A DNA stretch of 51,215 bases from positions 1 to 51,215 of IMG/VR virus record IMGVR_UViG_3300035698_028037; one strand, 5' to 3'. This document shows positions 1-51,215 of this stretch, one piece after another. Source of the stretch: a virus. The position numbers and the translations under genes were made by a program. A model generated the notes under the pieces. It was not told the origin of the DNA and made no database searches. It saw only the letters and a list, made by a program, of their open reading frames with translations. Positions within the stretch are counted from its first letter, which is position 1. Every line of letters begins with the position of its first letter.

Positions 1-127
1 ATCTCAGTGTAGCTATCTAGTTTGTCTATGATAGCCTGTGCTTCTGAGTCAATGTGGCCATCATCATCGATGACCTTGTCCAGATCTATGGCCACATAGT
101 CATCTTCCTCTGAAAATACAAAACCAG
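1..127. repeat. Terminal direct repeat, left copy
   Basis: These 127 bases are identical to 51089-51215. The repeat lies inside the primase-polymerase gene, whose reading frame is continuous across the join, so the unit genome is 51,088 bp. A length of 127 equals a common maximum assembler k-mer, so the repeat is more likely an assembly overlap of a circular contig than a biological terminal repeat. Confidence 0.95.
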
Positions 128-305
128 GCCCTATACCCTTTCGTTTCTTGATAGCTAAACGAGCATCCTCAAATGAGTGCCATGTAGATGGATCACTCGT
201 ACTGGCATGCTCGAAGGTCGTTGCATTACGAGGATGCTTGTCCTCTCGGTATATGACCCATTGATCGAGCTTCTTCAGCTCGTCAGGAATGCCATCTAAA
301 TTCAT
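1..305 (-). CDS. Primase-polymerase, N-terminal part (gene split by the window ends)
   Basis: Reading leftward from the ATG at 305-303, this segment continues across the join into 49969-51088 and gives a 474-residue protein. The first 70 residues begin MNLDGIPDELKKLDQWVIYR, contain STSDPSTWHSFEDA, and lead into GPGFVFSEEDDYVAIDLDKV. This is the N-terminal pattern of NrS-1-type phage primase-polymerases (archaeo-eukaryotic primase fold); the acidic residues of the AIDLD stretch are expected metal ligands. The gene is the last of the long leftward operon. No strong Shine-Dalgarno precedes the start (only GAG), so initiation may be coupled to the upstream gene that ends near 362. Family assignment is from motifs only. 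Confidence 0.85.
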   Translation of the reverse strand, partial: MNLDGIPDELKKLDQWVIYREDKHPRNATTFEHASTSDPSTWHSFEDARLAIKKRKGIGPGFVFSEEDDYVAIDLDKVIDDDGHIDSEAQAIIDKLDSYTE

Positions 306-361
306 CAGTCAGGCTCATATATCCGTTTAATCCAGTTCAGATTCTCCTCTGGAGTAATAGA

Positions 362-517
362 TCAGTCTGGGCTTCCATCATCTTCTAAGACGACGGTCTC
401 TCCTCCTTTTCTCTCTTCTATCAGAGCAGCCAGTAACAAGGCATAATTCCTGAGATCTGCTACCTTCTGCTTCAAGCCCTCTCCGAATTCAGCATTCCAG
501 CACCAGATGAACCTGTC
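362..517 (-). pseudogene. Out-of-frame C-terminal continuation of the 489-725 gene
   Basis: This 51-codon stretch has no start codon of its own and follows a TAG in its frame at 520-518. It reads AEFGEGLKQKVADLRNYALL and then LAALIEERKGG before a TGA at 364-362. This matches the expected C-terminal helix pattern (K..D..NY..LL..LI) of the family of the upstream gene, which stops prematurely after an unrelated tail. A single-base (+1) shift near 517-521 would join the two into about 120 residues. It could be an assembly indel, a real mutation or programmed frameshifting; the sequence alone cannot decide. Confidence 0.6.
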
Positions 518-725
518 CTAGCACAGCCTTCCTAATAGAGTGAAAGTGCTTTGTCATTAGTGTGAGGCAATAGTGCTCGGGGGAGAGGTTCACCATATTA
601 CCAGCATCTCCGAAGTTGCTCAACCGGTCTTCGTCGGTAGCATATTCAGTTTTCTTGACTCCCAGGAGCATGTTCTCATGATCATCAAACTCCTGCTTCA
701 GCTTCTTAAAATCCTCTACCTTCAT
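489..725 (-). CDS. DUF1599-like phage protein, prematurely terminated
   Basis: The protein has 78 residues. Its central sequence (GVKKTEYATDEDRLSNFGDA, then MVNLSPEHYCLTLMTKHFHS) resembles the phage family annotated as DUF1599/nucleotide-modification-associated. In that family the pattern is K..DY...DDRL.NF..A followed by a MTKH motif. Function is unknown; the family tends to occur in nucleotide-metabolism neighbourhoods. The start overlaps the stop of the upstream helicase gene (ATGA at 725-722), implying translational coupling. The last 10 or so residues look unrelated to the family, and the missing C-terminus is present in another frame at 362-517. Family naming is from memory of the motif. 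Confidence 0.6.
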   Translation of the reverse strand: MKVEDFKKLKQEFDDHENMLLGVKKTEYATDEDRLSNFGDAGNMVNLSPEHYCLTLMTKHFHSIRKAVLGQVHLVLEC

Positions 726-2233
726 CTACGATCCTCCTCTCCATTCTCCACGTAATATAGCTCTTCCTTCGCTCTAGTGATAGCTACATATCGAAGATTA
801 TTCTCTTGGCGTATCTGCCATGATTGCATAGCCCATCTGCTCGGCATTAGACTGGGCATATGAATGAATACCCTAGGCCACTCTAACCCTTTGGCCTTAT
901 GAATTGTGCTGAGAGTAAGCAGCCCCCCTCCGCTATTCTGGAAGATCTGATTGATCTGCTCTACCAACCTTGGGATGGTTCTATCATCCTCAGGTAGATG
1001 CGCTATGATTGCGGATAGAGAGGCCACCTTGTCGTCTATACTCTGAGCTTTGGCATCTTTGCCCTCTCTCAGGAGTCTACCTACCTCACGATTCAAATAG
1101 GCCTCGAGCTTATCTCTTAGGTCTTCCACATCTCTGGCCTTCATAGTATTCACGAGATGGATTAGTCCCTTGCCTATATCTCTGCCAAGGATCTTACACC
1201 CTCTACCCTGAGCTATCATCTTGTATGCTAGGTTGATAAGAGGTGCAGTATTGCGGCAGAGGATCACATCATCATTGTTGGGAGGAGTTGTGGCATAGTC
1301 CGTGAATTCTACTATGCCTTCGGGAGCGGTCTCAGATGACTCTATGTGAGGCACCGATTTCTGAGCTTCCTCTACGACTCTCTTGGAGCTTCTATAGCAT
1401 ATTGATAGTGGCAGCTCGGTGCAGTCAAACTCAGAGGCTATGAGTTCCATCGCATCTGAATCTGCTCCCGTGAAGCCGTATATGGCTTGATGAGAATCTC
1501 CTACTGCCACTAGCCTACCATCCTGAGCCAGCATCATCTTGGCTAAGGCTCTCCTCACCCCGTTCGTATCCTGAGCCTCATCCACGAATACCCAATCGAA
1601 TGTGAATGTCCTTAGCTGCCTGAGCACTGGCATATAGATCATGTCATCGAAGTCGATCACATATCCTGCTGAGCTTATGGACTCGGCTAGGACAGACCGA
1701 GCATAGCTGATGGCCATTTCCCTATGCTCATAATCTATGTCCACATCGAAGTGATCTATCATTTCCTGCCATGATTTAGTATCGTTTGGAATCAAACAGC
1801 TGATCCCTCGCTGTTTCGCTAGGCTAACTAGATGGACTACTGCGTCTCCGTAATCAGATTGGGCTCTCAGATCCATAATTGATCGGACTATCTGACGCAC
1901 TTTCTTCTCATCTACCTTGCAATTGGGACATTGCCGCTTCCATATCCTCAATCCGGCTGAATGAAACGTAGATGCCTGAGCGTGGCTAGGAATCCTGGAT
2001 TTGAGTTCATCTGCGATTGATCGATTGAATGCCAAGAACAGAGAGGTCTCAGTAGAGGGAATAAGGCTGAGTGCATGGATTATCGAGGTCGTCTTGCCTG
2101 ATCCGGCTACGGCTTCGATAATTGCTGATCCGAATCCATGGGCTACCCAATCAAAGAGTGCCTGTTGGTATCTGCTCGGAGTGAATATGGATTCGGGGAT
2201 CTTCTCTCCTAAATCTATCTTGACTCTCACCAT
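722..2233 (-). CDS. UvrD/Rep-like superfamily 1 DNA helicase
   Basis: This 503-residue ATP-dependent DNA helicase is expected to unwind phage DNA during replication or recombination. The Walker A motif AVAGSGKTT lies near residue 42. Other visible motifs are Ia (FLAFNRSIADEL), II (VFVDEAQD), III (VAVGDSHQAIYGFTGA), IV-type (SICYRSS), V (STIHKAKGLEW) and VI (YVAITRAKEELY). It is compact for UvrD (about 700 residues), as is common in phages. AGGAGGGAG upstream of the ATG at 2233 is a clear ribosome site. A second helicase of the same superfamily is encoded at 11536-13077; the two are not close copies. Confidence 0.93.
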   Translation of the reverse strand: MVRVKIDLGEKIPESIFTPSRYQQALFDWVAHGFGSAIIEAVAGSGKTTSIIHALSLIPSTETSLFLAFNRSIADELKSRIPSHAQASTFHSAGLRIWKRQCPNCKVDEKKVRQIVRSIMDLRAQSDYGDAVVHLVSLAKQRGISCLIPNDTKSWQEMIDHFDVDIDYEHREMAISYARSVLAESISSAGYVIDFDDMIYMPVLRQLRTFTFDWVFVDEAQDTNGVRRALAKMMLAQDGRLVAVGDSHQAIYGFTGADSDAMELIASEFDCTELPLSICYRSSKRVVEEAQKSVPHIESSETAPEGIVEFTDYATTPPNNDDVILCRNTAPLINLAYKMIAQGRGCKILGRDIGKGLIHLVNTMKARDVEDLRDKLEAYLNREVGRLLREGKDAKAQSIDDKVASLSAIIAHLPEDDRTIPRLVEQINQIFQNSGGGLLTLSTIHKAKGLEWPRVFIHMPSLMPSRWAMQSWQIRQENNLRYVAITRAKEELYYVENGEEDRR

Positions 2234-2309
2234 TTTCTCTCCCTCCTGCCCGAGATAATGTCCGCAAACATCCTATTACATCTAGACATAGTTGTAAATA
2301 ACCAATTTC

Positions 2310-4820
2310 TCATACGGACTGGAGGTTACCCCACGATTCACCATATTTGATATCGACTGGGCCGAATGGGACTTTCGTTTCGAAATCAAGATGATTCTCC
2401 ATAGTGTCTTTCATCACCAATGCTGCTTCTCGTAGAGCCTCCTTCTCGATGAGTATCATGATACTATCATGGATCTGAGACCATCTCATGTATCTCATTC
2501 CTAACTCATCGAATCTCTGGCACGTCTTATAATATGCTCTGAATGTCATATCGCTCACGCTACCCTGGATAGGCATATTCACAGCCTGACGTTGAACTTC
2601 TGATCTCTGCTTCTTATCAGCGATCAAGCTAAATCGGCGCTTGCGACCATATAAAGATTGCACCTCATGCGTGAGCAAGACCTGCATCTTCATATTAGAT
2701 ATCCACCACTTGGCTGCTGGCATGATGCTCATCAGTCTATCTATTAGATGTTGAGCCTCCTTTTCAGATACACCTAATTGTGGAGCTAGGCCCTTAGCTC
2801 CTCTTCCGTATATGACTCCGAATACGATTGTCTTAGCTGCTCTACGTTTAATCTCCTTTTCCTCTTTAGATAGAGCATTCCACTCATCATCAGACAATCC
2901 ATATAATTGCTTGGCTACTGCCTCATGGATATCTCGTTCACAAATAGCTTGGATGAGATTATCATCCTTAGCGTAATGGCCAAGCATCCTGACCTCTGCC
3001 TGAGGATAATCCCCATATAGGATGAGGAAGCCAGGATCAGAAATATATATATCCTTTATGTCGTTATCACGAGGAGTGCCATGTAGATTCGGATTCGATG
3101 ATGATTGCCTGCCTGTCACAGTACCATGCAAACGCACGCTCGGCCTTATTCTACCGTCTTCCCACATCGAATCTCGTAGACCCTTGAAATAGGTGCCATA
3201 TTTCTTGCTTAGAAGACGATGCCTGACCATGAGCCTAGGATAATCGTGCTTCTGCGCCAACCAGAACAACATATATGTGCTTGTGGATCGAGAGGACATT
3301 CCTTCGAACGTGTGAACCGATTGTGTATGCCAGTATTCCTGAGCCTCGGGATCCTCTACACTTCGTATTTCGTCTAATAGAGTGATCTTATCTATGGTAT
3401 CTAGAGTGCCTCCTCCCATTTGATCTAATTCGAGATTACCCTCGCTCTTCTCACCATAGAGGTATTCTGCTACCTGTTTGGGGCTATTCGGATTTATGTC
3501 TTCTGCACCAGGGAAACCCCTCATTTGTTCTTCTATATCATTGATCTCCCTTAACCACTTATCGCCATTAGCCTCCAAGCGATCTTTGTCCACGAGCATA
3601 CCTGACATATATTGCTTCGTGAAATGGCCTGCTGCTGGCATCAGGAGATTGGTCATGACACTAATGTCTGTGTCATCCATTTCACTACGGAGATCATCTG
3701 TGAGTCTGCGAGTATAGTCTGCATCCGTAGCATTATAGGTTAGTAATTCCTCACGGTCTATGGATTTGACGTCCTTGATCTTATCTCCCATCTTATATGT
3801 AGGAGACTTATAATATGAGACAGCTAGCCTCTCTAGATCATGAACCCCTTTGCGTTCATCAAGGACATAGGACGCGAGCATAGTATCCCATTGATACTTC
3901 GGGCTTATTCCTTCTTGATATAGCCAGGGGATATCGAACATTCCGTTATGGAATGAGCATGAATGCGCGGACAATATGTCATTGAATCTTATCTTAAACT
4001 CTGGATGATCTCGGATAAGATCCCAGTCGAATGCTACTGCCGTCTCCCCTTTCCATGATAAGGCACATGATACTATATCCTTGCCAAGATATCGAAGGCC
4101 ATCTGTCTCAAGATCCACTGCTATTATACTATCAGAGGGTAGCGTCTCTAGGCGATCTAATAGCGCACTCATTCGTCTCATATTATGAGCAGATATGGTG
4201 ATATAAAAGTCTAATGGAGCTTCTATGGAGACAGGACCACCCTTGTAGATCTCTAAAGCCGTATCGAGATCTGAACATAGATCGGGGAAGCCATCGTTGA
4301 ATCTTAGTATGGCAGAAGGATGAATAGAGGAGATCATCACGCACTCATGCCCTGAGATATCTATGATCTTCGGCTTGCCTCTGGCCTTCCCTATAGCCTC
4401 CGTCTTGCTAGTGATAGCCAGATGGCCGAATTTCCCTAGGGGCATAACGATCTTCGGTTTGATCTTAGCCAGCTCATGAAAAAGCCGCTCACGGCAGCAT
4501 TTTATCTCCTTTGATGATGGATCCCTATTTTTGGGAGGCCTGCACATGACAGAGTTGGTATAGTATATCCTCTCGACTTCTACTCCAACCTCAGTCATAG
4601 TCCGTCTGAGTAGCTGACCTGATCTACCAACAAATGGCTTACCCTTCTTTACCTCATCTGATCCTGGAGCCTCTCCTACTACAGCTATGTAACCTTGGCC
4701 GTCACCAGATGGAGGTACTAAGGGCTCATCTTCAAGAGTGCATTCTGAGCATTTAGCGTATGGTAACTTCACGATGGATTGCTCCTCATGAGAGGGCAGG
4801 TTCGGATTCCATGATAGCAT
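2310..4820 (-). CDS. Fusion: family 4 uracil-DNA glycosylase + family A DNA polymerase
   Basis: This 836-residue replicative polymerase has three modules. Residues 1-200 are a family 4 uracil-DNA glycosylase: paired cysteines in KCSECTL, the motif VVGEAPG...KPFVGRSGQLL, further cysteines in SVMCRPP and IKCCRE (four Fe-S ligands), and motif 2 IHPSA. Residues about 205-390 are a 3'-5' exonuclease: VDLETDG (exo I), FHNGMFD (exo II), YNATDAD (exo III). The rest is the polymerase: motif A GDYPQAEVRM, motif B RRAAKTIVFGVIYG, motif C QIHDSIMIL. All catalytic acids are present. There is no 5'-3' exonuclease domain. A glycosylase-like domain fused to a polymerase is also reported, as I recall, for SPO1-type phages. 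The fusion suggests uracil surveillance at the fork. Confidence 0.93.
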   Translation of the reverse strand: MLSWNPNLPSHEEQSIVKLPYAKCSECTLEDEPLVPPSGDGQGYIAVVGEAPGSDEVKKGKPFVGRSGQLLRRTMTEVGVEVERIYYTNSVMCRPPKNRDPSSKEIKCCRERLFHELAKIKPKIVMPLGKFGHLAITSKTEAIGKARGKPKIIDISGHECVMISSIHPSAILRFNDGFPDLCSDLDTALEIYKGGPVSIEAPLDFYITISAHNMRRMSALLDRLETLPSDSIIAVDLETDGLRYLGKDIVSCALSWKGETAVAFDWDLIRDHPEFKIRFNDILSAHSCSFHNGMFDIPWLYQEGISPKYQWDTMLASYVLDERKGVHDLERLAVSYYKSPTYKMGDKIKDVKSIDREELLTYNATDADYTRRLTDDLRSEMDDTDISVMTNLLMPAAGHFTKQYMSGMLVDKDRLEANGDKWLREINDIEEQMRGFPGAEDINPNSPKQVAEYLYGEKSEGNLELDQMGGGTLDTIDKITLLDEIRSVEDPEAQEYWHTQSVHTFEGMSSRSTSTYMLFWLAQKHDYPRLMVRHRLLSKKYGTYFKGLRDSMWEDGRIRPSVRLHGTVTGRQSSSNPNLHGTPRDNDIKDIYISDPGFLILYGDYPQAEVRMLGHYAKDDNLIQAICERDIHEAVAKQLYGLSDDEWNALSKEEKEIKRRAAKTIVFGVIYGRGAKGLAPQLGVSEKEAQHLIDRLMSIMPAAKWWISNMKMQVLLTHEVQSLYGRKRRFSLIADKKQRSEVQRQAVNMPIQGSVSDMTFRAYYKTCQRFDELGMRYMRWSQIHDSIMILIEKEALREAALVMKDTMENHLDFETKVPFGPVDIKYGESWGNLQSV

Positions 4821-4845
4821 TTCCGAACCTAGCGATATAATACAC

Positions 4846-5949
4846 TTAGATCATGATAGATCTTTCATTCGCTATCATAGTAACGGGTATGAGCGTATAT
4901 CTGTTTATCATTTGTGCTATCCTAGATACGGCCATCTCATTCCAATATATGAATTCATATATCGGAATGATCTTCCGAGACATTTCATCTTGAGCTGGAA
5001 TAGATCCATGAGGATCTCCCTTATATCCTGTGCATATGGCTAATTCATTGAGGCATTGAAGCGCATCCACCTTACATAGAGCTATCTCTGTGATACCTGA
5101 GACTCTAATGGCATAGCCTAGCGCAGGTAGATCGAGCCAGCCTATCCGTCTAGGCCTTTTGGTATTGGTGCCATATTCGTTACCCTGATCTCTGATAAGA
5201 CCTCCGGTCGCTTCCTCGATCTCTGTAGGGAGCGCCCCAGCCCCTACCCTGGTGATATATGGCTTGACCACGCCAATGATCTTCCTTACCATCTTAGGAG
5301 AGACTCCAAGGCTATGACAAGCTGCTGCGGCAGTACATGCTGACGATGTGACGAACGGATATCCCCCATGATCAATGTCTAGCATAATGCCGTGAGCCCC
5401 CTCTACCAGACAGAAACTATGATTATGCAAGGAGGTATCACAGATATTAGCCTTACGACGTATGTTAGGATAGGCACTGAGATTTACATCGCATAGTCGG
5501 AAATTGCTCCTGGAGTATTTGTCCGCATACGCAGGCCCATTCCCACTCAATGTCGTCCCTATTGGGTTCTCTCGCTCTTCCTCTTCAGAAACATCTTGAT
5601 CTCTGTGGGCTTGCGTCTTTATATGACATCGACCGTCGATATGGAGAGTCCATTCCTTAGGTTTGTCATAAAGCTTGATCGCATCCTCTACTCTCTCTAT
5701 TTCTCTATCCAATCTGGTTAGGTCTATCATGCACCCTCTAGCTATCACACAGTGCATGCCATGCATTGATCCTATAGGCACCTGATTGAATGCAAACTTG
5801 TCTCCATTTTTGAACATCACTGTATGACCTGCATTGTCACTACCGTTGACTCTAGCGCAGGAATCATATATGCCTGTCGAGCATAGGTAATCTACGATGC
5901 GTCCCTTACCTTCATCTCCGAATTGTGCTCCGAGTACTATGTCGAACAT
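4846..5949 (-). CDS. Adenylosuccinate synthetase family protein (PurA/PurZ-like)
   Basis: This 367-residue GTP-dependent ligase family member joins aspartate to a 6-oxopurine nucleotide. The GTP loop GAQFGDEGKGR keeps the catalytic Asp (D12), and NAGHT keeps the catalytic His (H42). Also visible are IGTTLSGNGPAY, MLDIDHGGYPFVTSS, TRVGAGALPTEI, GNEYGTNTKRPRRIGWLD and the base-recognition motif CKVD. It is about 60 residues shorter than bacterial PurA. The hairpin before NAGHT reads NGSD instead of the usual GGHN/GGP-type sequence. Phage PurZ enzymes making 2-aminoadenine DNA are homologues; the phiVC8-type, as I recall, replaces the catalytic Asp by Ser, which is not the case here. Substrate (IMP or dGMP) is therefore open. 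GGGGTGA precedes the ATG. Confidence 0.85.
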   Translation of the reverse strand: MFDIVLGAQFGDEGKGRIVDYLCSTGIYDSCARVNGSDNAGHTVMFKNGDKFAFNQVPIGSMHGMHCVIARGCMIDLTRLDREIERVEDAIKLYDKPKEWTLHIDGRCHIKTQAHRDQDVSEEEERENPIGTTLSGNGPAYADKYSRSNFRLCDVNLSAYPNIRRKANICDTSLHNHSFCLVEGAHGIMLDIDHGGYPFVTSSACTAAAACHSLGVSPKMVRKIIGVVKPYITRVGAGALPTEIEEATGGLIRDQGNEYGTNTKRPRRIGWLDLPALGYAIRVSGITEIALCKVDALQCLNELAICTGYKGDPHGSIPAQDEMSRKIIPIYEFIYWNEMAVSRIAQMINRYTLIPVTMIANERSIMI

Positions 5950-5987
5950 TATTCACCCCACAGATGATATTGCCCAATAGAGCTTCA

Positions 5988-6221
5988 CTAGGAAGGTCGT
6001 GTCTCAGGATCCTCCGGCTTTGCCTTCCTGAACCAATACTGTGTGATATTTGTATTCAACGTGATCAAGGCTCCAGTTACCACTGATACTCCTGCTGTCG
6101 CTATCACACTAGCAGTATCAGGGTCAACCGCTGCATTTCTGACCACGATCACGCAGAATACAGCCCAGGCCATCAGTGCTCCCAGCATCACGAACGAGTA
6201 TGCCCACTTCATCTTGTCCAT
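5988..6221 (-). CDS. Small two-helix membrane protein (possible holin)
   Basis: This 77-residue protein has two predicted membrane helices, near residues 7-28 (SFVMLGALMAWAVFCVIVV) and 37-56 (TASVIATAGVSVVTGALITL). A short charged tail (FRKAKPEDPETRPS) follows. GTAGGAGGT lies 9 bases before the ATG. It sits directly downstream of the cysteine-peptidase-like gene. Size, topology and that neighbour are compatible with a holin, but no holin family is recognised and a membrane-anchored accessory role is equally possible. Confidence 0.7.
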   Translation of the reverse strand: MDKMKWAYSFVMLGALMAWAVFCVIVVRNAAVDPDTASVIATAGVSVVTGALITLNTNITQYWFRKAKPEDPETRPS

Positions 6222-6235
6222 CGTATATCAACCTC

Positions 6236-6934
6236 CTACAACATTAGATCAAGAACTTCTGATCGAGGTTCTGTCCCATTACGAGCTGCCATTTCGTGAA
6301 TCCATGGACAATTATCAAGGGCTGTCTGTATCACCCAGTCAACCGGATACTCGCTTCCATTCTGAGGTTCCATAAACCTCAATATAGGTTCAGATTTCGT
6401 CGGTTCGACCATATAGTTAATGCCATGATAGCCTACTGGAGTTGCCACGATAATCATGTTGCTGCTGATACCCCACCATGACTCGTGATACGCTACCTGC
6501 CCACCGAGTGCTCTGGCGAACCATTCACAATCATGCAACTCCGGTATGTATTCGTGCGTATGTATCTCACTCCAGATTAATAGAGCCTTTAGGCTCTCGA
6601 AGTCTGTCCCTCTGAAGTGGCCACTACCAAGCTTGATCTTATTGGCATTCACCACGTCGATACCGAACTTGTCTACGACGACCTGGGTAATCTTGAGAGC
6701 AGACAGTGATCCTAGGATATTCGGAGGTGGAGGCAAGGATCGAACGTTAGCAGCCTGACAGGTTGATGCCATCTCTCTATAGGCATCACGTTCAGCAGTC
6801 CTATCCTGTACTGTTCTCTGGAGATGGACTATCTCTAGGTTACGTCTATTCGCTCCTGATTCTAGGCCTTTGACGTCTGTCCGAAGTTTTCGTAGTTCCT
6901 GTTCCCTTTTAATGCAATACACTAGGGGATTCAT
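6236..6934 (-). CDS. Cysteine peptidase/transglutaminase-like protein with N-terminal coiled coil
   Basis: This is a 232-residue protein. Residues 8-55 form a predicted coiled coil rich in R, E and L. The C-terminal half has ordered Cys, His and Glu/Asn motifs: LHDCEWFA (C136), GYHGINYMVE (H170) and RFMEPQNG (E189, N192). This order resembles transglutaminase-like/papain-fold peptidases of phages (D.NDC..FA, then GH..N, then EPQ). Such proteins have been suggested to act on cell wall or host protein, but the substrate is unknown. The gene overlaps the end of dpdA by 26 bases and has AAGGAGG before its start. As no lysozyme or amidase was recognised in the genome, it is a candidate lysis or entry hydrolase. 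Confidence 0.6.
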   Translation of the reverse strand: MNPLVYCIKREQELRKLRTDVKGLESGANRRNLEIVHLQRTVQDRTAERDAYREMASTCQAANVRSLPPPPNILGSLSALKITQVVVDKFGIDVVNANKIKLGSGHFRGTDFESLKALLIWSEIHTHEYIPELHDCEWFARALGGQVAYHESWWGISSNMIIVATPVGYHGINYMVEPTKSEPILRFMEPQNGSEYPVDWVIQTALDNCPWIHEMAARNGTEPRSEVLDLML

Positions 6935-7655
6935 GTACTTCCTCCTTCCATATACGGATATTCCTGCTCAAAAGTTTATTATTAAGGGTTATGTCTAGAT
7001 CGAGTTTCACGTCAGGACGTCCGATCTTCATCTCTTGGCCTATCTGCGCGTATAGGGTCGAAATGCTGCTATCAACACCCTCTACACGATCTGGAAATAA
7101 CCTATTTATCTCAGCCATCTCCCTTCTGACTCCAGTATAGCCAAGTAGATGGATACGCACGTTCCTCAGAAGATTCAGATTAGAAATGATGTCTAGAGCC
7201 CATATCCTAGAAGGAAATAGGTCAGGCACTATGAACTTTGAGATCCCGATGGTATCTACTCCCCAGGAGCACATCTCAACGGCGCATGACGTCCACTCAT
7301 CTATATTCTTGCCATGAGGTACGCCCATGAGATTAAGAGTGGGCATCATCCTGTTTGCTTTCGTGAATGCCTCATGTGAGAGGCGCATAGTTGCCTCTGC
7401 ATCATGGATGACATCAGGCAATACCATCTCTTGGCAGCCTAGCATCCTTACCACAGATAACAGAGAATCGATCTTCATAGGGACTCCATTCTCAGCTGCA
7501 CCGTTATCTAGGATAACGAACTTGCCTCCTCGAACCTGCTTTCTGAAGAAGAATTCATAGGCCCAATTATTCATTTGATGCGCTAGGCATAAATGATATT
7601 CCTCTCCATTCTCCATCCATAGGTGGGCCGTCGGAAGGATAGTTGCGATTTTCAT
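6909..7655 (-). CDS. dpdA: DNA guanine transglycosylase (phage DpdA)
   Basis: This 248-residue paralogue of tRNA-guanine transglycosylase is expected to swap guanine in phage DNA for a 7-deazaguanine base. Diagnostic motifs are VILDNGAAENG (D50, the counterpart of the TGT substrate-site Asp), LPDVIHDA, MGVPHGKNIDEW, TIGISKF, HLLGYTG and GVDSSIST (D195, likely nucleophile). The length fits short phage-type DpdA rather than the large bacterial dpd-island enzyme. AAGGGGG lies before the ATG at 7655. The folE, queD, queE and queD-like genes lie upstream in the same operon, separated only by nrdJ. The subfamily (DpdA1-DpdA4) cannot be fixed by eye. Confidence 0.88.
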   Translation of the reverse strand: MKIATILPTAHLWMENGEEYHLCLAHQMNNWAYEFFFRKQVRGGKFVILDNGAAENGVPMKIDSLLSVVRMLGCQEMVLPDVIHDAEATMRLSHEAFTKANRMMPTLNLMGVPHGKNIDEWTSCAVEMCSWGVDTIGISKFIVPDLFPSRIWALDIISNLNLLRNVRIHLLGYTGVRREMAEINRLFPDRVEGVDSSISTLYAQIGQEMKIGRPDVKLDLDITLNNKLLSRNIRIWKEEVHESPSVLH

Positions 7656-7664
7656 TCGTCCCCC

Positions 7665-9359
7665 TTACGTATTACACGTCTTGCATGACAGTATATCATC
7701 AAGAGACCCTCCCTTATATACCGTGATGCCCTTACATCCCATCTCGTATGCCATCCTGAATATTCTATCGACATCCTGTAGGGTAGCACATGGAGGTAGA
7801 TTCACGGTCTTGCTGATACTAGAGTCTATATACTCTTGGAGCTTAGATTGCACTGCTATATGTTCCTCTGGAGTGATATCATACGCAGTGACGAGGTAAG
7901 CCTGCTTAGAGCCTTGGAAGAGAGGATGCCTGATATCGTGGATCCCTGTAGCATCTGTCCGTACATATTCAGCTGCGAATACAGGTTCGATACCACTACT
8001 GACTCCTGCCAAGATGCTAACAGTACCCGTGGGTGCTTGCGTAAGTATAGAGGAGTTCCTCAGCTTTAGACTCAGATACCCGAACTTTGATCCAGATGGT
8101 GAGGACATAAAATCTCTAGCTGAGAACATGGGCGCTTGTCCTCTCTCCTTAGCGAGCTTGGCGCTAGCACCAAATGCCTCTTCCTGTATGAATTGATATA
8201 GCTCAGAAATGAAATCTAACGATTCTTGAGATCCATATCGTATCTTGTTCAGGATGAGTACGTCGGCTAAGCCCATAGTCCCAAGGCCGATCCGACGATA
8301 TAGTTTCTGGAGGCTGTCTATTTGTTCGTATAGAGGAGGACTTTTGTCAATGACATTATCGAGGAAACGTACTCCCGATTTGATAACAGTAGCCAACTCT
8401 CCCTTATTGATATCTCCGTTCTTAGAACACATGGAAACCAGATTGATGGAGCCTAGATTGCAGGATCCATATTCAGGTAGAGGCTGCTCACCACAGGGAT
8501 TAGTGCATGTGAGCCTCTCCCTGGTCATACTCATACGATTACATGTATCGATGAATACGAGACCTGGGCTGCCGCAGAATAAAGCTGATTCGCAGATGGC
8601 TGACCATATGGAGCGGATATCAATTTCCTTATGGGTAGCAAGTCTCCCATCTCTTTCCCATTTATCTATATCTCCGTCCCATAATAGATCGTAAGTAGGA
8701 TCAGAAGTATCTGGGAATCTCAAAGTCCAGGTATCCTCCTGTCCTCTCAGAGCGCTCATAAATCCATCAGAGATGTTGATAGAGAAGTTGGCCCGTTTGA
8801 ATCTATCTGCCTTGACGAACGCTTCGATATCAGGATGCCAATCGTCCATCATGAACATAAGAGCTGCTGTGCGACTACCTCCCTGCCTGACTTGATCAGC
8901 TAAGGCATCTGCTCCTCGCATCCAGCCAACTGGCCCTGTGCTTGACCCGTGGATCCCTTTGACTAATGAACGATCTGGTCGTAGAGACGACCAGTTTATT
9001 CCGACTCCTCCACCTCGGCAGTTAATCTCTATCATCTTATGGATGGTATTAAGGATTGCATCTCGACTGTCCTTACCATGAACCTCATTAGGTGAGTCCA
9101 TCCCAAGTACGAAGCAGTTATACCAGGTAGCACTATGCTGTTCCGATCCTGCCCCAGATAATATACGACCTGCTGGTAGGAATTTGAAATCGCATAGCAT
9201 GCTAAGGAATTCTGCCTCTTCTTGCTCATTATGAGCTACAGCAGATGCTACCCTCCCCCACATATGAGATAGCTTAACCTCCATTAGCTTTTCGCCATGA
9301 CGAAGAGCATAGCGATCTAAGAATACTGTCTCACGTTGATCTGTCCATGGGAATTGCAT
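7665..9359 (-). CDS. nrdJ: Adenosylcobalamin-dependent (class II) ribonucleotide reductase
   Basis: This 564-residue enzyme reduces ribonucleotides to deoxyribonucleotides. The active site shows TWYNCFVLG (first redox Cys), TNPCGEQPL (radical Cys with Asn and Glu), YGSCNLGSINL (second redox Cys), the phosphate motif APTGTVSIL and a C-terminal CKTC pair for re-reduction. No NrdB-like subunit or glycyl-radical domain is present, consistent with class II. It therefore relies on host cobalamin and works in both oxic and anoxic cells. AGGAG lies before the start. It sits within the deazaguanine cluster, between dpdA and the queD-like gene. Confidence 0.93.
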   Translation of the reverse strand: MQFPWTDQRETVFLDRYALRHGEKLMEVKLSHMWGRVASAVAHNEQEEAEFLSMLCDFKFLPAGRILSGAGSEQHSATWYNCFVLGMDSPNEVHGKDSRDAILNTIHKMIEINCRGGGVGINWSSLRPDRSLVKGIHGSSTGPVGWMRGADALADQVRQGGSRTAALMFMMDDWHPDIEAFVKADRFKRANFSINISDGFMSALRGQEDTWTLRFPDTSDPTYDLLWDGDIDKWERDGRLATHKEIDIRSIWSAICESALFCGSPGLVFIDTCNRMSMTRERLTCTNPCGEQPLPEYGSCNLGSINLVSMCSKNGDINKGELATVIKSGVRFLDNVIDKSPPLYEQIDSLQKLYRRIGLGTMGLADVLILNKIRYGSQESLDFISELYQFIQEEAFGASAKLAKERGQAPMFSARDFMSSPSGSKFGYLSLKLRNSSILTQAPTGTVSILAGVSSGIEPVFAAEYVRTDATGIHDIRHPLFQGSKQAYLVTAYDITPEEHIAVQSKLQEYIDSSISKTVNLPPCATLQDVDRIFRMAYEMGCKGITVYKGGSLDDILSCKTCNT

Positions 9360-9372
9360 GTCTTCTTATCTC

Positions 9373-9732
9373 CTATTTAGCCGGACATCTGAAGACCTCT
9401 GCATCGAACTGACCATCTTCAGATACAATGACGAAGGATACCTCGGGCATTAATTCGAGTATCTTCTGACCTATCCTCTCACAACTCATCGTTCCGAATG
9501 AGGGAGGGCCATCTTCCATAAGTCGGAAGTTGACGATCTCTCCTATTACGCTATGGAGCCTCTTCCTGAGATCATGAAATTCTATCCCTCTGTCCTCGGA
9601 TATCAGAGCCTTGGCTTCGATCTTGAATACGTGTGCATGAGGGCTAGCTAGATACTTCCTATGTCCTGGTGCATCTGGCCATTCATGAGTGGCGAGAATC
9701 TCTGTCCTGGCTACTATCTGTGTGACTATCAT
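9373..9732 (-). CDS. QueD/6-pyruvoyl-tetrahydropterin synthase-fold paralogue lacking the catalytic Cys
   Basis: This 119-residue protein starts at the ATG at 9732, preceded by TAGGAG; a longer upstream frame overlaps folE and is less likely. It keeps the T-fold zinc histidines: ATHEWPDAP (H16) and SPHAHVFKIE (H32, H34). The cysteine found four residues before HxH in QueD (C23 of the neighbour at 10943) is Leu28 here. The second half (MSCERIGQKI, then VIVSEDG) matches the family. It probably binds a pterin or deazapurine but does something different from QueD. In this context a tailoring step on CDG (for example the decarboxylase role assigned to DpdL in other phages) is a hypothesis only. 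Confidence 0.7.
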   Translation of the reverse strand: MIVTQIVARTEILATHEWPDAPGHRKYLASPHAHVFKIEAKALISEDRGIEFHDLRKRLHSVIGEIVNFRLMEDGPPSFGTMSCERIGQKILELMPEVSFVIVSEDGQFDAEVFRCPAK

Positions 9733-9739
9733 AGCGCTC

Positions 9740-10300
9740 CTACCTTTCTCCCCTCCGCATAAGGCTGAGACATTCCTGCCTTGCTGCTGGAGAATCTTTG
9801 AATATACCCCTAACGGCAGAGGTGATAGTAGACGAACCATCAGCCTTGGCACCTCGGAAGGAGATACACGCATGCTGAGCCTCAATCATAACACAGCATC
9901 CGTAGGGTTCAATATGCTCCATAAGAGCATCAGCTACATCACGAGTTATCCTCTCCTGTATCTGGAACCCTCTACTAGCAGCGTGAATCAATCTGGCCAA
10001 CTTGCTGATACCTAAAAGCTTCTTCCTGGGTATGTATGCTATGTGAGCCCTGCCCCAGAATGGAAGGAGATGATGCTCACAATATGATGAGAAGAGAATA
10101 TCTCTGACCATCACCATCTCATCATATTTTTCCTCATCGAATACTCGATATAGTTCTGGATCGGAAGGGGTGCATTGCTCTATGAAGGAATCTGCCACTC
10201 TGGTGGGTGTGTCCTTCAGACCCTCTCTTGTGATATCTTGTTCCAGGGCCAGAAGGATCTCAGTGACGGCATTAGCTATCCTTTGCCTATCCAATATCAC
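9740..10300 (-). CDS. folE: GTP cyclohydrolase I
   Basis: This 186-residue type IA enzyme converts GTP to dihydroneopterin triphosphate, the first step to 7-deazaguanines. It shows the zinc and catalytic motif FSSYCEHHLLPFWG (C74, H76, H77), the core GISKLARL, QIQERIT, and the zinc Cys/His segment EAQHACISFRGAKADGS. Length and motifs are those of an intact enzyme. Its ATG overlaps the stop of queE (4-base overlap), and the queD-like gene starts 7 bases downstream, so the three are translated as a coupled block. Confidence 0.95.
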   Translation of the reverse strand: MILDRQRIANAVTEILLALEQDITREGLKDTPTRVADSFIEQCTPSDPELYRVFDEEKYDEMVMVRDILFSSYCEHHLLPFWGRAHIAYIPRKKLLGISKLARLIHAASRGFQIQERITRDVADALMEHIEPYGCCVMIEAQHACISFRGAKADGSSTITSAVRGIFKDSPAARQECLSLMRRGER

Positions 10301-10968
10301 ACTCCTCTCTTATTGCCCCAAATGACCTTATGTAGTTGGATGCTCAAGCGGATGTCTCTGTTGATGCAGAATCCAGCTACTCTCTCTAGCCATATCCGAG
10401 GAGACGGCATAACTGGGCTCACGATCACATTCTGATATAGGCTTAGGAAGTTAATCCAGGAGACTGCCTCATTCAGATCTTCTTCATCTGCCACGACGAA
10501 CTTGATCTGATCACACGACCTACCCTTCATCGGCCTGGTCCAGGCTCTTATCGTGCTACGGAAACTCTCATTCCCTGAGGAAGGTAGCTTCACATCAATG
10601 ACCCAGCTATCTACCAAAGGGATGAGCTCATTACCAAAAGGCAGTTTGAGAAATGCCCAGGAAGGAGGATATATGGATCCATTACTCTCGATCTCTATGA
10701 AATGATGCTTATGGAGCCTCCTGACAAGAAGTTCCAATTCATCTTGTTGGACTAGAGGCTCACCTCCTGTGATACATATCCATTTCTTAGACGGATTGAT
10801 ATCCGTTATCGGAATATCTTGAGTATCGTCATCAACCTGAGCATAGGCTGTATCACACCATTGACAGGGAGGATCCATATTGCAACCTGCTAGGCGGATG
10901 AATGACATCGGGATTCCAGCATGAATGCCTTCGCCCTGTATGCTATCGAAGGTTTCTATGATCTTCAT
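10297..10968 (-). CDS. queE: 7-carboxy-7-deazaguanine synthase (radical SAM)
   Basis: This 223-residue radical SAM enzyme rearranges carboxy-tetrahydropterin (CPH4) to CDG. It shows FDSIQGEGIHAG, a cysteine cluster GCNMDPPCQWCDT (C29, C35, C38) and ITGGEPLVQ. The spacing C-x5-C-x2-C is shorter than the long spacing of the best-studied QueE and should be noted. I chose the ATG at 10968 because GGAGG lies 5 bases before it; an in-frame ATG at 10980 would add four residues. It overlaps the end of queD by 26 bases. Confidence 0.92.
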   Translation of the reverse strand: MKIIETFDSIQGEGIHAGIPMSFIRLAGCNMDPPCQWCDTAYAQVDDDTQDIPITDINPSKKWICITGGEPLVQQDELELLVRRLHKHHFIEIESNGSIYPPSWAFLKLPFGNELIPLVDSWVIDVKLPSSGNESFRSTIRAWTRPMKGRSCDQIKFVVADEEDLNEAVSWINFLSLYQNVIVSPVMPSPRIWLERVAGFCINRDIRLSIQLHKVIWGNKRGV

Positions 10969-11335
10969 CATTGCCTCCATAATATTTCACGCAGCACTCT
11001 GGGCTTTCCCATACTGTGATCCTAGCGAGTGTGACAGATGGAGGGAGGTGGTTTATCATATCTTCGAATATTCTCCGAGCTAGCCACTCTGCGGTAACAT
11101 TAGCCTCATGGAGAGTTTCATTCAGGACATAATGATCGTATTTCTTATTGAGATAGTCCTTCAGTATCTCCTTGATCTCAGCGAAGTCCACGAGCATATT
11201 ACGCGAGTCAAGGGTATCTCCCTTCAATACCACCTCTACTTCCCAACGATGGCCATGCATGCGATTACATTTACCTTCGTAATCAGCGATGAAGTGCGCA
11301 GCGTCGATATGAGTCTTGACCTGCAATCTGAACAT
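10943..11335 (-). CDS. queD: 6-carboxy-tetrahydropterin synthase
   Basis: This 130-residue enzyme converts dihydroneopterin triphosphate to CPH4. Zinc histidines are H14 (DAAHFI) and H27/H29 in CNRMHGHRWEVEV, with the catalytic C23 present. MLVDFAEIK, YDHYVLN, and the C-terminal ITVWESPECCVKY (catalytic Glu) complete the family pattern. TAGGAGG precedes the start. Together with folE and queE this gives a full route from GTP to CDG. QueC, which would make preQ0, was searched for by eye on both strands and not found. Confidence 0.93.
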   Translation of the reverse strand: MFRLQVKTHIDAAHFIADYEGKCNRMHGHRWEVEVVLKGDTLDSRNMLVDFAEIKEILKDYLNKKYDHYVLNETLHEANVTAEWLARRIFEDMINHLPPSVTLARITVWESPECCVKYYGGNDEDHRNLR

Positions 11336-11344
11336 AAGATCCTC

Positions 11345-11536
11345 CTAGACGTTCCTGTTCTTTCCGTACTTGCTTATGAAATCGTTGAGATCTGACTCCT
11401 TAACCCTCCATCGAGTGTTTCTGATCTTAAACCCTGTTAGATCTCCGTTCCGTAACATCTCACGTACGGTATATGGATTCATATAGAGGAGCATTGCCAC
11501 TTGATTTACTGTGAGCATTATATCTGCGATCCCCAT
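11345..11536 (-). CDS. Small helix-turn-helix DNA-binding protein (excisionase/MerR-like)
   Basis: The 63 residues match the single-domain winged-helix pattern LTVNQVAMLLYMNPYTVREMLRNG..GFKI...WRVKESDLNDFI, typical of helix_turn_helix_17/excisionase-like proteins. It may be a transcription regulator or an architectural DNA-binding protein. No integrase was found, so a true excisionase role is unlikely. Its ATG overlaps the helicase stop (TAATG), and GGAGGAG lies before it, so it is translationally coupled to the helicase. Confidence 0.8.
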   Translation of the reverse strand: MGIADIMLTVNQVAMLLYMNPYTVREMLRNGDLTGFKIRNTRWRVKESDLNDFISKYGKNRNV

Positions 11537-13077
11537 TATCTCCTCCTCCCTATATGGTAGGCATATGGACAGTTGCCTTGATCATATATTACGATAGAGT
11601 TCTTAGCTCTGGTGACCGCAGTATAGAACAGCCTATGGATTCTATCTGAGTTATATGTCATGTCAGCATGTCCTGCTGATGATAGATCTGGAAAAACATG
11701 GACGACTTCAGATTCTCCGCCTTTCACAGAATGGATCGTGCCAACGATGATCTTTGGTCTCGTCTTTTCTTCAAGTGCTTTTCCGAAGTATTCCCATGAT
11801 CCATGAGGCACCTTACGCCTCAATTGTAACAGAGCCTGGAACCTACGTGACAATAGAGTTTCGGCAGTACGCTCCGCTAGGAATTGTAAGATCTCATTAT
11901 GATGTATTTCCCTATCAAGGTTATCATTGCAATAGGAACGTAAACCATCCTCAGATGAGAATACGGACTTGTCTATGATGCTCATCCAATTGAGTATCAC
12001 TGAGCCAGTCCATATGCCAGTTAGATAACCTTTGGCTGCTCTAGCAGCATCGGTAGCTAACGGATTCCAATCTAGATTTGAAGTCCGATATGGATTATGA
12101 AATGGAATGCCGTTCATCTTGAGATTACGAATGATGCCGTTTAGCATATACGAGCATGATGTTAAGATCATATGCTCTCGGCCATCATTTATATTCGGGA
12201 TCAGAGCCTCTCTGGAATCACTTATGCTGAAATTAGAGGACTTTACTTCTCCATCAGCATCTGTTGGCATATATGGTTTGGATCTACGCTTAGATATTCT
12301 TGATAGAATATCTTCAGCTACTCTATGAATTGTCCGAGGTACGCGATAAGATTGAGACAAGATCATATTCCTATTATCAGGGATATCTGACCTAAGGAAC
12401 TCCTCGGGAATTGAACCACTCCACTCATATAAGCTCTGATCGTCATCACCAACTAAGATTAGATATCTAACGTTCCATGATCTAATGACTTTTAGTTGGA
12501 GAGGAGTGTGATCTTGAGCCTCGTCTATGTATATGACCGCTTGCGCTGGGAGACATTTTGTTTCTATGGCAGCCTCTAACCATGATGTATAGTCCATCAA
12601 TCCATTCTCAAGACACCATCGTAACCACACAGAATACCATTCTTTGAGGATTGGCCTCCATTCGTCTATAGGGATCAATTGCTGTCTAGCTATCTGAACT
12701 TTATCATAGATGGTGAGCCCAGAGGCAAGGGCAATCTCTCCTCGTGTGATATCGAACTTATGTATCGGGAGGCTTTTCTCACCACTATATTTGGGATGAT
12801 CCTTAATGAAGTCTCTCATGTATGATTCGGCTGGAGGAGGAGCTTGCAAAGCACGCTTGCATCTGGCATGGAGGGTTGTCATATTCTCAGAGTCTATAGG
12901 GATATCTCTACTGACAACCTCTTCGACAGCTGCTTTGGTTAGCGAACATATTGATACCTGATCGGAGCCATATTTCTTTATGGATAGCTCAGCATGTTCA
13001 GCTATCCATGTGGTCTTTCCAGTCCCTGGAGGCCCCCATATACGATATTCTTCTGTCTGATTAGGAGTGATACTCAT
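11536..13077 (-). CDS. UvrD-like superfamily 1 helicase, second copy type
   Basis: This 513-residue helicase has Walker A GPPGTGKTT close to the N-terminus (near residue 15), motif II IYIDEAQDHT, motif III LVGDDDQSLYEWSGS, motif IV-like LSQSYRVP, V-like GTIHSVKGGES and VI LFYTAVTRAKNS. It differs throughout from the 722-2233 helicase, so this is not a recent duplication. No Shine-Dalgarno is visible before the ATG; instead a 14-bp perfect hairpin (13085-13127) ends 7 bases before the start, which may control its expression. Confidence 0.92.
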   Translation of the reverse strand: MSITPNQTEEYRIWGPPGTGKTTWIAEHAELSIKKYGSDQVSICSLTKAAVEEVVSRDIPIDSENMTTLHARCKRALQAPPPAESYMRDFIKDHPKYSGEKSLPIHKFDITRGEIALASGLTIYDKVQIARQQLIPIDEWRPILKEWYSVWLRWCLENGLMDYTSWLEAAIETKCLPAQAVIYIDEAQDHTPLQLKVIRSWNVRYLILVGDDDQSLYEWSGSIPEEFLRSDIPDNRNMILSQSYRVPRTIHRVAEDILSRISKRRSKPYMPTDADGEVKSSNFSISDSREALIPNINDGREHMILTSCSYMLNGIIRNLKMNGIPFHNPYRTSNLDWNPLATDAARAAKGYLTGIWTGSVILNWMSIIDKSVFSSEDGLRSYCNDNLDREIHHNEILQFLAERTAETLLSRRFQALLQLRRKVPHGSWEYFGKALEEKTRPKIIVGTIHSVKGGESEVVHVFPDLSSAGHADMTYNSDRIHRLFYTAVTRAKNSIVIYDQGNCPYAYHIGRRR

Positions 13078-13084
13078 ATAACAT

Positions 13085-13127
13085 CAGCGAGGCTGAGGGA
13101 GATCTTCTAAACACCTCAGCCTCGCTG
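13085..13127 (-). promoter_or_regulatory. Long GC-rich hairpin before the helicase gene
   Basis: CAGCGAGGCTGAGG at 13085-13098 and its exact complement at 13114-13127 form a 14-bp stem with a 15-base loop. A smaller stem (AGGCTG/CAGCCT, 13136-13152) lies next to it. Reading leftward the long stem ends 7 bases before the ATG of the helicase, and no T-run follows. It could be an attenuator, a processing or stability element, or a block to initiation. Confidence 0.8.
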
Positions 13128-13177
13128 TCCACCTTAGGCTGCTTCTCAGCCTCTCTCACTCCACGCTCACCAGGGTG

Positions 13178-13447
13178 CTAGTCCACCTGGAGGATCTTGG
13201 ACTTGGAGCCCTTCTTACTACCCTTCCCTTTGGAACTAGGGGCTTTGGTAGTCACTGCCCCCTCGGAGCTAGGAGCGCTGGCGGTCGCTGCCTTCTTCCC
13301 CGTTCCCATCCGATAGACCTTGGTGCCACAGATCGAACACGTTCCCTTTACGGCTGCCTTGCCGTTCTTATGGGTGATAGGGGTAGGATCAGCGATCACT
13401 CGCTTCATCCTGCACTTCATGCAGAATCCTGTGATCTCAGTCGTCAT
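13178..13447 (-). CDS. DUF5679-like zinc-ribbon protein with basic Ser/Ala/Lys-rich tail
   Basis: The 89-residue protein starts at the ATG at 13447, supported by AAAGGAGG 6-7 bases upstream; longer upstream frames overlap the SSB-like gene. The N-terminal half is a four-cysteine zinc ribbon (FCMKCRMKRVI, GTCSICGTKVYRMG), as in the DUF5679 family common in phages. The rest is a low-complexity basic tail rich in K, S and G. It probably binds nucleic acid. It lies between the SSB-like gene and the helicase gene. Confidence 0.82.
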   Translation of the reverse strand: MTTEITGFCMKCRMKRVIADPTPITHKNGKAAVKGTCSICGTKVYRMGTGKKAATASAPSSEGAVTTKAPSSKGKGSKKGSKSKILQVD

Positions 13448-13499
13448 GGCAATACCTCCTTTCCTTGTTATTTCTCTCGACTTAGTGCCTAATGGCACT

Positions 13500-13949
13500 C
13501 TAGAATGGGATATCGTCCCCTCCGTCTTGGGTGACTCTGACTGAGGCCTTAGCTGAACTGCCTCCAGTTCCAGCATCTGGGAGGACATTGGAGACTGACG
13601 CGCCCTCCTTCTCCTCACCAGAATCCCGATCTCGATACTTACGCTTGACCACGATGAGTAGCGCAGTCTTGCCATGAAGCTTCTTGGTATCGACATCGAC
13701 ATCGCCATCGAACCCAAAGGCCTTGAGATGGGTCTTGAGGCCTCCAAGAGCGTGATCTAGTAGGGAAGTATAGCTACTGATCATCCTACCTCCACTCTCT
13801 CCACCGACGACTTCCCACTTCCATACCAACATCGGGTTCCCATCGTGGCTGGTATCGTTGTTGCATTCCACGAGCTTCCCTCGATGCTTACCAGGCTCGG
13901 GCGCTACGAAATCCGGTATCTCGTCCATGTTTACTCTGATTCGCGCCAT
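13500..13949 (-). CDS. Single-strand-binding-like protein (DUF669-like)
   Basis: This 149-residue protein has a predicted OB-like beta-rich body (MLVWKWEVVGGESGGR, TALLIVVKRKYRDRD), a low-complexity linker and the C-terminal tip GGDDIPF. An acidic tail ending DDIPF is the signature of bacterial SSB proteins, which recruit partner enzymes through it. It therefore most likely coats ssDNA during replication or recombination. Its stop is followed by the DUF5679 gene, and its ATG overlaps the stop of the FAD oxidoreductase gene. Confidence 0.75.
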   Translation of the reverse strand: MARIRVNMDEIPDFVAPEPGKHRGKLVECNNDTSHDGNPMLVWKWEVVGGESGGRMISSYTSLLDHALGGLKTHLKAFGFDGDVDVDTKKLHGKTALLIVVKRKYRDRDSGEEKEGASVSNVLPDAGTGGSSAKASVRVTQDGGDDIPF

Positions 13950-15286
13950 TATGACACCTCCTTTCTCACATCTTCAGCGGCTACCATGCCACTGAGGGCA
14001 GCGGCTACGAAGCTATCGAGATAACCACTTCCACTGCCAATCACGTACAGGTTTCTGATGTCCTTGCACCTCCATTCATTTGTGATATTCATCCTCTTAC
14101 CATAGTACTTCATTTCTGGACCGAATATAATAGCTTTGTCCGAGATGAAATTTGGAACTAGCTTATCCATCTCTAAGATGAATCCTCTGAACGCATGTAA
14201 TAGAGGATCAGGTAAAAGGTCAGAGATACGAAGGAGGTTACTCTGGCTGTTAGTCATATAAGAATCATCGAAGGGCATATTCCTACCTAGGAAGTCTCCT
14301 AGAGGTTGAAATGCTGAGCCACCTGCCATATATGTGATATGATGTGCCAGGTGCCTAACTAGTTCCTGAGGAGGCAAGAGCAATCCCTCTGGCACTTTTA
14401 TCATGATCGCCATGTTAGACGAGCGGGATTTCCGAAAGTCGCTTAGATACGAATGTCCGTTCACATTGACTATATCTAGATCTGTATGCCTTTCGTTGAT
14501 CACATATCCATTCTGGTTACAACAGAAGGATCGCACTACGAATCCTAATGAGGATTCATATATGATTTTGTAATCGTAGAACTGCTTGTGGAGGCCAGAT
14601 AGCACTTCTGCACTCGTCTCGAATCTCAGGCCGAATCCAGCTGGTCCAGAGCTAAGAGGAGAATTGATAGATCTCATTAGGTTCTCAATCCACGGGATGC
14701 CCTGGAGCCCAGCAGCTATTATCGTAATATCTGCTTCTTTGAGATCTCCGTCTACTATTACTCCTCTGCATTCCTTGGTAGCCACATTGACATGAGGAGA
14801 AGCGATACTCCTATATAAGATCTTAACCCCATTGGCCATGAGATTATTCGTGAATCCTCTGACGAATCTTCTTATTCCATCCGATCCCACGTGCCTAAGA
14901 GGATAGCTTTCGAATCTCAGGAAATGTGAGTCTCTGAATGCCTTCGGAGGCTCGGGCAAAGGATCGTACCAGACTCCTGCGCCAGCGAATCTCACTATGG
15001 CCCTATCGATCTTATGGAGCTTACGTTCCTCTTCTGATCTGAACACAGATTCCATTTGGGTGCCACGAGTGAGAGAATACGTGTTCTTACCATCAGATAA
15101 GCCTCCAGCACCTCCCTCGCCTTCCAATATCTGGCAGATCTTACATGAGTCACAACCGGTCTCAGGACATACTCGATCCTCAATCGGATATCCCGTCTCG
15201 TATATTGTGACATCAGCATGGCCCGAGAGTGCATCAGCACAGAAGAGACCTGCTGGACCAGATCCTACGATCGCAACTTTTTTCAT
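13949..15286 (-). CDS. FAD-dependent dehydrogenase (COG2509-like)
   Basis: This 445-residue flavoprotein has the N-terminal Rossmann FAD motif VAIVGSGPAGLFCADAL, then a cysteine segment CPETGCDSCKICQILEG and EGGAGGLSDGKNTYS. That order is typical of the uncharacterised FAD-dependent dehydrogenases of COG2509. The C-terminus has the second FAD-contact motif YVIGSGSGYLDSFVAAALSG. The substrate is unknown. Its place inside the replication and deazaguanine operon makes a role in base modification or redox support possible, but nothing proves it. The leader is unusual: a structured RNA (15300-15433) ends next to the GAGGAG ribosome site. Confidence 0.85.
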   Translation of the reverse strand: MKKVAIVGSGPAGLFCADALSGHADVTIYETGYPIEDRVCPETGCDSCKICQILEGEGGAGGLSDGKNTYSLTRGTQMESVFRSEEERKLHKIDRAIVRFAGAGVWYDPLPEPPKAFRDSHFLRFESYPLRHVGSDGIRRFVRGFTNNLMANGVKILYRSIASPHVNVATKECRGVIVDGDLKEADITIIAAGLQGIPWIENLMRSINSPLSSGPAGFGLRFETSAEVLSGLHKQFYDYKIIYESSLGFVVRSFCCNQNGYVINERHTDLDIVNVNGHSYLSDFRKSRSSNMAIMIKVPEGLLLPPQELVRHLAHHITYMAGGSAFQPLGDFLGRNMPFDDSYMTNSQSNLLRISDLLPDPLLHAFRGFILEMDKLVPNFISDKAIIFGPEMKYYGKRMNITNEWRCKDIRNLYVIGSGSGYLDSFVAAALSGMVAAEDVRKEVS

Positions 15287-15455
15287 AACTGTTCTCCTCT
15301 CTGAAGGGAGATAGGACTACATTGTGGAGTTTACGTCGGTGTCTCATCCTGCGACTTTGACACCACTACCCATGAGGCCTAACAGCTTGGAGTCGGCTGG
15401 TTTGCTGGGATTTTCGCCCCATCTCCCTTCAGATAGGAGAAACCTAGATTTATTA
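15287..15455 (-). ncRNA. Structured leader RNA of the FAD dehydrogenase gene (riboswitch-like)
   Basis: This 169-base gap has no gene. TCTGAAGGGAGAT at 15300-15312 is exactly complementary to 15421-15433, giving a 13-bp closing helix around a 108-base core. Read on the minus strand, the core shows further stems: GGG..CCC around GCGAAAAU, CAGC/GCUG, and GGUGUC/GACACC. The 3' strand of the closing helix runs directly into GAGGAG, the ribosome site, 7 bases before the ATG. This architecture is that of a translation-controlling cis-regulatory RNA. No known riboswitch class could be assigned by eye. Confidence 0.6.
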
Positions 15456-16259
15456 TTATGATCCCATCTCCACTATTTTCTGGATGGTTGGTTCCCAGAT
15501 CTGTCGCAATCCGCTGCCTCTGTTCTTGGCCAGATATCTGATACCATTCTCATTGATATAGGAATCGGTTAGGAGATGTCTCCTATTGACGACTTTTATA
15601 TTGCCCTCTCCATCATCTACTTGCACAGGAATGTTTGATAATCTGGCCAGTACATCTACGTAGGCACCACTCTCCGATGACAACTGACCAGAGAACATAG
15701 GGGCGATCAGATCGCGTTTCTCATCTATCTTCTCTAGGCAGGTCATGAAGACATGAATACGATCCCCACCCTCTTTCGTATAGGCCAACTCTTTGAATGC
15801 GCGAATGAACTTGCGCATTTGATCTCCAGTCTTGAGCCAATCCTGCCTGGTTGGTACTACTGTACCTCCCAGATCCGTATAATCACTCTGACCATCCTTG
15901 ATATCTCTCAGTATCGTCCCTAGACTATATTTCTTCTGAAGTTCTGTGAGACTATCAATTCCGAGTGCCTTATAATGATGGTTATCATGTCGGAAGAAGT
16001 CATATATGTCCTGTATCTCTCTCCATGAGAGAGGCCTTACTATATCGACATTCTTGCCTTTCAGAGTTTTAGTACCTCCCTCGACATCCATCAATAGGAA
16101 TGGTGTCGTCGGTGGATAGTCTATGGCAGTACCAAGGAGATAAGTCTTACCAGACCCTGTTTCTCCATATATGATCGTATTGATGAACTCCGTATCCTCC
16201 GGTCGCTCAACAGCGAATGGGAGATCTGGGGATTCACTCTGTACCGGTCGCTTTGGCAT
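15456..16259 (-). CDS. RecA-fold AAA ATPase (AAA_24/Sak4-like recombination protein)
   Basis: This 267-residue protein starts at the ATG at 16259, supported by GGAGGG 6 bases upstream (an earlier ATG at 16307 overlaps the lipoprotein gene). It has Walker A YGETGSGKTYLLG, Walker B-like LLMDVEGG, and ALGIDSLTEL. These match the phage nucleotide-binding AAA_24 group, which includes Sak4-type single-strand annealing or recombinase proteins. It lies next to the SSB-like and nuclease genes, in keeping with a recombination module. Confidence 0.82.
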   Translation of the reverse strand: MPKRPVQSESPDLPFAVERPEDTEFINTIIYGETGSGKTYLLGTAIDYPPTTPFLLMDVEGGTKTLKGKNVDIVRPLSWREIQDIYDFFRHDNHHYKALGIDSLTELQKKYSLGTILRDIKDGQSDYTDLGGTVVPTRQDWLKTGDQMRKFIRAFKELAYTKEGGDRIHVFMTCLEKIDEKRDLIAPMFSGQLSSESGAYVDVLARLSNIPVQVDDGEGNIKVVNRRHLLTDSYINENGIRYLAKNRGSGLRQIWEPTIQKIVEMGS

Positions 16260-16269
16260 CCTTACCCTC

Positions 16270-16704
16270 CTATTTTCTGTCTTGTCCTGCCTTCTTACAT
16301 AGGTCATTCATGATCACCAAGAGTTTAGCCTCATCCTCAGTAGGAGGATCACTCATCATGCTCTCTAGCATATTCATACCTGGGCCGCAAACTAGACCTG
16401 CTCCTTCTCTTTCGATACGAGCCTGCTCTGTAGCACGTATTTCTGCTATAGTATTGGTTTCCCCAAAGATCGTTATGAGTTCGTTATCAGCAGGTATCAA
16501 GACACCCGTAGTCGTCTGCTCTTGTGTCGATGTCGTAGGTGATATCTGCTCTTGTATTGATATCGTAGGGGATGCTTGTGTCGTAATAGAAGGAGATACC
16601 TGCTCTTGTATCGTAGTAGAAGGAGATGCTTGTGTCGCAGTAGAAGAGGAGCATCCGACTGACAGTAAGGTAACTAAGATAATAGCGATTAGTATCCTTT
16701 TCAT
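16270..16704 (-). CDS. Repeat-bearing lipoprotein
   Basis: The 144-residue protein has a short lipoprotein-type signal (MKRILIAIILVTLLSVGCSS) with a slightly atypical lipobox SVGC. A Thr/Ser/Gln-rich linker follows, built of about two and a half 18-residue repeats (TQASPS..IQEQVSPSI type) at roughly 16500-16640. A short C-terminal domain with two more cysteines completes it. It would be anchored outside the membrane. Phage lipoproteins often block superinfection or serve lysis; either is possible here. CTAGGAGGT precedes the ATG. It interrupts an otherwise DNA-metabolism operon. Confidence 0.8.
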   Translation of the reverse strand: MKRILIAIILVTLLSVGCSSSTATQASPSTTIQEQVSPSITTQASPTISIQEQISPTTSTQEQTTTGVLIPADNELITIFGETNTIAEIRATEQARIEREGAGLVCGPGMNMLESMMSDPPTEDEAKLLVIMNDLCKKAGQDRK

Positions 16705-16767
16705 TTCCCACCTCCTAGAGCTACTATATCCCTTCCCAGGGAGGTTCTATAATACTGTTCTCCGTCG

Positions 16768-17640
16768 TCATCCCCTCTGATTATATGTCTCCGCCAGTAA
16801 ATAGCGATAGTCCTCGCCGAGCATATAAGCTCGACATATGGGCTGGAAATCACACTGAGAACAACGCACCAGGTTCGGAGATGGATAGATTGCGAAATCC
16901 TCACGCTTAGATTCCATATATTGCCAATATGCTCTATGGAGGAAGATGTCGATCTGTCTTTGATTCCGATAGATCTTAACTCGCTCGAATAGCTTGTTCT
17001 TCACCCTGGACGACGGCAGTTGCTTGCGCAGGCCGTTGTATATGACCCCAGACATCTCTCCTTCGAATCCCTTCTTCTCAGCAGCAGCTTGAGCCACGAA
17101 CGTCTGAGCTGTCATCTGATGATCTAGATCTAGGAAATTGGGAGAGAATTGTGAGAAGGTCTTATGTTCCAGGCTGAATAAACGACCGGTCTGATTATCT
17201 CTGACGAGCCCATCTAATCTCACAGAAACAGAGCAGACTGGATCTGAACATCCCTCAGGTGGAGGCAGAGGCCTGGTCATGAACTGCTCCGTGGCAAGCA
17301 CCTCGAAATCGTCCTTCGGATATTCCTCTAGATACCCTGTGAGCATCCCCACTCCAAGATTCTTCATATCGAAAAGCTCATTAGCTGCATCAGGATACTC
17401 TACGCCAATCTCATGGATACGCTTGTCCGCCCATAACTCAAAGGATTTGATAGGATCCTTCTTTTCCCCATAATACTGCTCCAGGGCATAGTGGATCCCT
17501 GTTCCGAATTCGAGAGCCGAAGATGAACGATGAGGCTTATATCCCTTGCGATAGCTCAAATACCATGCGAATCGACAACTCATGGCATCAAGCTGACTTG
17601 GCGATATTGTATCTGCTTTTTCTAGCTTCTGTCTTCCCAT
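16768..17640 (-). CDS. PD-(D/E)XK nuclease, Cas4/RecB-like with Fe-S cysteines
   Basis: This 290-residue nuclease has the N-terminal SPSQLDAMSCRFAWYLSY motif, SVRLDGLV and FSLEHKTFS (catalytic D, E-x-K), and a C-terminal cysteine cluster RCSQCDFQPIC. Together with the N-terminal C22 this gives the four-cysteine Fe-S arrangement of Cas4/AddB-type exonucleases. It probably resects DNA ends for the recombination ATPase encoded downstream. TAGGAGGG overlaps the end of the SNF2 gene just before its start. Confidence 0.88.
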   Translation of the reverse strand: MGRQKLEKADTISPSQLDAMSCRFAWYLSYRKGYKPHRSSSALEFGTGIHYALEQYYGEKKDPIKSFELWADKRIHEIGVEYPDAANELFDMKNLGVGMLTGYLEEYPKDDFEVLATEQFMTRPLPPPEGCSDPVCSVSVRLDGLVRDNQTGRLFSLEHKTFSQFSPNFLDLDHQMTAQTFVAQAAAEKKGFEGEMSGVIYNGLRKQLPSSRVKNKLFERVKIYRNQRQIDIFLHRAYWQYMESKREDFAIYPSPNLVRCSQCDFQPICRAYMLGEDYRYLLAETYNQRG

Positions 17641-17646
17641 GTTATC

Positions 17647-19209
17647 TCACCCTCCTACTATCGTTTGGCATCTGGCTTTCATCCTCTTAATAAGCTCATT
17701 CGTGCTCATCTTCCCTTTCTCACGAATGATGTCTTCGATGTAATCCTCGATCGTATCAACGCTCTTAATCACGATGATCTCTACTTCACTCTCCTGCCCT
17801 ATCCTATGAATACGTTTCATCGCATGTCTATTACCAGCTGGATGCCATGCTAGATCGAGGAAGATCGCTCTCTTCGCTTGAGTGAGAGTGAGGCTCTCTC
17901 CTCCCGTCTTATGTGTAATGATGAGGACACGGAAATCCGATCCGAACTTCTCTTTGACTTCATCTCGGTTTCTAGTCCTCCCCGTGAGCATATCACATGA
18001 AATCCCACATCTACTCAGCTTGTTACATATGATGTCCGCAGCTTGCTCGAAAGACGTGAATATGACTGCTGGCTCTTCGCGTCCGATCAGCAACTCGACC
18101 AACATATCGATTTTATCTGGGCCGTCATAGTCGTCAAATAGTAGTCTCGGGCTGATCGCCAGTTGGCGTAGCCTGGTGATCTGTGCCACTTTGACTCTGG
18201 CAGAGACAGTTGAGTCTTCGAAAGTAGATATCCATTCCTCTTCCATTGGTTGATATAGGGATCTATGATCCTTAGGGAGGATATAGTCTACTTTCTGACG
18301 TATAATATCAGGAAGTTCTTTGACGCTCTCATCTCGATGCAACATATAAGGTGATATCATTCTATGGAGATTATCGTTCTCTCGTTCCTTAACGCCTTCG
18401 ATCTTCATTCCGAACCCAGAGTTAATAACCTCAAAGAATCTGAAAATGTAACTCCAATAGGAGGAGAACCGATCAGGATCACATAGGTGAAGCAGCGTCC
18501 ACATATCACAATCTGAATTGACTGTTGGAGTCGCTGTGAGCAAGAACAGATAATCGATATCCCCAGCTATCTTCCTGAGGATCTTGAAAGCCTGCGTCTT
18601 ACGATTCCGAATATGATGAGCCTCGTCTACTATTAGGATATCAAGGTGAGAAGATCTTAGAGTGCTAATATTATCGTAGTTTACGATGGACGTCTGACTA
18701 GAATCTTGATGGCTAACGACGGCTACTCCCCTATTAGGATCATGACGCATCTCACCTAACGAGAAATAGGTACTCATGTGCCATGCCCAGCTAGATATAT
18801 TGCTACTGTTGCAGATGATGCCAATGTGGAGAGGATCATTCCCTCTCAGAAGAGAGCAGGCAGCGGCTGCCTCAACGGTCTTGCCCAGTCCCTGATCATC
18901 TGCGAGGATCCCCTTCTTGATAGCGATGAGCCATTTCGATCCGACTCTCTGATACGGATATAAGCGTTTATCCCCATCATCATCTTTTCGAGATCGAATA
19001 TCATAGAGGGTTTTTTGATGATCCTTTACCTCTCGCATCCTACTCTCAAGCTCGCCACTCATATTCAAACCTGGATTGCGATTGAGGAGTCGTCTTAGGA
19101 TATCACCACATATGGGAAAAGATCGAGTCTGTTTGAACGGGCAGAGTTCTGATGGTATTCGAACTTCTACGCCTGCGAACATGCGATCATGATAGAGATA
19201 AACTATCAT
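17647..19209 (-). CDS. SNF2-family DNA-dependent ATPase/helicase
   Basis: This 520-residue protein has YPYQRVGSKWL (Q motif-like), ILADDQGLGKT (motif I), LIVDEAHHIRN (II), LFLLTATP (III), IFTSFEQAADI (IV), ITHKTGGESLTLTQA (V), and LAWHPAGNRHAMKRIHRIGQ (VI), which are diagnostic of SNF2 enzymes. No extra nuclease domain is present. Such phage proteins are thought to remodel replication or recombination intermediates. It follows the RuvC-like gene by 4 bases. Confidence 0.93.
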   Translation of the reverse strand: MIVYLYHDRMFAGVEVRIPSELCPFKQTRSFPICGDILRRLLNRNPGLNMSGELESRMREVKDHQKTLYDIRSRKDDDGDKRLYPYQRVGSKWLIAIKKGILADDQGLGKTVEAAAACSLLRGNDPLHIGIICNSSNISSWAWHMSTYFSLGEMRHDPNRGVAVVSHQDSSQTSIVNYDNISTLRSSHLDILIVDEAHHIRNRKTQAFKILRKIAGDIDYLFLLTATPTVNSDCDMWTLLHLCDPDRFSSYWSYIFRFFEVINSGFGMKIEGVKERENDNLHRMISPYMLHRDESVKELPDIIRQKVDYILPKDHRSLYQPMEEEWISTFEDSTVSARVKVAQITRLRQLAISPRLLFDDYDGPDKIDMLVELLIGREEPAVIFTSFEQAADIICNKLSRCGISCDMLTGRTRNRDEVKEKFGSDFRVLIITHKTGGESLTLTQAKRAIFLDLAWHPAGNRHAMKRIHRIGQESEVEIIVIKSVDTIEDYIEDIIREKGKMSTNELIKRMKARCQTIVGG

Positions 19210-19213
19210 GATC

Positions 19214-19579
19214 TCACTTGCCCCATGACTCTATGTATGACAAGACGTGTGTCCTTGCAGAGTATATATGAGGGCTGAGCCCTCTTGGTTTTCTCTTACC
19301 TTGCAATATAGAAGGATTGCTTCGTACCACATCTATCTGGACGGCCTCGGCATACATTTCACATATGCCAATGGCCTTGAGAGGAGGTTCCATGCTGACG
19401 ACTGGGTTGCCCAATACTGATTCCACGATGAGTAGATCTGGCGATGCTTTGTGAAGGGCATTCCATAACAATAGAAGGGATGTGACCTCAGTCTCTAGAG
19501 ATACTATCCCATCTACTATTAGTGATAGACCGGTCGTGGATCCAGGGTCAACACCGAGTAGTCTCACGTTGTAAATCAT
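19214..19579 (-). CDS. RuvC-like Holliday junction resolvase
   Basis: This 121-residue RNase H-fold protein has LLGVDPGSTTG (D11), LLIVESVLG (Glu) and a C-terminal SPHIYSARTHVL helix with conserved-type His residues. This is the acidic-residue order of phage RuvC-like resolvases. It is shorter than RuvC (about 170 residues), as in many phages. It is the first gene of the long leftward operon; the promoter should lie in 19580-19729. Confidence 0.78.
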   Translation of the reverse strand: MIYNVRLLGVDPGSTTGLSLIVDGIVSLETEVTSLLLLWNALHKASPDLLIVESVLGNPVVSMEPPLKAIGICEMYAEAVQIDVVRSNPSILQGKRKPRGLSPHIYSARTHVLSYIESWGK

Positions 19580-19729
19580 AGCACCAAGGGGATACGAGAG
19601 ATAATAGAGGTGGGTACAGTACGAAAGTACTGGCGCGGATAACCCGAATGTGTTATACCTCGGAGATCATTATTTTCTCTACTATGGTCACCAGGGAGGC
19701 GGAGACATTGAGAACGAGAGGAGATAGCG
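19580..19729. promoter_or_regulatory. Divergent control region between leftward operon and small membrane gene
   Basis: Genes leave this gap in both directions. CAGTAC-GAAA-GTACTG at 19617-19632 is a perfect 6-bp hairpin with a GAAA loop. Rightward, AATGTGTTATAC near 19648-19659 resembles an extended -10. Leftward, TATTAT on the minus strand near 19600 is a candidate -10. No convincing -35 elements were seen. Confidence 0.45.
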
Positions 19730-19873
19730 ATGGAAGGAATTCCGATCACCAATGTATGGGAATGGATGGTCCAGAACTGGGCTGTAGGCCTAAGCTACCT
19801 GGTGACCTTCGTGAGTGGAGGCGCATTCATGCTTTTGATGAGAGCGTTCTTCACTCGAAGCAACCCCAAGTAA
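19730..19873 (+). CDS. 47-residue single-helix membrane protein
   Basis: The ATG at 19730 is preceded by GAGAGGAGAT. The protein starts MEGIPITNVWEWM and has one hydrophobic helix (residues about 17-41, GLSYLVTFVSGGAFMLLMRA) and a short basic tail (TRSNPK). It is the first rightward gene after the divergent region. Function is unknown; a small holin or membrane-targeted effector is possible. Confidence 0.65.
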   Translation: MEGIPITNVWEWMVQNWAVGLSYLVTFVSGGAFMLLMRAFFTRSNPK

Positions 19874-19912
19874 GACCGATATCCCGCCTCCCTTTACCAT
19901 TTCCTCATATCA

Positions 19913-19942
19913 AAAATTCATTATATTGATATAATGAATTTT
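19913..19942. repeat. AT-rich palindrome, site 1
   Basis: The arms AAAATTCATTATAT (19913-19926) and its exact complement (19929-19942) surround a 2-base centre: 14-bp perfect dyad. The same sequence unit recurs as an inverted pair at 23311-23353. Both sites lie about 30 bases upstream of an ATGTGATA motif and a rightward gene, which suggests an operator for a phage regulator. Confidence 0.85.
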
Positions 19943-19970
19943 CGCTAGGGGGATGTACAAATGTTATTAG

Positions 19971-19979
19971 ATGTGATAC
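19971..19979 (+). promoter_or_regulatory. Candidate extended -10 promoter for the HNH operon
   Basis: ATGTGATAC reads as extended -10 TG-T-GATACA. The core ATGTGATA recurs at 23383 and 28670, each in front of a rightward gene. No strong -35 is seen. The predicted start of transcription would be near 19986, about 30 bases before the HNH gene ATG. Confidence 0.5.
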
Positions 19980-20016
19980 ATTGTTAGTGGACGGAACGAT
20001 GAAGAAGGAGAACAGG

Positions 20017-20415
20017 ATGACAGAGAGAGGGGAAGCAGGATACCAGGGATCGAAGTGGATCCGAAGAGAGAAGAGACTGGCCATCTACGTTCGAGACGGA
20101 CTGGCCTGCGCCTACTGCGGAGCCACGATCGAGGACGGCGCGATCCTGACCCTCGATCACCTGATCCCTTACAACAAGAATGGAGGAAACCACGAGAGCA
20201 ACCTGGTAACGGCCTGCCGGAGATGCAACTCCTCCAGGCAGGATCGACCGGTAGCTAAGTTCGCTAGGACAATCGCAGAGTACCTGAACGGAGGTACGAC
20301 CGCCGAGATGATCACCAGCCACGTCAGGAACTGCCAGAGACGGCAGATCAATGTGGAGGCAGCCAAAGAGATCATAGCGAAGAGAGGCAGCTGGCAGGCT
20401 GCCATGAACGGATAG
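20017..20415 (+). CDS. HNH endonuclease
   Basis: This 132-residue protein has an HNH core: LACAYCGATIEDGAILTLDH with LIPYNKNGGNHESNLVTACRRCNSS. It shows two CxxC zinc pairs and the catalytic His in LDHL. I chose the ATG at 20017 because AAGGAG lies 7 bases upstream (an ATG at 19999 and an earlier TTG are in frame). Free-standing HNH proteins in phages may be homing nucleases or packaging-associated; it is far from the terminase genes here. Confidence 0.85.
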   Translation: MTERGEAGYQGSKWIRREKRLAIYVRDGLACAYCGATIEDGAILTLDHLIPYNKNGGNHESNLVTACRRCNSSRQDRPVAKFARTIAEYLNGGTTAEMITSHVRNCQRRQINVEAAKEIIAKRGSWQAAMNG

Positions 20416-20424
20416 AGGAACAAG

Positions 20425-20619
20425 ATGAACAGGAATAGAGACTGCCAGGGATGCGAATACAATACTCCAATGTCGAAGGGAGGACTCGGAAGGATATGCA
20501 ATGGCAATACTCAGCCTGAGAGATGCCCAGAGTGGGCTATCAAGGAATATCGGAGAGAGATGAGACCTAGGATCTTAGTAATGTCAGACGTATCTGCATA
20601 TATGAGAGGAGTCAGATGA
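20425..20619 (+). CDS. Small cysteine-containing protein
   Basis: The 64-residue protein contains CQGCEYN near the N-terminus plus two more cysteines (RICNG, ERCPEW), enough for one zinc site. It is not assigned to a family. Its stop overlaps the next start (ATGA at 20616-20619), indicating coupling with the Spo11-like gene. Confidence 0.65.
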   Translation: MNRNRDCQGCEYNTPMSKGGLGRICNGNTQPERCPEWAIKEYRREMRPRILVMSDVSAYMRGVR

Positions 20620-21872
20620 ACCATCAAGACCGTAAGACACAGATCCTGAACGAAGCCGAGGGTAGAGGTCTCACAACGAAGGATATCAAAGTCCTTTTCA
20701 CAGATCCTTATCTGGTTGGCACGGAGGGAGAATATCGAGATTCCAGATGGGCAGCCAATCTCTGGGAAGAGATGATGGACAGCAGGCAGAAACCCCTTCA
20801 CATCAGAGGGTTTCACTACTGGGTTCAGAGTCGCAGGGTGCGCAAGCCCAACGGCAAGATCTACGGTGATGACCCTATCAAGGACTGGAGATGGCTCACG
20901 AAGGCATGTCAGATCGCACGATACCTGGAGATCGGAGGGTGGAAGGGACTCGTTGATATGAAGCACCCCGAGATCACTGACTACGATCAGTATGATGACC
21001 CCGAGATCAACCTTCATATCACTGACAGTACCGTGGAGGATGCTGTAAAGGGAGATCTCAGCAACATGGTAGATGATCTGATGAATAGGGCCAGGTCTAT
21101 GGCTCCAAGATACAATCACGATGGGTATCAGACTTATCATACGGAAGTCTGGTGTGAGAAAGGATCAATGGGGTTCATTATCAACCCAGTATGCAAGCGC
21201 AACGGCGCAGCATATCAGCCTTTAGTCGGCCAGTCGTCCGTCGAGAAGGTCGAAATGCTTGTGAGGAGGATAATTAGAGCCATAAGAGCAGATAAGAAAG
21301 TCCGCATATGGTACATAGCTGACTGGGATCGATATGGATGGAGCATGGTGACAGCAGTAGCGAGGAAGCTGGAGTTCATAATGGTAAGGGATGGCATCGA
21401 AGCGGATGTCAAACTCACCAGGCTAGCCCTGAATGAGGAACAGATAAACAAATATGGTCTCCCGAAGGCACCGAAGCTGGGAGAAGCCGTGGTCGAGTTG
21501 GATGCTCTAGAGGCCATTCATCCTGGTGAGCTGAGTAAGATCATCAAGGACACAATCAATCCCTATGTGGATCGTCATAATCCGCAGATAGTGAGGGAAG
21601 AGAACGATCGGATGGAAGAGAGGCTTCAGGAGATACTAGAGGAAATGCTACGACCGGTCTTGGAAGCAGCCCTGGACGATATCTCTCTGAAATTCGAGGG
21701 AGATGTCGATATCAACCTGAGAGACTGCTTAGATCCAGAATTCACTCCACCTGAGAGGGATCATGAAGTGGATGAGGACGACGACTGGGTGTTCGATAGC
21801 AACCGTGATTGGTTTGAACAGCTAGAGAGGTTCAAGGAGTACAAGGAATCCAGAGAAGAAGAGGCAAGATAG
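20616..21872 (+). CDS. Spo11/topoisomerase VI A-like protein (winged helix + Toprim)
   Basis: This 418-residue protein has an N-terminal winged-helix-like part with LHIRGFHYWVQSR, where Y68 is in the place of the catalytic tyrosine of topoisomerase VI A/Spo11. DWRWLTKACQIARYLEIGGW follows. The middle has a Toprim domain: EVWCEKGSMG (E181) and IWYIADWDRYGW (D236, D238), then ALNEEQINKYGLP and AVELDALEAIHPGEL. The last 80 residues are acidic and coiled. No GHKL ATPase B subunit is encoded. This matches the idea of 'Mini-A' proteins described in mobile elements. It may cut or nick DNA for recombination or replication initiation. Confidence 0.72.
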   Translation: MNHQDRKTQILNEAEGRGLTTKDIKVLFTDPYLVGTEGEYRDSRWAANLWEEMMDSRQKPLHIRGFHYWVQSRRVRKPNGKIYGDDPIKDWRWLTKACQIARYLEIGGWKGLVDMKHPEITDYDQYDDPEINLHITDSTVEDAVKGDLSNMVDDLMNRARSMAPRYNHDGYQTYHTEVWCEKGSMGFIINPVCKRNGAAYQPLVGQSSVEKVEMLVRRIIRAIRADKKVRIWYIADWDRYGWSMVTAVARKLEFIMVRDGIEADVKLTRLALNEEQINKYGLPKAPKLGEAVVELDALEAIHPGELSKIIKDTINPYVDRHNPQIVREENDRMEERLQEILEEMLRPVLEAALDDISLKFEGDVDINLRDCLDPEFTPPERDHEVDEDDDWVFDSNRDWFEQLERFKEYKESREEEAR

Positions 21873-21898
21873 GATCAACCTCGCTGTAAAAGCACCTC

Positions 21899-21961
21899 GT
21901 CTACATGAGGTAGACTCCCGATCTACCAACTGTCACCTACTAATCTCATCAGGTAGGTGAC
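21899..21961 (+). promoter_or_regulatory. Two consecutive hairpins after the Spo11-like gene
   Basis: GTCTAC/GTAGAC (21899-21904, 21910-21915) forms a 6-bp stem with a 5-base loop. GTCACCTAC (21932-21940) pairs with 21953-21961 as a 9-bp stem. Neither is followed by a T-run. They fill most of the 123-base gap before the next gene and may be processing or attenuation elements. Confidence 0.6.
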
Positions 21962-21995
21962 GGAGGGTAGCGTCAGAAGAAGAAAGGAGGGCGAG

Positions 21996-22439
21996 ATGTC
22001 ACTAATCAAAAGGGAAGGGATGATGGCTGGAGATCACGCAGTATTAGAAAAGGAGATCTTCTCAGACGGGAGCGAGACCTTCGACGTAGTGATCATAGCC
22101 AAGGACTCCAGGATCCGACTCAAGATGGCGAACTACAATGCAGCCTCAGACATGTGGGTCAAGCTCCATGAATACCCAGTGGTAGACATAGTCTCAGATA
22201 CCTGCGAGAGAGACACCACGAACAAGGAGACCAGGGACTGCATAGCTATGCTGACTGGATCATCGGTTAATCTTAGGTGGCCTACGCTACGGTGGCCAGA
22301 ACCCTCAGCTGAGAAGTGGGATGCGCTATCCTTCGTAACGTTCCACCTCGATGATCATACAGTGGAGACGATCTTGAAGTACGCCAAGGAGCATAACCTC
22401 AGAGTCACGAACATAAGAGAAGGGAGGATTTGGGTATAG
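21996..22439 (+). CDS. Hypothetical protein
   Basis: This 147-residue protein starts at the ATG at 21996, preceded by AAAGGAGG; an in-frame start further upstream would overlap the hairpin. The first half is beta-rich (HAVLEKEIFSDGSETFDVVI). The C-terminal half has FVTFHLDDHTVETILKYAKE, an alpha-helical segment. No family is recognised. It is part of the rightward accessory operon. Confidence 0.7.
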   Translation: MSLIKREGMMAGDHAVLEKEIFSDGSETFDVVIIAKDSRIRLKMANYNAASDMWVKLHEYPVVDIVSDTCERDTTNKETRDCIAMLTGSSVNLRWPTLRWPEPSAEKWDALSFVTFHLDDHTVETILKYAKEHNLRVTNIREGRIWV

Positions 22440-22493
22440 TCCGATTACCCGTTGCTCTAGAGCTTCGGTTCCAGAGCAGCAGGCAAGGTCGGA
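22440..22493 (+). ncRNA. Stable intergenic RNA stem with UUCG tetraloop
   Basis: Between two genes, TGCTCT (22453-22458) pairs with AGAGCA (22473-22478). Inside, GAGC and GTTC pair around a TTCG tetraloop, with one mismatch between the two helices. An outer pair TCCGA (22440-22444)/TCGGA (22489-22493) closes the element. A UUCG-capped 10-bp stem is exceptionally stable. No T-run follows. Function is unknown. Confidence 0.55.
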
Positions 22494-22518
22494 TAGCCCT
22501 GCGGGAAAGGGGAATGAG

Positions 22519-22743
22519 ATGTTAGAGGAAGAGATCCAACCAGGGGATATCATCAGAACTATCAGGGATATCTGCTACACCGATGGAAGTATGGTCATAG
22601 GAGAGGGAGATAGAGCAATATATATGGGGGGCTCCCAGATAAGGATGCTCAATGGTATAGCTGAGGATAAGATCTTCACCCTCACTATACTTGCACCCTT
22701 CGAGAAGGTGAAGAAGAGGACGATCTTAGATGCACAAGATTAG
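22519..22743 (+). CDS. Hypothetical small protein
   Basis: This 74-residue acidic protein begins MLEEEIQPGDIIRTIRD and has a beta-rich pattern (GDRAIYMGGSQIRML, IFTLTILAPF) that resembles small SH3-like barrels. No family is recognised. Its 3' end overlaps the start of the phosphoesterase gene by 14 bases. Confidence 0.65.
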   Translation: MLEEEIQPGDIIRTIRDICYTDGSMVIGEGDRAIYMGGSQIRMLNGIAEDKIFTLTILAPFEKVKKRTILDAQD

Positions 22744-23323
22744 GCATGTCAGGTATCATCTCCCAGAGGAGATAGACCCTGGGAGAGTTTGGTTCATCTC
22801 AGATCCTCACTTTGATCACGACAATATTCTCAAATATTGCTCCAGACCTTTCCGAGACATATCAGAGATGAATGCAGTCATCAAGAGGAACTGGAATAAG
22901 GCGATAAGGAAAGACGATCTAGTATTCTTCCTAGGGGATATGGCCTTCGGTAGGGGATCTCGCGCACCTCGATGGTGGGTATCCCAACTCAACGGGAAGA
23001 AGGTCTACATTAAAGGGTCTCACGATCATGGTATACGACCTACGTCCAACGTACCTTCGGTGATTACCATAGCGAACTCAATAGTCCTGGTGACAGATTA
23101 CGGAGAGGCTCTCCTGATACATAATCCTCATCAGGATATGGTTGCAGATTGGGAAGGATGGGTCATACACGGCCACGTTCATGATAGGAAGCCTCTGATA
23201 GATAGAGAGAGAATGATGATTAATGTGAGCGTAGAGGTCATAGACTATAAGCCTCGTAGTCTCAAAGAGATACGGAAGTCGATAGGGGATTCGATGAGGG
23301 AGGAACAGTCAATATCAATATAA
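22730..23323 (+). CDS. Calcineurin-like metallophosphoesterase
   Basis: This 197-residue enzyme has the metal ligands in order: FISDPHFDHDNI, VFFLGDMAFG, KGSHDHGI (a variant of GNHD), LIHNPHQ and VIHGHVHDR. NVSVEVIDYKP follows, as in the small phage phosphoesterases. It hydrolyses a phosphodiester or phosphomonoester of unknown identity. The stop codon lies inside the left arm of the AT-rich inverted repeat at 23311-23353. Confidence 0.88.
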   Translation: MHKIRHVRYHLPEEIDPGRVWFISDPHFDHDNILKYCSRPFRDISEMNAVIKRNWNKAIRKDDLVFFLGDMAFGRGSRAPRWWVSQLNGKKVYIKGSHDHGIRPTSNVPSVITIANSIVLVTDYGEALLIHNPHQDMVADWEGWVIHGHVHDRKPLIDRERMMINVSVEVIDYKPRSLKEIRKSIGDSMREEQSISI

Positions 23324-23353
23324 TGAATTTCCGAAATTCATTATATCAATATT
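23311..23353. repeat. AT-rich inverted repeat, site 2
   Basis: Arms of 20 bases (23311-23330 and 23334-23353) around CCG pair with two mismatches. Each arm contains the AAATTCATTATAT unit of the palindrome at 19913-19942. It overlaps the end of the phosphoesterase gene and lies 30 bases before the ATGTGATA motif at 23383. It probably binds the same factor as site 1. Confidence 0.85.
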
Positions 23354-23382
23354 ATACCAGGTGTATTTACGACCGTGTCTGC

Positions 23383-23391
23383 ATGTGATAA
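23383..23391 (+). promoter_or_regulatory. Candidate extended -10 promoter
   Basis: ATGTGATAAT contains TG-T-GATAAT, the best match to an extended -10 among the three related sites. Transcription would start near 23398 and give a short leader with AAGGAGGA before the ATG at 23424. Confidence 0.55.
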
Positions 23392-23423
23392 TCTGTTTTC
23401 AGAAGGACAAATAAGGAGGAAAG

Positions 23424-23627
23424 ATGATGACCAAGCAAATGACGAACGCACGGCTAACCAAGTGGGTAGAGCGCCTAGAACAGCTCTACGCTGACATGCA
23501 AGCCATGTTCGACCATGAGGATATGACTCTGAAGGAGTACGAGACCGATCGGGGCGAGCTTGTTGTCAACGCTCAGACCACCGTCGAGGAAGCTAAGAAC
23601 TACCTCAGACAAGCGATGGATGTCTAG
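23424..23627 (+). CDS. Small helical protein
   Basis: This 67-residue protein is almost entirely helical (TKWVERLEQLYADMQAMFDH, TTVEEAKNYLRQAM). AATAAGGAGGAAAG precedes the ATG. It is the first gene behind the second palindrome/promoter pair, a typical place for an early phage regulator or host-takeover protein. No family is recognised. Confidence 0.7.
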   Translation: MMTKQMTNARLTKWVERLEQLYADMQAMFDHEDMTLKEYETDRGELVVNAQTTVEEAKNYLRQAMDV

Positions 23628-23634
23628 GTCTGCC

Positions 23635-23681
23635 ACCGTTGGCTCTCAACCCACGCATCACGGCGCTGGGAGCCAACCGGT
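23635..23681 (+). promoter_or_regulatory. Hairpin downstream of the 67-residue gene
   Basis: ACCGTTGGCTC (23635-23645) pairs with GAGCCAACCGGT (23670-23681) as a 4 + 7 bp stem with one bulged C and a 24-base loop. No T-run follows. It lies 8 bases after a stop codon and may act as a terminator-like or stability element. Confidence 0.6.
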
Positions 23682-23708
23682 AGTCTACGGACTGCAAAGG
23701 AGGACCAA

Positions 23709-23837
23709 ATGACTAAAAAGAATACTCTAGCAAAGGCTGACCGAGATGCATTCGTGCTGAAGTGTATCGAGAAGGGATGGACAGTGCGTCAGCATAATCA
23801 TCCAAAGACTCGGGCTAGGTGGTCAGCACGCCGATAG
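23709..23837 (+). CDS. 42-residue basic protein
   Basis: The ATG at 23709 is preceded by AAAGGAGGACC. The product starts MTKKNTLAKADRDAFVLK and ends with a basic stretch (HPKTRARWSARR). It is too short to classify but has a good ribosome site and lies in an operon gap, so it is probably translated. It may bind nucleic acid. Confidence 0.55.
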   Translation: MTKKNTLAKADRDAFVLKCIEKGWTVRQHNHPKTRARWSARR

Positions 23838-23898
23838 ACTATCCGAATGAGAGGAGGACTGCGCTTGCGAAGGCGCTCAAGGCCAAGGAGGGACCATA

Positions 23899-24864
23899 AT
23901 GGCTACAATAGGAGAACGTTGGGACAAGCTGGAAGTATCAGAGAGGATCCAGATAGCAGAAGCAGCTGGGATGGCAGGTAGAATCGGCTCGGCTAGCTGG
24001 GATGGACTCCATGAGTTCGATAGAGAGACATTGAACGAGTGGAGTAATCAGAGTGCCATAAAGGATCCAAACCAGGGGGCGCTTAATGAGCAAGAAGTGG
24101 CCTCGAGCGAGCAGGTATTAGTAACCAGCCAAGACGACAACATTGATATGCCTGCTGAGGCTCCTGGACAGGACTATCTCCTATGGGTAGGATGTCAGAG
24201 CTACCTCACGATAGAATCCTTTATCGAAGAGGCAATCTCCCTCGGTGTGAGCAGACGAATTAGTAAAGTACCACGGAATCTTGAACTTGGCAAGAGCAGG
24301 ATATTCCTAGCTCATGATGAGGGAGAGACTGGAGATGCCGTTATATTCGGATACTTCATTCCTACGGCAGTTGAGATCGTAGTCTACAGAGATGGTGAGA
24401 ATGGAATCCCTGATAACCTCAAGGGTGTAGCCACGCCTATCACAGTAGAGAAGGCGAGTAATGAGCCAGAGAGAGGGTGCGGATTCAGAGACGATATAGG
24501 AGCAATATACCTGGTCTCTGATGAACTGGAGGAGCTCAAGCCCTATCGAGATTATAATCTCATCATCGATGACAGGGCTCGTAGGTTCAGAGGCATCAAG
24601 AAGGTGAACGGGGATAAGATCATAGGTGGTCGGACTAAGAAGGCTCCATCTGTGATCCATAGGGTAGCAAGGAGTAAGCAACTTCATAGGAAGGGAGGAG
24701 AGCCCTGGACGGATGAAGAGAGGGAGATACTGAGAGAGCTACTGAAGAAGTTTGGCCCGTGGAGAGCTACACGAGAAATGCACAAGATCACGGGAAGATC
24801 GATCCAAGGGACATACTACCAGTACAGCAAAATGAAGAAAGAAGGAGAGCAGGCAGATGTGTAA
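23899..24864 (+). CDS. Unknown protein with C-terminal SANT/Myb-like DNA-binding motif
   Basis: This is a 321-residue protein. Residues about 1-90 are acidic and partly helical. A middle domain begins QDYLLWVGCQSYLTIESFIE and continues with SLGVSRRISKVPRNLELGKS and FGYFIP; I do not recognise it. The C-terminus (EPWTDEEREILRELLKKFGP, then RATREM..ITGRSIQGTYYQ) has the tryptophan and helix spacing of a SANT/Myb-like helix-turn-helix. It may be a DNA-binding regulator. AAGGAGGG precedes the ATG. Confidence 0.7.
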   Translation: MATIGERWDKLEVSERIQIAEAAGMAGRIGSASWDGLHEFDRETLNEWSNQSAIKDPNQGALNEQEVASSEQVLVTSQDDNIDMPAEAPGQDYLLWVGCQSYLTIESFIEEAISLGVSRRISKVPRNLELGKSRIFLAHDEGETGDAVIFGYFIPTAVEIVVYRDGENGIPDNLKGVATPITVEKASNEPERGCGFRDDIGAIYLVSDELEELKPYRDYNLIIDDRARRFRGIKKVNGDKIIGGRTKKAPSVIHRVARSKQLHRKGGEPWTDEEREILRELLKKFGPWRATREMHKITGRSIQGTYYQYSKMKKEGEQADV

Positions 24865-25321
24865 CAGTAATGGCGAATACCTGGAGAAGAGAAGCCTGAC
24901 CCCACTATACTACTACATTGATAGGCTGGAAGGCCAGAGGATGGCCAATGCTGCGACGGTATGCCTGTTAGTAAGCGAAGAGCCAATAGACCAAAATGCA
25001 TGCAACATCGTCATTTCGGTAGAGGCAAGGGGAGTGGCCATCAGGAGTCCAAAGGACCAGTTCTGCAAGAAGCTAGGGAGGGACATTGCCTTGGGCAGAG
25101 CTATCCAGGCACTCAAGTTCTTCGATGGCGAGACCATGAATATGCCACCTCTTAGTCCACTATGGGCAAAGAGGAGGGAATTCGAGACTGGAGACCTTAC
25201 GGAGATCTTAGGTATATCCTGCATCACGGGAGAGGTATCCCCACACATGTCCGAGAGGGAAAGAGGTATCGTGCGGAATTACAGTAGGAGAGGAGTGAGG
25301 AATGAAAGCCATAGTAACTGA
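24857..25321 (+). CDS. Hypothetical protein
   Basis: This 154-residue protein overlaps the previous gene by 8 bases and the next by 20. It contains AATVCLLVSEEPIDQNACNI and a predicted helix KKLGRDIALGRAIQALKFFD. No family is recognised. The tight overlaps show it belongs to the same operon. Confidence 0.7.
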   Translation: MCNSNGEYLEKRSLTPLYYYIDRLEGQRMANAATVCLLVSEEPIDQNACNIVISVEARGVAIRSPKDQFCKKLGRDIALGRAIQALKFFDGETMNMPPLSPLWAKRREFETGDLTEILGISCITGEVSPHMSERERGIVRNYSRRGVRNESHSN

Positions 25322-25862
25322 GATCCAAGTGGGTGGTTGTGAGATTGTCCAGAGCCTGGGAGATGCTGTCAAATCATGGTCGAGAGGACATCTCCGTGAC
25401 AAGATGGCGTTCACGATACTCCTTGGAGGGATGCAAGCCAAGCACATTACGATCAGGGATATCGGTGATGAGACTATAGCATATGGAGATTTCGCTGGTC
25501 TCCCTGGTTTGTCCGATTGTGCGAGAGAGATCTTGACTTTGATGGACGTGTCACGAGGGACAGATGATATGGGCGAGTTACATCGTTGCGGATGGCTAAC
25601 CGGCACTCTCGATCAAGATGTGACTGTGGAGGAGGTGATCGTCCATGCATCTGTGACGAATCTACATAGCTACCTGATGGGGCTAAAGATAGCTTCATAT
25701 GATTACCCATTCTATTCCATTATTCAGGCTGCGATGCGACAGGCAGATACGGATAATCGGGAGAAGTTATGTTGTGAGTGGCCTGAAATCTGGGAAGATC
25801 TCCAGCGTAGATACCACGCTAGAGGTGGCATATTGGAAGGAGATTCAGATGGCCAGAGCTAA
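25302..25862 (+). CDS. Hypothetical protein
   Basis: This 186-residue protein has mixed alpha/beta composition, with four cysteines that are not in CxxC pairs. It begins MKAIVTEIQVGGCEIVQSLG. GAGGAG lies 6 bases before its ATG. The 3' end overlaps the next gene by 14 bases. No family is recognised. Confidence 0.7.
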   Translation: MKAIVTEIQVGGCEIVQSLGDAVKSWSRGHLRDKMAFTILLGGMQAKHITIRDIGDETIAYGDFAGLPGLSDCAREILTLMDVSRGTDDMGELHRCGWLTGTLDQDVTVEEVIVHASVTNLHSYLMGLKIASYDYPFYSIIQAAMRQADTDNREKLCCEWPEIWEDLQRRYHARGGILEGDSDGQS

Positions 25863-26112
25863 ATATCAATCACGTCAGGTACGGTTCGATGATGCCATGC
25901 AAGCGGTCAGGGATGCGATCAGCGTTATCGAGGAAATCAAAGACGAGTTACAGCAGTGGCACGATAACATGGAAGGCACCAACCTGGAGAACACGGAGAA
26001 GTTCACTCAGCTGGAGGAGGCAGCCAGTACATTAGATGATAGCGTGAGTGAGCTTGGGAATCAATGTGATAGCCTTGAGTCAGTCGAGATCCCTGGAGCG
26101 TTCGGTCGCTAA
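25849..26112 (+). CDS. Coiled-coil protein
   Basis: This 87-residue protein starts at the ATG at 25849, preceded by GGAAGGAGA. It is helical and heptad-like throughout (FDDAMQAVRDAISVIEEIKD, EKFTQLEEAASTLDDSVSEL). It is the last gene of the rightward block. Its end overlaps the convergent phosphoribosyltransferase gene by 33 bases. Function is unknown. Confidence 0.7.
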   Translation: MARAKYQSRQVRFDDAMQAVRDAISVIEEIKDELQQWHDNMEGTNLENTEKFTQLEEAASTLDDSVSELGNQCDSLESVEIPGAFGR

Positions 26113-26616
26113 GGAGATATAAGGTAGATTACGATATAGTCCTTCGTAATCCAATCCATATCCCACGACGAATCTGTCCGGTATAATCCTACCAACGAAA
26201 TTGATCTCCACTAGATGTATCCTCTGAGAAGGTTTATCAAGGAGGGAGCATAGTCGAACGGACGATGCTCCTTTCTTCGATATATGCTTGAGAATGAGAT
26301 TAGCCGTCAGTCCAGTATCTACGATATCCTCTATCAATAGGACATCTCGACCGGTCAAGTCGGCTTGCACATCAGAAATGATCTTAAGCTCATTCGTAGA
26401 TCTCATACCCTCATAGCTAGATGCACGAATGAAATCTATCTCCAAAGGGAATTCGAAGTGTCGCACCAGGTCGGACATGAATATGAGCGCTCCGGTCAGC
26501 ACCCCGATCATGATCGGACACTTATACTTGTACTCCCTCGTGATTTCATCTGCGAGGGTCTTGACTATCGCCTTTATATCATCCTCAGATAATAAGGTCT
26601 CATACGTCTTCATCAT
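26080..26616 (-). CDS. Hypoxanthine/guanine phosphoribosyltransferase
   Basis: This 178-residue enzyme has the PRPP loop VLLIEDIVDTGLTA, the upstream IGVLTGALIFMSDLVRH loop, LEIDFIRASSYEG and the purine-site DRFVVGYGLDYEG. These are full-length HPRT features. It makes IMP or GMP from free base and PRPP. A phage HPRT is unusual; with DpdA releasing guanine from DNA, it could recycle that base, and IMP or GMP could feed the PurA-family enzyme. It is the last gene of the short leftward operon. Confidence 0.92.
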   Translation of the reverse strand: MMKTYETLLSEDDIKAIVKTLADEITREYKYKCPIMIGVLTGALIFMSDLVRHFEFPLEIDFIRASSYEGMRSTNELKIISDVQADLTGRDVLLIEDIVDTGLTANLILKHISKKGASSVRLCSLLDKPSQRIHLVEINFVGRIIPDRFVVGYGLDYEGLYRNLPYISLATERSRDLD

Positions 26617-26806
26617 TACTCTTCTTAGGAGGCCTGGATTTAGTATTCCATCCCCTTATGCGGATATTATTTTGGAACGTTCTGATCGCTCCGCAGTAGA
26701 TACAGATTCCCTCGCTCGTATCGCCAGTATTAGGTTCTATCTTCCAACGGTGGACGCATCTCATTGGGGGAGGATTAGCTTCAATCTTCTGATGACGTTT
26801 TGTCAT
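26600..26806 (-). CDS. Small zinc-binding protein
   Basis: The 68 residues include MRCVHRWKIE and GICIYCGAIRTF, a C..H / CxxC arrangement seen in many small phage proteins of unknown function. It overlaps the HPRT start by 17 bases. It may be an RNA- or DNA-binding regulator. Confidence 0.7.
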   Translation of the reverse strand: MTKRHQKIEANPPPMRCVHRWKIEPNTGDTSEGICIYCGAIRTFQNNIRIRGWNTKSRPPKKSNDEDV

Positions 26807-26807
26807 C

Positions 26808-27179
26808 TCAACCCTCCATTCGCATAGCGAAATCCTTATTTGGCATCCTACCTCGTCCGGCTCCTCTTACTCCACTAACATGAGGATCCCCCCACTTCTG
26901 TAATATCCTAGCTCTATTATTACACCTACCACATAATACTCTGATGCCAGTAGGTCTTTCCTTTAGAAGCCAGAGCGTATATGCCTCATGTTTCCTATTG
27001 GATTTTAATTGCATCCCTCCTATCACTTGACGACGTTGTTCGCAACCTCCACCGAACGTATGATCCAACGTCAGAGATCGAATATCTATGCATCCGCAGA
27101 TAACGCAAATAGGATAGGGTTTAGTAGAGTAATAGGTGAGGAGCTTCAACCTGGCATTTCGATATCGACTCTGTCTCAT
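26808..27179 (-). CDS. HNH/endonuclease VII-like protein
   Basis: This 123-residue protein has PICVICGC, SLTLDHTFGGG and IRVLCGRCNNRA: two CxxC pairs around a central LDH, the layout of HNH and recombination endonuclease VII families. The gap between motifs is long. It may cleave branched or specific DNA; the exact type is uncertain. Confidence 0.72.
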   Translation of the reverse strand: MRQSRYRNARLKLLTYYSTKPYPICVICGCIDIRSLTLDHTFGGGCEQRRQVIGGMQLKSNRKHEAYTLWLLKERPTGIRVLCGRCNNRARILQKWGDPHVSGVRGAGRGRMPNKDFAMRMEG

Positions 27180-27232
27180 CGCTTCTCATATTCTGGATAT
27201 GAAAATATGCCACAAATGTATTTCATCGTCTT

Positions 27233-27721
27233 TTATGTCTCTCTTTCTCCCTTTAGAAGGTTCTCAACATATTTCCTACGAAGTCTATGATAAGCAACGT
27301 GCGCTGAGGCTAGACTGAAGTACGCATAGAGGCACTTTAAAACAGCTATGACAATCATCAGACCTACCTTGGGCATTTGTCCCAGGCATTCTGGCATCGA
27401 TGGCGGAGGATCATCATATCTATTTGGAGGCTCGTGATACTCTACTCCATCCGTTCGGCCTATGTGCTCGGGCATGATGAAGTTGCCTGTGGGGAAATGG
27501 ACTATGCTACCTTTTGGAAGGAGGAGTGAGATGATATGGCCAATCTGCAATGTTAGATTGTTTATGGCCTTCTGGACTTGTACCTCAACCCTCGTCATCT
27601 CAGGTATGAGATCAGATATATTCTGCTCATCTCCCATCATCTGTGGGCAGGTATGGGTTTCTGCCCCAGGATGGCTTTTTCCGCAGAATGGGCAAGTTTG
27701 CATATTCGCACGAAATTCCAT
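27233..27721 (-). CDS. Zinc-ribbon protein with a C-terminal hydrophobic helix
   Basis: This 162-residue protein begins with a zinc-finger-like segment (QTCPFCGKSHPGAETHTC). A middle helical part and a Pro-rich linker (PPNRYDDPPPSMP) follow. Near the C-terminus is a hydrophobic stretch (MPKVGLMIVIAVLKCLYAYF) that could cross the membrane. No family is recognised. Confidence 0.65.
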   Translation of the reverse strand: MEFRANMQTCPFCGKSHPGAETHTCPQMMGDEQNISDLIPEMTRVEVQVQKAINNLTLQIGHIISLLLPKGSIVHFPTGNFIMPEHIGRTDGVEYHEPPNRYDDPPPSMPECLGQMPKVGLMIVIAVLKCLYAYFSLASAHVAYHRLRRKYVENLLKGERET

Positions 27722-27732
27722 TTTGGCCTCCT

Positions 27733-28203
27733 CTAACCCTCAGATCCCTCTTTGGCTGCTATACGAGCGTCTCTACTTTGTCTAGCTATCTGTGACATAT
27801 GCGGAAGATCGCAATTACATGTCGGCCTAATAGTTATCTTATCACAGAATAGGCACTTATATAATTGATGTTTCACTCGAGGGCCACCCTTACGAGCCCA
27901 TGATGTGCTGCCAAGCCGTATGAGCAACGAATCTCCGCAATTTGGGCAGTATTTCAGATCCTCTCCGCAGGTAAAGCATCTCCTACCTGATTCTGAGAGC
28001 TCACGTACGATCACTCGAGGTCTATTTCCATCGCATATAGGGCATCTTGGGGCTGTAGTATGCCTACCGCAGCTTCGACAGAGATATATCTGCTTATCCG
28101 TTATGAAATTGTGACCGGATTTATTCAATCTATGGCTTAGGCATTGAGGGCACTGGAAGGCAGCCTTACATTCGCTGCATAAGTGGACTATCATCTGCCT
28201 CAT
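27733..28203 (-). CDS. Multi-zinc-ribbon protein
   Basis: The 156 residues contain six or more CxxC knuckles (CSEC, CPQC, CRSC, CPIC, CFTC, CPNC, CLFC), suggesting three or four zinc ribbons and little else. Such proteins bind nucleic acid or RNA polymerase. It is the first gene of the leftward operon leaving the main control region, with CAGGAG 8 bases before the ATG, so a regulatory role is plausible. Confidence 0.75.
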   Translation of the reverse strand: MRQMIVHLCSECKAAFQCPQCLSHRLNKSGHNFITDKQIYLCRSCGRHTTAPRCPICDGNRPRVIVRELSESGRRCFTCGEDLKYCPNCGDSLLIRLGSTSWARKGGPRVKHQLYKCLFCDKITIRPTCNCDLPHMSQIARQSRDARIAAKEGSEG

Positions 28204-28205
28204 TC

Positions 28206-28690
28206 CAAACTCCTGATGACGGATTCTAACAAGGTCGACACACCAGGGAAAAAATCCACTGGGATTTGTGTGTCTTATGTCTTACAGTATACCATCTTGC
28301 ATCATAATAATATAATATCGTTATGATTCAAAAAATCTCGAGTGTACATTGGGTGTAGTGTCGCATATCCTTGTAGACGGGAGACTACAGGAGGTGACTA
28401 TGTGTCGTATATGGTATTAACTTCAAATTTGGATTATCTGGGTTTACATCAGTATGATGTACTATGATTTCACTCCTGGGTATGTAAGATATACAACATC
28501 AAAATCCTGACTTGCGGATTCCTTTGTGTGGTGGTGTCGATGAGATCAGCATGGGGTCGTCAAGTGTCGCATATACGAGGTAGACTGAGGTCGTCGGGGG
28601 AGCTCCCAGGGTCATATATCCTCAAAGTGTTATCGCATGTGATCAGCTGCTATTGCGTCCTGACTGACCATGTGATACACTAGAGATGTA
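28206..28690. promoter_or_regulatory. Main divergent control region (485 bases, no gene)
   Basis: This gap separates the leftward zinc-ribbon operon from the rightward structural operon. It holds several dyads: GACACAC/GTGTGTC with an inner AAATCC/GGATTT (28237-28274), ACATCA-GTA-TGATGT (28446-28460), AATCC/GGATT (28503-28520) and the palindrome GGGAGCTCCC near 28600. It also has three copies of GTGTCG(C/T)ATAT (28358, 28402, 28564). On the minus strand TATACT near 28290 is a candidate leftward -10. An origin of replication could also lie here, but nothing proves it. Confidence 0.6.
28400..28420 (+). other. Six-codon mini-ORF with consensus ribosome site
   Basis: AGGAGGTGA, a near-perfect Shine-Dalgarno, lies 5 bases before ATG TGT CGT ATA TGG TAT TAA (MCRIWY). 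Such a strong site on so short a frame suggests a leader peptide, a decoy for ribosomes or a remnant. The second GTGTCG(C/T)ATAT copy overlaps it. Confidence 0.4.
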
Positions 28691-28693
28691 ATG
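28670..28693 (+). promoter_or_regulatory. Candidate promoter and start-stop element before the terminase small subunit gene
   Basis: ATGTGATACA at 28670-28679 is the third copy of the extended -10 motif. Transcription would start near 28686, only about 5 bases before the ATG at 28691, which implies a nearly leaderless mRNA. The bases ATGTAATG at 28686-28693 also form a start-stop pair overlapping the gene start. Confidence 0.45.
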
Positions 28694-29119
28694 GCTGAGC
28701 AGTTGCTAAATAGATTCGGTAATCGTAGGGGAATGAGTTCAGGTTCTCGAGCTAATCTCTCGAAGCCAGGTAAATCCAATAGTCCGAATGCCCGTCCTCC
28801 GATCTCGTTGACCGCTCTCTTGCGCGCTGAGTTAGCGAGGGTGCCTCTTGCCCTCCCAGATGGAAAGGTCAATAGAGAGGGCCTAACCAACGCGCATCTC
28901 GTCATAAAGCGTGTATTGGATGATGCCCTCGATGGGAATACGACTATGCTCAGAGAGCTCTTGGACAGAGTGGAAGGTAAGCCCAATCAGACCCTTTCTG
29001 GACCAGGCGGCATTCCCATTGAGATCAATCAGAGCGTAAAGGTCTTCGGATCTGAGGAGATACGTCCTGCCCTCGAATCTCTCATTGCGTGTGGTGCTGT
29101 CCAGATTTGCACTAACTAA
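28691..29119 (+). CDS. Probable terminase small subunit (DUF5681-like)
   Basis: This 142-residue protein has a basic glycine/serine-rich N-terminus (GNRRGMSSGSRANLSKPGKS), helical middle and LRELLDRVEGKPNQTLSGPG, a signature seen in small terminase-associated proteins. It would recognise phage DNA for packaging. Its position before the large subunit supports this. The start lacks a Shine-Dalgarno; an alternative ATG at 28733 follows TAGGGG. Assignment is moderate. Confidence 0.65.
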   Translation: MAEQLLNRFGNRRGMSSGSRANLSKPGKSNSPNARPPISLTALLRAELARVPLALPDGKVNREGLTNAHLVIKRVLDDALDGNTTMLRELLDRVEGKPNQTLSGPGGIPIEINQSVKVFGSEEIRPALESLIACGAVQICTN

Positions 29120-29143
29120 GTGAGAGTCCATTCGGGGATTCAA

Positions 29144-29254
29144 ATGAGCGGTCACTTAGTGAGTAAGGAGGGCTTCAGGGAAGTGGCATTAGTGGGGTTG
29201 GTCGGAGGAAGTGCCTTGCTCATTAAGGCGCTTATGGTTGGAGGGGTCATATGA
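29144..29254 (+). CDS. 36-residue hydrophobic peptide
   Basis: The frame from the ATG at 29144 encodes a peptide whose second half is hydrophobic (EVALVGLVGGSALLIKALMV). No strong ribosome site precedes it. It overlaps the next ATG at 29251 (ATGA). It could be a small membrane peptide; evidence is limited to length, hydrophobicity and coupling. Confidence 0.4.
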   Translation: MSGHLVSKEGFREVALVGLVGGSALLIKALMVGGVI

Positions 29255-29646
29255 AGGTGATACCTCGTAGTCTGGAGACGTAAGTATGATGATCTCCTCA
29301 AGGAGCATAATCATGCTCTTAGGGATATCGTCCTTTTGTATGAGGAGACTGCGAGGTTGAGATCGTGTTTGGAGCGCGATAGGAAAGCGTCGAGGGTGAA
29401 GAGAGGATCATACTAACTGCTATAGATGAAGCCTCCTTTAGTCTGAAGCTAGTTGAAAAATCGCTAACTGCTACAGATGAAATGGTCTTTAGCCTGGAGT
29501 TAGTCGGGAAATCACTAACCGATGCAGCTGAAACGACCTTTAGTCTGAGCAACTTCAAGAATCCCCTAACCATCGCAGGTGAAACTAGCTTCATATTCAT
29601 GCCAACGAGAGGTTCAGCGAGTGGTCGTAGCAGAAAAGAGCCCTAG
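29251..29646 (+). pseudogene. Frame-disrupted gene with 51-base tandem repeats
   Basis: An ATG at 29251 opens MKVIP. Then a protein-like coiled-coil (KYDDLLKEHNHALRDIVLLY and on) continues in the +1 frame to 29416. From about 29383 to 29646 the original frame is open again and encodes four 17-residue repeats of the type LTATDEMVFSLELVGKS (51-base units, 29413-29600). Two compensating frame changes would give one protein of about 131 residues. It overlaps the terminase start region. It may be a decayed gene, or the shifts may be sequence errors. Confidence 0.45.
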
Positions 29647-30934
29647 TCTCCTCTGGAATGTTGGTCCAGACGTAGGATCTGAGGTACGAGATCTGAGCCT
29701 AGCCTGGACTGACTATATTCCTGTATCTCCATCTCCTAAGCAGCTTGCGTTCCTTCTGACACCATCTCTAGAGGCTTTATATGGAGGAGCGGGAGGTGGT
29801 GGTAAGAGCATTGCTCTCCTTATGGCAGCCATCCAATATGCAGATTCCCCAGGATATAATGCTCTCATCTTGCGTAAGTCTTATGCTGACCTATCCCTAC
29901 CTGGAGCTTTGATGGACGTAGCTCATCTCTGGCTAGCAGGTACGAGAGCTAAATGGAGCGCAGAGGAGAAGACCTGGTCATTTTCTTCTGGTGCATCTCT
30001 GGTGTTCGGATATTTGGATAACACCAAAGATAAATATCGATATCAGAGCGCAGCATTCCAATATATTGGCTTCGATGAGCTGACTCAGTTCTCAGAGATC
30101 GACTACAGATTCCTATTTAGCAGACTACGAAGGTTGGCTGGATCTAATCTCCCTCTCAGAATGAGGGCTGCATCTAATCCTGGTGGTCTTGGACATGACT
30201 GGGTGAAGGAACGGTTCATGGGGGAGAGTAGAATAGGGTCTGATCGTGTCTTTGTTAAAGCTATGCTCAGAGATAACCCTTTCATAGATGAGGATGCCTA
30301 TAGAAAATCTCTGGCCGAGTTAGATCCCATAACCAGACAGCAAATTGAGAGTGGAGATTGGACGGCCAGACATGGTGGATCTAAGTTCCGTAGAGAATGG
30401 TTCGAGGTCGTAGATATTCCTCCTGCTGAGATTACGAGCGTCAGATGTTGGGATATGGCAGCGACCGAGCCTAAAGCAGGAAGGGATCCAGATTGGACTG
30501 TGGGCTTGCGCTTGGGCATGACGAGCAATAATGTCCTCTACATCATGGATGTGAGACGAATGCGAGGTACTCCTGGCTCTACAGAGCAGTTGATCATACA
30601 GACCGCTGGGATCGATGGCAAGACAGTCAAAATACGAATGGAACAGGAACCAGGATCCTCAGGAGTTAAGGCCATAGACGACTATAAGCGTAGAGTGCTA
30701 ATGGGATATGACTTCAAAGGCGTTCTTTCTACTGGATCTAAGGAGGTTCGTGCTAATCCCGTAGCATCTCAGGCAGAAGCTGGTAATATCAAGATAGTCA
30801 GAGGGCCATGGAACTCTGCGTTCCTCGATGAAATTGAGCTATTTCCTACTGGTTCGCATGATGACCAAGTAGATGCTCTCTCTGGAGCTCTAGCTGCGCT
30901 GACTAGCATAGATAAGCCATTTATGATCGGATAG
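29579..30934 (+). CDS. terL: Terminase large subunit
   Basis: This 451-residue packaging motor has Walker A ALYGGAGGGGKSIAL, Walker B YIGFDELTQF and motif III-like MRAASNPGG. Its nuclease acids are in VRCWDMAATEPKAGRDPDWT, MEQEPGSSG and SHDDQVDALSGA. The start is uncertain: a GTG at 29579 gives 451 residues and a GTG at 29621, after GAGAGG, gives 437. It cuts concatemers and fills proheads. Confidence 0.93.
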   Translation: MKLASYSCQREVQRVVVAEKSPSLLWNVGPDVGSEVRDLSLAWTDYIPVSPSPKQLAFLLTPSLEALYGGAGGGGKSIALLMAAIQYADSPGYNALILRKSYADLSLPGALMDVAHLWLAGTRAKWSAEEKTWSFSSGASLVFGYLDNTKDKYRYQSAAFQYIGFDELTQFSEIDYRFLFSRLRRLAGSNLPLRMRAASNPGGLGHDWVKERFMGESRIGSDRVFVKAMLRDNPFIDEDAYRKSLAELDPITRQQIESGDWTARHGGSKFRREWFEVVDIPPAEITSVRCWDMAATEPKAGRDPDWTVGLRLGMTSNNVLYIMDVRRMRGTPGSTEQLIIQTAGIDGKTVKIRMEQEPGSSGVKAIDDYKRRVLMGYDFKGVLSTGSKEVRANPVASQAEAGNIKIVRGPWNSAFLDEIELFPTGSHDDQVDALSGALAALTSIDKPFMIG

Positions 30935-30944
30935 GAGGGGTTTT

Positions 30945-31115
30945 ATGAAAGAGCTGATTCTGCCTGTATTGGCGATAATGTCAGTGACTTGCCTGGTATC
31001 CGTAGCTCTGGCCAATGGTATCAATGGAACTGTAATGGCTGGAGGTATCGCTGTCGTAGGGGGATTAGGAGGATACGGCGGTAGGATATTCGTGGAGAAA
31101 AGAAGGAAGCGATAG
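30945..31115 (+). CDS. Small two-helix membrane protein
   Basis: The 56-residue product starts at the ATG at 30945, preceded by AGGAGGGG. It has two hydrophobic segments (residues about 3-22 and 26-45, the latter glycine-rich: GTVMAGGIAVVGGLGGYGG) and a basic end (EKRRKR). Location between terminase and portal is unusual for a holin; function is unknown. Confidence 0.65.
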   Translation: MKELILPVLAIMSVTCLVSVALANGINGTVMAGGIAVVGGLGGYGGRIFVEKRRKR

Positions 31116-31119
31116 GATA

Positions 31120-33690
31120 ATGATATTAGAAGCCTTACGTAATAGGCTGGCACGAGCTATACATCCATCTGATGTGCTAAAAGCCGAACCGTTTGCATCT
31201 CATGTGATAGGTACTCAGTTCCCTAATCTGCCTGTATATGGGGATATGACTGTGCGTAAGGCTACCAGGGAAGGATATAAGATCTCCGTTTATGTTTATC
31301 GAGCTGTCCGTACTATCATTCAGGCTGCGAGCGCTGTCCCGTGGATCGTGCTCGATAAAGATGGGGAGCCTATACCTAATCATCCTCTAGAGTTGGTATT
31401 GAAGAGGCCGAATCCCGAATTCTCTGGTCAAGATCTCACTGAGATACTCATAGCTCATATCGAGCTCGTAGGTAATGCCCTATGGCAACCGATCATAGTA
31501 GGGAAGCAGATCAAGGAGATATGGCCAGTCATGCCTGACCTGGTCAAGCCCATCCCGTCTAGTGTACCTGGAGAATGGTTGAGTGGATGGTCGGTCACAG
31601 ATAGAAATGGAATATTGATCACGAGGCCTCCAGAGCAATTTGTCCACTTCATGCAGGTCGATCCTGGTAATCCATATTGGGGTATGTCTCCTCTCATGGC
31701 TGCCGCAAGAACGGTAGATACTGATAATGAGGCGCAAGATACGCAGAAGATCTCTATGCAGAATAGAGGCGTAGTAGATGGCGTATTTACTCACGAAGCT
31801 GCTCTTACTCCTGAGCAGTTCGAAGAGGCTAGACGGCAGATACGAGAGAAATTCCTAGATAAATCAAGACGACGTGAACCATGGGTATTGGGCGCTGGAG
31901 CCAAATGGAATCAGATGAGCCTGACTCCCGTGGAGATGGACTTTATAGCATCTCGCCTCGCCAATCTTAGGACGATAGCCTCGGCCTTTGGTCTTGATCC
32001 GTGGTGGCTTGGAGATAGAAGTGCATCGACATATAATAATGTCATGGAGGCGAGGAAGGCACTATATGAAGATGTAGTGATCCCTCTACTCGATGATATT
32101 CGATCTACCATCAATCTCAAGATGTCTCCGATATATGGTGATGTTACTGTCACATATGATCTATCGGGCATACCCTCTCTTCGTGAGGACTTTGGCAAGA
32201 AGGTGACGCAGGCTAAGGATCTATGGGCTATGGGAGTCCCATTTGAGCAGATTAACGCCAGGTTGGATATGGGATTTGAAGAGTTCGAGGGGTGGGGATC
32301 TGGATTCCTGCCGATGAATCTCATACCAATTGGATCCTCAGGGCCAGAAGAGGAAGAAGAATCTGAAGAACCGGAAGAGGTAGAGAATAGTAAAGCTCTT
32401 AATATGGAGTCTGAGGAAGCTAAGACTGCATATTGGAAATTGATAGATAGACGAAGGGCTGGCTGGTGGGGTGTGATATCCAAGCGCATCAAGCCTTTAT
32501 ATGATTCTGAGGCTCAAGCAATAGCTAAGGCTATAAAGGGCAAGGATACTATTGAGAGGATGGAAGCAGCAGCAGCTAGAGCTATTAAAGATCTCACACC
32601 AGAATGGGAGAAGGTTATATCTGCTGTTAATATCGCTCTTGTAGAGGATTTTGGTGAGAGCATAGCAGAAGACCTTGGAGCCAAATCAAGAGAGTCCTTA
32701 GAAGCTAAGTGGAGCTTCGATCCTTTCTCTGAAGCTTCTCGTACTTGGATATCTCGGCATGGCGCAGAGTCAGTCAGGACTATAACGGCTACCAATCTAT
32801 CTGATGTGAGATCAGTCATCATGAAGGGCAGAGAGAATAATCTCACTGTGACTCAGATCGGGCAGAATATAAGGACTTTCTATACTGATAGGAGTCCCTA
32901 TAAATCTATGCGAGTGGCTCGCACAGAGGTCTCCGCAGCAGCGGGATTTGGACAGAGAGAGGCAGCTAAGCAGTCAGGCATTGTGAAGACCAAGGTGTGG
33001 ATGACCAGCCGAGATGGCAGGGTGAGGGATAGCCATCTAGCTATCGATGGTGAGGAACGTCAGTTAGATGAGACCTATTCCAATGGCCTTATGTATCCTG
33101 GTGATCCTGGTGGTTATCCTTCGGAATCCATCCAGTGCAGATGCGTAGAGCAATATCTTAGTAGGCAGCCAAAAGTCGTTCCTGAAAAAGAATGGGAGGG
33201 AATCTCAAAACCTGAAGGAGAGGATTTCAATGCTCCAGGATCTATCTGGGCGGATCACAGGGATAACGTAATAGATAATTTATCTGCATTAGAGAGACAA
33301 AGGGCTAGTAATTCTATAGGTGCAGGTATTAACGCTATGTCTAATATTAAATTAGGTGATCTGGGTATTATCTACAAGACTGAAGGAAATGTCCAAGGTG
33401 TTGTCTCTTATGTAATAAGAGGTAAGACCTTGGCTATACAAAATATGGCTTCTTCACCTTGGAATATGGCATCTTCTATTGATCCACGGAAAGTATCAGG
33501 GGTAGGGAGGAAGATACTGAGGGGAGTCTTTCATGATGGATTAGAGAAAGGGGTTACTCAAGTCAATCTTTCTGCCATCGAAGGATCTGTAGATTTCTGG
33601 ACTAAGGTCGGATTCCGTACTATCGAAGGTACGCGTAATATGATTATGAATAGAGAAGGCATGGAGAGGTTCCTAATAAAGGTGGGATAA
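31120..33690 (+). CDS. Portal-MuF fusion with C-terminal GNAT acetyltransferase-like domain
   Basis: This is an 856-residue protein. Residues 1-405 are an HK97-type portal (SVYVYRAVRTIIQAASAVPW, FVHFMQVDPGNPYWGMSPL). An acidic linker follows (GPEEEEESEEPEEVE). A MuF head-morphogenesis domain follows: VARTEVSAAAGFGQ, KVWMTSRDGRVRDSHLAIDG, PGDPGG and SIQCRCVEQ. Residues about 707-856 resemble a GNAT domain: GVGRKILRGVFHDGLEKGV, then DFWTKVGFRTIEG. Portal-MuF fusions can carry effector tails that are packaged in the virion. GC of the tail is lower (about 37 percent at 33241-33480) than of the MuF part (55 percent at 32941-33000), suggesting later acquisition. Confidence 0.88.
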   Translation: MILEALRNRLARAIHPSDVLKAEPFASHVIGTQFPNLPVYGDMTVRKATREGYKISVYVYRAVRTIIQAASAVPWIVLDKDGEPIPNHPLELVLKRPNPEFSGQDLTEILIAHIELVGNALWQPIIVGKQIKEIWPVMPDLVKPIPSSVPGEWLSGWSVTDRNGILITRPPEQFVHFMQVDPGNPYWGMSPLMAAARTVDTDNEAQDTQKISMQNRGVVDGVFTHEAALTPEQFEEARRQIREKFLDKSRRREPWVLGAGAKWNQMSLTPVEMDFIASRLANLRTIASAFGLDPWWLGDRSASTYNNVMEARKALYEDVVIPLLDDIRSTINLKMSPIYGDVTVTYDLSGIPSLREDFGKKVTQAKDLWAMGVPFEQINARLDMGFEEFEGWGSGFLPMNLIPIGSSGPEEEEESEEPEEVENSKALNMESEEAKTAYWKLIDRRRAGWWGVISKRIKPLYDSEAQAIAKAIKGKDTIERMEAAAARAIKDLTPEWEKVISAVNIALVEDFGESIAEDLGAKSRESLEAKWSFDPFSEASRTWISRHGAESVRTITATNLSDVRSVIMKGRENNLTVTQIGQNIRTFYTDRSPYKSMRVARTEVSAAAGFGQREAAKQSGIVKTKVWMTSRDGRVRDSHLAIDGEERQLDETYSNGLMYPGDPGGYPSESIQCRCVEQYLSRQPKVVPEKEWEGISKPEGEDFNAPGSIWADHRDNVIDNLSALERQRASNSIGAGINAMSNIKLGDLGIIYKTEGNVQGVVSYVIRGKTLAIQNMASSPWNMASSIDPRKVSGVGRKILRGVFHDGLEKGVTQVNLSAIEGSVDFWTKVGFRTIEGTRNMIMNREGMERFLIKVG

Positions 33691-33764
33691 TGGACGATGA
33701 ATACATAAGGGAGCTAGACAGATTGGAGGCAGAGCAGGGTATAGAAGTCATGAAGAAGAAATGA
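33690..33764 (+). CDS. 24-residue acidic/basic peptide after the portal fusion
   Basis: The ATG overlaps the stop of the fusion gene (TAATG). The peptide MDDEYIRELDRLEAEQGIEV ends in MKKK and is helical. It would be made by coupled translation. It is too short to classify; an immunity-like or scaffold-like role is speculative. Confidence 0.4.
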   Translation: MDDEYIRELDRLEAEQGIEVMKKK

Positions 33765-33850
33765 AGAGTTCATAAGTGTGTAATCTGGTGTGATGATCCG
33801 TCATTGCTTTTGATGTCACGCAATGATAGGATTAATAGGAGGTAGAACCA

Positions 33851-34825
33851 ATGGAGCGTAAGACGATTGGGTTCGCGGTCAAGGAAATTGATGATGAAGA
33901 AGGCACTTTCAGTGGCTATGCGGCTACGTTCTCCAAGCATCCTGATAGCTATGGAGATATCATCGATCCTGGTGCCTTCTCTAAGACCCTAAAGGAGGGT
34001 CAACGACGTATCAAGATCCTCTGGCAACACAGCCCTATGGAGCCAATAGGCAAGCCTTCGGAGATGTCCGAGGATAAGACCGGTCTGCTCTTCAAGGCCA
34101 AACTCAGTCTAGAAGTGCAGAGAGCTAGAGAAGTCTTGGCTTTGATGAAGGACGGGGTCATTAATGAGATGTCAATCGGTTATGAGACTATCAAGCAGGA
34201 ATATGATAAGGGTATCAGACATCTCAAGGAGATTAAGCTCTATGATATCTCTCCAGTATGCTTCGCAGCTAATACTGAAGCTGTGATCATCGGAGTCAAG
34301 GAAGCTGAGCTTAAGCCATATCCAAATGAACATGCCTGCCGACTCAGAGATCCTGATGATTTCCAAGAGGGAAGCTTCCGAAGAACCACCAGGACATCAG
34401 ATGATAAGAAATATTCTGTCATCATGGGTAGGCTCGAGGGAGAGGATACCCTAACCGATCAGGCATATCGATATGATAAAGAGATCTGGGAGGAAGGAGA
34501 GGCCAAGACCCATTGTAAGGATCATAATGGAGCATTCGAAGCTGCTGAGAAAGAGGACAAATCCGGTCGTGTCCTGAGTGCCAGTAATAGAGATAAGGTT
34601 CGTGCTGCGATAAATGCTCTGGAAGCACTTCTCGAAGCTGCTGATAATGAGCCTGAGCCAGCTAAGGCTACTCAACTCACAAATGAGGTAGCTGAGGAAG
34701 CCGCAGAACTAGAGCAAGTAGTCAATGCACTCAAGGCCGAGAATGATGGATTCGATATGAAGGAAGCTGAAAGGCGTATCGAATCTGTACTCGGGCAAAT
34801 AAGGAACAAGCGTGGAGGTGAATAA
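33851..34825 (+). CDS. Prohead protease (HK97 family, S78) with extended C-terminus
   Basis: This 324-residue protein has an N-terminal protease domain with catalytic His in LWQHSPMEPIG and Ser in NEMSIGY, then DISPVCFAANTEA. The C-terminal half (from about residue 160) has a region resembling small phage insert domains (KKYSVIMGRLEGED, TLTDQAYRYDKEIW) and a helical acidic tail, which may act as scaffold. TAGGAGG precedes the ATG. It matures the capsid. Confidence 0.9.
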   Translation: MERKTIGFAVKEIDDEEGTFSGYAATFSKHPDSYGDIIDPGAFSKTLKEGQRRIKILWQHSPMEPIGKPSEMSEDKTGLLFKAKLSLEVQRAREVLALMKDGVINEMSIGYETIKQEYDKGIRHLKEIKLYDISPVCFAANTEAVIIGVKEAELKPYPNEHACRLRDPDDFQEGSFRRTTRTSDDKKYSVIMGRLEGEDTLTDQAYRYDKEIWEEGEAKTHCKDHNGAFEAAEKEDKSGRVLSASNRDKVRAAINALEALLEAADNEPEPAKATQLTNEVAEEAAELEQVVNALKAENDGFDMKEAERRIESVLGQIRNKRGGE

Positions 34826-34826
34826 C

Positions 34827-36041
34827 ATGGAGATCAAGGATCTTACGAACCTGATCCAAAGTGCAGTGGAGGAGATGCACAAAACCGTAGAGCGCCAAGA
34901 CGAGGAGATCAAGAAGCTCGGACAGCCATCTGCGGAGAGCATAGAGGCGGAGGTTAAGGTCAATGCTCGTATCGACGAGCTCAAGACTGAGCTCGATGAG
35001 ACGAATGTCAAGCTCCAGCGGACTACATTGCCAGGAGCCACTACACCTGATGGAGAAGGATCATCCGAAACGGACAAGGTACGTAAGGACTCCTTCTACA
35101 AATACATCAGGGGTGGTAGTCAGGCGTTGAGTCCTGAGGAGCGAAAGGCCTTAGTCGAGGATGCCACAGGACAGTACCTGGTCGAGCCTGAACTCGATGC
35201 GGAGATCGTCCGTACCTTGCCTAAGATCACTATCATACGTGGTCTGGCTACCGTCAGGACTATCGGTAAAGACCGAATCAAGATGCGCAGCATGGGCGAG
35301 GTAGCCGTTGGATGGGGCGCACTTGAACTGGGCCATGAGATCGAAGAGTCCACCTTAACTCCAGGCGCACCGACCTATCAATATGTGGAAGACCTCTACG
35401 GTCTGAGCAAGATCGGCGAGGACGAACTGATGGATAGCGATGTCAACCTGGAGCCCATCTTGGCTGATTCCTTCAGCCGAGCCCTGGGAGAGGCGGAGGA
35501 TCTGGCATTCGTCAGAGGCGCTGGGCATGATAGCGTCCAGCCTGAGGGTATCTGCATCAATGCTCAGTTGATAACGGATACCGTAACCACCACAGCCCAT
35601 ACTGTGGTCACTGTGGAGGACTTCATGGATGTGCTATATGCATGTCCCACACAGCATCGGAAGAACGGAGTGTTCGTGATGAACTCCTCCCTCGAACTGG
35701 CTATCAGGAAGTTGAGATCAGCAGGGAGTGCAGCAGGCGATGGTCCATTCTTGTGGCAGCCGAGCATACAAGCGGGATTACCGAATCAATTCCTGGGCAA
35801 GTCAATCTATACCCAGGATGACATGAAGGAACTCGCTGATGTTGCTCAGGTCATCGCCATCTTCGGAGACTTCAAGGCTGGCTATCGTATCCTTGATAGG
35901 GTCGGTATGACTGTCCAGAGGCTAACCGAGTTGTACTCTGAGGCTGGACTGGTCGGCTTCAAGATCCATAAGAGAGTCGGTGGGAGCGTTATGAGAGCTT
36001 CCCACAAGCCTTTGGTTCTCATGACCGAGCATTCAGCCTAG
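34827..36041 (+). CDS. Major capsid protein (HK97 fold)
   Basis: This 404-residue protein starts at the ATG at 34827 behind GGAGGTGA. The N-terminal 70 residues are a coiled-coil delta/scaffold domain (LIQSAVEEMHKTVERQDEEI), probably removed by the protease. The rest follows the HK97 pattern: ATGQYLVEPELDAEIVRTLP, IEESTLTPGAPTYQYVEDLY, AEDLAFVRGAGHDSVQPEGI and GDFKAGYRILDRVGMTVQRL. No decoration domain is inserted. Confidence 0.92.
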   Translation: MEIKDLTNLIQSAVEEMHKTVERQDEEIKKLGQPSAESIEAEVKVNARIDELKTELDETNVKLQRTTLPGATTPDGEGSSETDKVRKDSFYKYIRGGSQALSPEERKALVEDATGQYLVEPELDAEIVRTLPKITIIRGLATVRTIGKDRIKMRSMGEVAVGWGALELGHEIEESTLTPGAPTYQYVEDLYGLSKIGEDELMDSDVNLEPILADSFSRALGEAEDLAFVRGAGHDSVQPEGICINAQLITDTVTTTAHTVVTVEDFMDVLYACPTQHRKNGVFVMNSSLELAIRKLRSAGSAAGDGPFLWQPSIQAGLPNQFLGKSIYTQDDMKELADVAQVIAIFGDFKAGYRILDRVGMTVQRLTELYSEAGLVGFKIHKRVGGSVMRASHKPLVLMTEHSA

Positions 36042-36079
36042 TGGTAGGCGAAGCGAATAAGCGATAGAGTCAAATAAAA

Positions 36080-36106
36080 TGGGGGGGTGAAAATGATTCC
36101 CCCCCA
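36080..36106 (+). promoter_or_regulatory. G7/C7 hairpin after the capsid gene
   Basis: TGGGGGGG (36080-36087) pairs with CCCCCCCA (36099-36106) around an 11-base loop. It lies 38 bases after the capsid stop and is followed by the next ribosome site, not a T-run. It may protect the capsid mRNA 3' end or lower read-through into the next genes. Confidence 0.75.
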
Positions 36107-36119
36107 AAGGAAGGAAACC

Positions 36120-36911
36120 ATGACAGCAAAGGTACACAGGATGCACTTGCCCCAAGTGGGAGAGGGAGTGATTCACGTACCAGGTGGAGTGCCATTCGTG
36201 GCAGATGATGTCCCTCAGTATCCCGCAGGCTCATACATGAGGCTTGGGAACAAGGAGTTCATCTACGCCATAGCTGGAGCTACTCTCAACACCGATTTTG
36301 GAGCGATGAACTCTCATAAGCAGAAGGTCATTCAGGCTCATTGCACTGCGGAGGTCGCAGCAGGTGTAACGGAGATAACCATCACTATAGATTCCGATGG
36401 GAGTCTATCTTATAGTGAAGGTGTCACGCTGAACGAGCTTGCAGGAGGGCAATTCATAGCATTCCCAGGCAGTGAGAATAGCTATCGTCGGGGCATAATC
36501 GGTAACACGGCTATAGCTCTTGGAGGTGGAGATATAACCATTACCTTAGATTCTCCTACTCCAGCAATAACTCCCATAGATAGGTGGTGCGAATGCATCA
36601 GAAACCCCTATGGCTGTGTCAAGGGTAATCAGGGTGAACAAGCAATGGTCATGGGCATGCCGACAGTAGCGGCAACTATAGGCCAAGGCTTATGGCTCCA
36701 GGTATCTGGCCCAAACTGGGCTGCGCCCGTATCTGGCGCAGGAGGCCCTGGTGGTGCTGATGGGCTACTGGAATGCGTGTTCGTAGGCAATGGCAGTATC
36801 GCGGTTCGTAATACCACCGATATGGCTCAGCAGCTTGCTGGAGTCGTCATTGCCTTCTTGGACGGTGGCGGACAAGCCTCTCCGTTCATCATGCTCCAGA
36901 TAGCGCACTGA
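36120..36911 (+). CDS. Putative head decoration protein
   Basis: This 263-residue protein starts at the ATG at 36120 (AAAGGAAGG upstream; an earlier in-frame start lies inside the hairpin). It is beta-rich and Gly-rich: GAGGPGGADGLLECVFVGNG and VIAFLDGGGQASPFIMLQIA. Position directly after the capsid gene favours a capsid decoration or stabilising protein. No family is assigned. Confidence 0.6.
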   Translation: MTAKVHRMHLPQVGEGVIHVPGGVPFVADDVPQYPAGSYMRLGNKEFIYAIAGATLNTDFGAMNSHKQKVIQAHCTAEVAAGVTEITITIDSDGSLSYSEGVTLNELAGGQFIAFPGSENSYRRGIIGNTAIALGGGDITITLDSPTPAITPIDRWCECIRNPYGCVKGNQGEQAMVMGMPTVAATIGQGLWLQVSGPNWAAPVSGAGGPGGADGLLECVFVGNGSIAVRNTTDMAQQLAGVVIAFLDGGGQASPFIMLQIAH

Positions 36912-36950
36912 GGATAACCTCAATCATGGAGATCTGAAAAGGTTAATGTT

Positions 36951-36980
36951 GGGATCGCTGGTGGAAGCGCTAGCGATCCC
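36951..36980 (+). promoter_or_regulatory. Hairpin after the decoration-protein gene
   Basis: GGGATCGCT (36951-36959) and AGCGATCCC (36972-36980) form a 9-bp perfect stem with a 12-base loop. The next gene's AAAGGAGAT follows immediately. No T-run is present. Confidence 0.7.
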
Positions 36981-36997
36981 ATGCGGAAAGGAGATAT

Positions 36998-37249
36998 ATG
37001 AGAGTCCGTATGCTAAGGCAGGTCGCATCTACTATGGGTACGTTCATGCCTGGTGATGTCAGGGATATATCAGATAATATTGCTCAGGGCTGGTGCGATG
37101 CTGGGCTCGCTATGCAAGACAAGAGCCTTGATGGAGCTGAGGAGACCAAGGCTGAGTCCGATCTATACTGGTGCAAAGAATGTGGATGCTCTCATAGATT
37201 AGACTCCTCCATAGGAATAAAACATAGCAAGGAAAAGTCAATGCCATAG
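36998..37249 (+). CDS. Small head-region protein with zinc-type cysteines
   Basis: This 83-residue protein has an N-terminal segment VRMLRQVASTMGTFMPGDVR followed by VRDISDNIAQGWCDAGLA. The same pattern occurs in short phage head proteins annotated around portal or capsid genes. A C-terminal WCKECGCSHRLD segment is added. AAAGGAGATAT precedes the ATG. Function is unknown. Confidence 0.65.
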   Translation: MRVRMLRQVASTMGTFMPGDVRDISDNIAQGWCDAGLAMQDKSLDGAEETKAESDLYWCKECGCSHRLDSSIGIKHSKEKSMP

Positions 37250-37273
37250 CAACCGCCGTGTTGCGGTATCATT

Positions 37274-37444
37274 ATGAATGATCTGAACAAGAATGAAGTA
37301 TTTCAGGCACTTGAGGAACGCCTTGGGACTGAGTTGAGGCCAGGAGATAAGATCATCATTGAGAAAGTGGAAGATGGCTTTCACGTCTACTCTGAGTTCA
37401 AGGAAATCCGTAGCGAGCAATTGAAATTGGAAATAGGGAGGTAA
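37274..37444 (+). CDS. 56-residue hypothetical protein
   Basis: From the ATG at 37274 the product is MNDLNKNEVFQALEERLG followed by TELRPGDKIIIEKVEDGFHV and a short end. It is an alpha/beta mini-domain. No strong ribosome site was seen. It ends 3 bases before the next gene and fills a gap in the operon, which supports it. Confidence 0.55.
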   Translation: MNDLNKNEVFQALEERLGTELRPGDKIIIEKVEDGFHVYSEFKEIRSEQLKLEIGR

Positions 37445-37447
37445 GGA

Positions 37448-38011
37448 ATGGATCAGATAGGGACATTACTCAAGTATCACTCACGGTGGATGGTTCGTCA
37501 CTGGCGACGGGTCGATGGCATCTGGCAAATAATCTGGGAAGAGGCCAAGGGAACACCGAACATCCTGCACACCACGGGAGAGAATGCCATATTGTCGGCA
37601 TTCTTCGCTACGGCATTCTCCAACTATGGTGCACCTCCAGCTGACTGCCATCTTGGATTGGACAAGAGAGCTTCTCTTGCAGAGGGTGATACGCTAGCAA
37701 CTCTGGATGAGATCTCCAAGAGTGGATATGAGCGTAAGGCGCTGATATCTAGTGGAACAGGAGCAGGCGGACAGGATTGGGTGCTTGCGACACATAATGG
37801 CTATCAGGAAGTGACGAGCAAGACCATGACCTGGACAGCTGGTGAGAACTGGGTTGATGCGCTGAAGAACATCTTCTTCTGTACTGACCTTACAGCCGTC
37901 GTGGATGGAGATGGTGATCATCTCATCTGCTCCCTAGCGCTATCGGCAGATAGAACGTTGCTGAACGGAGATAAGCTCGAAGGTTCGATGATAATCGGCC
38001 TGTCAGAATAA
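37448..38011 (+). CDS. Hypothetical virion protein
   Basis: This 187-residue protein contains NILHTTGENAILSAFFATAF and LGLDKRASLAEGDTLATLDE. Such sequence is typical of minor structural proteins in metagenomic phages with an 'ENAILSAFFATAFSN' type helix. Its stop overlaps the start of the repeat protein (TAATGA at 38009-38014). It may anchor that protein to the capsid. Confidence 0.6.
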   Translation: MDQIGTLLKYHSRWMVRHWRRVDGIWQIIWEEAKGTPNILHTTGENAILSAFFATAFSNYGAPPADCHLGLDKRASLAEGDTLATLDEISKSGYERKALISSGTGAGGQDWVLATHNGYQEVTSKTMTWTAGENWVDALKNIFFCTDLTAVVDGDGDHLICSLALSADRTLLNGDKLEGSMIIGLSE

Positions 38012-40509
38012 TGATCGAGCAGATAAATGATTCTACGTTCCGAGTCCCTATTGGGGACGAGTGGGCAGAGATTGGCAATGTAGATGCTGCCAAGTTCGAG
38101 CCTCATATTATGCTGCCCAGATGGGATGGTGAGTGTAATCTTAAACTGCTCTACCCTTCTACTAAGGATCCTGCTTTAGAGCTTTCTGGCGATAAAAAGA
38201 AACTTCAATGGCGGCTAGGTGATGTAGGCATAGATTGGTATGCTCTGCCCTCAAGTAATCAACATGATGGTGCTTTGGAGCAGGAGTTAGTACTTTTTGC
38301 TAGACCACCAAGTAACGTGATAAAGATTCCTTATGAAACCGATGGGCTAATCCTTTATCATCAGTTTGCTCTTACTGAGGATATGGAGATTTACAAGAGA
38401 GAGTTTGGAGAGGACGTTATTGTCACCGATACCAAAGTGACGAGCGCAGAAGGTCAAATTCTGCTTAAGAGGCCAGAGAACGTAGTTAATTCCATAGCCG
38501 TCTATCACTCTACTAAGAGAGGACATGAGATTGGTAAGAGTAACTACAAAGCTGGTAAAGCCTTCCACCTCTTCAGAGGGCTTGCTATAGATAGTGATGG
38601 ATGGGTAGCCTGGGTAGATAAGTTTCTTGATTCCGAACTTCATGAGATTAACTATGTGATACCTTACGACTTCTGGCTGGATGCTAAGTATCCTGTGTAT
38701 CACGCCACTGGGGAGACCTTTGGGATAACTGGGCAGGGAGGGTCAGATAGGATAACAACTGCCTTCGGATATCTCACTGGTGTCGATAGTTATACTCCCA
38801 CTAGTGCGGGAACTGGGACGAGTATGACTGCGTGGATAAAGGATAGTGGCGATAAAGTTAAGATGGCACTTTACAAGAATAGCGATGGGGTGCTTCAGAA
38901 TGGTACAGAGGAGGTAAGCGCTGATGCTGCCTATGCGGAGAAGTCCGCTAACTTTACGCCTAGTGATCCAGCAGTAATAACCGTTGCTTACGATCTAGCT
39001 ATCATAAGCAATGCCTTAGCGTATGTGGCGTATGATAATGGCGCTCAGGGAATTCAATGGAGTTCTGTGCATGGTCGTTATGATGATCCTTGGCCCAATC
39101 CGATTGAATGGACGAATTCCTCAAGCGATAATAAACATCTCTATTCCATCTATTGTACCTACACGCCAGGAGGGGAGACATATAATGAAAAGAATAGAGA
39201 GCAAGTCGTTCTGGGAGTAGTTGGTAGGAGTGATCTAGCGACATTCACTGATACGTCAAAGTCACAAACTATTCTTGGAATAGTCGATGAGGGTGACTTA
39301 ATGACCTTCCTCGATACGCTAAGGACACAGACTATCCTCAGTGTGATTGGCGAGGCTAGCTTAGCGACTTTCCTCGATATATCAAAGGAACAGATTGCCC
39401 TAGCAGCCATTGGTAAGTCAGAGCAGTTGGTCAAGGTCGAAGCTCGCGGACAAACCCTTCTCGCTACTATCAGTGAGAGTGACCTGGCGACCTTCTATGA
39501 GATAGGAAAGCTCTTAGTAGTGCTTGCCACATATTCAGGCAATGCCTATTCTCATTTCGATGAAACAGGGAAACTATTGGCAATTTTAGTAGCTCAGGAT
39601 AAAAGTGAGCAGATGACTAGGGTTGAGATCCGTGGACAGACTATCTTTGGAATGATTGACGAGAGTGATCTGGCAACCTTCTATGAGATAGGAAAGTCCC
39701 AGACGATGCTTGCCATATATTCTGGTGATGCATATACACTCTACATAGAGACAGAAAGACCACAAATAATATTGGTCGCTCCAGCAGAAATCGATCAGAT
39801 GACGAGGGTCGAGATATGTGAGCAGATTATGCTCGGGGTAGTCAGCGAAAGTGATCTTATGACATTTCTCGATATTTCAAAGTCGCAAACTGTCCTGGCT
39901 GTCATCAGCGAGAGCGATCTTGTGACGTTCCTTGAGATGCTGAAATCGCAAACCCTTCTGGGAGTCATTGGAAAGTCAGAGCAGCTAACCAATATTGAAA
40001 ATCGCGGACAGACTATCCTTGGAGTAATCAGCGAGATCAACTTGATGACATTCCTCGAGGTATTAGAGGAACAAATCACTCTAGCTACCATTAGTGAGAG
40101 TGAGTTTGTAACACGTTCTGAGACACAGAGACAACAGGTTGTCTTAGCAATCACTAACGAGAGCGACCTAATGACGTTCCTCGATATATTAAAGGAGCAG
40201 GTTACCTTAGCAATCACTAATAAGAGTGACCTAGCGACATTCCTCGATACGCTAAAGTCACAGATCATCCTGGTGGATATTAGTGAAAGCGATATAATAA
40301 CAGGAATACAGGTCTTCCTTGAGACCCATGAGCAAGTCATTCGTGCTATCCAGGCTTTCACGATGATTAAAATCATCCGTCATATGCATGTCCCATCTCG
40401 TGCTTATGATATGGGGAAAAGCCTGGAGGATTATAATCTAGGGCAAGTTCATAAGGGACATGCTTTGGGCAAAGACCGTGAGGATCATACTCTCGGAGAG
40501 GTAAAATGA
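38011..40509 (+). CDS. Large repeat-bearing structural protein (candidate head fibre)
   Basis: This is an 832-residue protein. Residues 1-250 form an N-terminal domain (TFRVPIGDEWAEIGNVDAAK). Residues about 250-390 form a jelly-roll-like domain (TTAFGYLTGVDSYTPTSAGT). From about residue 393 come roughly 18 repeats of 20-21 residues, such as SQTVLAVISESDLVTFLEML. The C-terminus is charged with a short LG-repeat (DMGKSLEDYNLGQVHKGHAL). The gene sits between capsid and connector genes, not with the tail fibre genes, which favours a capsid-attached fibre. No family is recognised. Confidence 0.7.
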   Translation: MIEQINDSTFRVPIGDEWAEIGNVDAAKFEPHIMLPRWDGECNLKLLYPSTKDPALELSGDKKKLQWRLGDVGIDWYALPSSNQHDGALEQELVLFARPPSNVIKIPYETDGLILYHQFALTEDMEIYKREFGEDVIVTDTKVTSAEGQILLKRPENVVNSIAVYHSTKRGHEIGKSNYKAGKAFHLFRGLAIDSDGWVAWVDKFLDSELHEINYVIPYDFWLDAKYPVYHATGETFGITGQGGSDRITTAFGYLTGVDSYTPTSAGTGTSMTAWIKDSGDKVKMALYKNSDGVLQNGTEEVSADAAYAEKSANFTPSDPAVITVAYDLAIISNALAYVAYDNGAQGIQWSSVHGRYDDPWPNPIEWTNSSSDNKHLYSIYCTYTPGGETYNEKNREQVVLGVVGRSDLATFTDTSKSQTILGIVDEGDLMTFLDTLRTQTILSVIGEASLATFLDISKEQIALAAIGKSEQLVKVEARGQTLLATISESDLATFYEIGKLLVVLATYSGNAYSHFDETGKLLAILVAQDKSEQMTRVEIRGQTIFGMIDESDLATFYEIGKSQTMLAIYSGDAYTLYIETERPQIILVAPAEIDQMTRVEICEQIMLGVVSESDLMTFLDISKSQTVLAVISESDLVTFLEMLKSQTLLGVIGKSEQLTNIENRGQTILGVISEINLMTFLEVLEEQITLATISESEFVTRSETQRQQVVLAITNESDLMTFLDILKEQVTLAITNKSDLATFLDTLKSQIILVDISESDIITGIQVFLETHEQVIRAIQAFTMIKIIRHMHVPSRAYDMGKSLEDYNLGQVHKGHALGKDREDHTLGEVK
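39193..40340 (+). repeat. About 18 degenerate 60-63-base coding repeats
   Basis: The units encode the pattern (S/E)Q-hydrophobic5-(I/V)-x-(E/K)-S-D-L-x-T-F-L-(D/E)-x3-K. Some copies keep ESDLMTFLDISK nearly unchanged; others (for example SGNAYSHFDETGK) have diverged. DNA identity between units is moderate, so this is an old, protein-level repeat rather than a recent expansion. Confidence 0.85.
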
Positions 40510-40510
40510 G

Positions 40511-41317
40511 ATGACTCTTTCAGCAACGGCGTTAGTAAATCTAACTCAGGCAAAGAACTATCTGAGAGTTGATGCAGCAGCTAGCCTCCATGTGGACGCT
40601 GAGTATGTCAGTGTCGGAGATGTCGGAGGAACCGTGGAGTTTGACCTTGCTAATATCCCAATTGAGGGTAGCCTGAAGCTCTATGTTGTCGATAGAGACC
40701 CAGCCTTACAAGTTGAAGATACCGATTTTACGATTAGTGGGTTGACTATCACCTTCACTGAAGCTCCAACTAGTGGCAAGGCAATAACTGCCAGCTACGA
40801 TCATGCAGCGGAGGACGATACCTTTGAAAGTTACGATGATGACTTACTTGAACGGCTCATCGTGGCTGCCACTAAAAAGTCTGAGGACTATACTGGGAGG
40901 GCTTTCATTCAACGAGAAATAGTTGAGACCCGCATAGGCGATGGCACCAAGACATTGAAGCTCTATAAGATGCCAGTGGACGATGTGACCAGCATAACTG
41001 TCGGTGGTGATGCTCTCATTGAGTGGAGTGAGAGACTTTCTATCGGAAGGATATATCATCTCATCGCCTGGGAGCTAGATGCGGAGATTATCATCACATA
41101 TGATGCAGGTTATGATACGGACAGAACAGTTACTCAAGCCTTAGTGCCTGATGCTGTGATTGCAGTGCTGATAGCAGTCGCTGCCTGGTATGAGAATAGG
41201 ATGGGAATCAAATCACAAAATATCTCAGGTATTGGATCTGTGGATTATGGTGACCTAGAAGGCTTGCCTGAGGCATCTAAGAGGAAGCTAGACTCACTAA
41301 GGGTGAGTGTGATATGA
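40511..41317 (+). CDS. Head-tail connector (gp6-like)
   Basis: This 268-residue protein is longer than usual. The N-terminus LTQAKNYLRVDA and later DDLLERLIVAATKKSEDYTG and ALVPDAVIAVLIAVAAWYEN are the split halves of the phage gp6-like connector. About 75 residues (SLHVDAEYVSVGDVGGTVEF and on) are inserted between them, with an Ig-like beta pattern. It sits on the portal ring to close the head. It overlaps the next gene by 4 bases. Confidence 0.85.
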   Translation: MTLSATALVNLTQAKNYLRVDAAASLHVDAEYVSVGDVGGTVEFDLANIPIEGSLKLYVVDRDPALQVEDTDFTISGLTITFTEAPTSGKAITASYDHAAEDDTFESYDDDLLERLIVAATKKSEDYTGRAFIQREIVETRIGDGTKTLKLYKMPVDDVTSITVGGDALIEWSERLSIGRIYHLIAWELDAEIIITYDAGYDTDRTVTQALVPDAVIAVLIAVAAWYENRMGIKSQNISGIGSVDYGDLEGLPEASKRKLDSLRVSVI

Positions 41318-41622
41318 TAGCAAATATGCTGAGAGATAAGGTAATAATACAATCGAGGACTGCAATAGCAGGTGCTCTCGGTGAAACTGTGATCTGGAAG
41401 CCAGTAGAGACACGACATGCTCGTGTTATTCCCTTGGATGCTAGAGCACAAATAGCTTATCAGCAGCTTCAGAGTCAGGTCAGTCACAAGGTCATATTCA
41501 GGGGTAGTATTAGTCTAAGCCTCGGTGATAACAGATTAATATGGAAGAATAAGACGTTGGAACCTGTGGAGCCCACTCAGGGAGTAAATAACACGATCAT
41601 AGTTATGTGCAAAGAGGTCTAA
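41314..41622 (+). CDS. Head-tail joining (head closure) protein
   Basis: The 102 residues match the SPP1 gp16/HK97-type closure family: MLRDKVIIQSRTAIAGALGE, VIPLDARAQIAYQQLQSQVS, HKVIFRG and LEPVEPTQGVNNTIIVMCKE. It binds below the connector. Its ATG overlaps the stop of the connector gene. Confidence 0.85.
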   Translation: MIANMLRDKVIIQSRTAIAGALGETVIWKPVETRHARVIPLDARAQIAYQQLQSQVSHKVIFRGSISLSLGDNRLIWKNKTLEPVEPTQGVNNTIIVMCKEV

Positions 41623-41623
41623 G

Positions 41624-42040
41624 ATGCAAGGGAATGAAATGAAGCTCGTGTTTCATACTGAGGAGGTAGTTAAGTCCATTAATGATGCTGCTAGCCAGAG
41701 GATGTCAGAGGCAGTGAATGTGGTGAGGAATACTGTGCTGGAGACTCTAAGTGGCAGTAGATCAGGTCGGACATATAAGGTGCCAGGAACGCAACGTGAT
41801 TATACTGCGAGCGCACCTGGAGAGTCACCAGCTACAGCTACGAGTGGATTGAAACAATCAGTCAAAACAGCGATCGAGGGTGAAGATAAGACGATAGTCG
41901 GGAAAGTCGGGACAAACGAGAAATATGGTCTGATGCTGGAGTTTGGCACTCGTGATATGTCACCGAGACCGTGGCTAAAACCGAGCTTCGAGAAAGCTTC
42001 AGATATGGTGAAATCTATCTTCTCGAGGAAGTGGTTCTGA
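41624..42040 (+). CDS. HK97 gp10-like neck/tail protein
   Basis: This 138-residue protein shows GRTYKVPGTQRDYTASAPGE, GKVGTNEKYGLMLEFGT and SPRPWLKPSFEKA. These are diagnostic of the HK97-gp10 family of tail-completion proteins. AGAGGT precedes the ATG, and the stop overlaps the next ATG. Confidence 0.9.
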   Translation: MQGNEMKLVFHTEEVVKSINDAASQRMSEAVNVVRNTVLETLSGSRSGRTYKVPGTQRDYTASAPGESPATATSGLKQSVKTAIEGEDKTIVGKVGTNEKYGLMLEFGTRDMSPRPWLKPSFEKASDMVKSIFSRKWF

Positions 42041-42468
42041 TGGATACGCAAGCTAGTCTGCTTACCTATCTGTATGGCATCCTCACGGGCAGTGATGCTC
42101 TCAAGGATGCAATGAGTGATCCTGTGAGGGTTTATCTCGCGTGGGCAGTGCCAGACGCAGTATTTCCATATCTAGTCTATCGGATTGATATATCACCACA
42201 GGAATTCTTCCCTATGCGACAAGGAACTCTTTATCTTGATATATGGAGTGATAGCCCCAATGCCAGTGAGATAATGGCGATCAGGAAATTGATCGTCGGT
42301 CTGCTGGATGAGCTTGCACCTGCGACTGATGAGATCACAGGTGGAAGACTATGGATACAGACAGAAGGCCTTGTTCCTGAGAGCGAGCAGGGAATATGGC
42401 ATTATGCGACAATGTGGAATCTGAGATACTACCGGAAAGCTGAGGTGACGGACATTATGAGCAGGTAA
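42040..42468 (+). CDS. Tail terminator/completion protein (DUF3168-like)
   Basis: The 142-residue product starts at the ATG at 42040 (TGATG overlap with the previous stop). It has LLTYLYGILTGSDALKDAMS, FPYLVYRIDISPQ and LYLDIWSDSPNASEIMAIRK, the layout of DUF3168/minor tail-terminator proteins. It caps the tail tube at the head end. Confidence 0.8.
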   Translation: MDTQASLLTYLYGILTGSDALKDAMSDPVRVYLAWAVPDAVFPYLVYRIDISPQEFFPMRQGTLYLDIWSDSPNASEIMAIRKLIVGLLDELAPATDEITGGRLWIQTEGLVPESEQGIWHYATMWNLRYYRKAEVTDIMSR

Positions 42469-42508
42469 TAATTCGAGATGAGATCAGAATAAGCATGGAG
42501 GTAAGATA

Positions 42509-43081
42509 ATGGCAGTCGTAAAGCATGGCGTAAGCGCGAACACTCCAGATCGCATCGTAATTGACGCAGGCGCAGTCTATGTAGGGGCAGATGCGAACGC
42601 AGGCGCTCCAGCAGGAGCAGGTACTCTATTGGGTGCGACCAAGGGTGGAAACGTCTTTGAGATCAATCGCACCATAAAGCGTATTGATCCTGATGGAGCA
42701 AAAGGGCCGGTAAAGGGATTCAGGCGGATAGAAGAGGTTATCGCCACTCTGACAGTGAACCTGATAGAGATTACTGAGGCGAATTTGATCATGGCATTGG
42801 CAGGTTCAGCAGCTGATAGCCATGTGATAACTGGCGATGAGCTTGAGCATAGTGGTGGCACCGATGACTACCTGGATAGTGTAGCCATCGTTGGAACCAT
42901 AACTGGTTTCGATGGCACTAGTGCACCCATCATCTGTAGGCTCCTGAACTGTTTGGTTGATGGACCATTCAATCTTAGCATGAATCCCAAGGATGAGGCC
43001 GTCCTCACGATGGTGTTCACAGCACACTTCGCAGCTGATGCCCTTGACACAGAGCCTTGGAACATCACATACCCTAGCTAA
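42509..43081 (+). CDS. Major tail tube protein, short paralogue
   Basis: This 190-residue protein shares its N-terminus (MAVVKHGVSANTPDRIVIDA, GTLLGATKGGN) and C-terminus (YLDSVAIVGTITG, MNPKDEAVLTMVFTAH, DTEPWNITYPS) with the following 414-residue gene. The conserved AKGPVKGFRRIEEVIATL segment is typical of phage tail tube proteins. ATGGAGGT precedes the ATG. The short form probably builds the tube. Confidence 0.82.
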   Translation: MAVVKHGVSANTPDRIVIDAGAVYVGADANAGAPAGAGTLLGATKGGNVFEINRTIKRIDPDGAKGPVKGFRRIEEVIATLTVNLIEITEANLIMALAGSAADSHVITGDELEHSGGTDDYLDSVAIVGTITGFDGTSAPIICRLLNCLVDGPFNLSMNPKDEAVLTMVFTAHFAADALDTEPWNITYPS

Positions 43082-43087
43082 TGAGAC

Positions 43088-43133
43088 ATATCCTAGATGA
43101 ATGGGATATGGAATATGAGGGCATCGTTCCCTC
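43088..43133 (+). promoter_or_regulatory. Two small hairpins between the tail tube paralogues
   Basis: ATATCC/GGATAT (43088-43093, 43104-43109) and GAGGG/CCCTC (43117-43121, 43129-43133) are consecutive perfect stems before the GAAGGAGGT of the second tube gene. They could set the relative expression of the two paralogues. Confidence 0.5.
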
Positions 43134-43148
43134 GAAGGAGGTAAAATC

Positions 43149-44393
43149 ATGGCAGTCGCAAAACATGGTGTAGGAGCGGATAGTCCTGATAGGCTGCTGA
43201 TTGATGCTGGTGCTGTCTACTTCGGCTTCCTCAGCGTTGATAACCCTGGCACGCTCTTGGGAGCAACTAGGGGTGGGAATTCCTTTGAACTTGCTAGGAC
43301 TATCAGACGCATAGAAGCTGATGGGGCGAAAGGGCCAGTCAAAGGACTCAGAAGGATCGAAGAGGTCGTAGCCACTATCAAAGCGAACATGTTGGAGATG
43401 ACCGCAGAGAACCTGAGGCTCGCAATAGCTGATGCTATATACGCTTCAGGCATGAGTACGGTCGGGTCGACGGCTCAAGGTACTGGCAATACCGCTCAGA
43501 AGCTATTCCAGCTTGGTTTGCTCATAGATGATTGTGAGCTCACTTGGGGAGAGCAGGAAATAGGGAGCGTTACGGATTCAGAGGATAATGCTGTCTTCGT
43601 AACAGAGACTGCTTCTGCCAAGTTCGTGGTAGAAGCTGGTGCATCAGCTGGTCTCCTAGGTTCCATCGAGGTCAATTTGGTTGGAAATACTCTTGACGAT
43701 TATGAGTTCCTCGGCATATGGGTCAAGAGTAGCATAGCCATCAGACCTGGTCAACTCCAAATAATGCTGAGCACGTCAGTAAATTGTGCGACTCCAGAAG
43801 TCACTATAGACCTCCCAGCAATACCAGCGGCTGCCTGGACGATGTGTATGGTTCCAGCGGACTTCTCGGGCTGCACGGGTGAGACGATGATTTCGCTGGG
43901 GATATCCCAGACGGTAGACCTTGGAGCATTCGACCTGAATCTTGATCAGGTTATGGCAGCTCATGGTAGGCTTGAGACGAACAGCGAGACCATACTAGTT
44001 GATGACGTTGAGCAGACCAGGTACACTGACTATACGATGGACTACGACAAGGGGCAAATTCAGTTTGAAAGTGCTCCTGGTGCTGTAGTGGTCAAAGCCG
44101 CTTATGAACATCGTACCATCTCAACCAATGCAGTCATAAGTGGTGAGACAACTGAGCTTGATAAGTACAATATCAAGGATGCTGCCTACCTTGATAGTGT
44201 GGCCATTGTGGGAACGATCTCTGGCAAAACTAACCCGATCATCGCTAAGATTACCAATGCCTTGTGTGATGCTGGATTCAATCTCGGGATGTCACCTAAG
44301 GATGAGGCAGTAGTCGAGCTAACATTTACCGGTCATTATGCGGTCGCAGACCTGGATACTGAGCCCTGGTCGGTTACATATCCAGCTAGTTAG
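43149..44393 (+). CDS. Tail tube paralogue with a ~220-residue inserted domain
   Basis: This 414-residue protein has ends that match the 190-residue paralogue (MAVAKHGVGADSPDRLLIDA, GAKGPVKGLRRIEEVVATI, YLDSVAIVGTISG, MSPKDEAVVELTFTGHYAVA). Between residues about 100 and 330 a beta-sandwich-like domain is inserted (CELTWGEQEIGSV, EFLGIWVKSSIAIRPGQLQI). It may be displayed on the tail surface, like the Ig domains of other tail tubes. AAGGAGGT precedes the ATG. Confidence 0.8.
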   Translation: MAVAKHGVGADSPDRLLIDAGAVYFGFLSVDNPGTLLGATRGGNSFELARTIRRIEADGAKGPVKGLRRIEEVVATIKANMLEMTAENLRLAIADAIYASGMSTVGSTAQGTGNTAQKLFQLGLLIDDCELTWGEQEIGSVTDSEDNAVFVTETASAKFVVEAGASAGLLGSIEVNLVGNTLDDYEFLGIWVKSSIAIRPGQLQIMLSTSVNCATPEVTIDLPAIPAAAWTMCMVPADFSGCTGETMISLGISQTVDLGAFDLNLDQVMAAHGRLETNSETILVDDVEQTRYTDYTMDYDKGQIQFESAPGAVVVKAAYEHRTISTNAVISGETTELDKYNIKDAAYLDSVAIVGTISGKTNPIIAKITNALCDAGFNLGMSPKDEAVVELTFTGHYAVADLDTEPWSVTYPAS

Positions 44394-44418
44394 GCGCAAT
44401 AATCTAAGGAGGAGATCA

Positions 44419-44772
44419 TTGGAAGAGCTCAATATGAGGCCATTACAGGTCAAGGATGTCTTTACTGTAGCTCGGATGCTTGGCAAGATCACCAAAGGAG
44501 CACGATCGGAATTGGCTACTGCATTGACAAGCAAGAAGAAAGCTAACCCGACCGAAATCGGTATGGCATTGTTCCAGAGTGTCTTCATTGAAGCCGAAGA
44601 GGATCTGAAGGTATGGCTCGCGGACTTGATAAGTAAGGAAGTTGGTGAGTTTGAGGCGATGCCACCAAATACGGTGTTGGATATCGTTGAGAAACTGGTT
44701 GCTCAGGAGGGTATAGGGGATTTTTTCGCCAAGGCCTCGCAGCTAGCGACCAAGCTTACAGAGAAAAGCTAG
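44419..44772 (+). CDS. Tail assembly chaperone, zero-frame product (G-like)
   Basis: This 117-residue protein starts at TTG 44419, chosen because AGGAGG lies 7 bases upstream; an ATG at 44434 would be shorter. It is helical (MRPLQVKDVFTVARMLGKIT, TEIGMALFQSVFIEAEEDLK). Near its end, GDFF is encoded by a slippery run (UUUUUUC at 44721-44727). It helps assemble the tail tube on the tape measure protein. Confidence 0.85.
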   Translation: MEELNMRPLQVKDVFTVARMLGKITKGARSELATALTSKKKANPTEIGMALFQSVFIEAEEDLKVWLADLISKEVGEFEAMPPNTVLDIVEKLVAQEGIGDFFAKASQLATKLTEKS

Positions 44773-44780
44773 ATGAGGCC
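44721..44780 (+). promoter_or_regulatory. Programmed -1 frameshift signal
   Basis: T TTT TTC (44721-44727) is a canonical X-XXY-YYZ slippery heptamer in the zero frame of the G-like gene. Five bases downstream, GGCCTC (44733-44738) pairs with GAGGCC (44775-44780), and inside it CTAGC (44743-44747) pairs with GCTAG (44768-44772). This is the expected stimulatory stem. Confidence 0.88.
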
Positions 44781-45113
44781 ATCGATCTAATCCAAGCAAG
44801 ATATGGCTGGACTGATGGAATCATTGATGATCTGCTATTCAGCCGCTTCTTGGGATTAGTGAAGCTGCTAGCAATAATTCGTGAAAAGGAAGGCAAGGAC
44901 AGGCTCATCCAGAGCGCATTCATAGGGTTCCAACTCGGTGCTGGAGGTGATAAGACTTTTGGAGCGTATCTGGAGTCCTGGGGATTGATGGAGGGGATAG
45001 GTATGACTCCATCTCCTGTGAAGGATTCTGAGCGAGTAGGTGAATTAGATGCGAAGGCAGCGATAGCCAAGGCAGAGGGAATCTTAAAGGCGGCGAGAGA
45101 GAAACGATCATGA
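44727..45113 (+). CDS. Tail assembly chaperone, frameshifted extension (T part of GT-like fusion)
   Basis: After a -1 shift at 44727 the frame is open to 45113 with no start of its own before the conserved part. It reads YREKLDEAIDLIQARYGWTD, DDLLFSRFLGLVKLLAIIRE and a basic end, the classical second-frame pattern of siphovirus chaperones. The fusion would have 231 residues. The stop overlaps the start of the tape measure gene by 4 bases. Confidence 0.85.
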   Translation, partial: RQGLAASDQAYREKLDEAIDLIQARYGWTDGIIDDLLFSRFLGLVKLLAIIREKEGKDRLIQSAFIGFQLGAGGDKTFGAYLESWGLMEGIGMTPSPVKDSERVGELDAKAAIAKAEGILKAAREKRS

Positions 45114-47113
45114 ATGTATTCGAGCTTGTAGGCAACCTCAGCCTAGAGGGCGCAGGTAAGGTCGATCAGCAGCTGGCCAAGCTTGAGAAGAATACACAAA
45201 AACTCCAGAAAGGCATGAAGATAGCAGGTGCGGCTTTCACTGCTTTTGGTGTTGCTGGCCTTGCTATCATCCAATCAACTAAGAAAATAAATGCTCAACT
45301 CGGAGTGACTGCGATTAACCTTGGTATTACTACCAAAGAGATACGAGATCTCACACTCGCAACCACTAATGTCACCTTCCCAATCGAAGAGGTCGCTAAG
45401 ACCTTTGATCTGTTGTCTCGTGCTGGAGTTAAGGATCAGAAGGTTCTGAAGGATACAGCGACAGCATTCGATACCTTGGGAGATGCTCTTGGTATACCTG
45501 CCAGTATAGTGACCGCTCAGTTAATCCCTGCGATGAAGACATTCAATATCTCAGCGGAAGAGATGGCTGGTAAGACAGATTCATTAACTTGGCTCTTTAG
45601 GAATACGACGGTCAACCTAGAAGACTTCAATAGGATGGTAGGCTATACTACTCCTGAGCTTGTTGAGATGGGACTGACTACGGAGGACATGATAGCTATC
45701 CTAGCTGAGTTGGAGGATCAAGGCTATTCTGGCGAGGTAATGACCAGGGAGTTTAGGAAGGCCGTGACTCTTGCCACGGAGGAGCAGATACCACTTAATG
45801 AAGCCCTTGGCATCTCAACAGAGAAGCTCGACTCATATAAGATAGAACTAGAAGGTGCGACAGGGCTCACCCAGGAATATGCCGATGTAGCGAACGAACA
45901 ATATACTATCATGGATGGGCTAAAGCAAAAGTGGAGCGAGATGACTTTGGGCGCTAGTGGTTTCCTTGAGCCTATGGAACCATTGTTAGCTGGTATGACC
46001 GCTCTGGGACCAGTTATGATAGGATTAGGCAGTTCGACGAAGGTTATGGCAGTAGCTGTAAGATTGCTTGGTCGTACCACGAAGACAGCATTGGGAGTGT
46101 TCGGGGCAATCCTGATAGCGTTAGGGATCCTTGCGACGGTTCTATTGAGCAACAAAGATGTGGTAGATTCACTCAGGAATGCATTCTCTAAAATCTTGGA
46201 TGCTGTCACACCAGTTATAGAAATATTCTCGGAGCTATTCACCGAGCTTATGGAGTCCCTCAAACCTGCTCTAGAGACTCTGATGGAGGCGTTTGGTGGG
46301 ATAATAGCACAGGTAGGGGAAGTCCTGACTGATACCTTGATAACACTCATAGAAGATGTACTAGTCCCATTGGCTGAGATGTTTGCTAACGTGATAAAGG
46401 AGATAATGCCTCTTATAGCGGAGGTTCTGCCTGTCCTTATCGACCTTTTCATGGAAGTTTTCAACGCGATCATGCCAATAGTCGAGGTCTTACTAGAAGT
46501 CGCAACCACGATAATCGGGAAGGTCATGCCTGCTTTCACCAAGATAGTAGGAATGATGACGAATATCCTTAAGCCTGCATTGAAAGGATTGGTTACAATC
46601 ATAACTGGCGTTCGGGATGCATTCGTAGCAGCAAAGGATTGGGTCATAGAAAAATGGCAAGCTGTCATAGATTTCTTCAAAGGCATTCCAGATAAGATCA
46701 AATCTGCCTTTTCAACGGTCACGAATATCATCCTCTCACCATTCCGTGCAGCTTTACATGGCCTAGAGGTAGCTATTAATTGGCTCATACGGCAGATGAA
46801 CAAGATCAATTTCAGTATCCCTGACTGGGTGCCAAAAATAGGTGGTAAATCATTCGGTATAGACATACCTGAGATTTCTCTACCCACCTTTGAACATGGC
46901 GGTATTATCCCTGAACCGACGCTACTCTACGGATTGAAGTCGCAACGTGCATATGCCATAGCGGGAGAGAAAGGCGTAGAATATGTATCGCCTTCTGGGC
47001 CATCAGTTGCCATTTATATCAATGAAATGAATGTGAGAGACGATAGGGATATCGAACGTGTAGCAGATGCACTGGTTCGTAAAATCCGACTAAGAACAGG
47101 AGCAGCGATGTAA
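45110..47113 (+). CDS. Tape measure protein
   Basis: This 667-residue protein has an N-terminal tail-tape domain (LAKLEKNTQKLQKGMKIAGA, LGVTAINLGITTKEIRDLTL, TVNLEDFNRMVGYTTPELVE). Hydrophobic segments follow (GVFGAILIALGILATVLLSN), then long amphipathic helices, then an end with FEHGGIIPEPTLLYG and AIAGEKGVEYVSP. By the usual rule of about 1.5 angstrom per residue the tail would be about 100 nm long. Confidence 0.93.
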   Translation: MNVFELVGNLSLEGAGKVDQQLAKLEKNTQKLQKGMKIAGAAFTAFGVAGLAIIQSTKKINAQLGVTAINLGITTKEIRDLTLATTNVTFPIEEVAKTFDLLSRAGVKDQKVLKDTATAFDTLGDALGIPASIVTAQLIPAMKTFNISAEEMAGKTDSLTWLFRNTTVNLEDFNRMVGYTTPELVEMGLTTEDMIAILAELEDQGYSGEVMTREFRKAVTLATEEQIPLNEALGISTEKLDSYKIELEGATGLTQEYADVANEQYTIMDGLKQKWSEMTLGASGFLEPMEPLLAGMTALGPVMIGLGSSTKVMAVAVRLLGRTTKTALGVFGAILIALGILATVLLSNKDVVDSLRNAFSKILDAVTPVIEIFSELFTELMESLKPALETLMEAFGGIIAQVGEVLTDTLITLIEDVLVPLAEMFANVIKEIMPLIAEVLPVLIDLFMEVFNAIMPIVEVLLEVATTIIGKVMPAFTKIVGMMTNILKPALKGLVTIITGVRDAFVAAKDWVIEKWQAVIDFFKGIPDKIKSAFSTVTNIILSPFRAALHGLEVAINWLIRQMNKINFSIPDWVPKIGGKSFGIDIPEISLPTFEHGGIIPEPTLLYGLKSQRAYAIAGEKGVEYVSPSGPSVAIYINEMNVRDDRDIERVADALVRKIRLRTGAAM

Positions 47114-48525
47114 TGCCAAGTGAAGTCAAAATAGATGGCGATACAATCTCAATCACTCGTTATTCGCTAATGGTCGATATGAGAATAGAGGAGCGAAGTG
47201 TAGCTAACTTCATTGTCATTGATAGAACAGCCGCTAGCCATTATAAGAAAGGGCAACCGATTCTGATATATGATCCTGATGCAACGTTGATCTTCGGTGG
47301 AGTCATCGACACGCCTATAGAGACGAGAGATGGAGACGGGTTGCTCCATCAGATAATCTGCGCTGACTATCACTATTTAGTTGATAAGCGTATCGCAGCC
47401 GAATCATATGAAGATACCCTGGCTGGCACGATTGTCGCTGATTTACGAACTAAATATCTGGCTGATGAGGGTATTACTATAGGCGAGATCCAAAATGGTC
47501 CGACACTGAAGAAGGTAGTGGTCAACTATGTGACAGTTTCTGAGGCTCTCACTGCCTTAGCTGAGAAGGCTAACTTCGTTTGGTATGTAGACGAACTGAA
47601 GGAGCTCCATTTTGTTGATCGTGCAACTGATGCTGCTCCGTGGACTGCTACCTATGCTGATATAATCCGTGGTAGTGCAAGTCTATCAGGAGATAGCCCA
47701 CTCTACCGAAATCGCCAATTTGTCAGAGGAGGCAAGGCACTGACAGATGTGCAGACAGAGAATCGCACTGGAGATGGCGAGCAAGAAGCCTTTGTCGTGG
47801 GATTCCCAGTGGCAAAAGTGCCTACTATCAAAGAAAATACCGTGGAGAAAAGTATCGGTATTAAGGGGATAGACACAGGTAAGGATTGGTACTGGTCTAA
47901 GGGGGATATCGTCCTTTATGCCGACTCTCCTCCAGGTGATGGCGTGGCGATTCAGTTTATTTATACTGGCGAGTTTAATATCATTGTACGTTCAGAGGAT
48001 AATGCTGCTATTCTCGATCGTAAGGATGTCGAAGGCGGAGGTACTGGCTATGTTGATAATGTAGCTGAAGATCCTAACGCTTCTACGATAGCTGCCGCTT
48101 TTGAGACGGCATCTAAGAAACTTCAGAAGTATGCTGTCATAGGCAGGATGTTCACTTATCAAACTCACAGGAGTGGTCTGAAGCCTGGGCAATTGCAAAC
48201 GGTGAATTATCCTCTACTCGGGCTTAGTAATGCCGAAATGCTATTGGAAGCTGTGATGGTGGAGGCTGATGGTGACCTTATCACATATACTGTGTCTGCC
48301 GTGGAAGGGCCATCATCTGGTAGCTGGACTCGCTACTTCCAAGCGATACAAGATGTTAAGAAGGTGATCGTTGATAAAATGACTGTGGGAGAAGAAGAGA
48401 TCTTGATCATCATGGTGGAAGAAGATGAGGAGTGGGGCTGGAGCGAAGATATCGTTAAGAAGGTGTTTGCTTGCCCAATTCCGAGCGTTGACCTATTTCC
48501 ATCAGTTGACCTCTATCCATGCTAA
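47113..48525 (+). CDS. Tail baseplate hub-like protein
   Basis: This 470-residue protein resembles gp27/gpD-type hub proteins. It begins KIDGDTISITRYSLMVDMRI and includes GQPILIYDPDATLIFGGVID, TVSEALTALAEKANFVWYVD and LPQ-like GLKPGQLQTVNYPLLGLSN. It follows the tape measure gene with a 1-base TAATG overlap, the usual position of the distal tail/hub protein. No lysozyme domain is visible. Confidence 0.75.
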   Translation: MPSEVKIDGDTISITRYSLMVDMRIEERSVANFIVIDRTAASHYKKGQPILIYDPDATLIFGGVIDTPIETRDGDGLLHQIICADYHYLVDKRIAAESYEDTLAGTIVADLRTKYLADEGITIGEIQNGPTLKKVVVNYVTVSEALTALAEKANFVWYVDELKELHFVDRATDAAPWTATYADIIRGSASLSGDSPLYRNRQFVRGGKALTDVQTENRTGDGEQEAFVVGFPVAKVPTIKENTVEKSIGIKGIDTGKDWYWSKGDIVLYADSPPGDGVAIQFIYTGEFNIIVRSEDNAAILDRKDVEGGGTGYVDNVAEDPNASTIAAAFETASKKLQKYAVIGRMFTYQTHRSGLKPGQLQTVNYPLLGLSNAEMLLEAVMVEADGDLITYTVSAVEGPSSGSWTRYFQAIQDVKKVIVDKMTVGEEEILIIMVEEDEEWGWSEDIVKKVFACPIPSVDLFPSVDLYPC

Positions 48526-48537
48526 GGAGGAATCAAA

Positions 48538-48729
48538 TTGGCAAAGTACGAGAAATCCGCCATATGCCTCAAGTGTGGCCATACTGAAGCATCCACAAAG
48601 TATTGCTCGGGTTCAGGTGGAGATCATGTAGTTGGTTGCATCACGCCTGGAGAGCATATACATAGAGTATGTACCCGATGTGACTTCGGATGGATAGAGG
48701 AAACTCTAGATTCGGAGGTCTCATCGTGA
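48538..48729 (+). CDS. Small zinc-ribbon protein
   Basis: The 63-residue protein starts at TTG 48538, with AAGGAGGAA upstream. It has ICLKCGHTEA, CSGSGGDHVVGC and HRVCTRCDFGWIEE, a four-cysteine zinc ribbon with extra Cys and His. It overlaps the next start (GTG at 48726). Its role among tail genes is unknown. Confidence 0.65.
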   Translation: MAKYEKSAICLKCGHTEASTKYCSGSGGDHVVGCITPGEHIHRVCTRCDFGWIEETLDSEVSS

Positions 48730-49199
48730 ACATACTTAATCTAATAGGGTGGAAAAGCATAATAAGGATCGCTGTAATCGGCTTAGATGGGTCTATCGAA
48801 GTCGTAGAGATCAAGAACAAGATCTCTGATGTCGGGCTTAATATGTTTCGTGATGCTCTGAAAGGTGTAATAACCGACGCTGAGATCAAGTATCTTGCTT
48901 GGGGGAGTGATAATACTGCCGTATCTGGTGATCATACGACGTCGGTTGCTGAGTTTGACAGGAAGCAAGTCACACTCCAAGAAAGTGGAGCTACGGGGAT
49001 CATAGTTACAACGACTTATATAGCTCCTTATGAGGGAAATGAATCTACGATTGAGGAGCTAGGCTGGTTCGCTGGAGCAGATGCCTCTGCGACTCCTGAT
49101 AGTGGTATCATGGTCGCTCGAGTATTGTATTCTAGGGCTAAGACCGAGTTAGAGAGCTTACAAGTCGAAAGAACTGATACTTTGAGTGAGGTGGTCTAA
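48726..49199 (+). CDS. Tail-associated hypothetical protein
   Basis: This 157-residue protein starts at GTG 48726, with GGAGG 6 bases upstream. It contains LNMFRDALKGVITDAEIKYL and AWGSDNTAVSGDHTTSVAEF, followed by ESTIEELGWFAGADASATPD. Such sequence is common in phage tail proteins near fibres. It ends overlapping the next ATG (TAATGG). Confidence 0.65.
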   Translation: MNILNLIGWKSIIRIAVIGLDGSIEVVEIKNKISDVGLNMFRDALKGVITDAEIKYLAWGSDNTAVSGDHTTSVAEFDRKQVTLQESGATGIIVTTTYIAPYEGNESTIEELGWFAGADASATPDSGIMVARVLYSRAKTELESLQVERTDTLSEVV

Positions 49200-49972
49200 T
49201 GGCTGAATATGAGAAGACAACATGGAATGAAGGACTTGCTCCAGGAATAAGCGCGGAAGATCTGAATAACCTTGAGACTCAATATGATAAGATCAAAAGT
49301 GAAACTTTCACTATGGCAGGAACCAAGACGTTCTCAGGATCAGTTATAATAGCGTCGAATATCCAACATGATGGCGATCTCACGACGCAGTTTCTTTTCA
49401 CTCCAGCTAATATCTCTTTAGAGACATCAGGAGTATCCCGATTAGACATGAGCGATGCTGGCGTGCGCTTGGGTGGGGCTAACGCTCGTATCACCACCAT
49501 CCTCGACGAGGATAATATGGCGAGCGATAGTGCTACGTCAGGTATCACTCAGCAGAGTGCCAAGGCTTACGCAGATACTAAAGTAGCTCATCATAATAGA
49601 TCAGCAGGAGATGTCAATATCGCTACGGCTGCTACGGAACGCTCAGAGAACTCTGACACCTACACGAAGGTTAAGGAGTTTAAGCTACTTCTAGGTGGAA
49701 CGATCCGCTTCGTTTGGGAAATGAGGGCTTGGTTCAATAGTGGCAGTGGCACGGCATACGCACGGATATATCGTAATGGTGTAGCTGTCGGGGTGATAAA
49801 ATCTTCTATTGGTGATTATGGAACCAAAATAGATAATATAGCTGGCTGGTCTGCTGGCGATCTAGCCCAACTCTATATTCGCTATGTGATTATCACGGGA
49901 ACTGGGTCATGCAGGGTTAAAGATGTTGAGATGCGAGCCGAGGCCGTTGTCGATCAAGTCCTCACAGATTAA
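49199..49972 (+). CDS. Tail fibre/receptor-binding-like protein
   Basis: This 257-residue protein begins TTWNEGLAPGISAEDLNNLE, a short N-terminal motif common to phage fibre proteins. A repetitive beta region (KTFSGSVIIASNIQHDGDLT) follows, and a beta-sandwich-like C-terminus (GTIRFVWEMRAWFNSGSGTA). It is the last rightward gene and is a good candidate for host recognition. Its TAA shares bases with the convergent primase-polymerase stop. Confidence 0.7.
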   Translation: MAEYEKTTWNEGLAPGISAEDLNNLETQYDKIKSETFTMAGTKTFSGSVIIASNIQHDGDLTTQFLFTPANISLETSGVSRLDMSDAGVRLGGANARITTILDEDNMASDSATSGITQQSAKAYADTKVAHHNRSAGDVNIATAATERSENSDTYTKVKEFKLLLGGTIRFVWEMRAWFNSGSGTAYARIYRNGVAVGVIKSSIGDYGTKIDNIAGWSAGDLAQLYIRYVIITGTGSCRVKDVEMRAEAVVDQVLTD

Positions 49973-51215
49973 GGTTGATCGTCAGATTCAATGAATCCTA
50001 TAGGAGATACCCATAAGCTAATTTGCTTACGACGACCTTCTTCGAATGCACTTATCTTGCGCTTAGAGAACCCCAGGTATATTAGATCATGAGCTACCGT
50101 CTTTACGCTCACTCCACTCAATCCTGCATGGACTCTGACATATCTTGTGAGATCTGACAATCTTATATATAACCTGCCTCTCTTATCAGATGCCATGCTG
50201 TTCAATCCCAATCCGAATATCTTCATGATATCTTTATCTTCTTCTATCAAGGGTAATGAGATCCTAGTGCTGATGTAGTCGTTCAGCCATGTCTGAGCAG
50301 AATCTTCTCTAGTTACAGTATCAATCCTCTCTATAAGAGGCATAAGCTCCCTGGTGATTATCTTCCATCTCTTAAACGCACTATCTCCTAGGTTGAATCC
50401 CATGTCATATAGTTTGGCAGTAGCCTTCTTCGGAGATAATAATGACTCTGCGGTTCCCATAGGTACTCGTACGATAGTCCCATCGTCCTTTTGGCCTTCG
50501 ATCTCATATTCAGAGTCCTGGATGCCATACTGAAACACACGTTTCACTATGAATGGCAATAGACTAAGGATCCCACCTGAATCAGATCCTCTCATTTTGC
50601 CGATAGTCCTCGGGATATAATCCGGTCTCAGGGATTTCTCTATGTCATCTTTACTCCCATGCTTATATCTGAATCTTATTATCAGATCTGCTATTTCCTG
50701 ATCAGACCACTCGCTAGCTAATGTAGCCAGCCTCCAATCATAATCTGACATGCTTATCAGGTCACTATTTTCATGATTCCATGTATCTCTGAACTCTTGG
50801 TCACTCTTATAGAGGGTTTTGAACATATTCTCAGGAGGTTTAGCATCACTATTTAGGATGATATCTCCCGTGGGCTCTGGGCTAGGACAATTGTTATCTC
50901 CGAATACGCTTGAGCAGAGCCATTCCAAGCCTTCTTGATTATCTTTGATGCCGTCCCTATTCTGCCATAGTTCTCCAGTGAGAGCGAAGTATCGGCTCTT
51001 ATCATAGATCTCAACATTGCCCTTACGACATCTCTCACTAGGTTTCTTACCTCGAATGATGATATGGATACCATGATTACTCTTGGATATCTCAGTGTAG
51101 CTATCTAGTTTGTCTATGATAGCCTGTGCTTCTGAGTCAATGTGGCCATCATCATCGATGACCTTGTCCAGATCTATGGCCACATAGTCATCTTCCTCTG
51201 AAAATACAAAACCAG
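49969..51215 (-). CDS. Primase-polymerase, main part (gene continues at 305-1)
   Basis: Together with the 305-1 segment this forms a 474-residue protein. Visible here: AIDLDKVIDDDG (metal ligands), SYTEISKSNHGIHIIIRGK and VEIYDKSRYFALTGE, the core of NrS-1-like primase-polymerases. Then DWRLATLASEWSDQEIADLI, a PriCT-like helical segment. The C-terminal third lacks Walker motifs and looks like a winged-helix region (GVSVKTVAHDLIYLGFSKRK). No helicase domain is attached, so a separate helicase must serve the fork. It likely primes phage DNA replication. The stop shares TTAA (49969-49972) with the fibre gene stop. Confidence 0.88.
   Translation of the reverse strand, partial: GFVFSEEDDYVAIDLDKVIDDDGHIDSEAQAIIDKLDSYTEISKSNHGIHIIIRGKKPSERCRKGNVEIYDKSRYFALTGELWQNRDGIKDNQEGLEWLCSSVFGDNNCPSPEPTGDIILNSDAKPPENMFKTLYKSDQEFRDTWNHENSDLISMSDYDWRLATLASEWSDQEIADLIIRFRYKHGSKDDIEKSLRPDYIPRTIGKMRGSDSGGILSLLPFIVKRVFQYGIQDSEYEIEGQKDDGTIVRVPMGTAESLLSPKKATAKLYDMGFNLGDSAFKRWKIITRELMPLIERIDTVTREDSAQTWLNDYISTRISLPLIEEDKDIMKIFGLGLNSMASDKRGRLYIRLSDLTRYVRVHAGLSGVSVKTVAHDLIYLGFSKRKISAFEEGRRKQISLWVSPIGFIESDDQP
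51089..51215. repeat. Terminal direct repeat, right copy
   Basis: Identical to 1-127. It closes the circle in the middle of the primase-polymerase gene. Confidence 0.95.

What the first reader, a model, noticed from the sequence alone, without database searches (positions are those of the whole stretch)
6909..11335. 7-deazaguanine DNA modification pathway without QueC, with a Cys-less QueD paralogue
FolE, QueD, QueE and DpdA are intact, giving GTP to CDG and insertion into DNA. No QueC (ATP-dependent CDG to preQ0) was found. The queD-like gene at 9373-9732 keeps all three zinc histidines but has Leu28 where QueD has its catalytic Cys. Inference: phage DNA carries 7-carboxy-7-deazaguanine or a decarboxylated or otherwise altered product, and the paralogue does the tailoring. 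dCDG and 7-deazaguanine were, as I recall, reported in phage DNA in recent work, with a decarboxylase named DpdL.
Basis: partly seen in the sequence, partly recalled or inferred. Interest (0 to 1): 0.85.

Follow-up and report, generated by a model that had tools for sequence, protein, structure and literature searches.

The report
QueC-less phage 7-deazaguanine DNA modification operon
A complete phage genome carries an operon that makes an altered guanine for its DNA but lacks the usual enzyme QueC, and in its place has a small QueD look-alike without QueD's catalytic residues, a swap that recurs in dozens of unrelated viruses and probably means a different base (7-deazaguanine or its carboxy form) goes into the DNA.

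Summary
FolE, QueD, QueE, a QueD-fold paralogue, a class II ribonucleotide reductase and a DpdA-like gene form one minus-strand operon (11335 to 6909). The record has a 127-bp terminal repeat, so it is probably complete, and it holds no QueC. The paralogue (9373-9732) keeps the zinc histidines H16/H32/H34 and the ring-binding glutamates E85/E105. It has lost Cys (Leu28) and also the Asp-His dyad of QueD. Its model (pLDDT 92) matches E. coli QueD best (Z 13.1). Its family has homologues in at least a dozen named phages, 77 IMG/VR contigs and a few bacterial chromosomes. It sits beside FolE/QueE and TGT-like genes. Full-length QueC is found in 0 of 30 carriers against 20 of 22 QueE-bearing non-carriers. 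Best reading: it replaces QueC, acting on 7-carboxy-7-deazaguanine (CDG), most likely as a decarboxylase giving 7-deazaguanine for DpdA. The replacement is well supported; the decarboxylation is inferred. 'DpdA intact' rests on context and distant homology. The PurZ-like gene keeps the PurA Asp, so no 2-aminoadenine genome is implied.

The parts
10943..11335 (-). QueD, 6-carboxytetrahydropterin synthase, catalytic residues intact
   Evidence: PF01242 E 5e-34, TIGR03367 over cut-off; Cys23, Asp67, His68, Glu110 conserved in alignment with phage QueD and PDB QueD
10297..10980 (-). QueE, CDG synthase (radical SAM); cluster motif here is CX5CX2C
   Evidence: phrog_2076 E 1e-39; three cysteines, GG and Glu conserved
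9740..10300 (-). FolE, GTP cyclohydrolase I
   Evidence: PF01227 E 1e-60, TIGR00063 over cut-off
9373..9732 (-). QueD-fold paralogue (phrog_17812) replacing QueC; predicted CDG-tailoring enzyme, most likely a decarboxylase
   Evidence: family alignments; AlphaFold2 pLDDT 91.8; Foldseek and VIA best match E. coli QueD; mutual exclusion with QueC
7665..9359 (-). class II (adenosylcobalamin) ribonucleotide reductase NrdJ inside the operon
   Evidence: TIGR02504 480 bits, over cut-off
6909..7655 (-). DpdA3-like putative DNA-guanine transglycosylase
   Evidence: homologues next to the paralogue or QueC clusters in other phages; weak collinear profile match to TGT
26080..26616 (-). hypoxanthine-guanine phosphoribosyltransferase; possible recycling of guanine released by base exchange (inference; outside the operon)
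   Evidence: TIGR01203 182 bits, over cut-off; a PRTase gene lies near the paralogue in 36 of 90 loci
1..127 (.). left copy of the 127-bp terminal direct repeat (complete or circular contig)
51089..51215 (.). right copy of the 127-bp terminal direct repeat

Best explanation
The operon makes 7-carboxy-7-deazaguanine (CDG) from GTP through FolE, QueD and QueE (well supported by family membership). QueC is absent. Its step is replaced by the QueD-fold paralogue, which is inferred to hold CDG by the same 2-amino-4-oxopyrimidine edge as QueD holds its pterin (Glu105 and Glu85) with the carboxylate facing the three-histidine zinc site. With QueD's Cys, Asp and His gone, the likely chemistry is cofactor-free, metal-assisted protonation at C7 and loss of CO2, giving 7-deazaguanine. 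The DpdA3-like protein then exchanges guanine in phage DNA for that base (inferred). The result would be DNA with 7-deazaguanine, perhaps with residual CDG, resistant to restriction enzymes that read guanine N7. Shown here: gene content, absence of QueC, fold, residue pattern, conserved linkage, exclusion with QueC. Inferred: substrate, decarboxylation, insertion into DNA, protection.
For: The family is invariant for H16, L28, H32, H34, F36, R48, E51, F52, S83, E85, E105, D106 across 47 aligned viral sequences. The model is confident and closest to E. coli QueD (TM 0.74, E 3.6e-6; Z 13.1, 106 residues, 1.8 A, with the first non-PTPS protein at 8.8). Full-length QueC is absent from all 30 paralogue carriers and present in 20 of 22 QueE-bearing non-carriers (Fisher p about 2e-12, ignoring relatedness). 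Leaving out the five controls chosen from the literature, 16 of 17 non-carriers have QueC. FolE lies in 58, QueE in 57 and a TGT-like gene in 73 of 90 paralogue loci within 8-10 kb, the main families on the same strand. The window's QueE is 46% identical to one from a QueC-bearing virus without the paralogue, so the last step, not the start of the pathway, is what differs. As I recall it, unverified here, dDG and dCDG have been reported in phage DNA and a decarboxylase DpdL was proposed.
Against: No biochemical or mass-spectrometric data. The only decarboxylase proposed for CDG that I could read about, TubF of tubercidin biosynthesis, is an unrelated UbiD-family enzyme acting on the CDG ribotide (PMC6112128). 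In 63 of 90 paralogue loci, though not in the window, a glycosyltransferase-like gene lies nearby, which is hard to explain if the base ends with a bare C7. TGT homology of the window's DpdA is weak. Host QueC could still act on CDG.
Confidence: 0.6

Rival explanations
1. CDG itself is the inserted base (dCDG). The paralogue is not a catalyst but a CDG-binding protein that protects CDG from host QueC or hands it to DpdA.
For: Loss of all catalytic residues of QueD while zinc and ring-binding residues stay; no other tailoring enzyme recognised in the operon; dCDG in phage DNA is reported as I recall it.
Against: Invariant R48, E51, S83, E85 and zinc histidines over very divergent relatives suggest catalysis rather than mere binding.
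Confidence: 0.2
2. Nucleotide-level route: a phosphoribosyltransferase turns CDG or 7-deazaguanine into a ribotide, the in-operon ribonucleotide reductase makes the deoxynucleotide, and the polymerase inserts it; the DpdA-like gene does something else.
For: NrdJ lies inside the operon and an HGPRT in the genome; PRTase genes near the paralogue in 36 of 90 loci; TubE of Streptomyces is a CDG-specific PRTase (PMC6112128).
Against: A TGT-like gene accompanies the paralogue in 73 of 90 loci; the window's PRTase is an ordinary HGPRTase by TIGR01203 and RNR is common in phages; TubE did not accept 7-deazaguanine.
Confidence: 0.08
3. Host QueC completes the pathway, so the DNA carries preQ0 or a preQ0 derivative and the paralogue does an unrelated pterin reaction.
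For: Many bacteria encode QueC (control genomes); Mycobacterium phage Bipper lacks QueC and the paralogue alike.
Against: If hosts supplied QueC generally, the strict exclusion of QueC and the paralogue over 52 viruses would be unexpected.
Confidence: 0.1

Closest known systems
Phage 2'-deoxy-7-deazaguanine / 2'-deoxy-7-carboxy-7-deazaguanine pathway with predicted CDG decarboxylase DpdL and DpdA3 (Cui et al. 2023, NAR 51:9214, doi 10.1093/nar/gkad657; contents recalled, paper not held)
   Same: FolE, QueD, QueE and a DpdA homologous to proteins of Cellulophaga and Campylobacter phages, no QueC, an extra small protein; Cellulophaga phi19:2 gp040 is a homologue of the window's paralogue near its DpdA-like gp042.
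   Different: Whether phrog_17812 is DpdL could not be read; here an RNR gene sits between paralogue and DpdA, and sequence identity is only about 25%.
QueD (6-carboxy-5,6,7,8-tetrahydropterin synthase), PF01242 / TIGR03367
   Same: T-fold, zinc histidines, glutamates of the ring pocket.
   Different: No catalytic Cys, no Asp-His dyad, no Pfam PTPS match; occurs beside a true QueD.
preQ0 / archaeosine phage pathways of 9g, CAjan, nt-1, Rosebush (PMC6884629)
   Same: GTP to CDG by FolE, QueD, QueE, then DpdA.
   Different: Those use QueC or Gat-QueC; this one has neither.
Tubercidin biosynthesis (TubA-I; PMC6112128)
   Same: Makes CDG and needs removal of the 7-carboxylate.
   Different: Proposed decarboxylase is UbiD-type TubF acting on the ribotide; no QueD-fold decarboxylase.

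Membership tests
QueD (for the paralogue 9373-9732) | zinc-binding histidines | tested here: met
   H16, H32, H34 invariant in 47 sequences
QueD (for the paralogue 9373-9732) | catalytic Cys and Asp-His dyad | tested here: not met
   Cys position is invariant Leu28; no Asp-His
QueD (for the paralogue 9373-9732) | PF01242 / TIGR03367 match over cut-off | tested here: not met
   no Pfam or NCBIfam family
QueD/PTPS fold superfamily (paralogue) | T-fold monomer as in QueD | tested here: met
   Z 13.1 to 4ntm, 13.0 to 4ntk, TM 0.74, pLDDT 91.8
DpdL (predicted CDG decarboxylase) | sequence homology to the published DpdL | not testable with these tools
   paper not held; no held paper names DpdL together with 7-deazaguanine
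DpdL (predicted CDG decarboxylase) | occurs with FolE/QueD/QueE/DpdA and without QueC | tested here: met
DpdL (predicted CDG decarboxylase) | decarboxylates CDG | not testable with these tools
   needs enzyme assay
DpdA3 / TGT superfamily (6909-7655) | homology to the DpdA-like proteins of Cellulophaga and Campylobacter phages | tested here: met
   tblastn E 2e-10 and 2e-4; profile hits
DpdA3 / TGT superfamily (6909-7655) | TGT fold and catalytic residues | tested here: inconclusive
   no PF01702 match, model pLDDT 53, hhalign to E. coli TGT 190 columns but E 0.005 at 7% probability
QueC / Gat-QueC pathway | PF06508 protein encoded | tested here: not met
   no match in a contig with a 127-bp terminal repeat
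PurZ (2-aminoadenine genome) | Ser in place of PurA Asp13 | tested here: not met
   4846-5949 reads GDEGKG; scores 322 bits as PurA against 134 as PurZ; rule from PMC12884076

The most novel reading that the evidence does not exclude
The Cys-less QueD-fold family defines a widespread, QueC-independent branch of 7-deazaguanine DNA modification in viruses and a few bacterial chromosomes (Magnetospirillum), in which CDG is turned into a base other than preQ0. In the large group with an adjacent glycosyltransferase-like gene this base may be further glycosylated, a modification not described as far as I know.
Probability: 0.25. Interest if true: 0.75.

Novelty: new member of a known kind. Interest (0 to 1): 0.47.

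Why it matters
It ties a small unannotated phage protein family to the one step that decides which 7-deazaguanine goes into DNA, by a gene-swap pattern across dozens of viruses. That gives a short list of testable enzymes, including in cultured phages such as Cellulophaga phiST and Acidovorax ACP17, and a sequence rule (paralogue present, QueC absent) for predicting DNA chemistry from genome sequence.

Tried and rejected
A Z-genome reading from the PHROG label on 4846-5949 was rejected because Asp13 is kept. The search for related loci with the window's paralogue, with its DpdA and with the Cellulophaga paralogue found nothing in IMG/VR; the Acidovorax and Synechococcus paralogues found 77 loci. 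The alignment A1 was too divergent to search with. A PDB sequence search with the paralogue profile gave only PH0634 at E 0.046. The DpdA model was poor, and Foldseek on it is not trustworthy, although TGT 5i00 is rank 3. hhalign of a small DpdA set against mixed phage TGT-like proteins gave nothing. Tubercidin biosynthesis was checked as a biochemical precedent: its decarboxylase is unrelated. Weak PF06508 matches in D479, X1 and some IMG/VR contigs are partial (at most 106 of 210 positions, at most 33 bits) and were not counted as QueC. Carriers were found by homology and several IMG/VR contigs are close relatives, so the Fisher value overstates the independent evidence.

Full report
What is there. 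One minus-strand operon runs from 11335 down: QueD 10943-11335, QueE 10297-10980 (overlapping), FolE 9740-10300 (overlapping by 4), the paralogue 9373-9732 (7 bases after FolE), a class II ribonucleotide reductase 7665-9359 and a DpdA-like gene 6909-7655. Further down lie a PurA-type adenylosuccinate synthetase 4846-5949 and DNA polymerase 2310-4820. The paralogue's automatic ORF begins further upstream (9885), but the ATG at 9732 fits the gene order and the start of its relatives.

Is QueC really missing? PF06508 finds nothing in the record. I looked for the motif in all six frames and found none in a suitable ORF. The first 127 bases equal the last 127, the mark of a circularly assembled or terminally redundant contig, so the genome is probably complete. 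Supply by the host cannot be excluded.

The paralogue. It has no Pfam or NCBIfam match and weakly hits phrog_17812, of unknown function. tblastn in named phages found relatives in Chryseobacterium MA9V-3, Faecalibacterium Roos, Synechococcus BUCT-ZZ01 and Vibrio D479. Starting from those, relatives appeared in Cellulophaga phi13:1/phiST/phi19:2, Sinorhizobium Phosso, Vibrio Bakedbeans, the Pseudomonas PA5oct group, Rhizobium RHph_I1_18, Xanthomonas X1, Aeromonas Ahp1 and Acidovorax ACP17, then in 77 IMG/VR contigs and 15 loci of cellular assemblies. In 47 sequences H16, L28, H32, H34, F36, R48, E51, F52, S83, E85, E105 and D106 are invariant. So Leu in place of Cys is a rule of the family, not a quirk of this gene. 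The window's true QueD keeps Cys23, Asp67, His68 and Glu110; the paralogue has lost the first three and keeps the zinc histidines and the glutamates. Profile-profile comparison with phage QueD is suggestive (probability 73%, E 3e-5). The AlphaFold2 model is confident (pLDDT 91.8) and its best match in the PDB is E. coli QueD (TM 0.74, E 3.6e-6; Z 13.1 over 106 residues at 1.8 A). The first match outside the PTPS/QueD family (QueF-like) has Z 8.8.

Linkage and exclusion. In 90 paralogue loci (12 named phages, 77 IMG/VR contigs and the window) the same-strand neighbours within about 8-10 kb are FolE in 58, QueE in 57, a phosphoribosyltransferase in 36 and one of three TGT-like families in 73. 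Of those three, the phrog_10773-like family matches E. coli TGT with 93% probability, the 530-residue family matches phrog_10773 with 92%, and the DpdA3-like family to which the window's gene belongs matches only weakly. Roos has the paralogue next to a phrog_887 transglycosylase but no QueD, QueE or QueC. Full-length QueC occurs in none of 30 carriers and in 20 of 22 QueE-bearing non-carriers (Fisher p 1.8e-12). One of the 20, Bacteroides BS162P1, has a match over two thirds of the model in a partial genome. The two exceptions are Mycobacterium phage Bipper, already known to lack QueC (PMC6884629), and a 25-kb fragment that looks like part of a QueC-bearing virus. Four QueC-positive controls and Bipper were chosen from the literature; without them the count is 16 of 17. 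Related contigs are not independent, but the carriers span at least a dozen phages of different genera and hosts. The window's QueE is 46% identical to that of a QueC-bearing virus, and the closest named relatives of its DpdA include the QueC-bearing phages BSTP12 and Youna2. So modules upstream and downstream are shared and the middle step is swapped.

Mechanism. CDG and the pterins share the 2-amino-4-oxopyrimidine edge that QueD's glutamate holds, and this glutamate is kept. The zinc site is kept. The residues that QueD uses for its own chemistry are gone. A carboxylate on the electron-rich pyrrole carbon can leave after protonation at C7 without a cofactor, so a metal-assisted decarboxylase is the simplest catalytic role (inference from chemistry). 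The DpdA3-like protein would then exchange DNA guanine for the product. Guanine freed by exchange could be recycled by the HGPRT at 26080-26616 (inference). The alternative that CDG itself is inserted and the paralogue only carries it remains open.

Literature. Its content is therefore a lead, not a test. The tubercidin paper shows another way of losing the carboxylate, through CDG ribotide and a UbiD-type enzyme (PMC6112128).

Verdict. I file the locus as a new, divergent member of the QueC-less 7-deazaguanine modification systems.

Noticed in passing
window 4846-5949: Phage adenylosuccinate synthetase that PHROGs labels 2-aminoadenylosuccinate synthetase keeps the PurA catalytic Asp (GDEGKG) and scores as PurA, so it is probably not a PurZ.
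   Followed up: yes
window 1-127 and 51089-51215: Exact 127-bp terminal direct repeat: the contig is likely a complete, circularly assembled genome of about 51,088 bp.
   Followed up: yes
L077:8602-9699 and 62 other loci, also L004:6349-7515 and L015:4446-5606: A glycosyltransferase-like protein of about 366-400 aa lies near the paralogue in 63 of 90 loci but not in the window; it may decorate the modified base or be unrelated.
   Followed up: partly
L119-L122 (Magnetospirillum contigs): Apparently chromosomal module with histidine kinase, CoiA-nuclease-like protein, glycosyltransferase-like protein, the paralogue, a 530-aa TGT-like protein and QueD; possibly a bacterial DNA-modification island or an integrated element.
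   Followed up: partly
L125:5968-8111 and L126 (Streptomyces sp. NEAU-Y11): Divergent homologue of the paralogue beside FolE and a deaminase-fold protein, in two copies in one genome.
   Followed up: partly
L002:12019-13207 (Faecalibacterium phage Roos): Paralogue next to a TGT-like gene with no QueD, QueE or QueC found in the phage; it may draw CDG from the host.
   Followed up: partly
L001:5458-6339 (Chryseobacterium phage MA9V-3): The paralogue is the C-terminal part of a 293-aa protein; matches in proteins named AAA-type and alcohol-dehydrogenase-type appear among viral models, so fusions may be common.
   Followed up: no
window 10297-10980: QueE cluster motif has CX5CX2C spacing rather than the CX3CX2C seen in several of the aligned relatives.
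   Followed up: partly

What the first reader, a model, noticed from the sequence alone, without database searches (positions are those of the whole stretch)
15300..15433. Riboswitch-like RNA closed by a 13-bp helix before a FAD dehydrogenase gene
A 13-bp perfect inverted repeat encloses a 108-base core with several internal stems and a GCGAAAAU loop. The 3' strand of the closing helix abuts the GAGGAG ribosome site. The layout is that of a ligand- or protein-controlled translation switch, very rare in phages. Some segments are faintly like cobalamin (GC.GA.UCC..CUGU) or FMN (GGGGCGAAAAUCCC, GGAUGAGA) elements, but the order does not match either.
Basis: partly seen in the sequence, partly recalled or inferred. 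Interest (0 to 1): 0.72.

Follow-up and report, generated by a model that had tools for sequence, protein, structure and literature searches.

The report
Hairpin hiding a phage gene's start
[quoted passage not shown] this probably dampens or times its translation, but nothing shows that it is a riboswitch.

Summary
The inverted repeat is real and lies on the minus strand, before the gene at 15286..13949. It is longer than reported: 24-nt arms (15292-15315 and 15418-15441), 7 + 13 Watson-Crick pairs around one A.G mismatch, plus five inner pairs with two G.U. It is the longest close inverted repeat in the window, and nothing like it arose in 12 shuffles. The ribosome site does not merely abut the helix: AGGAG (15294-15298) sits inside the outer 7 pairs. 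The 108-nt core, however, folds no better than shuffles (z +0.3), and Rfam gives nothing credible. In relatives (36-46% identical FAD protein, same gene order) the upstream Sak4-like gene overlaps the FAD gene by 4-11 nt or is separated by 17 nt or less; one has an unrelated 190-nt spacer. No relative carries the element, and no second copy was found. So it is a lineage-specific insert that decouples two genes and hides the second one's ribosome site. Best reading: a cis-acting inhibitory hairpin like those at T4 genes e, soc, 49 and I-TevI, relieved by transcripts that start, or are cut, inside the helix (modelled, not shown). A ligand riboswitch is unsupported but not excluded, because no close homologue exists to test covariation. 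A functionless insert is the main rival.

The parts
15292..15441 (-). whole element: 150-nt insert bounded by the inverted repeat, between the Sak4-like and FAD-protein genes
15435..15441 (-). outer 5' arm UUCUCCU (anti-Shine-Dalgarno)
   Evidence: pairs with 15292-15298 in the predicted fold
15421..15433 (-). 13-nt 5' arm UCUGAAGGGAGAU
   Evidence: perfect complement of 15300-15312
15416..15420 (-). inner 5' extension GGGGC, pairs with GUCCU through two G.U; could instead form a small local hairpin with UCCC
   Evidence: the G.U pairs exist on the gene strand only
15318..15415 (-). rest of the core with predicted small stems (e.g. GGUGUC 15359-15364 with GACACC 15338-15343); no stability beyond chance
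15313..15317 (-). inner 3' extension GUCCU
15300..15312 (-). 13-nt 3' arm AUCUCCCUUCAGA
15292..15298 (-). outer 3' arm AGGAGAA; holds the Shine-Dalgarno AGGAG (15294-15298), 7 nt before the ATG
13949..15286 (-). downstream gene: FAD-dependent protein, C-terminal domain PF21688, 445 aa
   Evidence: relatives at 36-46% identity
15456..16307 (-). upstream gene: Sak4-like ssDNA-annealing ATPase (PF13479, phrog_124); its TAA is followed by two further in-frame TAA codons

Best explanation
The element is a lineage-specific insert whose terminal inverted repeat folds, in the mRNA of the operon, into a hairpin that sequesters the Shine-Dalgarno of the FAD-protein gene. In transcripts that read through from the Sak4-like gene the FAD gene is therefore poorly translated and no longer coupled to Sak4 translation. 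Translation is relieved when the 5' end of the mRNA falls inside the helix, either because a promoter lies just upstream of or within the 5' arm, or because a double-strand-specific nuclease cuts the long duplex. Shown: the repeat, the position of the SD inside it, the lack of the element in relatives, the overlap or near-contact of the two genes there. Inferred from energy models: strong inhibition and its relief by 5' truncation. Not shown: that the RNA is made, folds so, or is regulated at all.
For: Long repeat far beyond chance. The AGGAG lies in the outer helix. The FAD start is the second costliest of 40 gene starts to unfold, 25.8 kcal/mol. In the model, moving the transcript start from 15441 to 15434-15430 lowers the cost of freeing the SD from 11.1 to about 0.3 kcal/mol and that of the ribosome footprint from 27.2 to 11.6-16.8; a 5' end at 15426 gives 4.6, and cuts in the 3' arm at 15308-15304 give 5.3-2.6. 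The gene strand folds better than the opposite strand, -66.0 (181 nt) against -60.2 (161 nt) kcal/mol, with two G.U pairs that exist only there. In relatives the two genes overlap by 4-11 nt or are separated by at most 17 nt, so the insert changes how the second gene is translated. The design is known: T4 genes e, soc, 49 and I-TevI have the SD or AUG in a helix, and late transcripts of gene e that lack the 5' strand are well translated (PMC3014915).
Against: No homologue with compensatory changes exists in what could be searched, so selection on the fold is unproven. No sigma-70-like promoter was found on the gene strand here; other promoter types were not covered. The 108-nt core is an unusually large loop for a hairpin of this kind. 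Opening the SD alone costs only about 8-9 kcal/mol, which slows rather than forbids initiation.
Confidence: 0.42

Rival explanations
1. A functionless or parasitic insert: a short element with terminal inverted repeats (MITE-like), or an inverted duplication by template switching, that landed between two genes. The hairpin and the hidden SD are by-products with little regulatory role.
For: The insert coincides almost exactly with the repeat ends (14 nt after the Sak4 stop, 5 nt before the FAD ATG). It is absent from relatives. The core folds like random sequence and matches no family.
Against: No second copy in the genome and no paired-arm copy in viral contigs: the exact-arm pattern gave none, and six single-arm hits lack a partner arm. 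Nothing convincing in phages or plasmids. No target-site duplication is evident at the ends. The right end supplies a good SD at proper spacing, which an arbitrary insert would not.
Confidence: 0.25
2. A processing site: a double-strand-specific nuclease (RNase III in a bacterial host) cuts the helix of about 20 bp, separating the Sak4 and FAD messages and freeing the FAD ribosome site.
For: Length and near-perfection of the duplex suit RNase III (own knowledge). Cuts within the 3' arm free the SD in the model. Relatives carry strong intercistronic hairpins elsewhere in the operon, and this phage has a 14-bp one at 13085-13127.
Against: No cleavage data; the host is unknown. The terminase is nearest to Methanobacterium phage psiM2 while the portal is nearest to Geobacillus phage GBK2, and most archaea lack RNase III (own knowledge).
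Confidence: 0.12
3. A ligand- or protein-bound leader RNA (riboswitch or operator) whose core senses a metabolite or a phage protein and opens or closes the helix.
For: Closing helix, over 100 nt of core, SD in the helix, metabolic FAD gene in a cluster with folE, queE-like and queD genes.
Against: No Rfam match even at E<=10. Core not more stable than shuffles. Not found with a structure model in 15 related records or 22 further loci. The closing helix is too strong for easy reversible switching.
Confidence: 0.09
4. A split ribosome site, as at T4 genes 38 and 25: the hairpin shortens the path, so that the weak UAGGU before the helix, or a ribosome ending at the Sak4 stop, lies about 5 or 20 nt from the FAD ATG and coupling survives the insert.
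For: The helix base is 5 nt before the ATG, UAGGU directly precedes it, and the Sak4 stop is 14 nt before the helix. Coupling is the layout in relatives. Known precedents (PMC3014915).
Against: The upstream SD is weak whereas a good AGGAG is buried in the helix. A 150-nt structure is much larger than the known cases.
Confidence: 0.07

Closest known systems
Inhibitory hairpins at T4 translation initiation regions (genes e, soc, 49, I-TevI; Aeh1 mobE)
   Same: SD held in an intramolecular helix; for e the upstream strand is absent from transcripts that start at late promoters in that region (PMC3014915).
   Different: Here the helix is long and the loop about 100 nt; no late promoter was identified; unrelated phage and gene; no functional data.
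T4 gene 25 and 38 split ribosome sites
   Same: A hairpin between an upstream SD-like sequence and the start codon.
   Different: The strong SD is inside the helix, not upstream of it; the structure is about 150 nt.
RNase III sites in phage leaders and operons (e.g. phage T7, lambda N leader; own knowledge)
   Same: Long duplex between genes; a cut in the arm would free the ribosome site.
   Different: No cleavage evidence, host unknown, large internal core.
Cobalamin (RF00174) and FMN (RF00050) riboswitches
   Same: Only a leader RNA upstream of an enzyme gene, and short look-alike segments.
   Different: Neither family is reported even at E<=10.

Membership tests
SD-sequestering inhibitory hairpin (T4 gene e kind) | SD and/or start codon inside a stable helix | tested here: met
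   AGGAG 15294-15298 lies in the 3' strand that pairs with 15435-15441; footprint cost 25.8 kcal/mol; prediction only
SD-sequestering inhibitory hairpin (T4 gene e kind) | Alternative transcripts lacking the upstream strand, from a promoter in or next to it | tested here: inconclusive
   No sigma-70-like site on the gene strand; other promoter types not covered; truncation frees the SD only in the model
SD-sequestering inhibitory hairpin (T4 gene e kind) | Measured reduction of translation by the helix | not testable with these tools
   needs a reporter assay
Cobalamin riboswitch RF00174 / FMN riboswitch RF00050 / any Rfam riboswitch | Match to the family's covariance model | tested here: not met
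   no hit at gathering score; at E<=10 only a chance lncRNA line
Riboswitch in general | Conserved, covarying aptamer core | tested here: inconclusive
   core z +0.3; no homologue found for covariation
Riboswitch in general | Ligand binding changes the structure | not testable with these tools
   needs in-line probing
MITE-like insertion | Insert bounded by terminal inverted repeats, absent from the empty site in relatives | tested here: met
   gene junction overlaps or is 17 nt or less in 10 of 11 relatives
MITE-like insertion | Multiple copies sharing the terminal repeats | tested here: not met
   none in own genome, none in viral contigs, nothing convincing in phages or plasmids; host genomes not searched
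MITE-like insertion | Target-site duplication | tested here: not met
   flanks ...CTAGGT / CAGTTA... show no direct repeat at the ends (read by eye)
Intrinsic terminator | Short-loop GC-rich hairpin followed by a run of T | tested here: not met
   none found at 15200-15700

The most novel reading that the evidence does not exclude
An unrecognised leader RNA, found so far in one phage, whose core binds a flavin, pterin or 7-deazaguanine intermediate, or a phage protein, and controls a FAD enzyme that belongs to a phage base-modification gene cluster.
Probability: 0.06. Interest if true: 0.65.

Novelty: new member of a known kind. Interest (0 to 1): 0.25.

Why it matters
If the hairpin works as proposed, it is another case of a phage placing one operon gene under separate translational timing by an inserted, self-complementary leader, here between genes that overlap in relatives. 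That is modest but useful for understanding how phages rewire conserved gene blocks. A ligand-controlled version would be much more notable, but no evidence here favours it.

Tried and rejected
Rfam at gathering score and at E<=10: no family. tRNA/tmRNA: none. Intrinsic terminator: none; promoter: nothing above chance. Exact core 17-mer in viral contigs: 7 contigs; the stretches around the matches show no closing repeat like this one, and several lie in long open frames or in a different repeat. Exact-arm pair pattern: no hit. Single-arm pattern: 6 contigs, none with a partner arm. blastn of the element against phages and plasmids: only 20-34 nt chance matches at E of about 2-6. Close relatives by FAD or Sak4 protein alone: none. 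Terminase relatives L085-L088 are fragments in which neither the FAD nor the Sak4 gene was found. A structure model built from the single sequence found nothing else. ORFs in the insert (an 18-codon frame read by eye, 37 aa minus, 45 aa plus) have no usable SD or look incidental. Host assignment was left open: terminase nearest to Methanobacterium phage psiM2, portal nearest to Geobacillus phage GBK2.

Full report
What is there. The gene downstream is on the minus strand, 15286..13949 (445 aa; C-terminal domain PF21688 of FAD-dependent proteins). Upstream on the same strand is a Sak4-like ATPase gene, 16307..15456 (PF13479; phrog_124). Between them lie 169 nt. Read on the minus strand, that spacer is: 14 nt after the Sak4 TAA (with two more in-frame TAA codons), then 150 nt bounded by an inverted repeat (15441..15292), then CAGTT and the ATG. 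The arms go further: UUCUCCU / AGGAGAA outside one A.G mismatch, and GGGGC / GUCCU inside (two G.U pairs). The repeat finder gives 24-nt arms, 92% complementary, the longest close inverted repeat in the window. None of this quality appeared in 12 dinucleotide shuffles of the whole window.

Structure. The gene strand folds at -66.0 kcal/mol (z -5.6, no shuffle as good), the opposite strand at -60.2 (z -3.4; slightly shorter stretch). The excess comes only from the closing helix: the core alone scores z +0.3, or -0.3 for its inner 98 nt. So the 'several internal stems' are what random sequence of this composition would give. AGGAG, 7 nt before the ATG, lies inside the outer helix rather than beside it.

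Known families. Rfam gives nothing at gathering score in the whole window. In the region at E<=10 it gives only a lncRNA line at 11.7 bits, where 90 are needed. Cobalamin and FMN riboswitches are therefore not met. There is no tRNA and no intrinsic terminator.

Relatives. A protein alignment search found 11 viral contigs of the same clade (L011-L020, L039) and two contigs in MAGs (L101, L102). Within the viral set the FAD protein is 36-46% identical over its length. The surrounding block is the same in most of them: SNF2 helicase, PD-(D/E)XK nuclease, Sak4, FAD protein, DUF669, UvrD-like helicase, and in many queD, queE-like and folE. At the homologous junction, in 11 relatives with both genes, the Sak4 stop overlaps the FAD start by 4 to 11 nt in 6 and is 7 to 17 nt away in 4; one (L020) has a 190-nt spacer of its own with unrelated sequence (for L101 and L102 the FAD start was not refined, so their gap of 8 nt is approximate). 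Searches of the relatives' whole records by sequence and with a single-sequence structure model found no copy. Nor did the model in 22 further loci, or blastn in phages and plasmids, or pattern scans in viral contigs. The element is known from this genome alone. The tools warn that records very near the window's own may be left out.

Mechanism. Of 40 gene starts in the window, this one has the second highest cost of clearing the ribosome footprint (25.8 kcal/mol); the only higher one is the UvrD-like gene at 13077, next to a 14-bp perfect hairpin. Freeing just the SD costs about 8-9 kcal/mol. Shortening the transcript from the 5' side until the outer arm is lost makes the SD nearly free; a cut within the 3' arm does much the same. 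This is the behaviour documented for T4 gene e, where long early transcripts form the inhibitory structure and late transcripts lacking its 5' strand are well translated; soc, 49 and I-TevI have the same kind of helix (PMC3014915). I take this as the most likely way of working: a cis hairpin that suppresses the FAD gene in read-through transcripts and uncouples it from Sak4, with relief by an internal transcript start or by nuclease cleavage. The hairpin and the hidden SD are read from sequence and energy models; transcription, inhibition and relief are inferred. No promoter was identified, and the host, hence its nucleases and promoters, is unknown.

Rivals. A neutral or MITE-like insert explains the ends, the lack in relatives and the featureless core, but there is no second copy and no target duplication. 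A processing site and a split ribosome site are possible variants. A ligand or protein switch has no positive evidence beyond the layout.

Limits. With no homologue of the element, covariation could not be tested at all; that is the main reason for moderate confidence.

Noticed in passing
window 9740-11335 (-) with 13949-15286 (-); L011-L020, L039, L101, L102: A conserved phage gene block SNF2 - PD-(D/E)XK - Sak4 - FAD protein (PF21688) - DUF669 - UvrD - queD - queE-like - folE recurs in about a dozen contigs; the FAD protein may take part in a 7-deazaguanine or other base-modification pathway.
   Followed up: partly
window 4846-5949 (-) and 2310-4820 (-): A phage adenylosuccinate-synthetase homologue (matches purA and, more weakly, PurZ models) next to a family A DNA polymerase with an N-terminal uracil-DNA-glycosylase-like domain; whether it is a PurZ was not tested further.
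   Followed up: no
window 13085-13127: A 14-bp perfect hairpin with a 15-nt loop directly before the UvrD-like gene start at 13077, the costliest start in the window to unfold.
   Followed up: partly
window 19902-19953 and 23311-23353: Two palindromes sharing AAATTCATTATAT / ATATAATGAATTT, possibly operators or promoters.
   Followed up: no
L012:4080-4330, L020:3885-4130, L017:1530-1640: Strong intercistronic hairpins, terminator-like in L017, occur near the SNF2 and PD-(D/E)XK genes in relatives.
   Followed up: partly
window 52-85 and 51140-51173: The same sequence near both ends of the record, suggesting a terminal repeat and a near-complete genome.
   Followed up: no

Follow-up and report, generated by a model that had tools for sequence, protein, structure and literature searches.

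The 51,215-nt stretch of viral DNA analyzed here (IMG/VR record IMGVR_UViG_3300035698_028037; hereafter, the window) encodes a new, divergent member of Mini-A, a known, uncharacterized family related to the A subunit of topoisomerase VI (topo VI-A) and to Spo11. Reviews, including PMC7614492, describe Mini-A proteins as truncated Top6A homologs of viruses with no known function, and report no activity for any member of the family. We somewhat cautiously favor the reading that the window protein is a stand-alone topo VI-A/Spo11 homolog that cuts both DNA strands in a tyrosine-dependent, ATP-independent manner during viral replication or recombination.

The gene and the short open reading frame (ORF) that precedes it are located as follows:

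20425..20619, plus strand: 64-aa ORF with a 4-bp overlap with the Mini-A start
20616..21872, plus strand: Mini-A (topoisomerase VI A/Spo11-like) gene, identified by its open frame and by phrog_6247 and hhalign matches

The Mini-A frame is open across 418 codons, spanning exactly 20616-21872, and encodes 418 aa. Its start codon overlaps the stop of the 64-aa ORF (ATGA) and has a ribosome-binding-like GGAG upstream; translational coupling of the two is possible. A full-length relative (P0002, 65% identical) is encoded on another IMG/VR viral contig, L001, which also has two tail genes and a 321-aa gene in common with the window. Because this relative exists, we consider the window gene to be real, coding, and maintained. 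An opposite-strand ORF overlapping Mini-A (20511-21140) was dismissed as a shadow ORF, as conservation tracks the plus frame. Just upstream, 19981-20415 (plus strand) encodes an HNH protein with a partial match to the IscB/Cas9d HNH region (NF040563, E 2.4e-15, below the cut-off).

Pfam and NCBIfam returned no usable match for the window protein, which did match phrog_6247, "DNA topoisomerase," at E 1.4e-20. By hhalign, it matched a phage Mini-A profile that includes the protein of Pseudomonas phage NP1 (99.2% probability, E 1.2e-19) and a haloarchaeal plasmid profile (99.9%, E 3.2e-31, 407 columns). NP1 carries the named example of Mini-A (PMC7614492), and the window protein aligns with it at all motifs, at 21% identity. 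Thus, membership of the window protein in Mini-A, which the initial annotation had suspected, is near certain. The phage proteins (NP1 gp49, phrog_6247) share with it the winged helix with R-x3-Y, the Toprim E and DxD, the Q..P..P and ELDA motifs, and the absence of a B subunit. However, they are about 300 aa in length, whereas the window protein is longer, with N- and C-terminal extensions, and falls on a separate branch. The full window protein found no match by tblastn in phages at E 0.01, and phage relatives were recovered only with the P0002 core (residues 62 on) as query and a laxer limit. Scans of genome contigs contained no relative, and viral scans with the window/P0002 pair and with a haloarchaeal protein returned only L001 or nothing. 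The short phage form matches at least 560 IMG/VR stretches, and a lone Mini-A is common in phages.

A phylogenetic tree separates 44 phage sequences from a group (100/98) made up of the window protein, P0002, and nine proteins from haloarchaeal plasmids; with long branches and a midpoint root, we read this as a grouping and not as proven descent. The grouping is supported by the full-length profile match, which takes in N-terminal sequence as well as a C-terminal tail, both without counterpart in the 300-aa phage forms. The plasmid proteins (pR1SE, pHALXA03, pHTUR05, and others, annotated as hypothetical) share the full length, the N-terminal region, and the D-D..D-S-x-R tail with the window protein and are 24-28% identical to it. 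In contrast to the window gene, which belongs to a tailed virus and has no such neighbor, theirs sit on plasmids with adjoining MCM-type or Cdc6 genes.

The domains and candidate active-site residues map to the window as follows:

20721..20945, plus strand: winged-helix (5Y-CAP-like) domain, about residues 36-110, from AlphaFold models (pLDDT mostly 80-92); the topo VI-A alignment runs from here through Toprim
20805..20807, plus strand: R64, by motif the counterpart of Methanosarcina mazei (M. mazei) Top6A R102; invariant, with R-x3-Y spacing as in M. mazei TLRELYY
20817..20819, plus strand: Y68, candidate catalytic tyrosine (M. mazei Y106); invariant, RGFHY versus TLRELYY
21129..21575, plus strand: Toprim domain and following region, about residues 172-320, from AlphaFold models and the family-profile match to 1d3y
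21156..21158, plus strand: E181, predicted Toprim metal-site Glu (M. mazei E202); invariant
21321..21329, plus strand: D236-x-D238, predicted Toprim DxD (M. mazei D254, D256); invariant, aligned to D-G-D of 1d3y
21495..21497, plus strand: E294 in ELDAL, candidate for the M. mazei clasp Glu E342 (KAEQQA); invariant, E-x-x-A-[LF] pattern
21750..21851, plus strand: C-terminal tail (P..DD..DS.R), common to haloarchaeal plasmid Mini-A and absent from 300-aa phage Mini-A

The catalytic residue of M. mazei Top6A is Y106, the clasp consists of R102 and E342, and metal is bound by E202, D254, and D256; the topo VI tyrosine acts at the Toprim site of the partner subunit (PMC13040014). The corresponding motifs are TLRELYY and KAEQQAF in M. 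mazei, TLRQLYY and WELDAL in phage Mini-A, and HIRGFHY and VELDAL in the window protein, which agrees with M. mazei Top6A in motif order and in the R-x3-Y and D-x-D spacings. E294 may correspond to E342, judging from the motif rather than from a computed superposition. Across eight diverse homologs, which include those of phages LWP01, Pam3, NP1, and TCUEAP2 as well as haloarchaeal plasmid proteins (six of the eight at 20-28% identity), fifteen positions are invariant: R64, Y68, R102, E181, K182, G205, S208, D236, D238, G241, Q276, P283, P286, E294, and L295. Most of the fifteen, R64, Y68, E181, D236, D238, and E294 among them, remain invariant in 38 sequences. The residues that the initial annotation had picked out, Y68 in a winged helix and the Toprim acids E181, D236, and D238, are where it placed them.

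LWP01, Pam3, and NP1 were picked because their Toprim part alone matched by tblastn, and all three have R-x3-Y upstream of it. As the motif played no part in their selection, its presence is an independent test. We left out as evidence the R-x3-Y count in IMG/VR loci (80 of 80), one of the search patterns having contained R-x3-Y itself.

Structural comparison points to topo VI-A. The AlphaFold model has a mean pLDDT of 71 for the whole protein and 79 for the core (residues 30-329). The whole model ranks first with topo VI-A of Methanocaldococcus jannaschii (M. jannaschii; 1d3y, Z 10.2, 201 aligned, rmsd 5.0), and M. mazei 9o0g scores Z 10.0; with the core model, VIA-align places 1d3y at Z 9.7 (218 aligned, rmsd 5.6), and Foldseek ranks 1-3 are all M. 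mazei topo VI-A (probability 0.95-0.99, E 0.003-0.013). A Foldseek search of viral models found nothing meaningful. Topo VI-A chains align with the core at Z 8.8-9.7 over 216-225 residues, whereas other Toprim proteins align over about 113-148; DnaG, gyrase, MksG, and JetD come near in Z, but over the Toprim part only. Only topo VI-A chains superpose on both the winged helix and the Toprim domain. Since Z near 9-10 with rmsd near 5 is moderate, the evidence lies in rank, two-domain coverage, and motifs combined. At the sequence level, the kinship is distant: identity to topo VI-A is about 10-13%, a profile of the eight homologs has 1d3y as its sole PDB sequence match (E 0.068), and hhalign against five topo VI-A sequences yields weak matches confined to the Toprim part (probability 14-29%), so that strong profile membership in the topo VI-A family was not found.

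These comparisons bear directly on the reading that the window protein is an unrelated Toprim protein, of the primase, RecR, or DnaG kind, that has its tyrosine by chance. DnaG Toprim domains reach Z 8.7-9.2, and Pfam gives the window protein no topo VI match. However, the DnaG-type matches are confined to about 114 residues of Toprim, the R-x3-Y motif recurs in sequences found via Toprim alone, and the one PDB sequence match of the family profile is a topo VI-A. This reading is largely refuted and, in our view, very improbable. The proposal made from the sequence at the outset, a stand-alone topo VI-A/Spo11-like protein, thus holds, with both domains, motifs in order, and top structural rank; an unrelated Toprim family lacking the tyrosine, the outcome that would have spoken against it, was not encountered.

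Topo VI is an A2B2 enzyme, and no B partner, with its GHKL ATPase and transducer, turned up for the window protein. Topo VI-B (PF09239) and GHKL ATPase (PF02518) models matched none of 50 Mini-A records (the window and 49 others), and the same models were positive in control genomes (PF09239 in 4, PF02518 in 14). The window is a linear and possibly incomplete virus record, in which absence alone is no proof, and many of the other records are fragments; each single absence is therefore weak, and the total is strong. This bears out the initial view that no B-subunit gene is present. The window protein has two further features of Mini-A, no B subunit and a gene carried by a virus or mobile element, here alongside tailed-virus genes in a possibly incomplete record.

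Could the protein nonetheless act on viral DNA as a true topoisomerase, relaxing or decatenating it with an ATPase borrowed from the host or with none? The clasp Arg/Glu pair of topo VI appears to be kept in Mini-A, and one Topo VIII relaxes DNA without ATP (PMC7614492). Against this stands the absence of a GHKL gene from all 50 records. To our knowledge, most bacterial hosts of Mini-A phages are without topo VI-B, so phage Mini-A would have no obvious ATPase partner. We consider a topoisomerase unlikely; without a B subunit, a break-maker or regulated cutter is likelier than a strand-passing enzyme.

The neighborhood of the gene includes a set of recombination genes on the minus strand and a shared gene downstream:

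15456..16307, minus strand: Sak4-like single-strand annealing/RecA-type ATPase (phrog_124, E 1.2e-33; PF13479)
16768..17640, minus strand: Cas4/RecB-like PD-(D/E)XK nuclease (PF12705, E 2.7e-18)
17647..19209, minus strand: SNF2-type helicase (PF00176)
19214..19579, minus strand: RuvC-like resolvase candidate (DPGSTTG motif by eye; no Pfam or PHROG match)
23899..24864, plus strand: 321-aa protein with a weak Myb-like C-terminus (48% identity to its L001 counterpart; PF00249, E 0.0079, below the cut-off)

Two UvrD-like helicases are also encoded on the minus strand. In L001, the counterpart of the 321-aa protein gene lies directly 3' of Mini-A (the Mini-A ORF ends at 1627 and the next starts at 1629); found in L001 only, it was set aside as a general Mini-A partner. 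The NP1 Mini-A gene is immediately followed by a Sak4-like gene, and a Cas4-domain exonuclease and a helicase are encoded nearby. Sak4 was likewise rejected as an obligatory partner, a Sak4-like protein occurring in only about 6-11 of the 50 Mini-A records. Neighbors of phage Mini-A genes vary, some being RecE, RecT, helicase, or primase, and no conserved neighbor common to them was found. With no single shared partner gene, the pathway may differ between viruses.

The Mini-A gene sits where a plus-strand block starts, beside a strand switch, a frequent place for early genes. This position would also suit a nuclease aimed at cutting host DNA or at restricting rival viruses or plasmids in the manner of MksG or JetD (the Wadjet nuclease), with no role in viral replication. 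The Toprim fold of MksG and JetD is related to topo VI-A, and both match the Mini-A Toprim part (8b7f, Z 9.1, and 7til, Z 7.6, respectively). Yet the two lack the 5Y-CAP tyrosine (PMC10123090) that is invariant in Mini-A, no PADLOC defense model matches the window protein, no SMC partner gene was recognized in the window, and we found no contextual support for host-DNA cutting. A defense or host-directed nuclease is therefore a doubtful candidate. A GC-skew change near 18-20 kb was discounted as an origin signal: it coincides with the coding-strand switch and is thus no independent evidence.

That the protein binds DNA ends or genome ends to serve packaging or end protection, and makes breaks only secondarily or no longer at all, is quite improbable. 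A tyrosyl linkage could mark genome ends, and the C-terminal tail is conserved with no known use, but all catalytic residues of Mini-A are invariant, and the gene lies away from the tailed-virus structural genes (about 29.5-49.9 kb).

The window encodes several other proteins of interest. The minus strand carries a fused family A DNA polymerase with a 3'-5' exonuclease and an N-terminal uracil-DNA glycosylase-superfamily domain (2310-4820; PF03167, PF01612, PF00476) and an adenylosuccinate synthetase (4846-5949; phrog_1211, "2-aminooxy adenylosuccinate synthetase") that scores below the NCBIfam PurZ cut-off, keeps GDEGKG, and may be either PurA-like or PurZ-like. FolE, QueE, and QueD homologs in a row (9740-11335, minus strand) suggest 7-deazaguanine modification of viral DNA. 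An FAD-dependent oxidoreductase-like protein with weak matches only lies among the viral replication genes (13949-15286, minus strand). A gene at 6909-7655 may encode a transglycosylase, a candidate by eye that no family model matched. In the tail-gene region, an 832-aa protein (38011-40509, plus strand) has many imperfect SESDLxTFLD-type repeats.

Among the haloarchaeal plasmid relatives, an MCM-type or Cdc6 gene adjoins Mini-A in eight of nine cases (six Pfam-checked, two by annotation or position); the ninth, from Haloarcula JP-L23, has no MCM-type or Cdc6 gene within 3 kb. The adjoining MCM-type genes mostly encode the OB or N-terminal part only, with a full MCM in Halorussus and Cdc6 in pR1SE. 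The short MCM-like proteins of loci L005, L091, L092, and L098 have an OB domain (one also has the N-terminal domain) and no ATPase domain. Relative orientation of Mini-A and MCM/Cdc6 varies, so a single inherited operon does not simply account for their closeness; still, the plasmids are interrelated, and genomic adjacency is not function. A published survey of vesicle plasmids like pR1SE reports MCM or Cdc6 genes on them and never mentions a topoisomerase. The adjacency of replication genes to the archaeal relatives is a new point here, and it suggests that Mini-A helps to start DNA replication or recombination.

Altogether, the recombination set of the window, the Sak4-like neighbor in NP1, and the MCM/Cdc6 adjacency in haloarchaea give contextual support to a recombination or replication role, one of the two uses that the initial annotation had proposed, and from this context we infer such a role for the window protein. 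By analogy with topo VI/Spo11 chemistry, tyrosine-dependent cleavage is likely. Under the favored reading, two Mini-A subunits would form a homodimer, each using its Y68, with help from R64, to attack one strand of the DNA at the Toprim site (E181, D236, D238) of the other, where Mg is bound. The product would be a double-strand break with 5'-phosphotyrosyl ends, made with no need for ATP. The break would start or process viral DNA replication or recombination, and the ends would pass to the Cas4-like nuclease, the Sak4-like protein, and the possible resolvase of the virus.

Spo11 is a eukaryotic A-type break-maker that works without strand passage, as Mini-A would, and has an accessory B-like partner. 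More speculatively, tailed viruses and archaeal plasmids (the vesicle-borne pR1SE type among them) may generally use Mini-A in a Spo11-like way to start replication or recombination-dependent replication, so that a programmed double-strand break is linked to the local MCM/Cdc6 or phage recombination machinery; we give this wider scheme a fairly low probability. Mini-A is the nearest viral counterpart of bare Spo11, and a stand-alone type would reveal how an A subunit acts without its ATPase partner, which bears on the evolution of meiotic break formation. For haloarchaea and NP1-like phages, the adjacency to archaeal MCM-type and Cdc6 genes offers a concrete hypothesis, a part for Mini-A in replication start.
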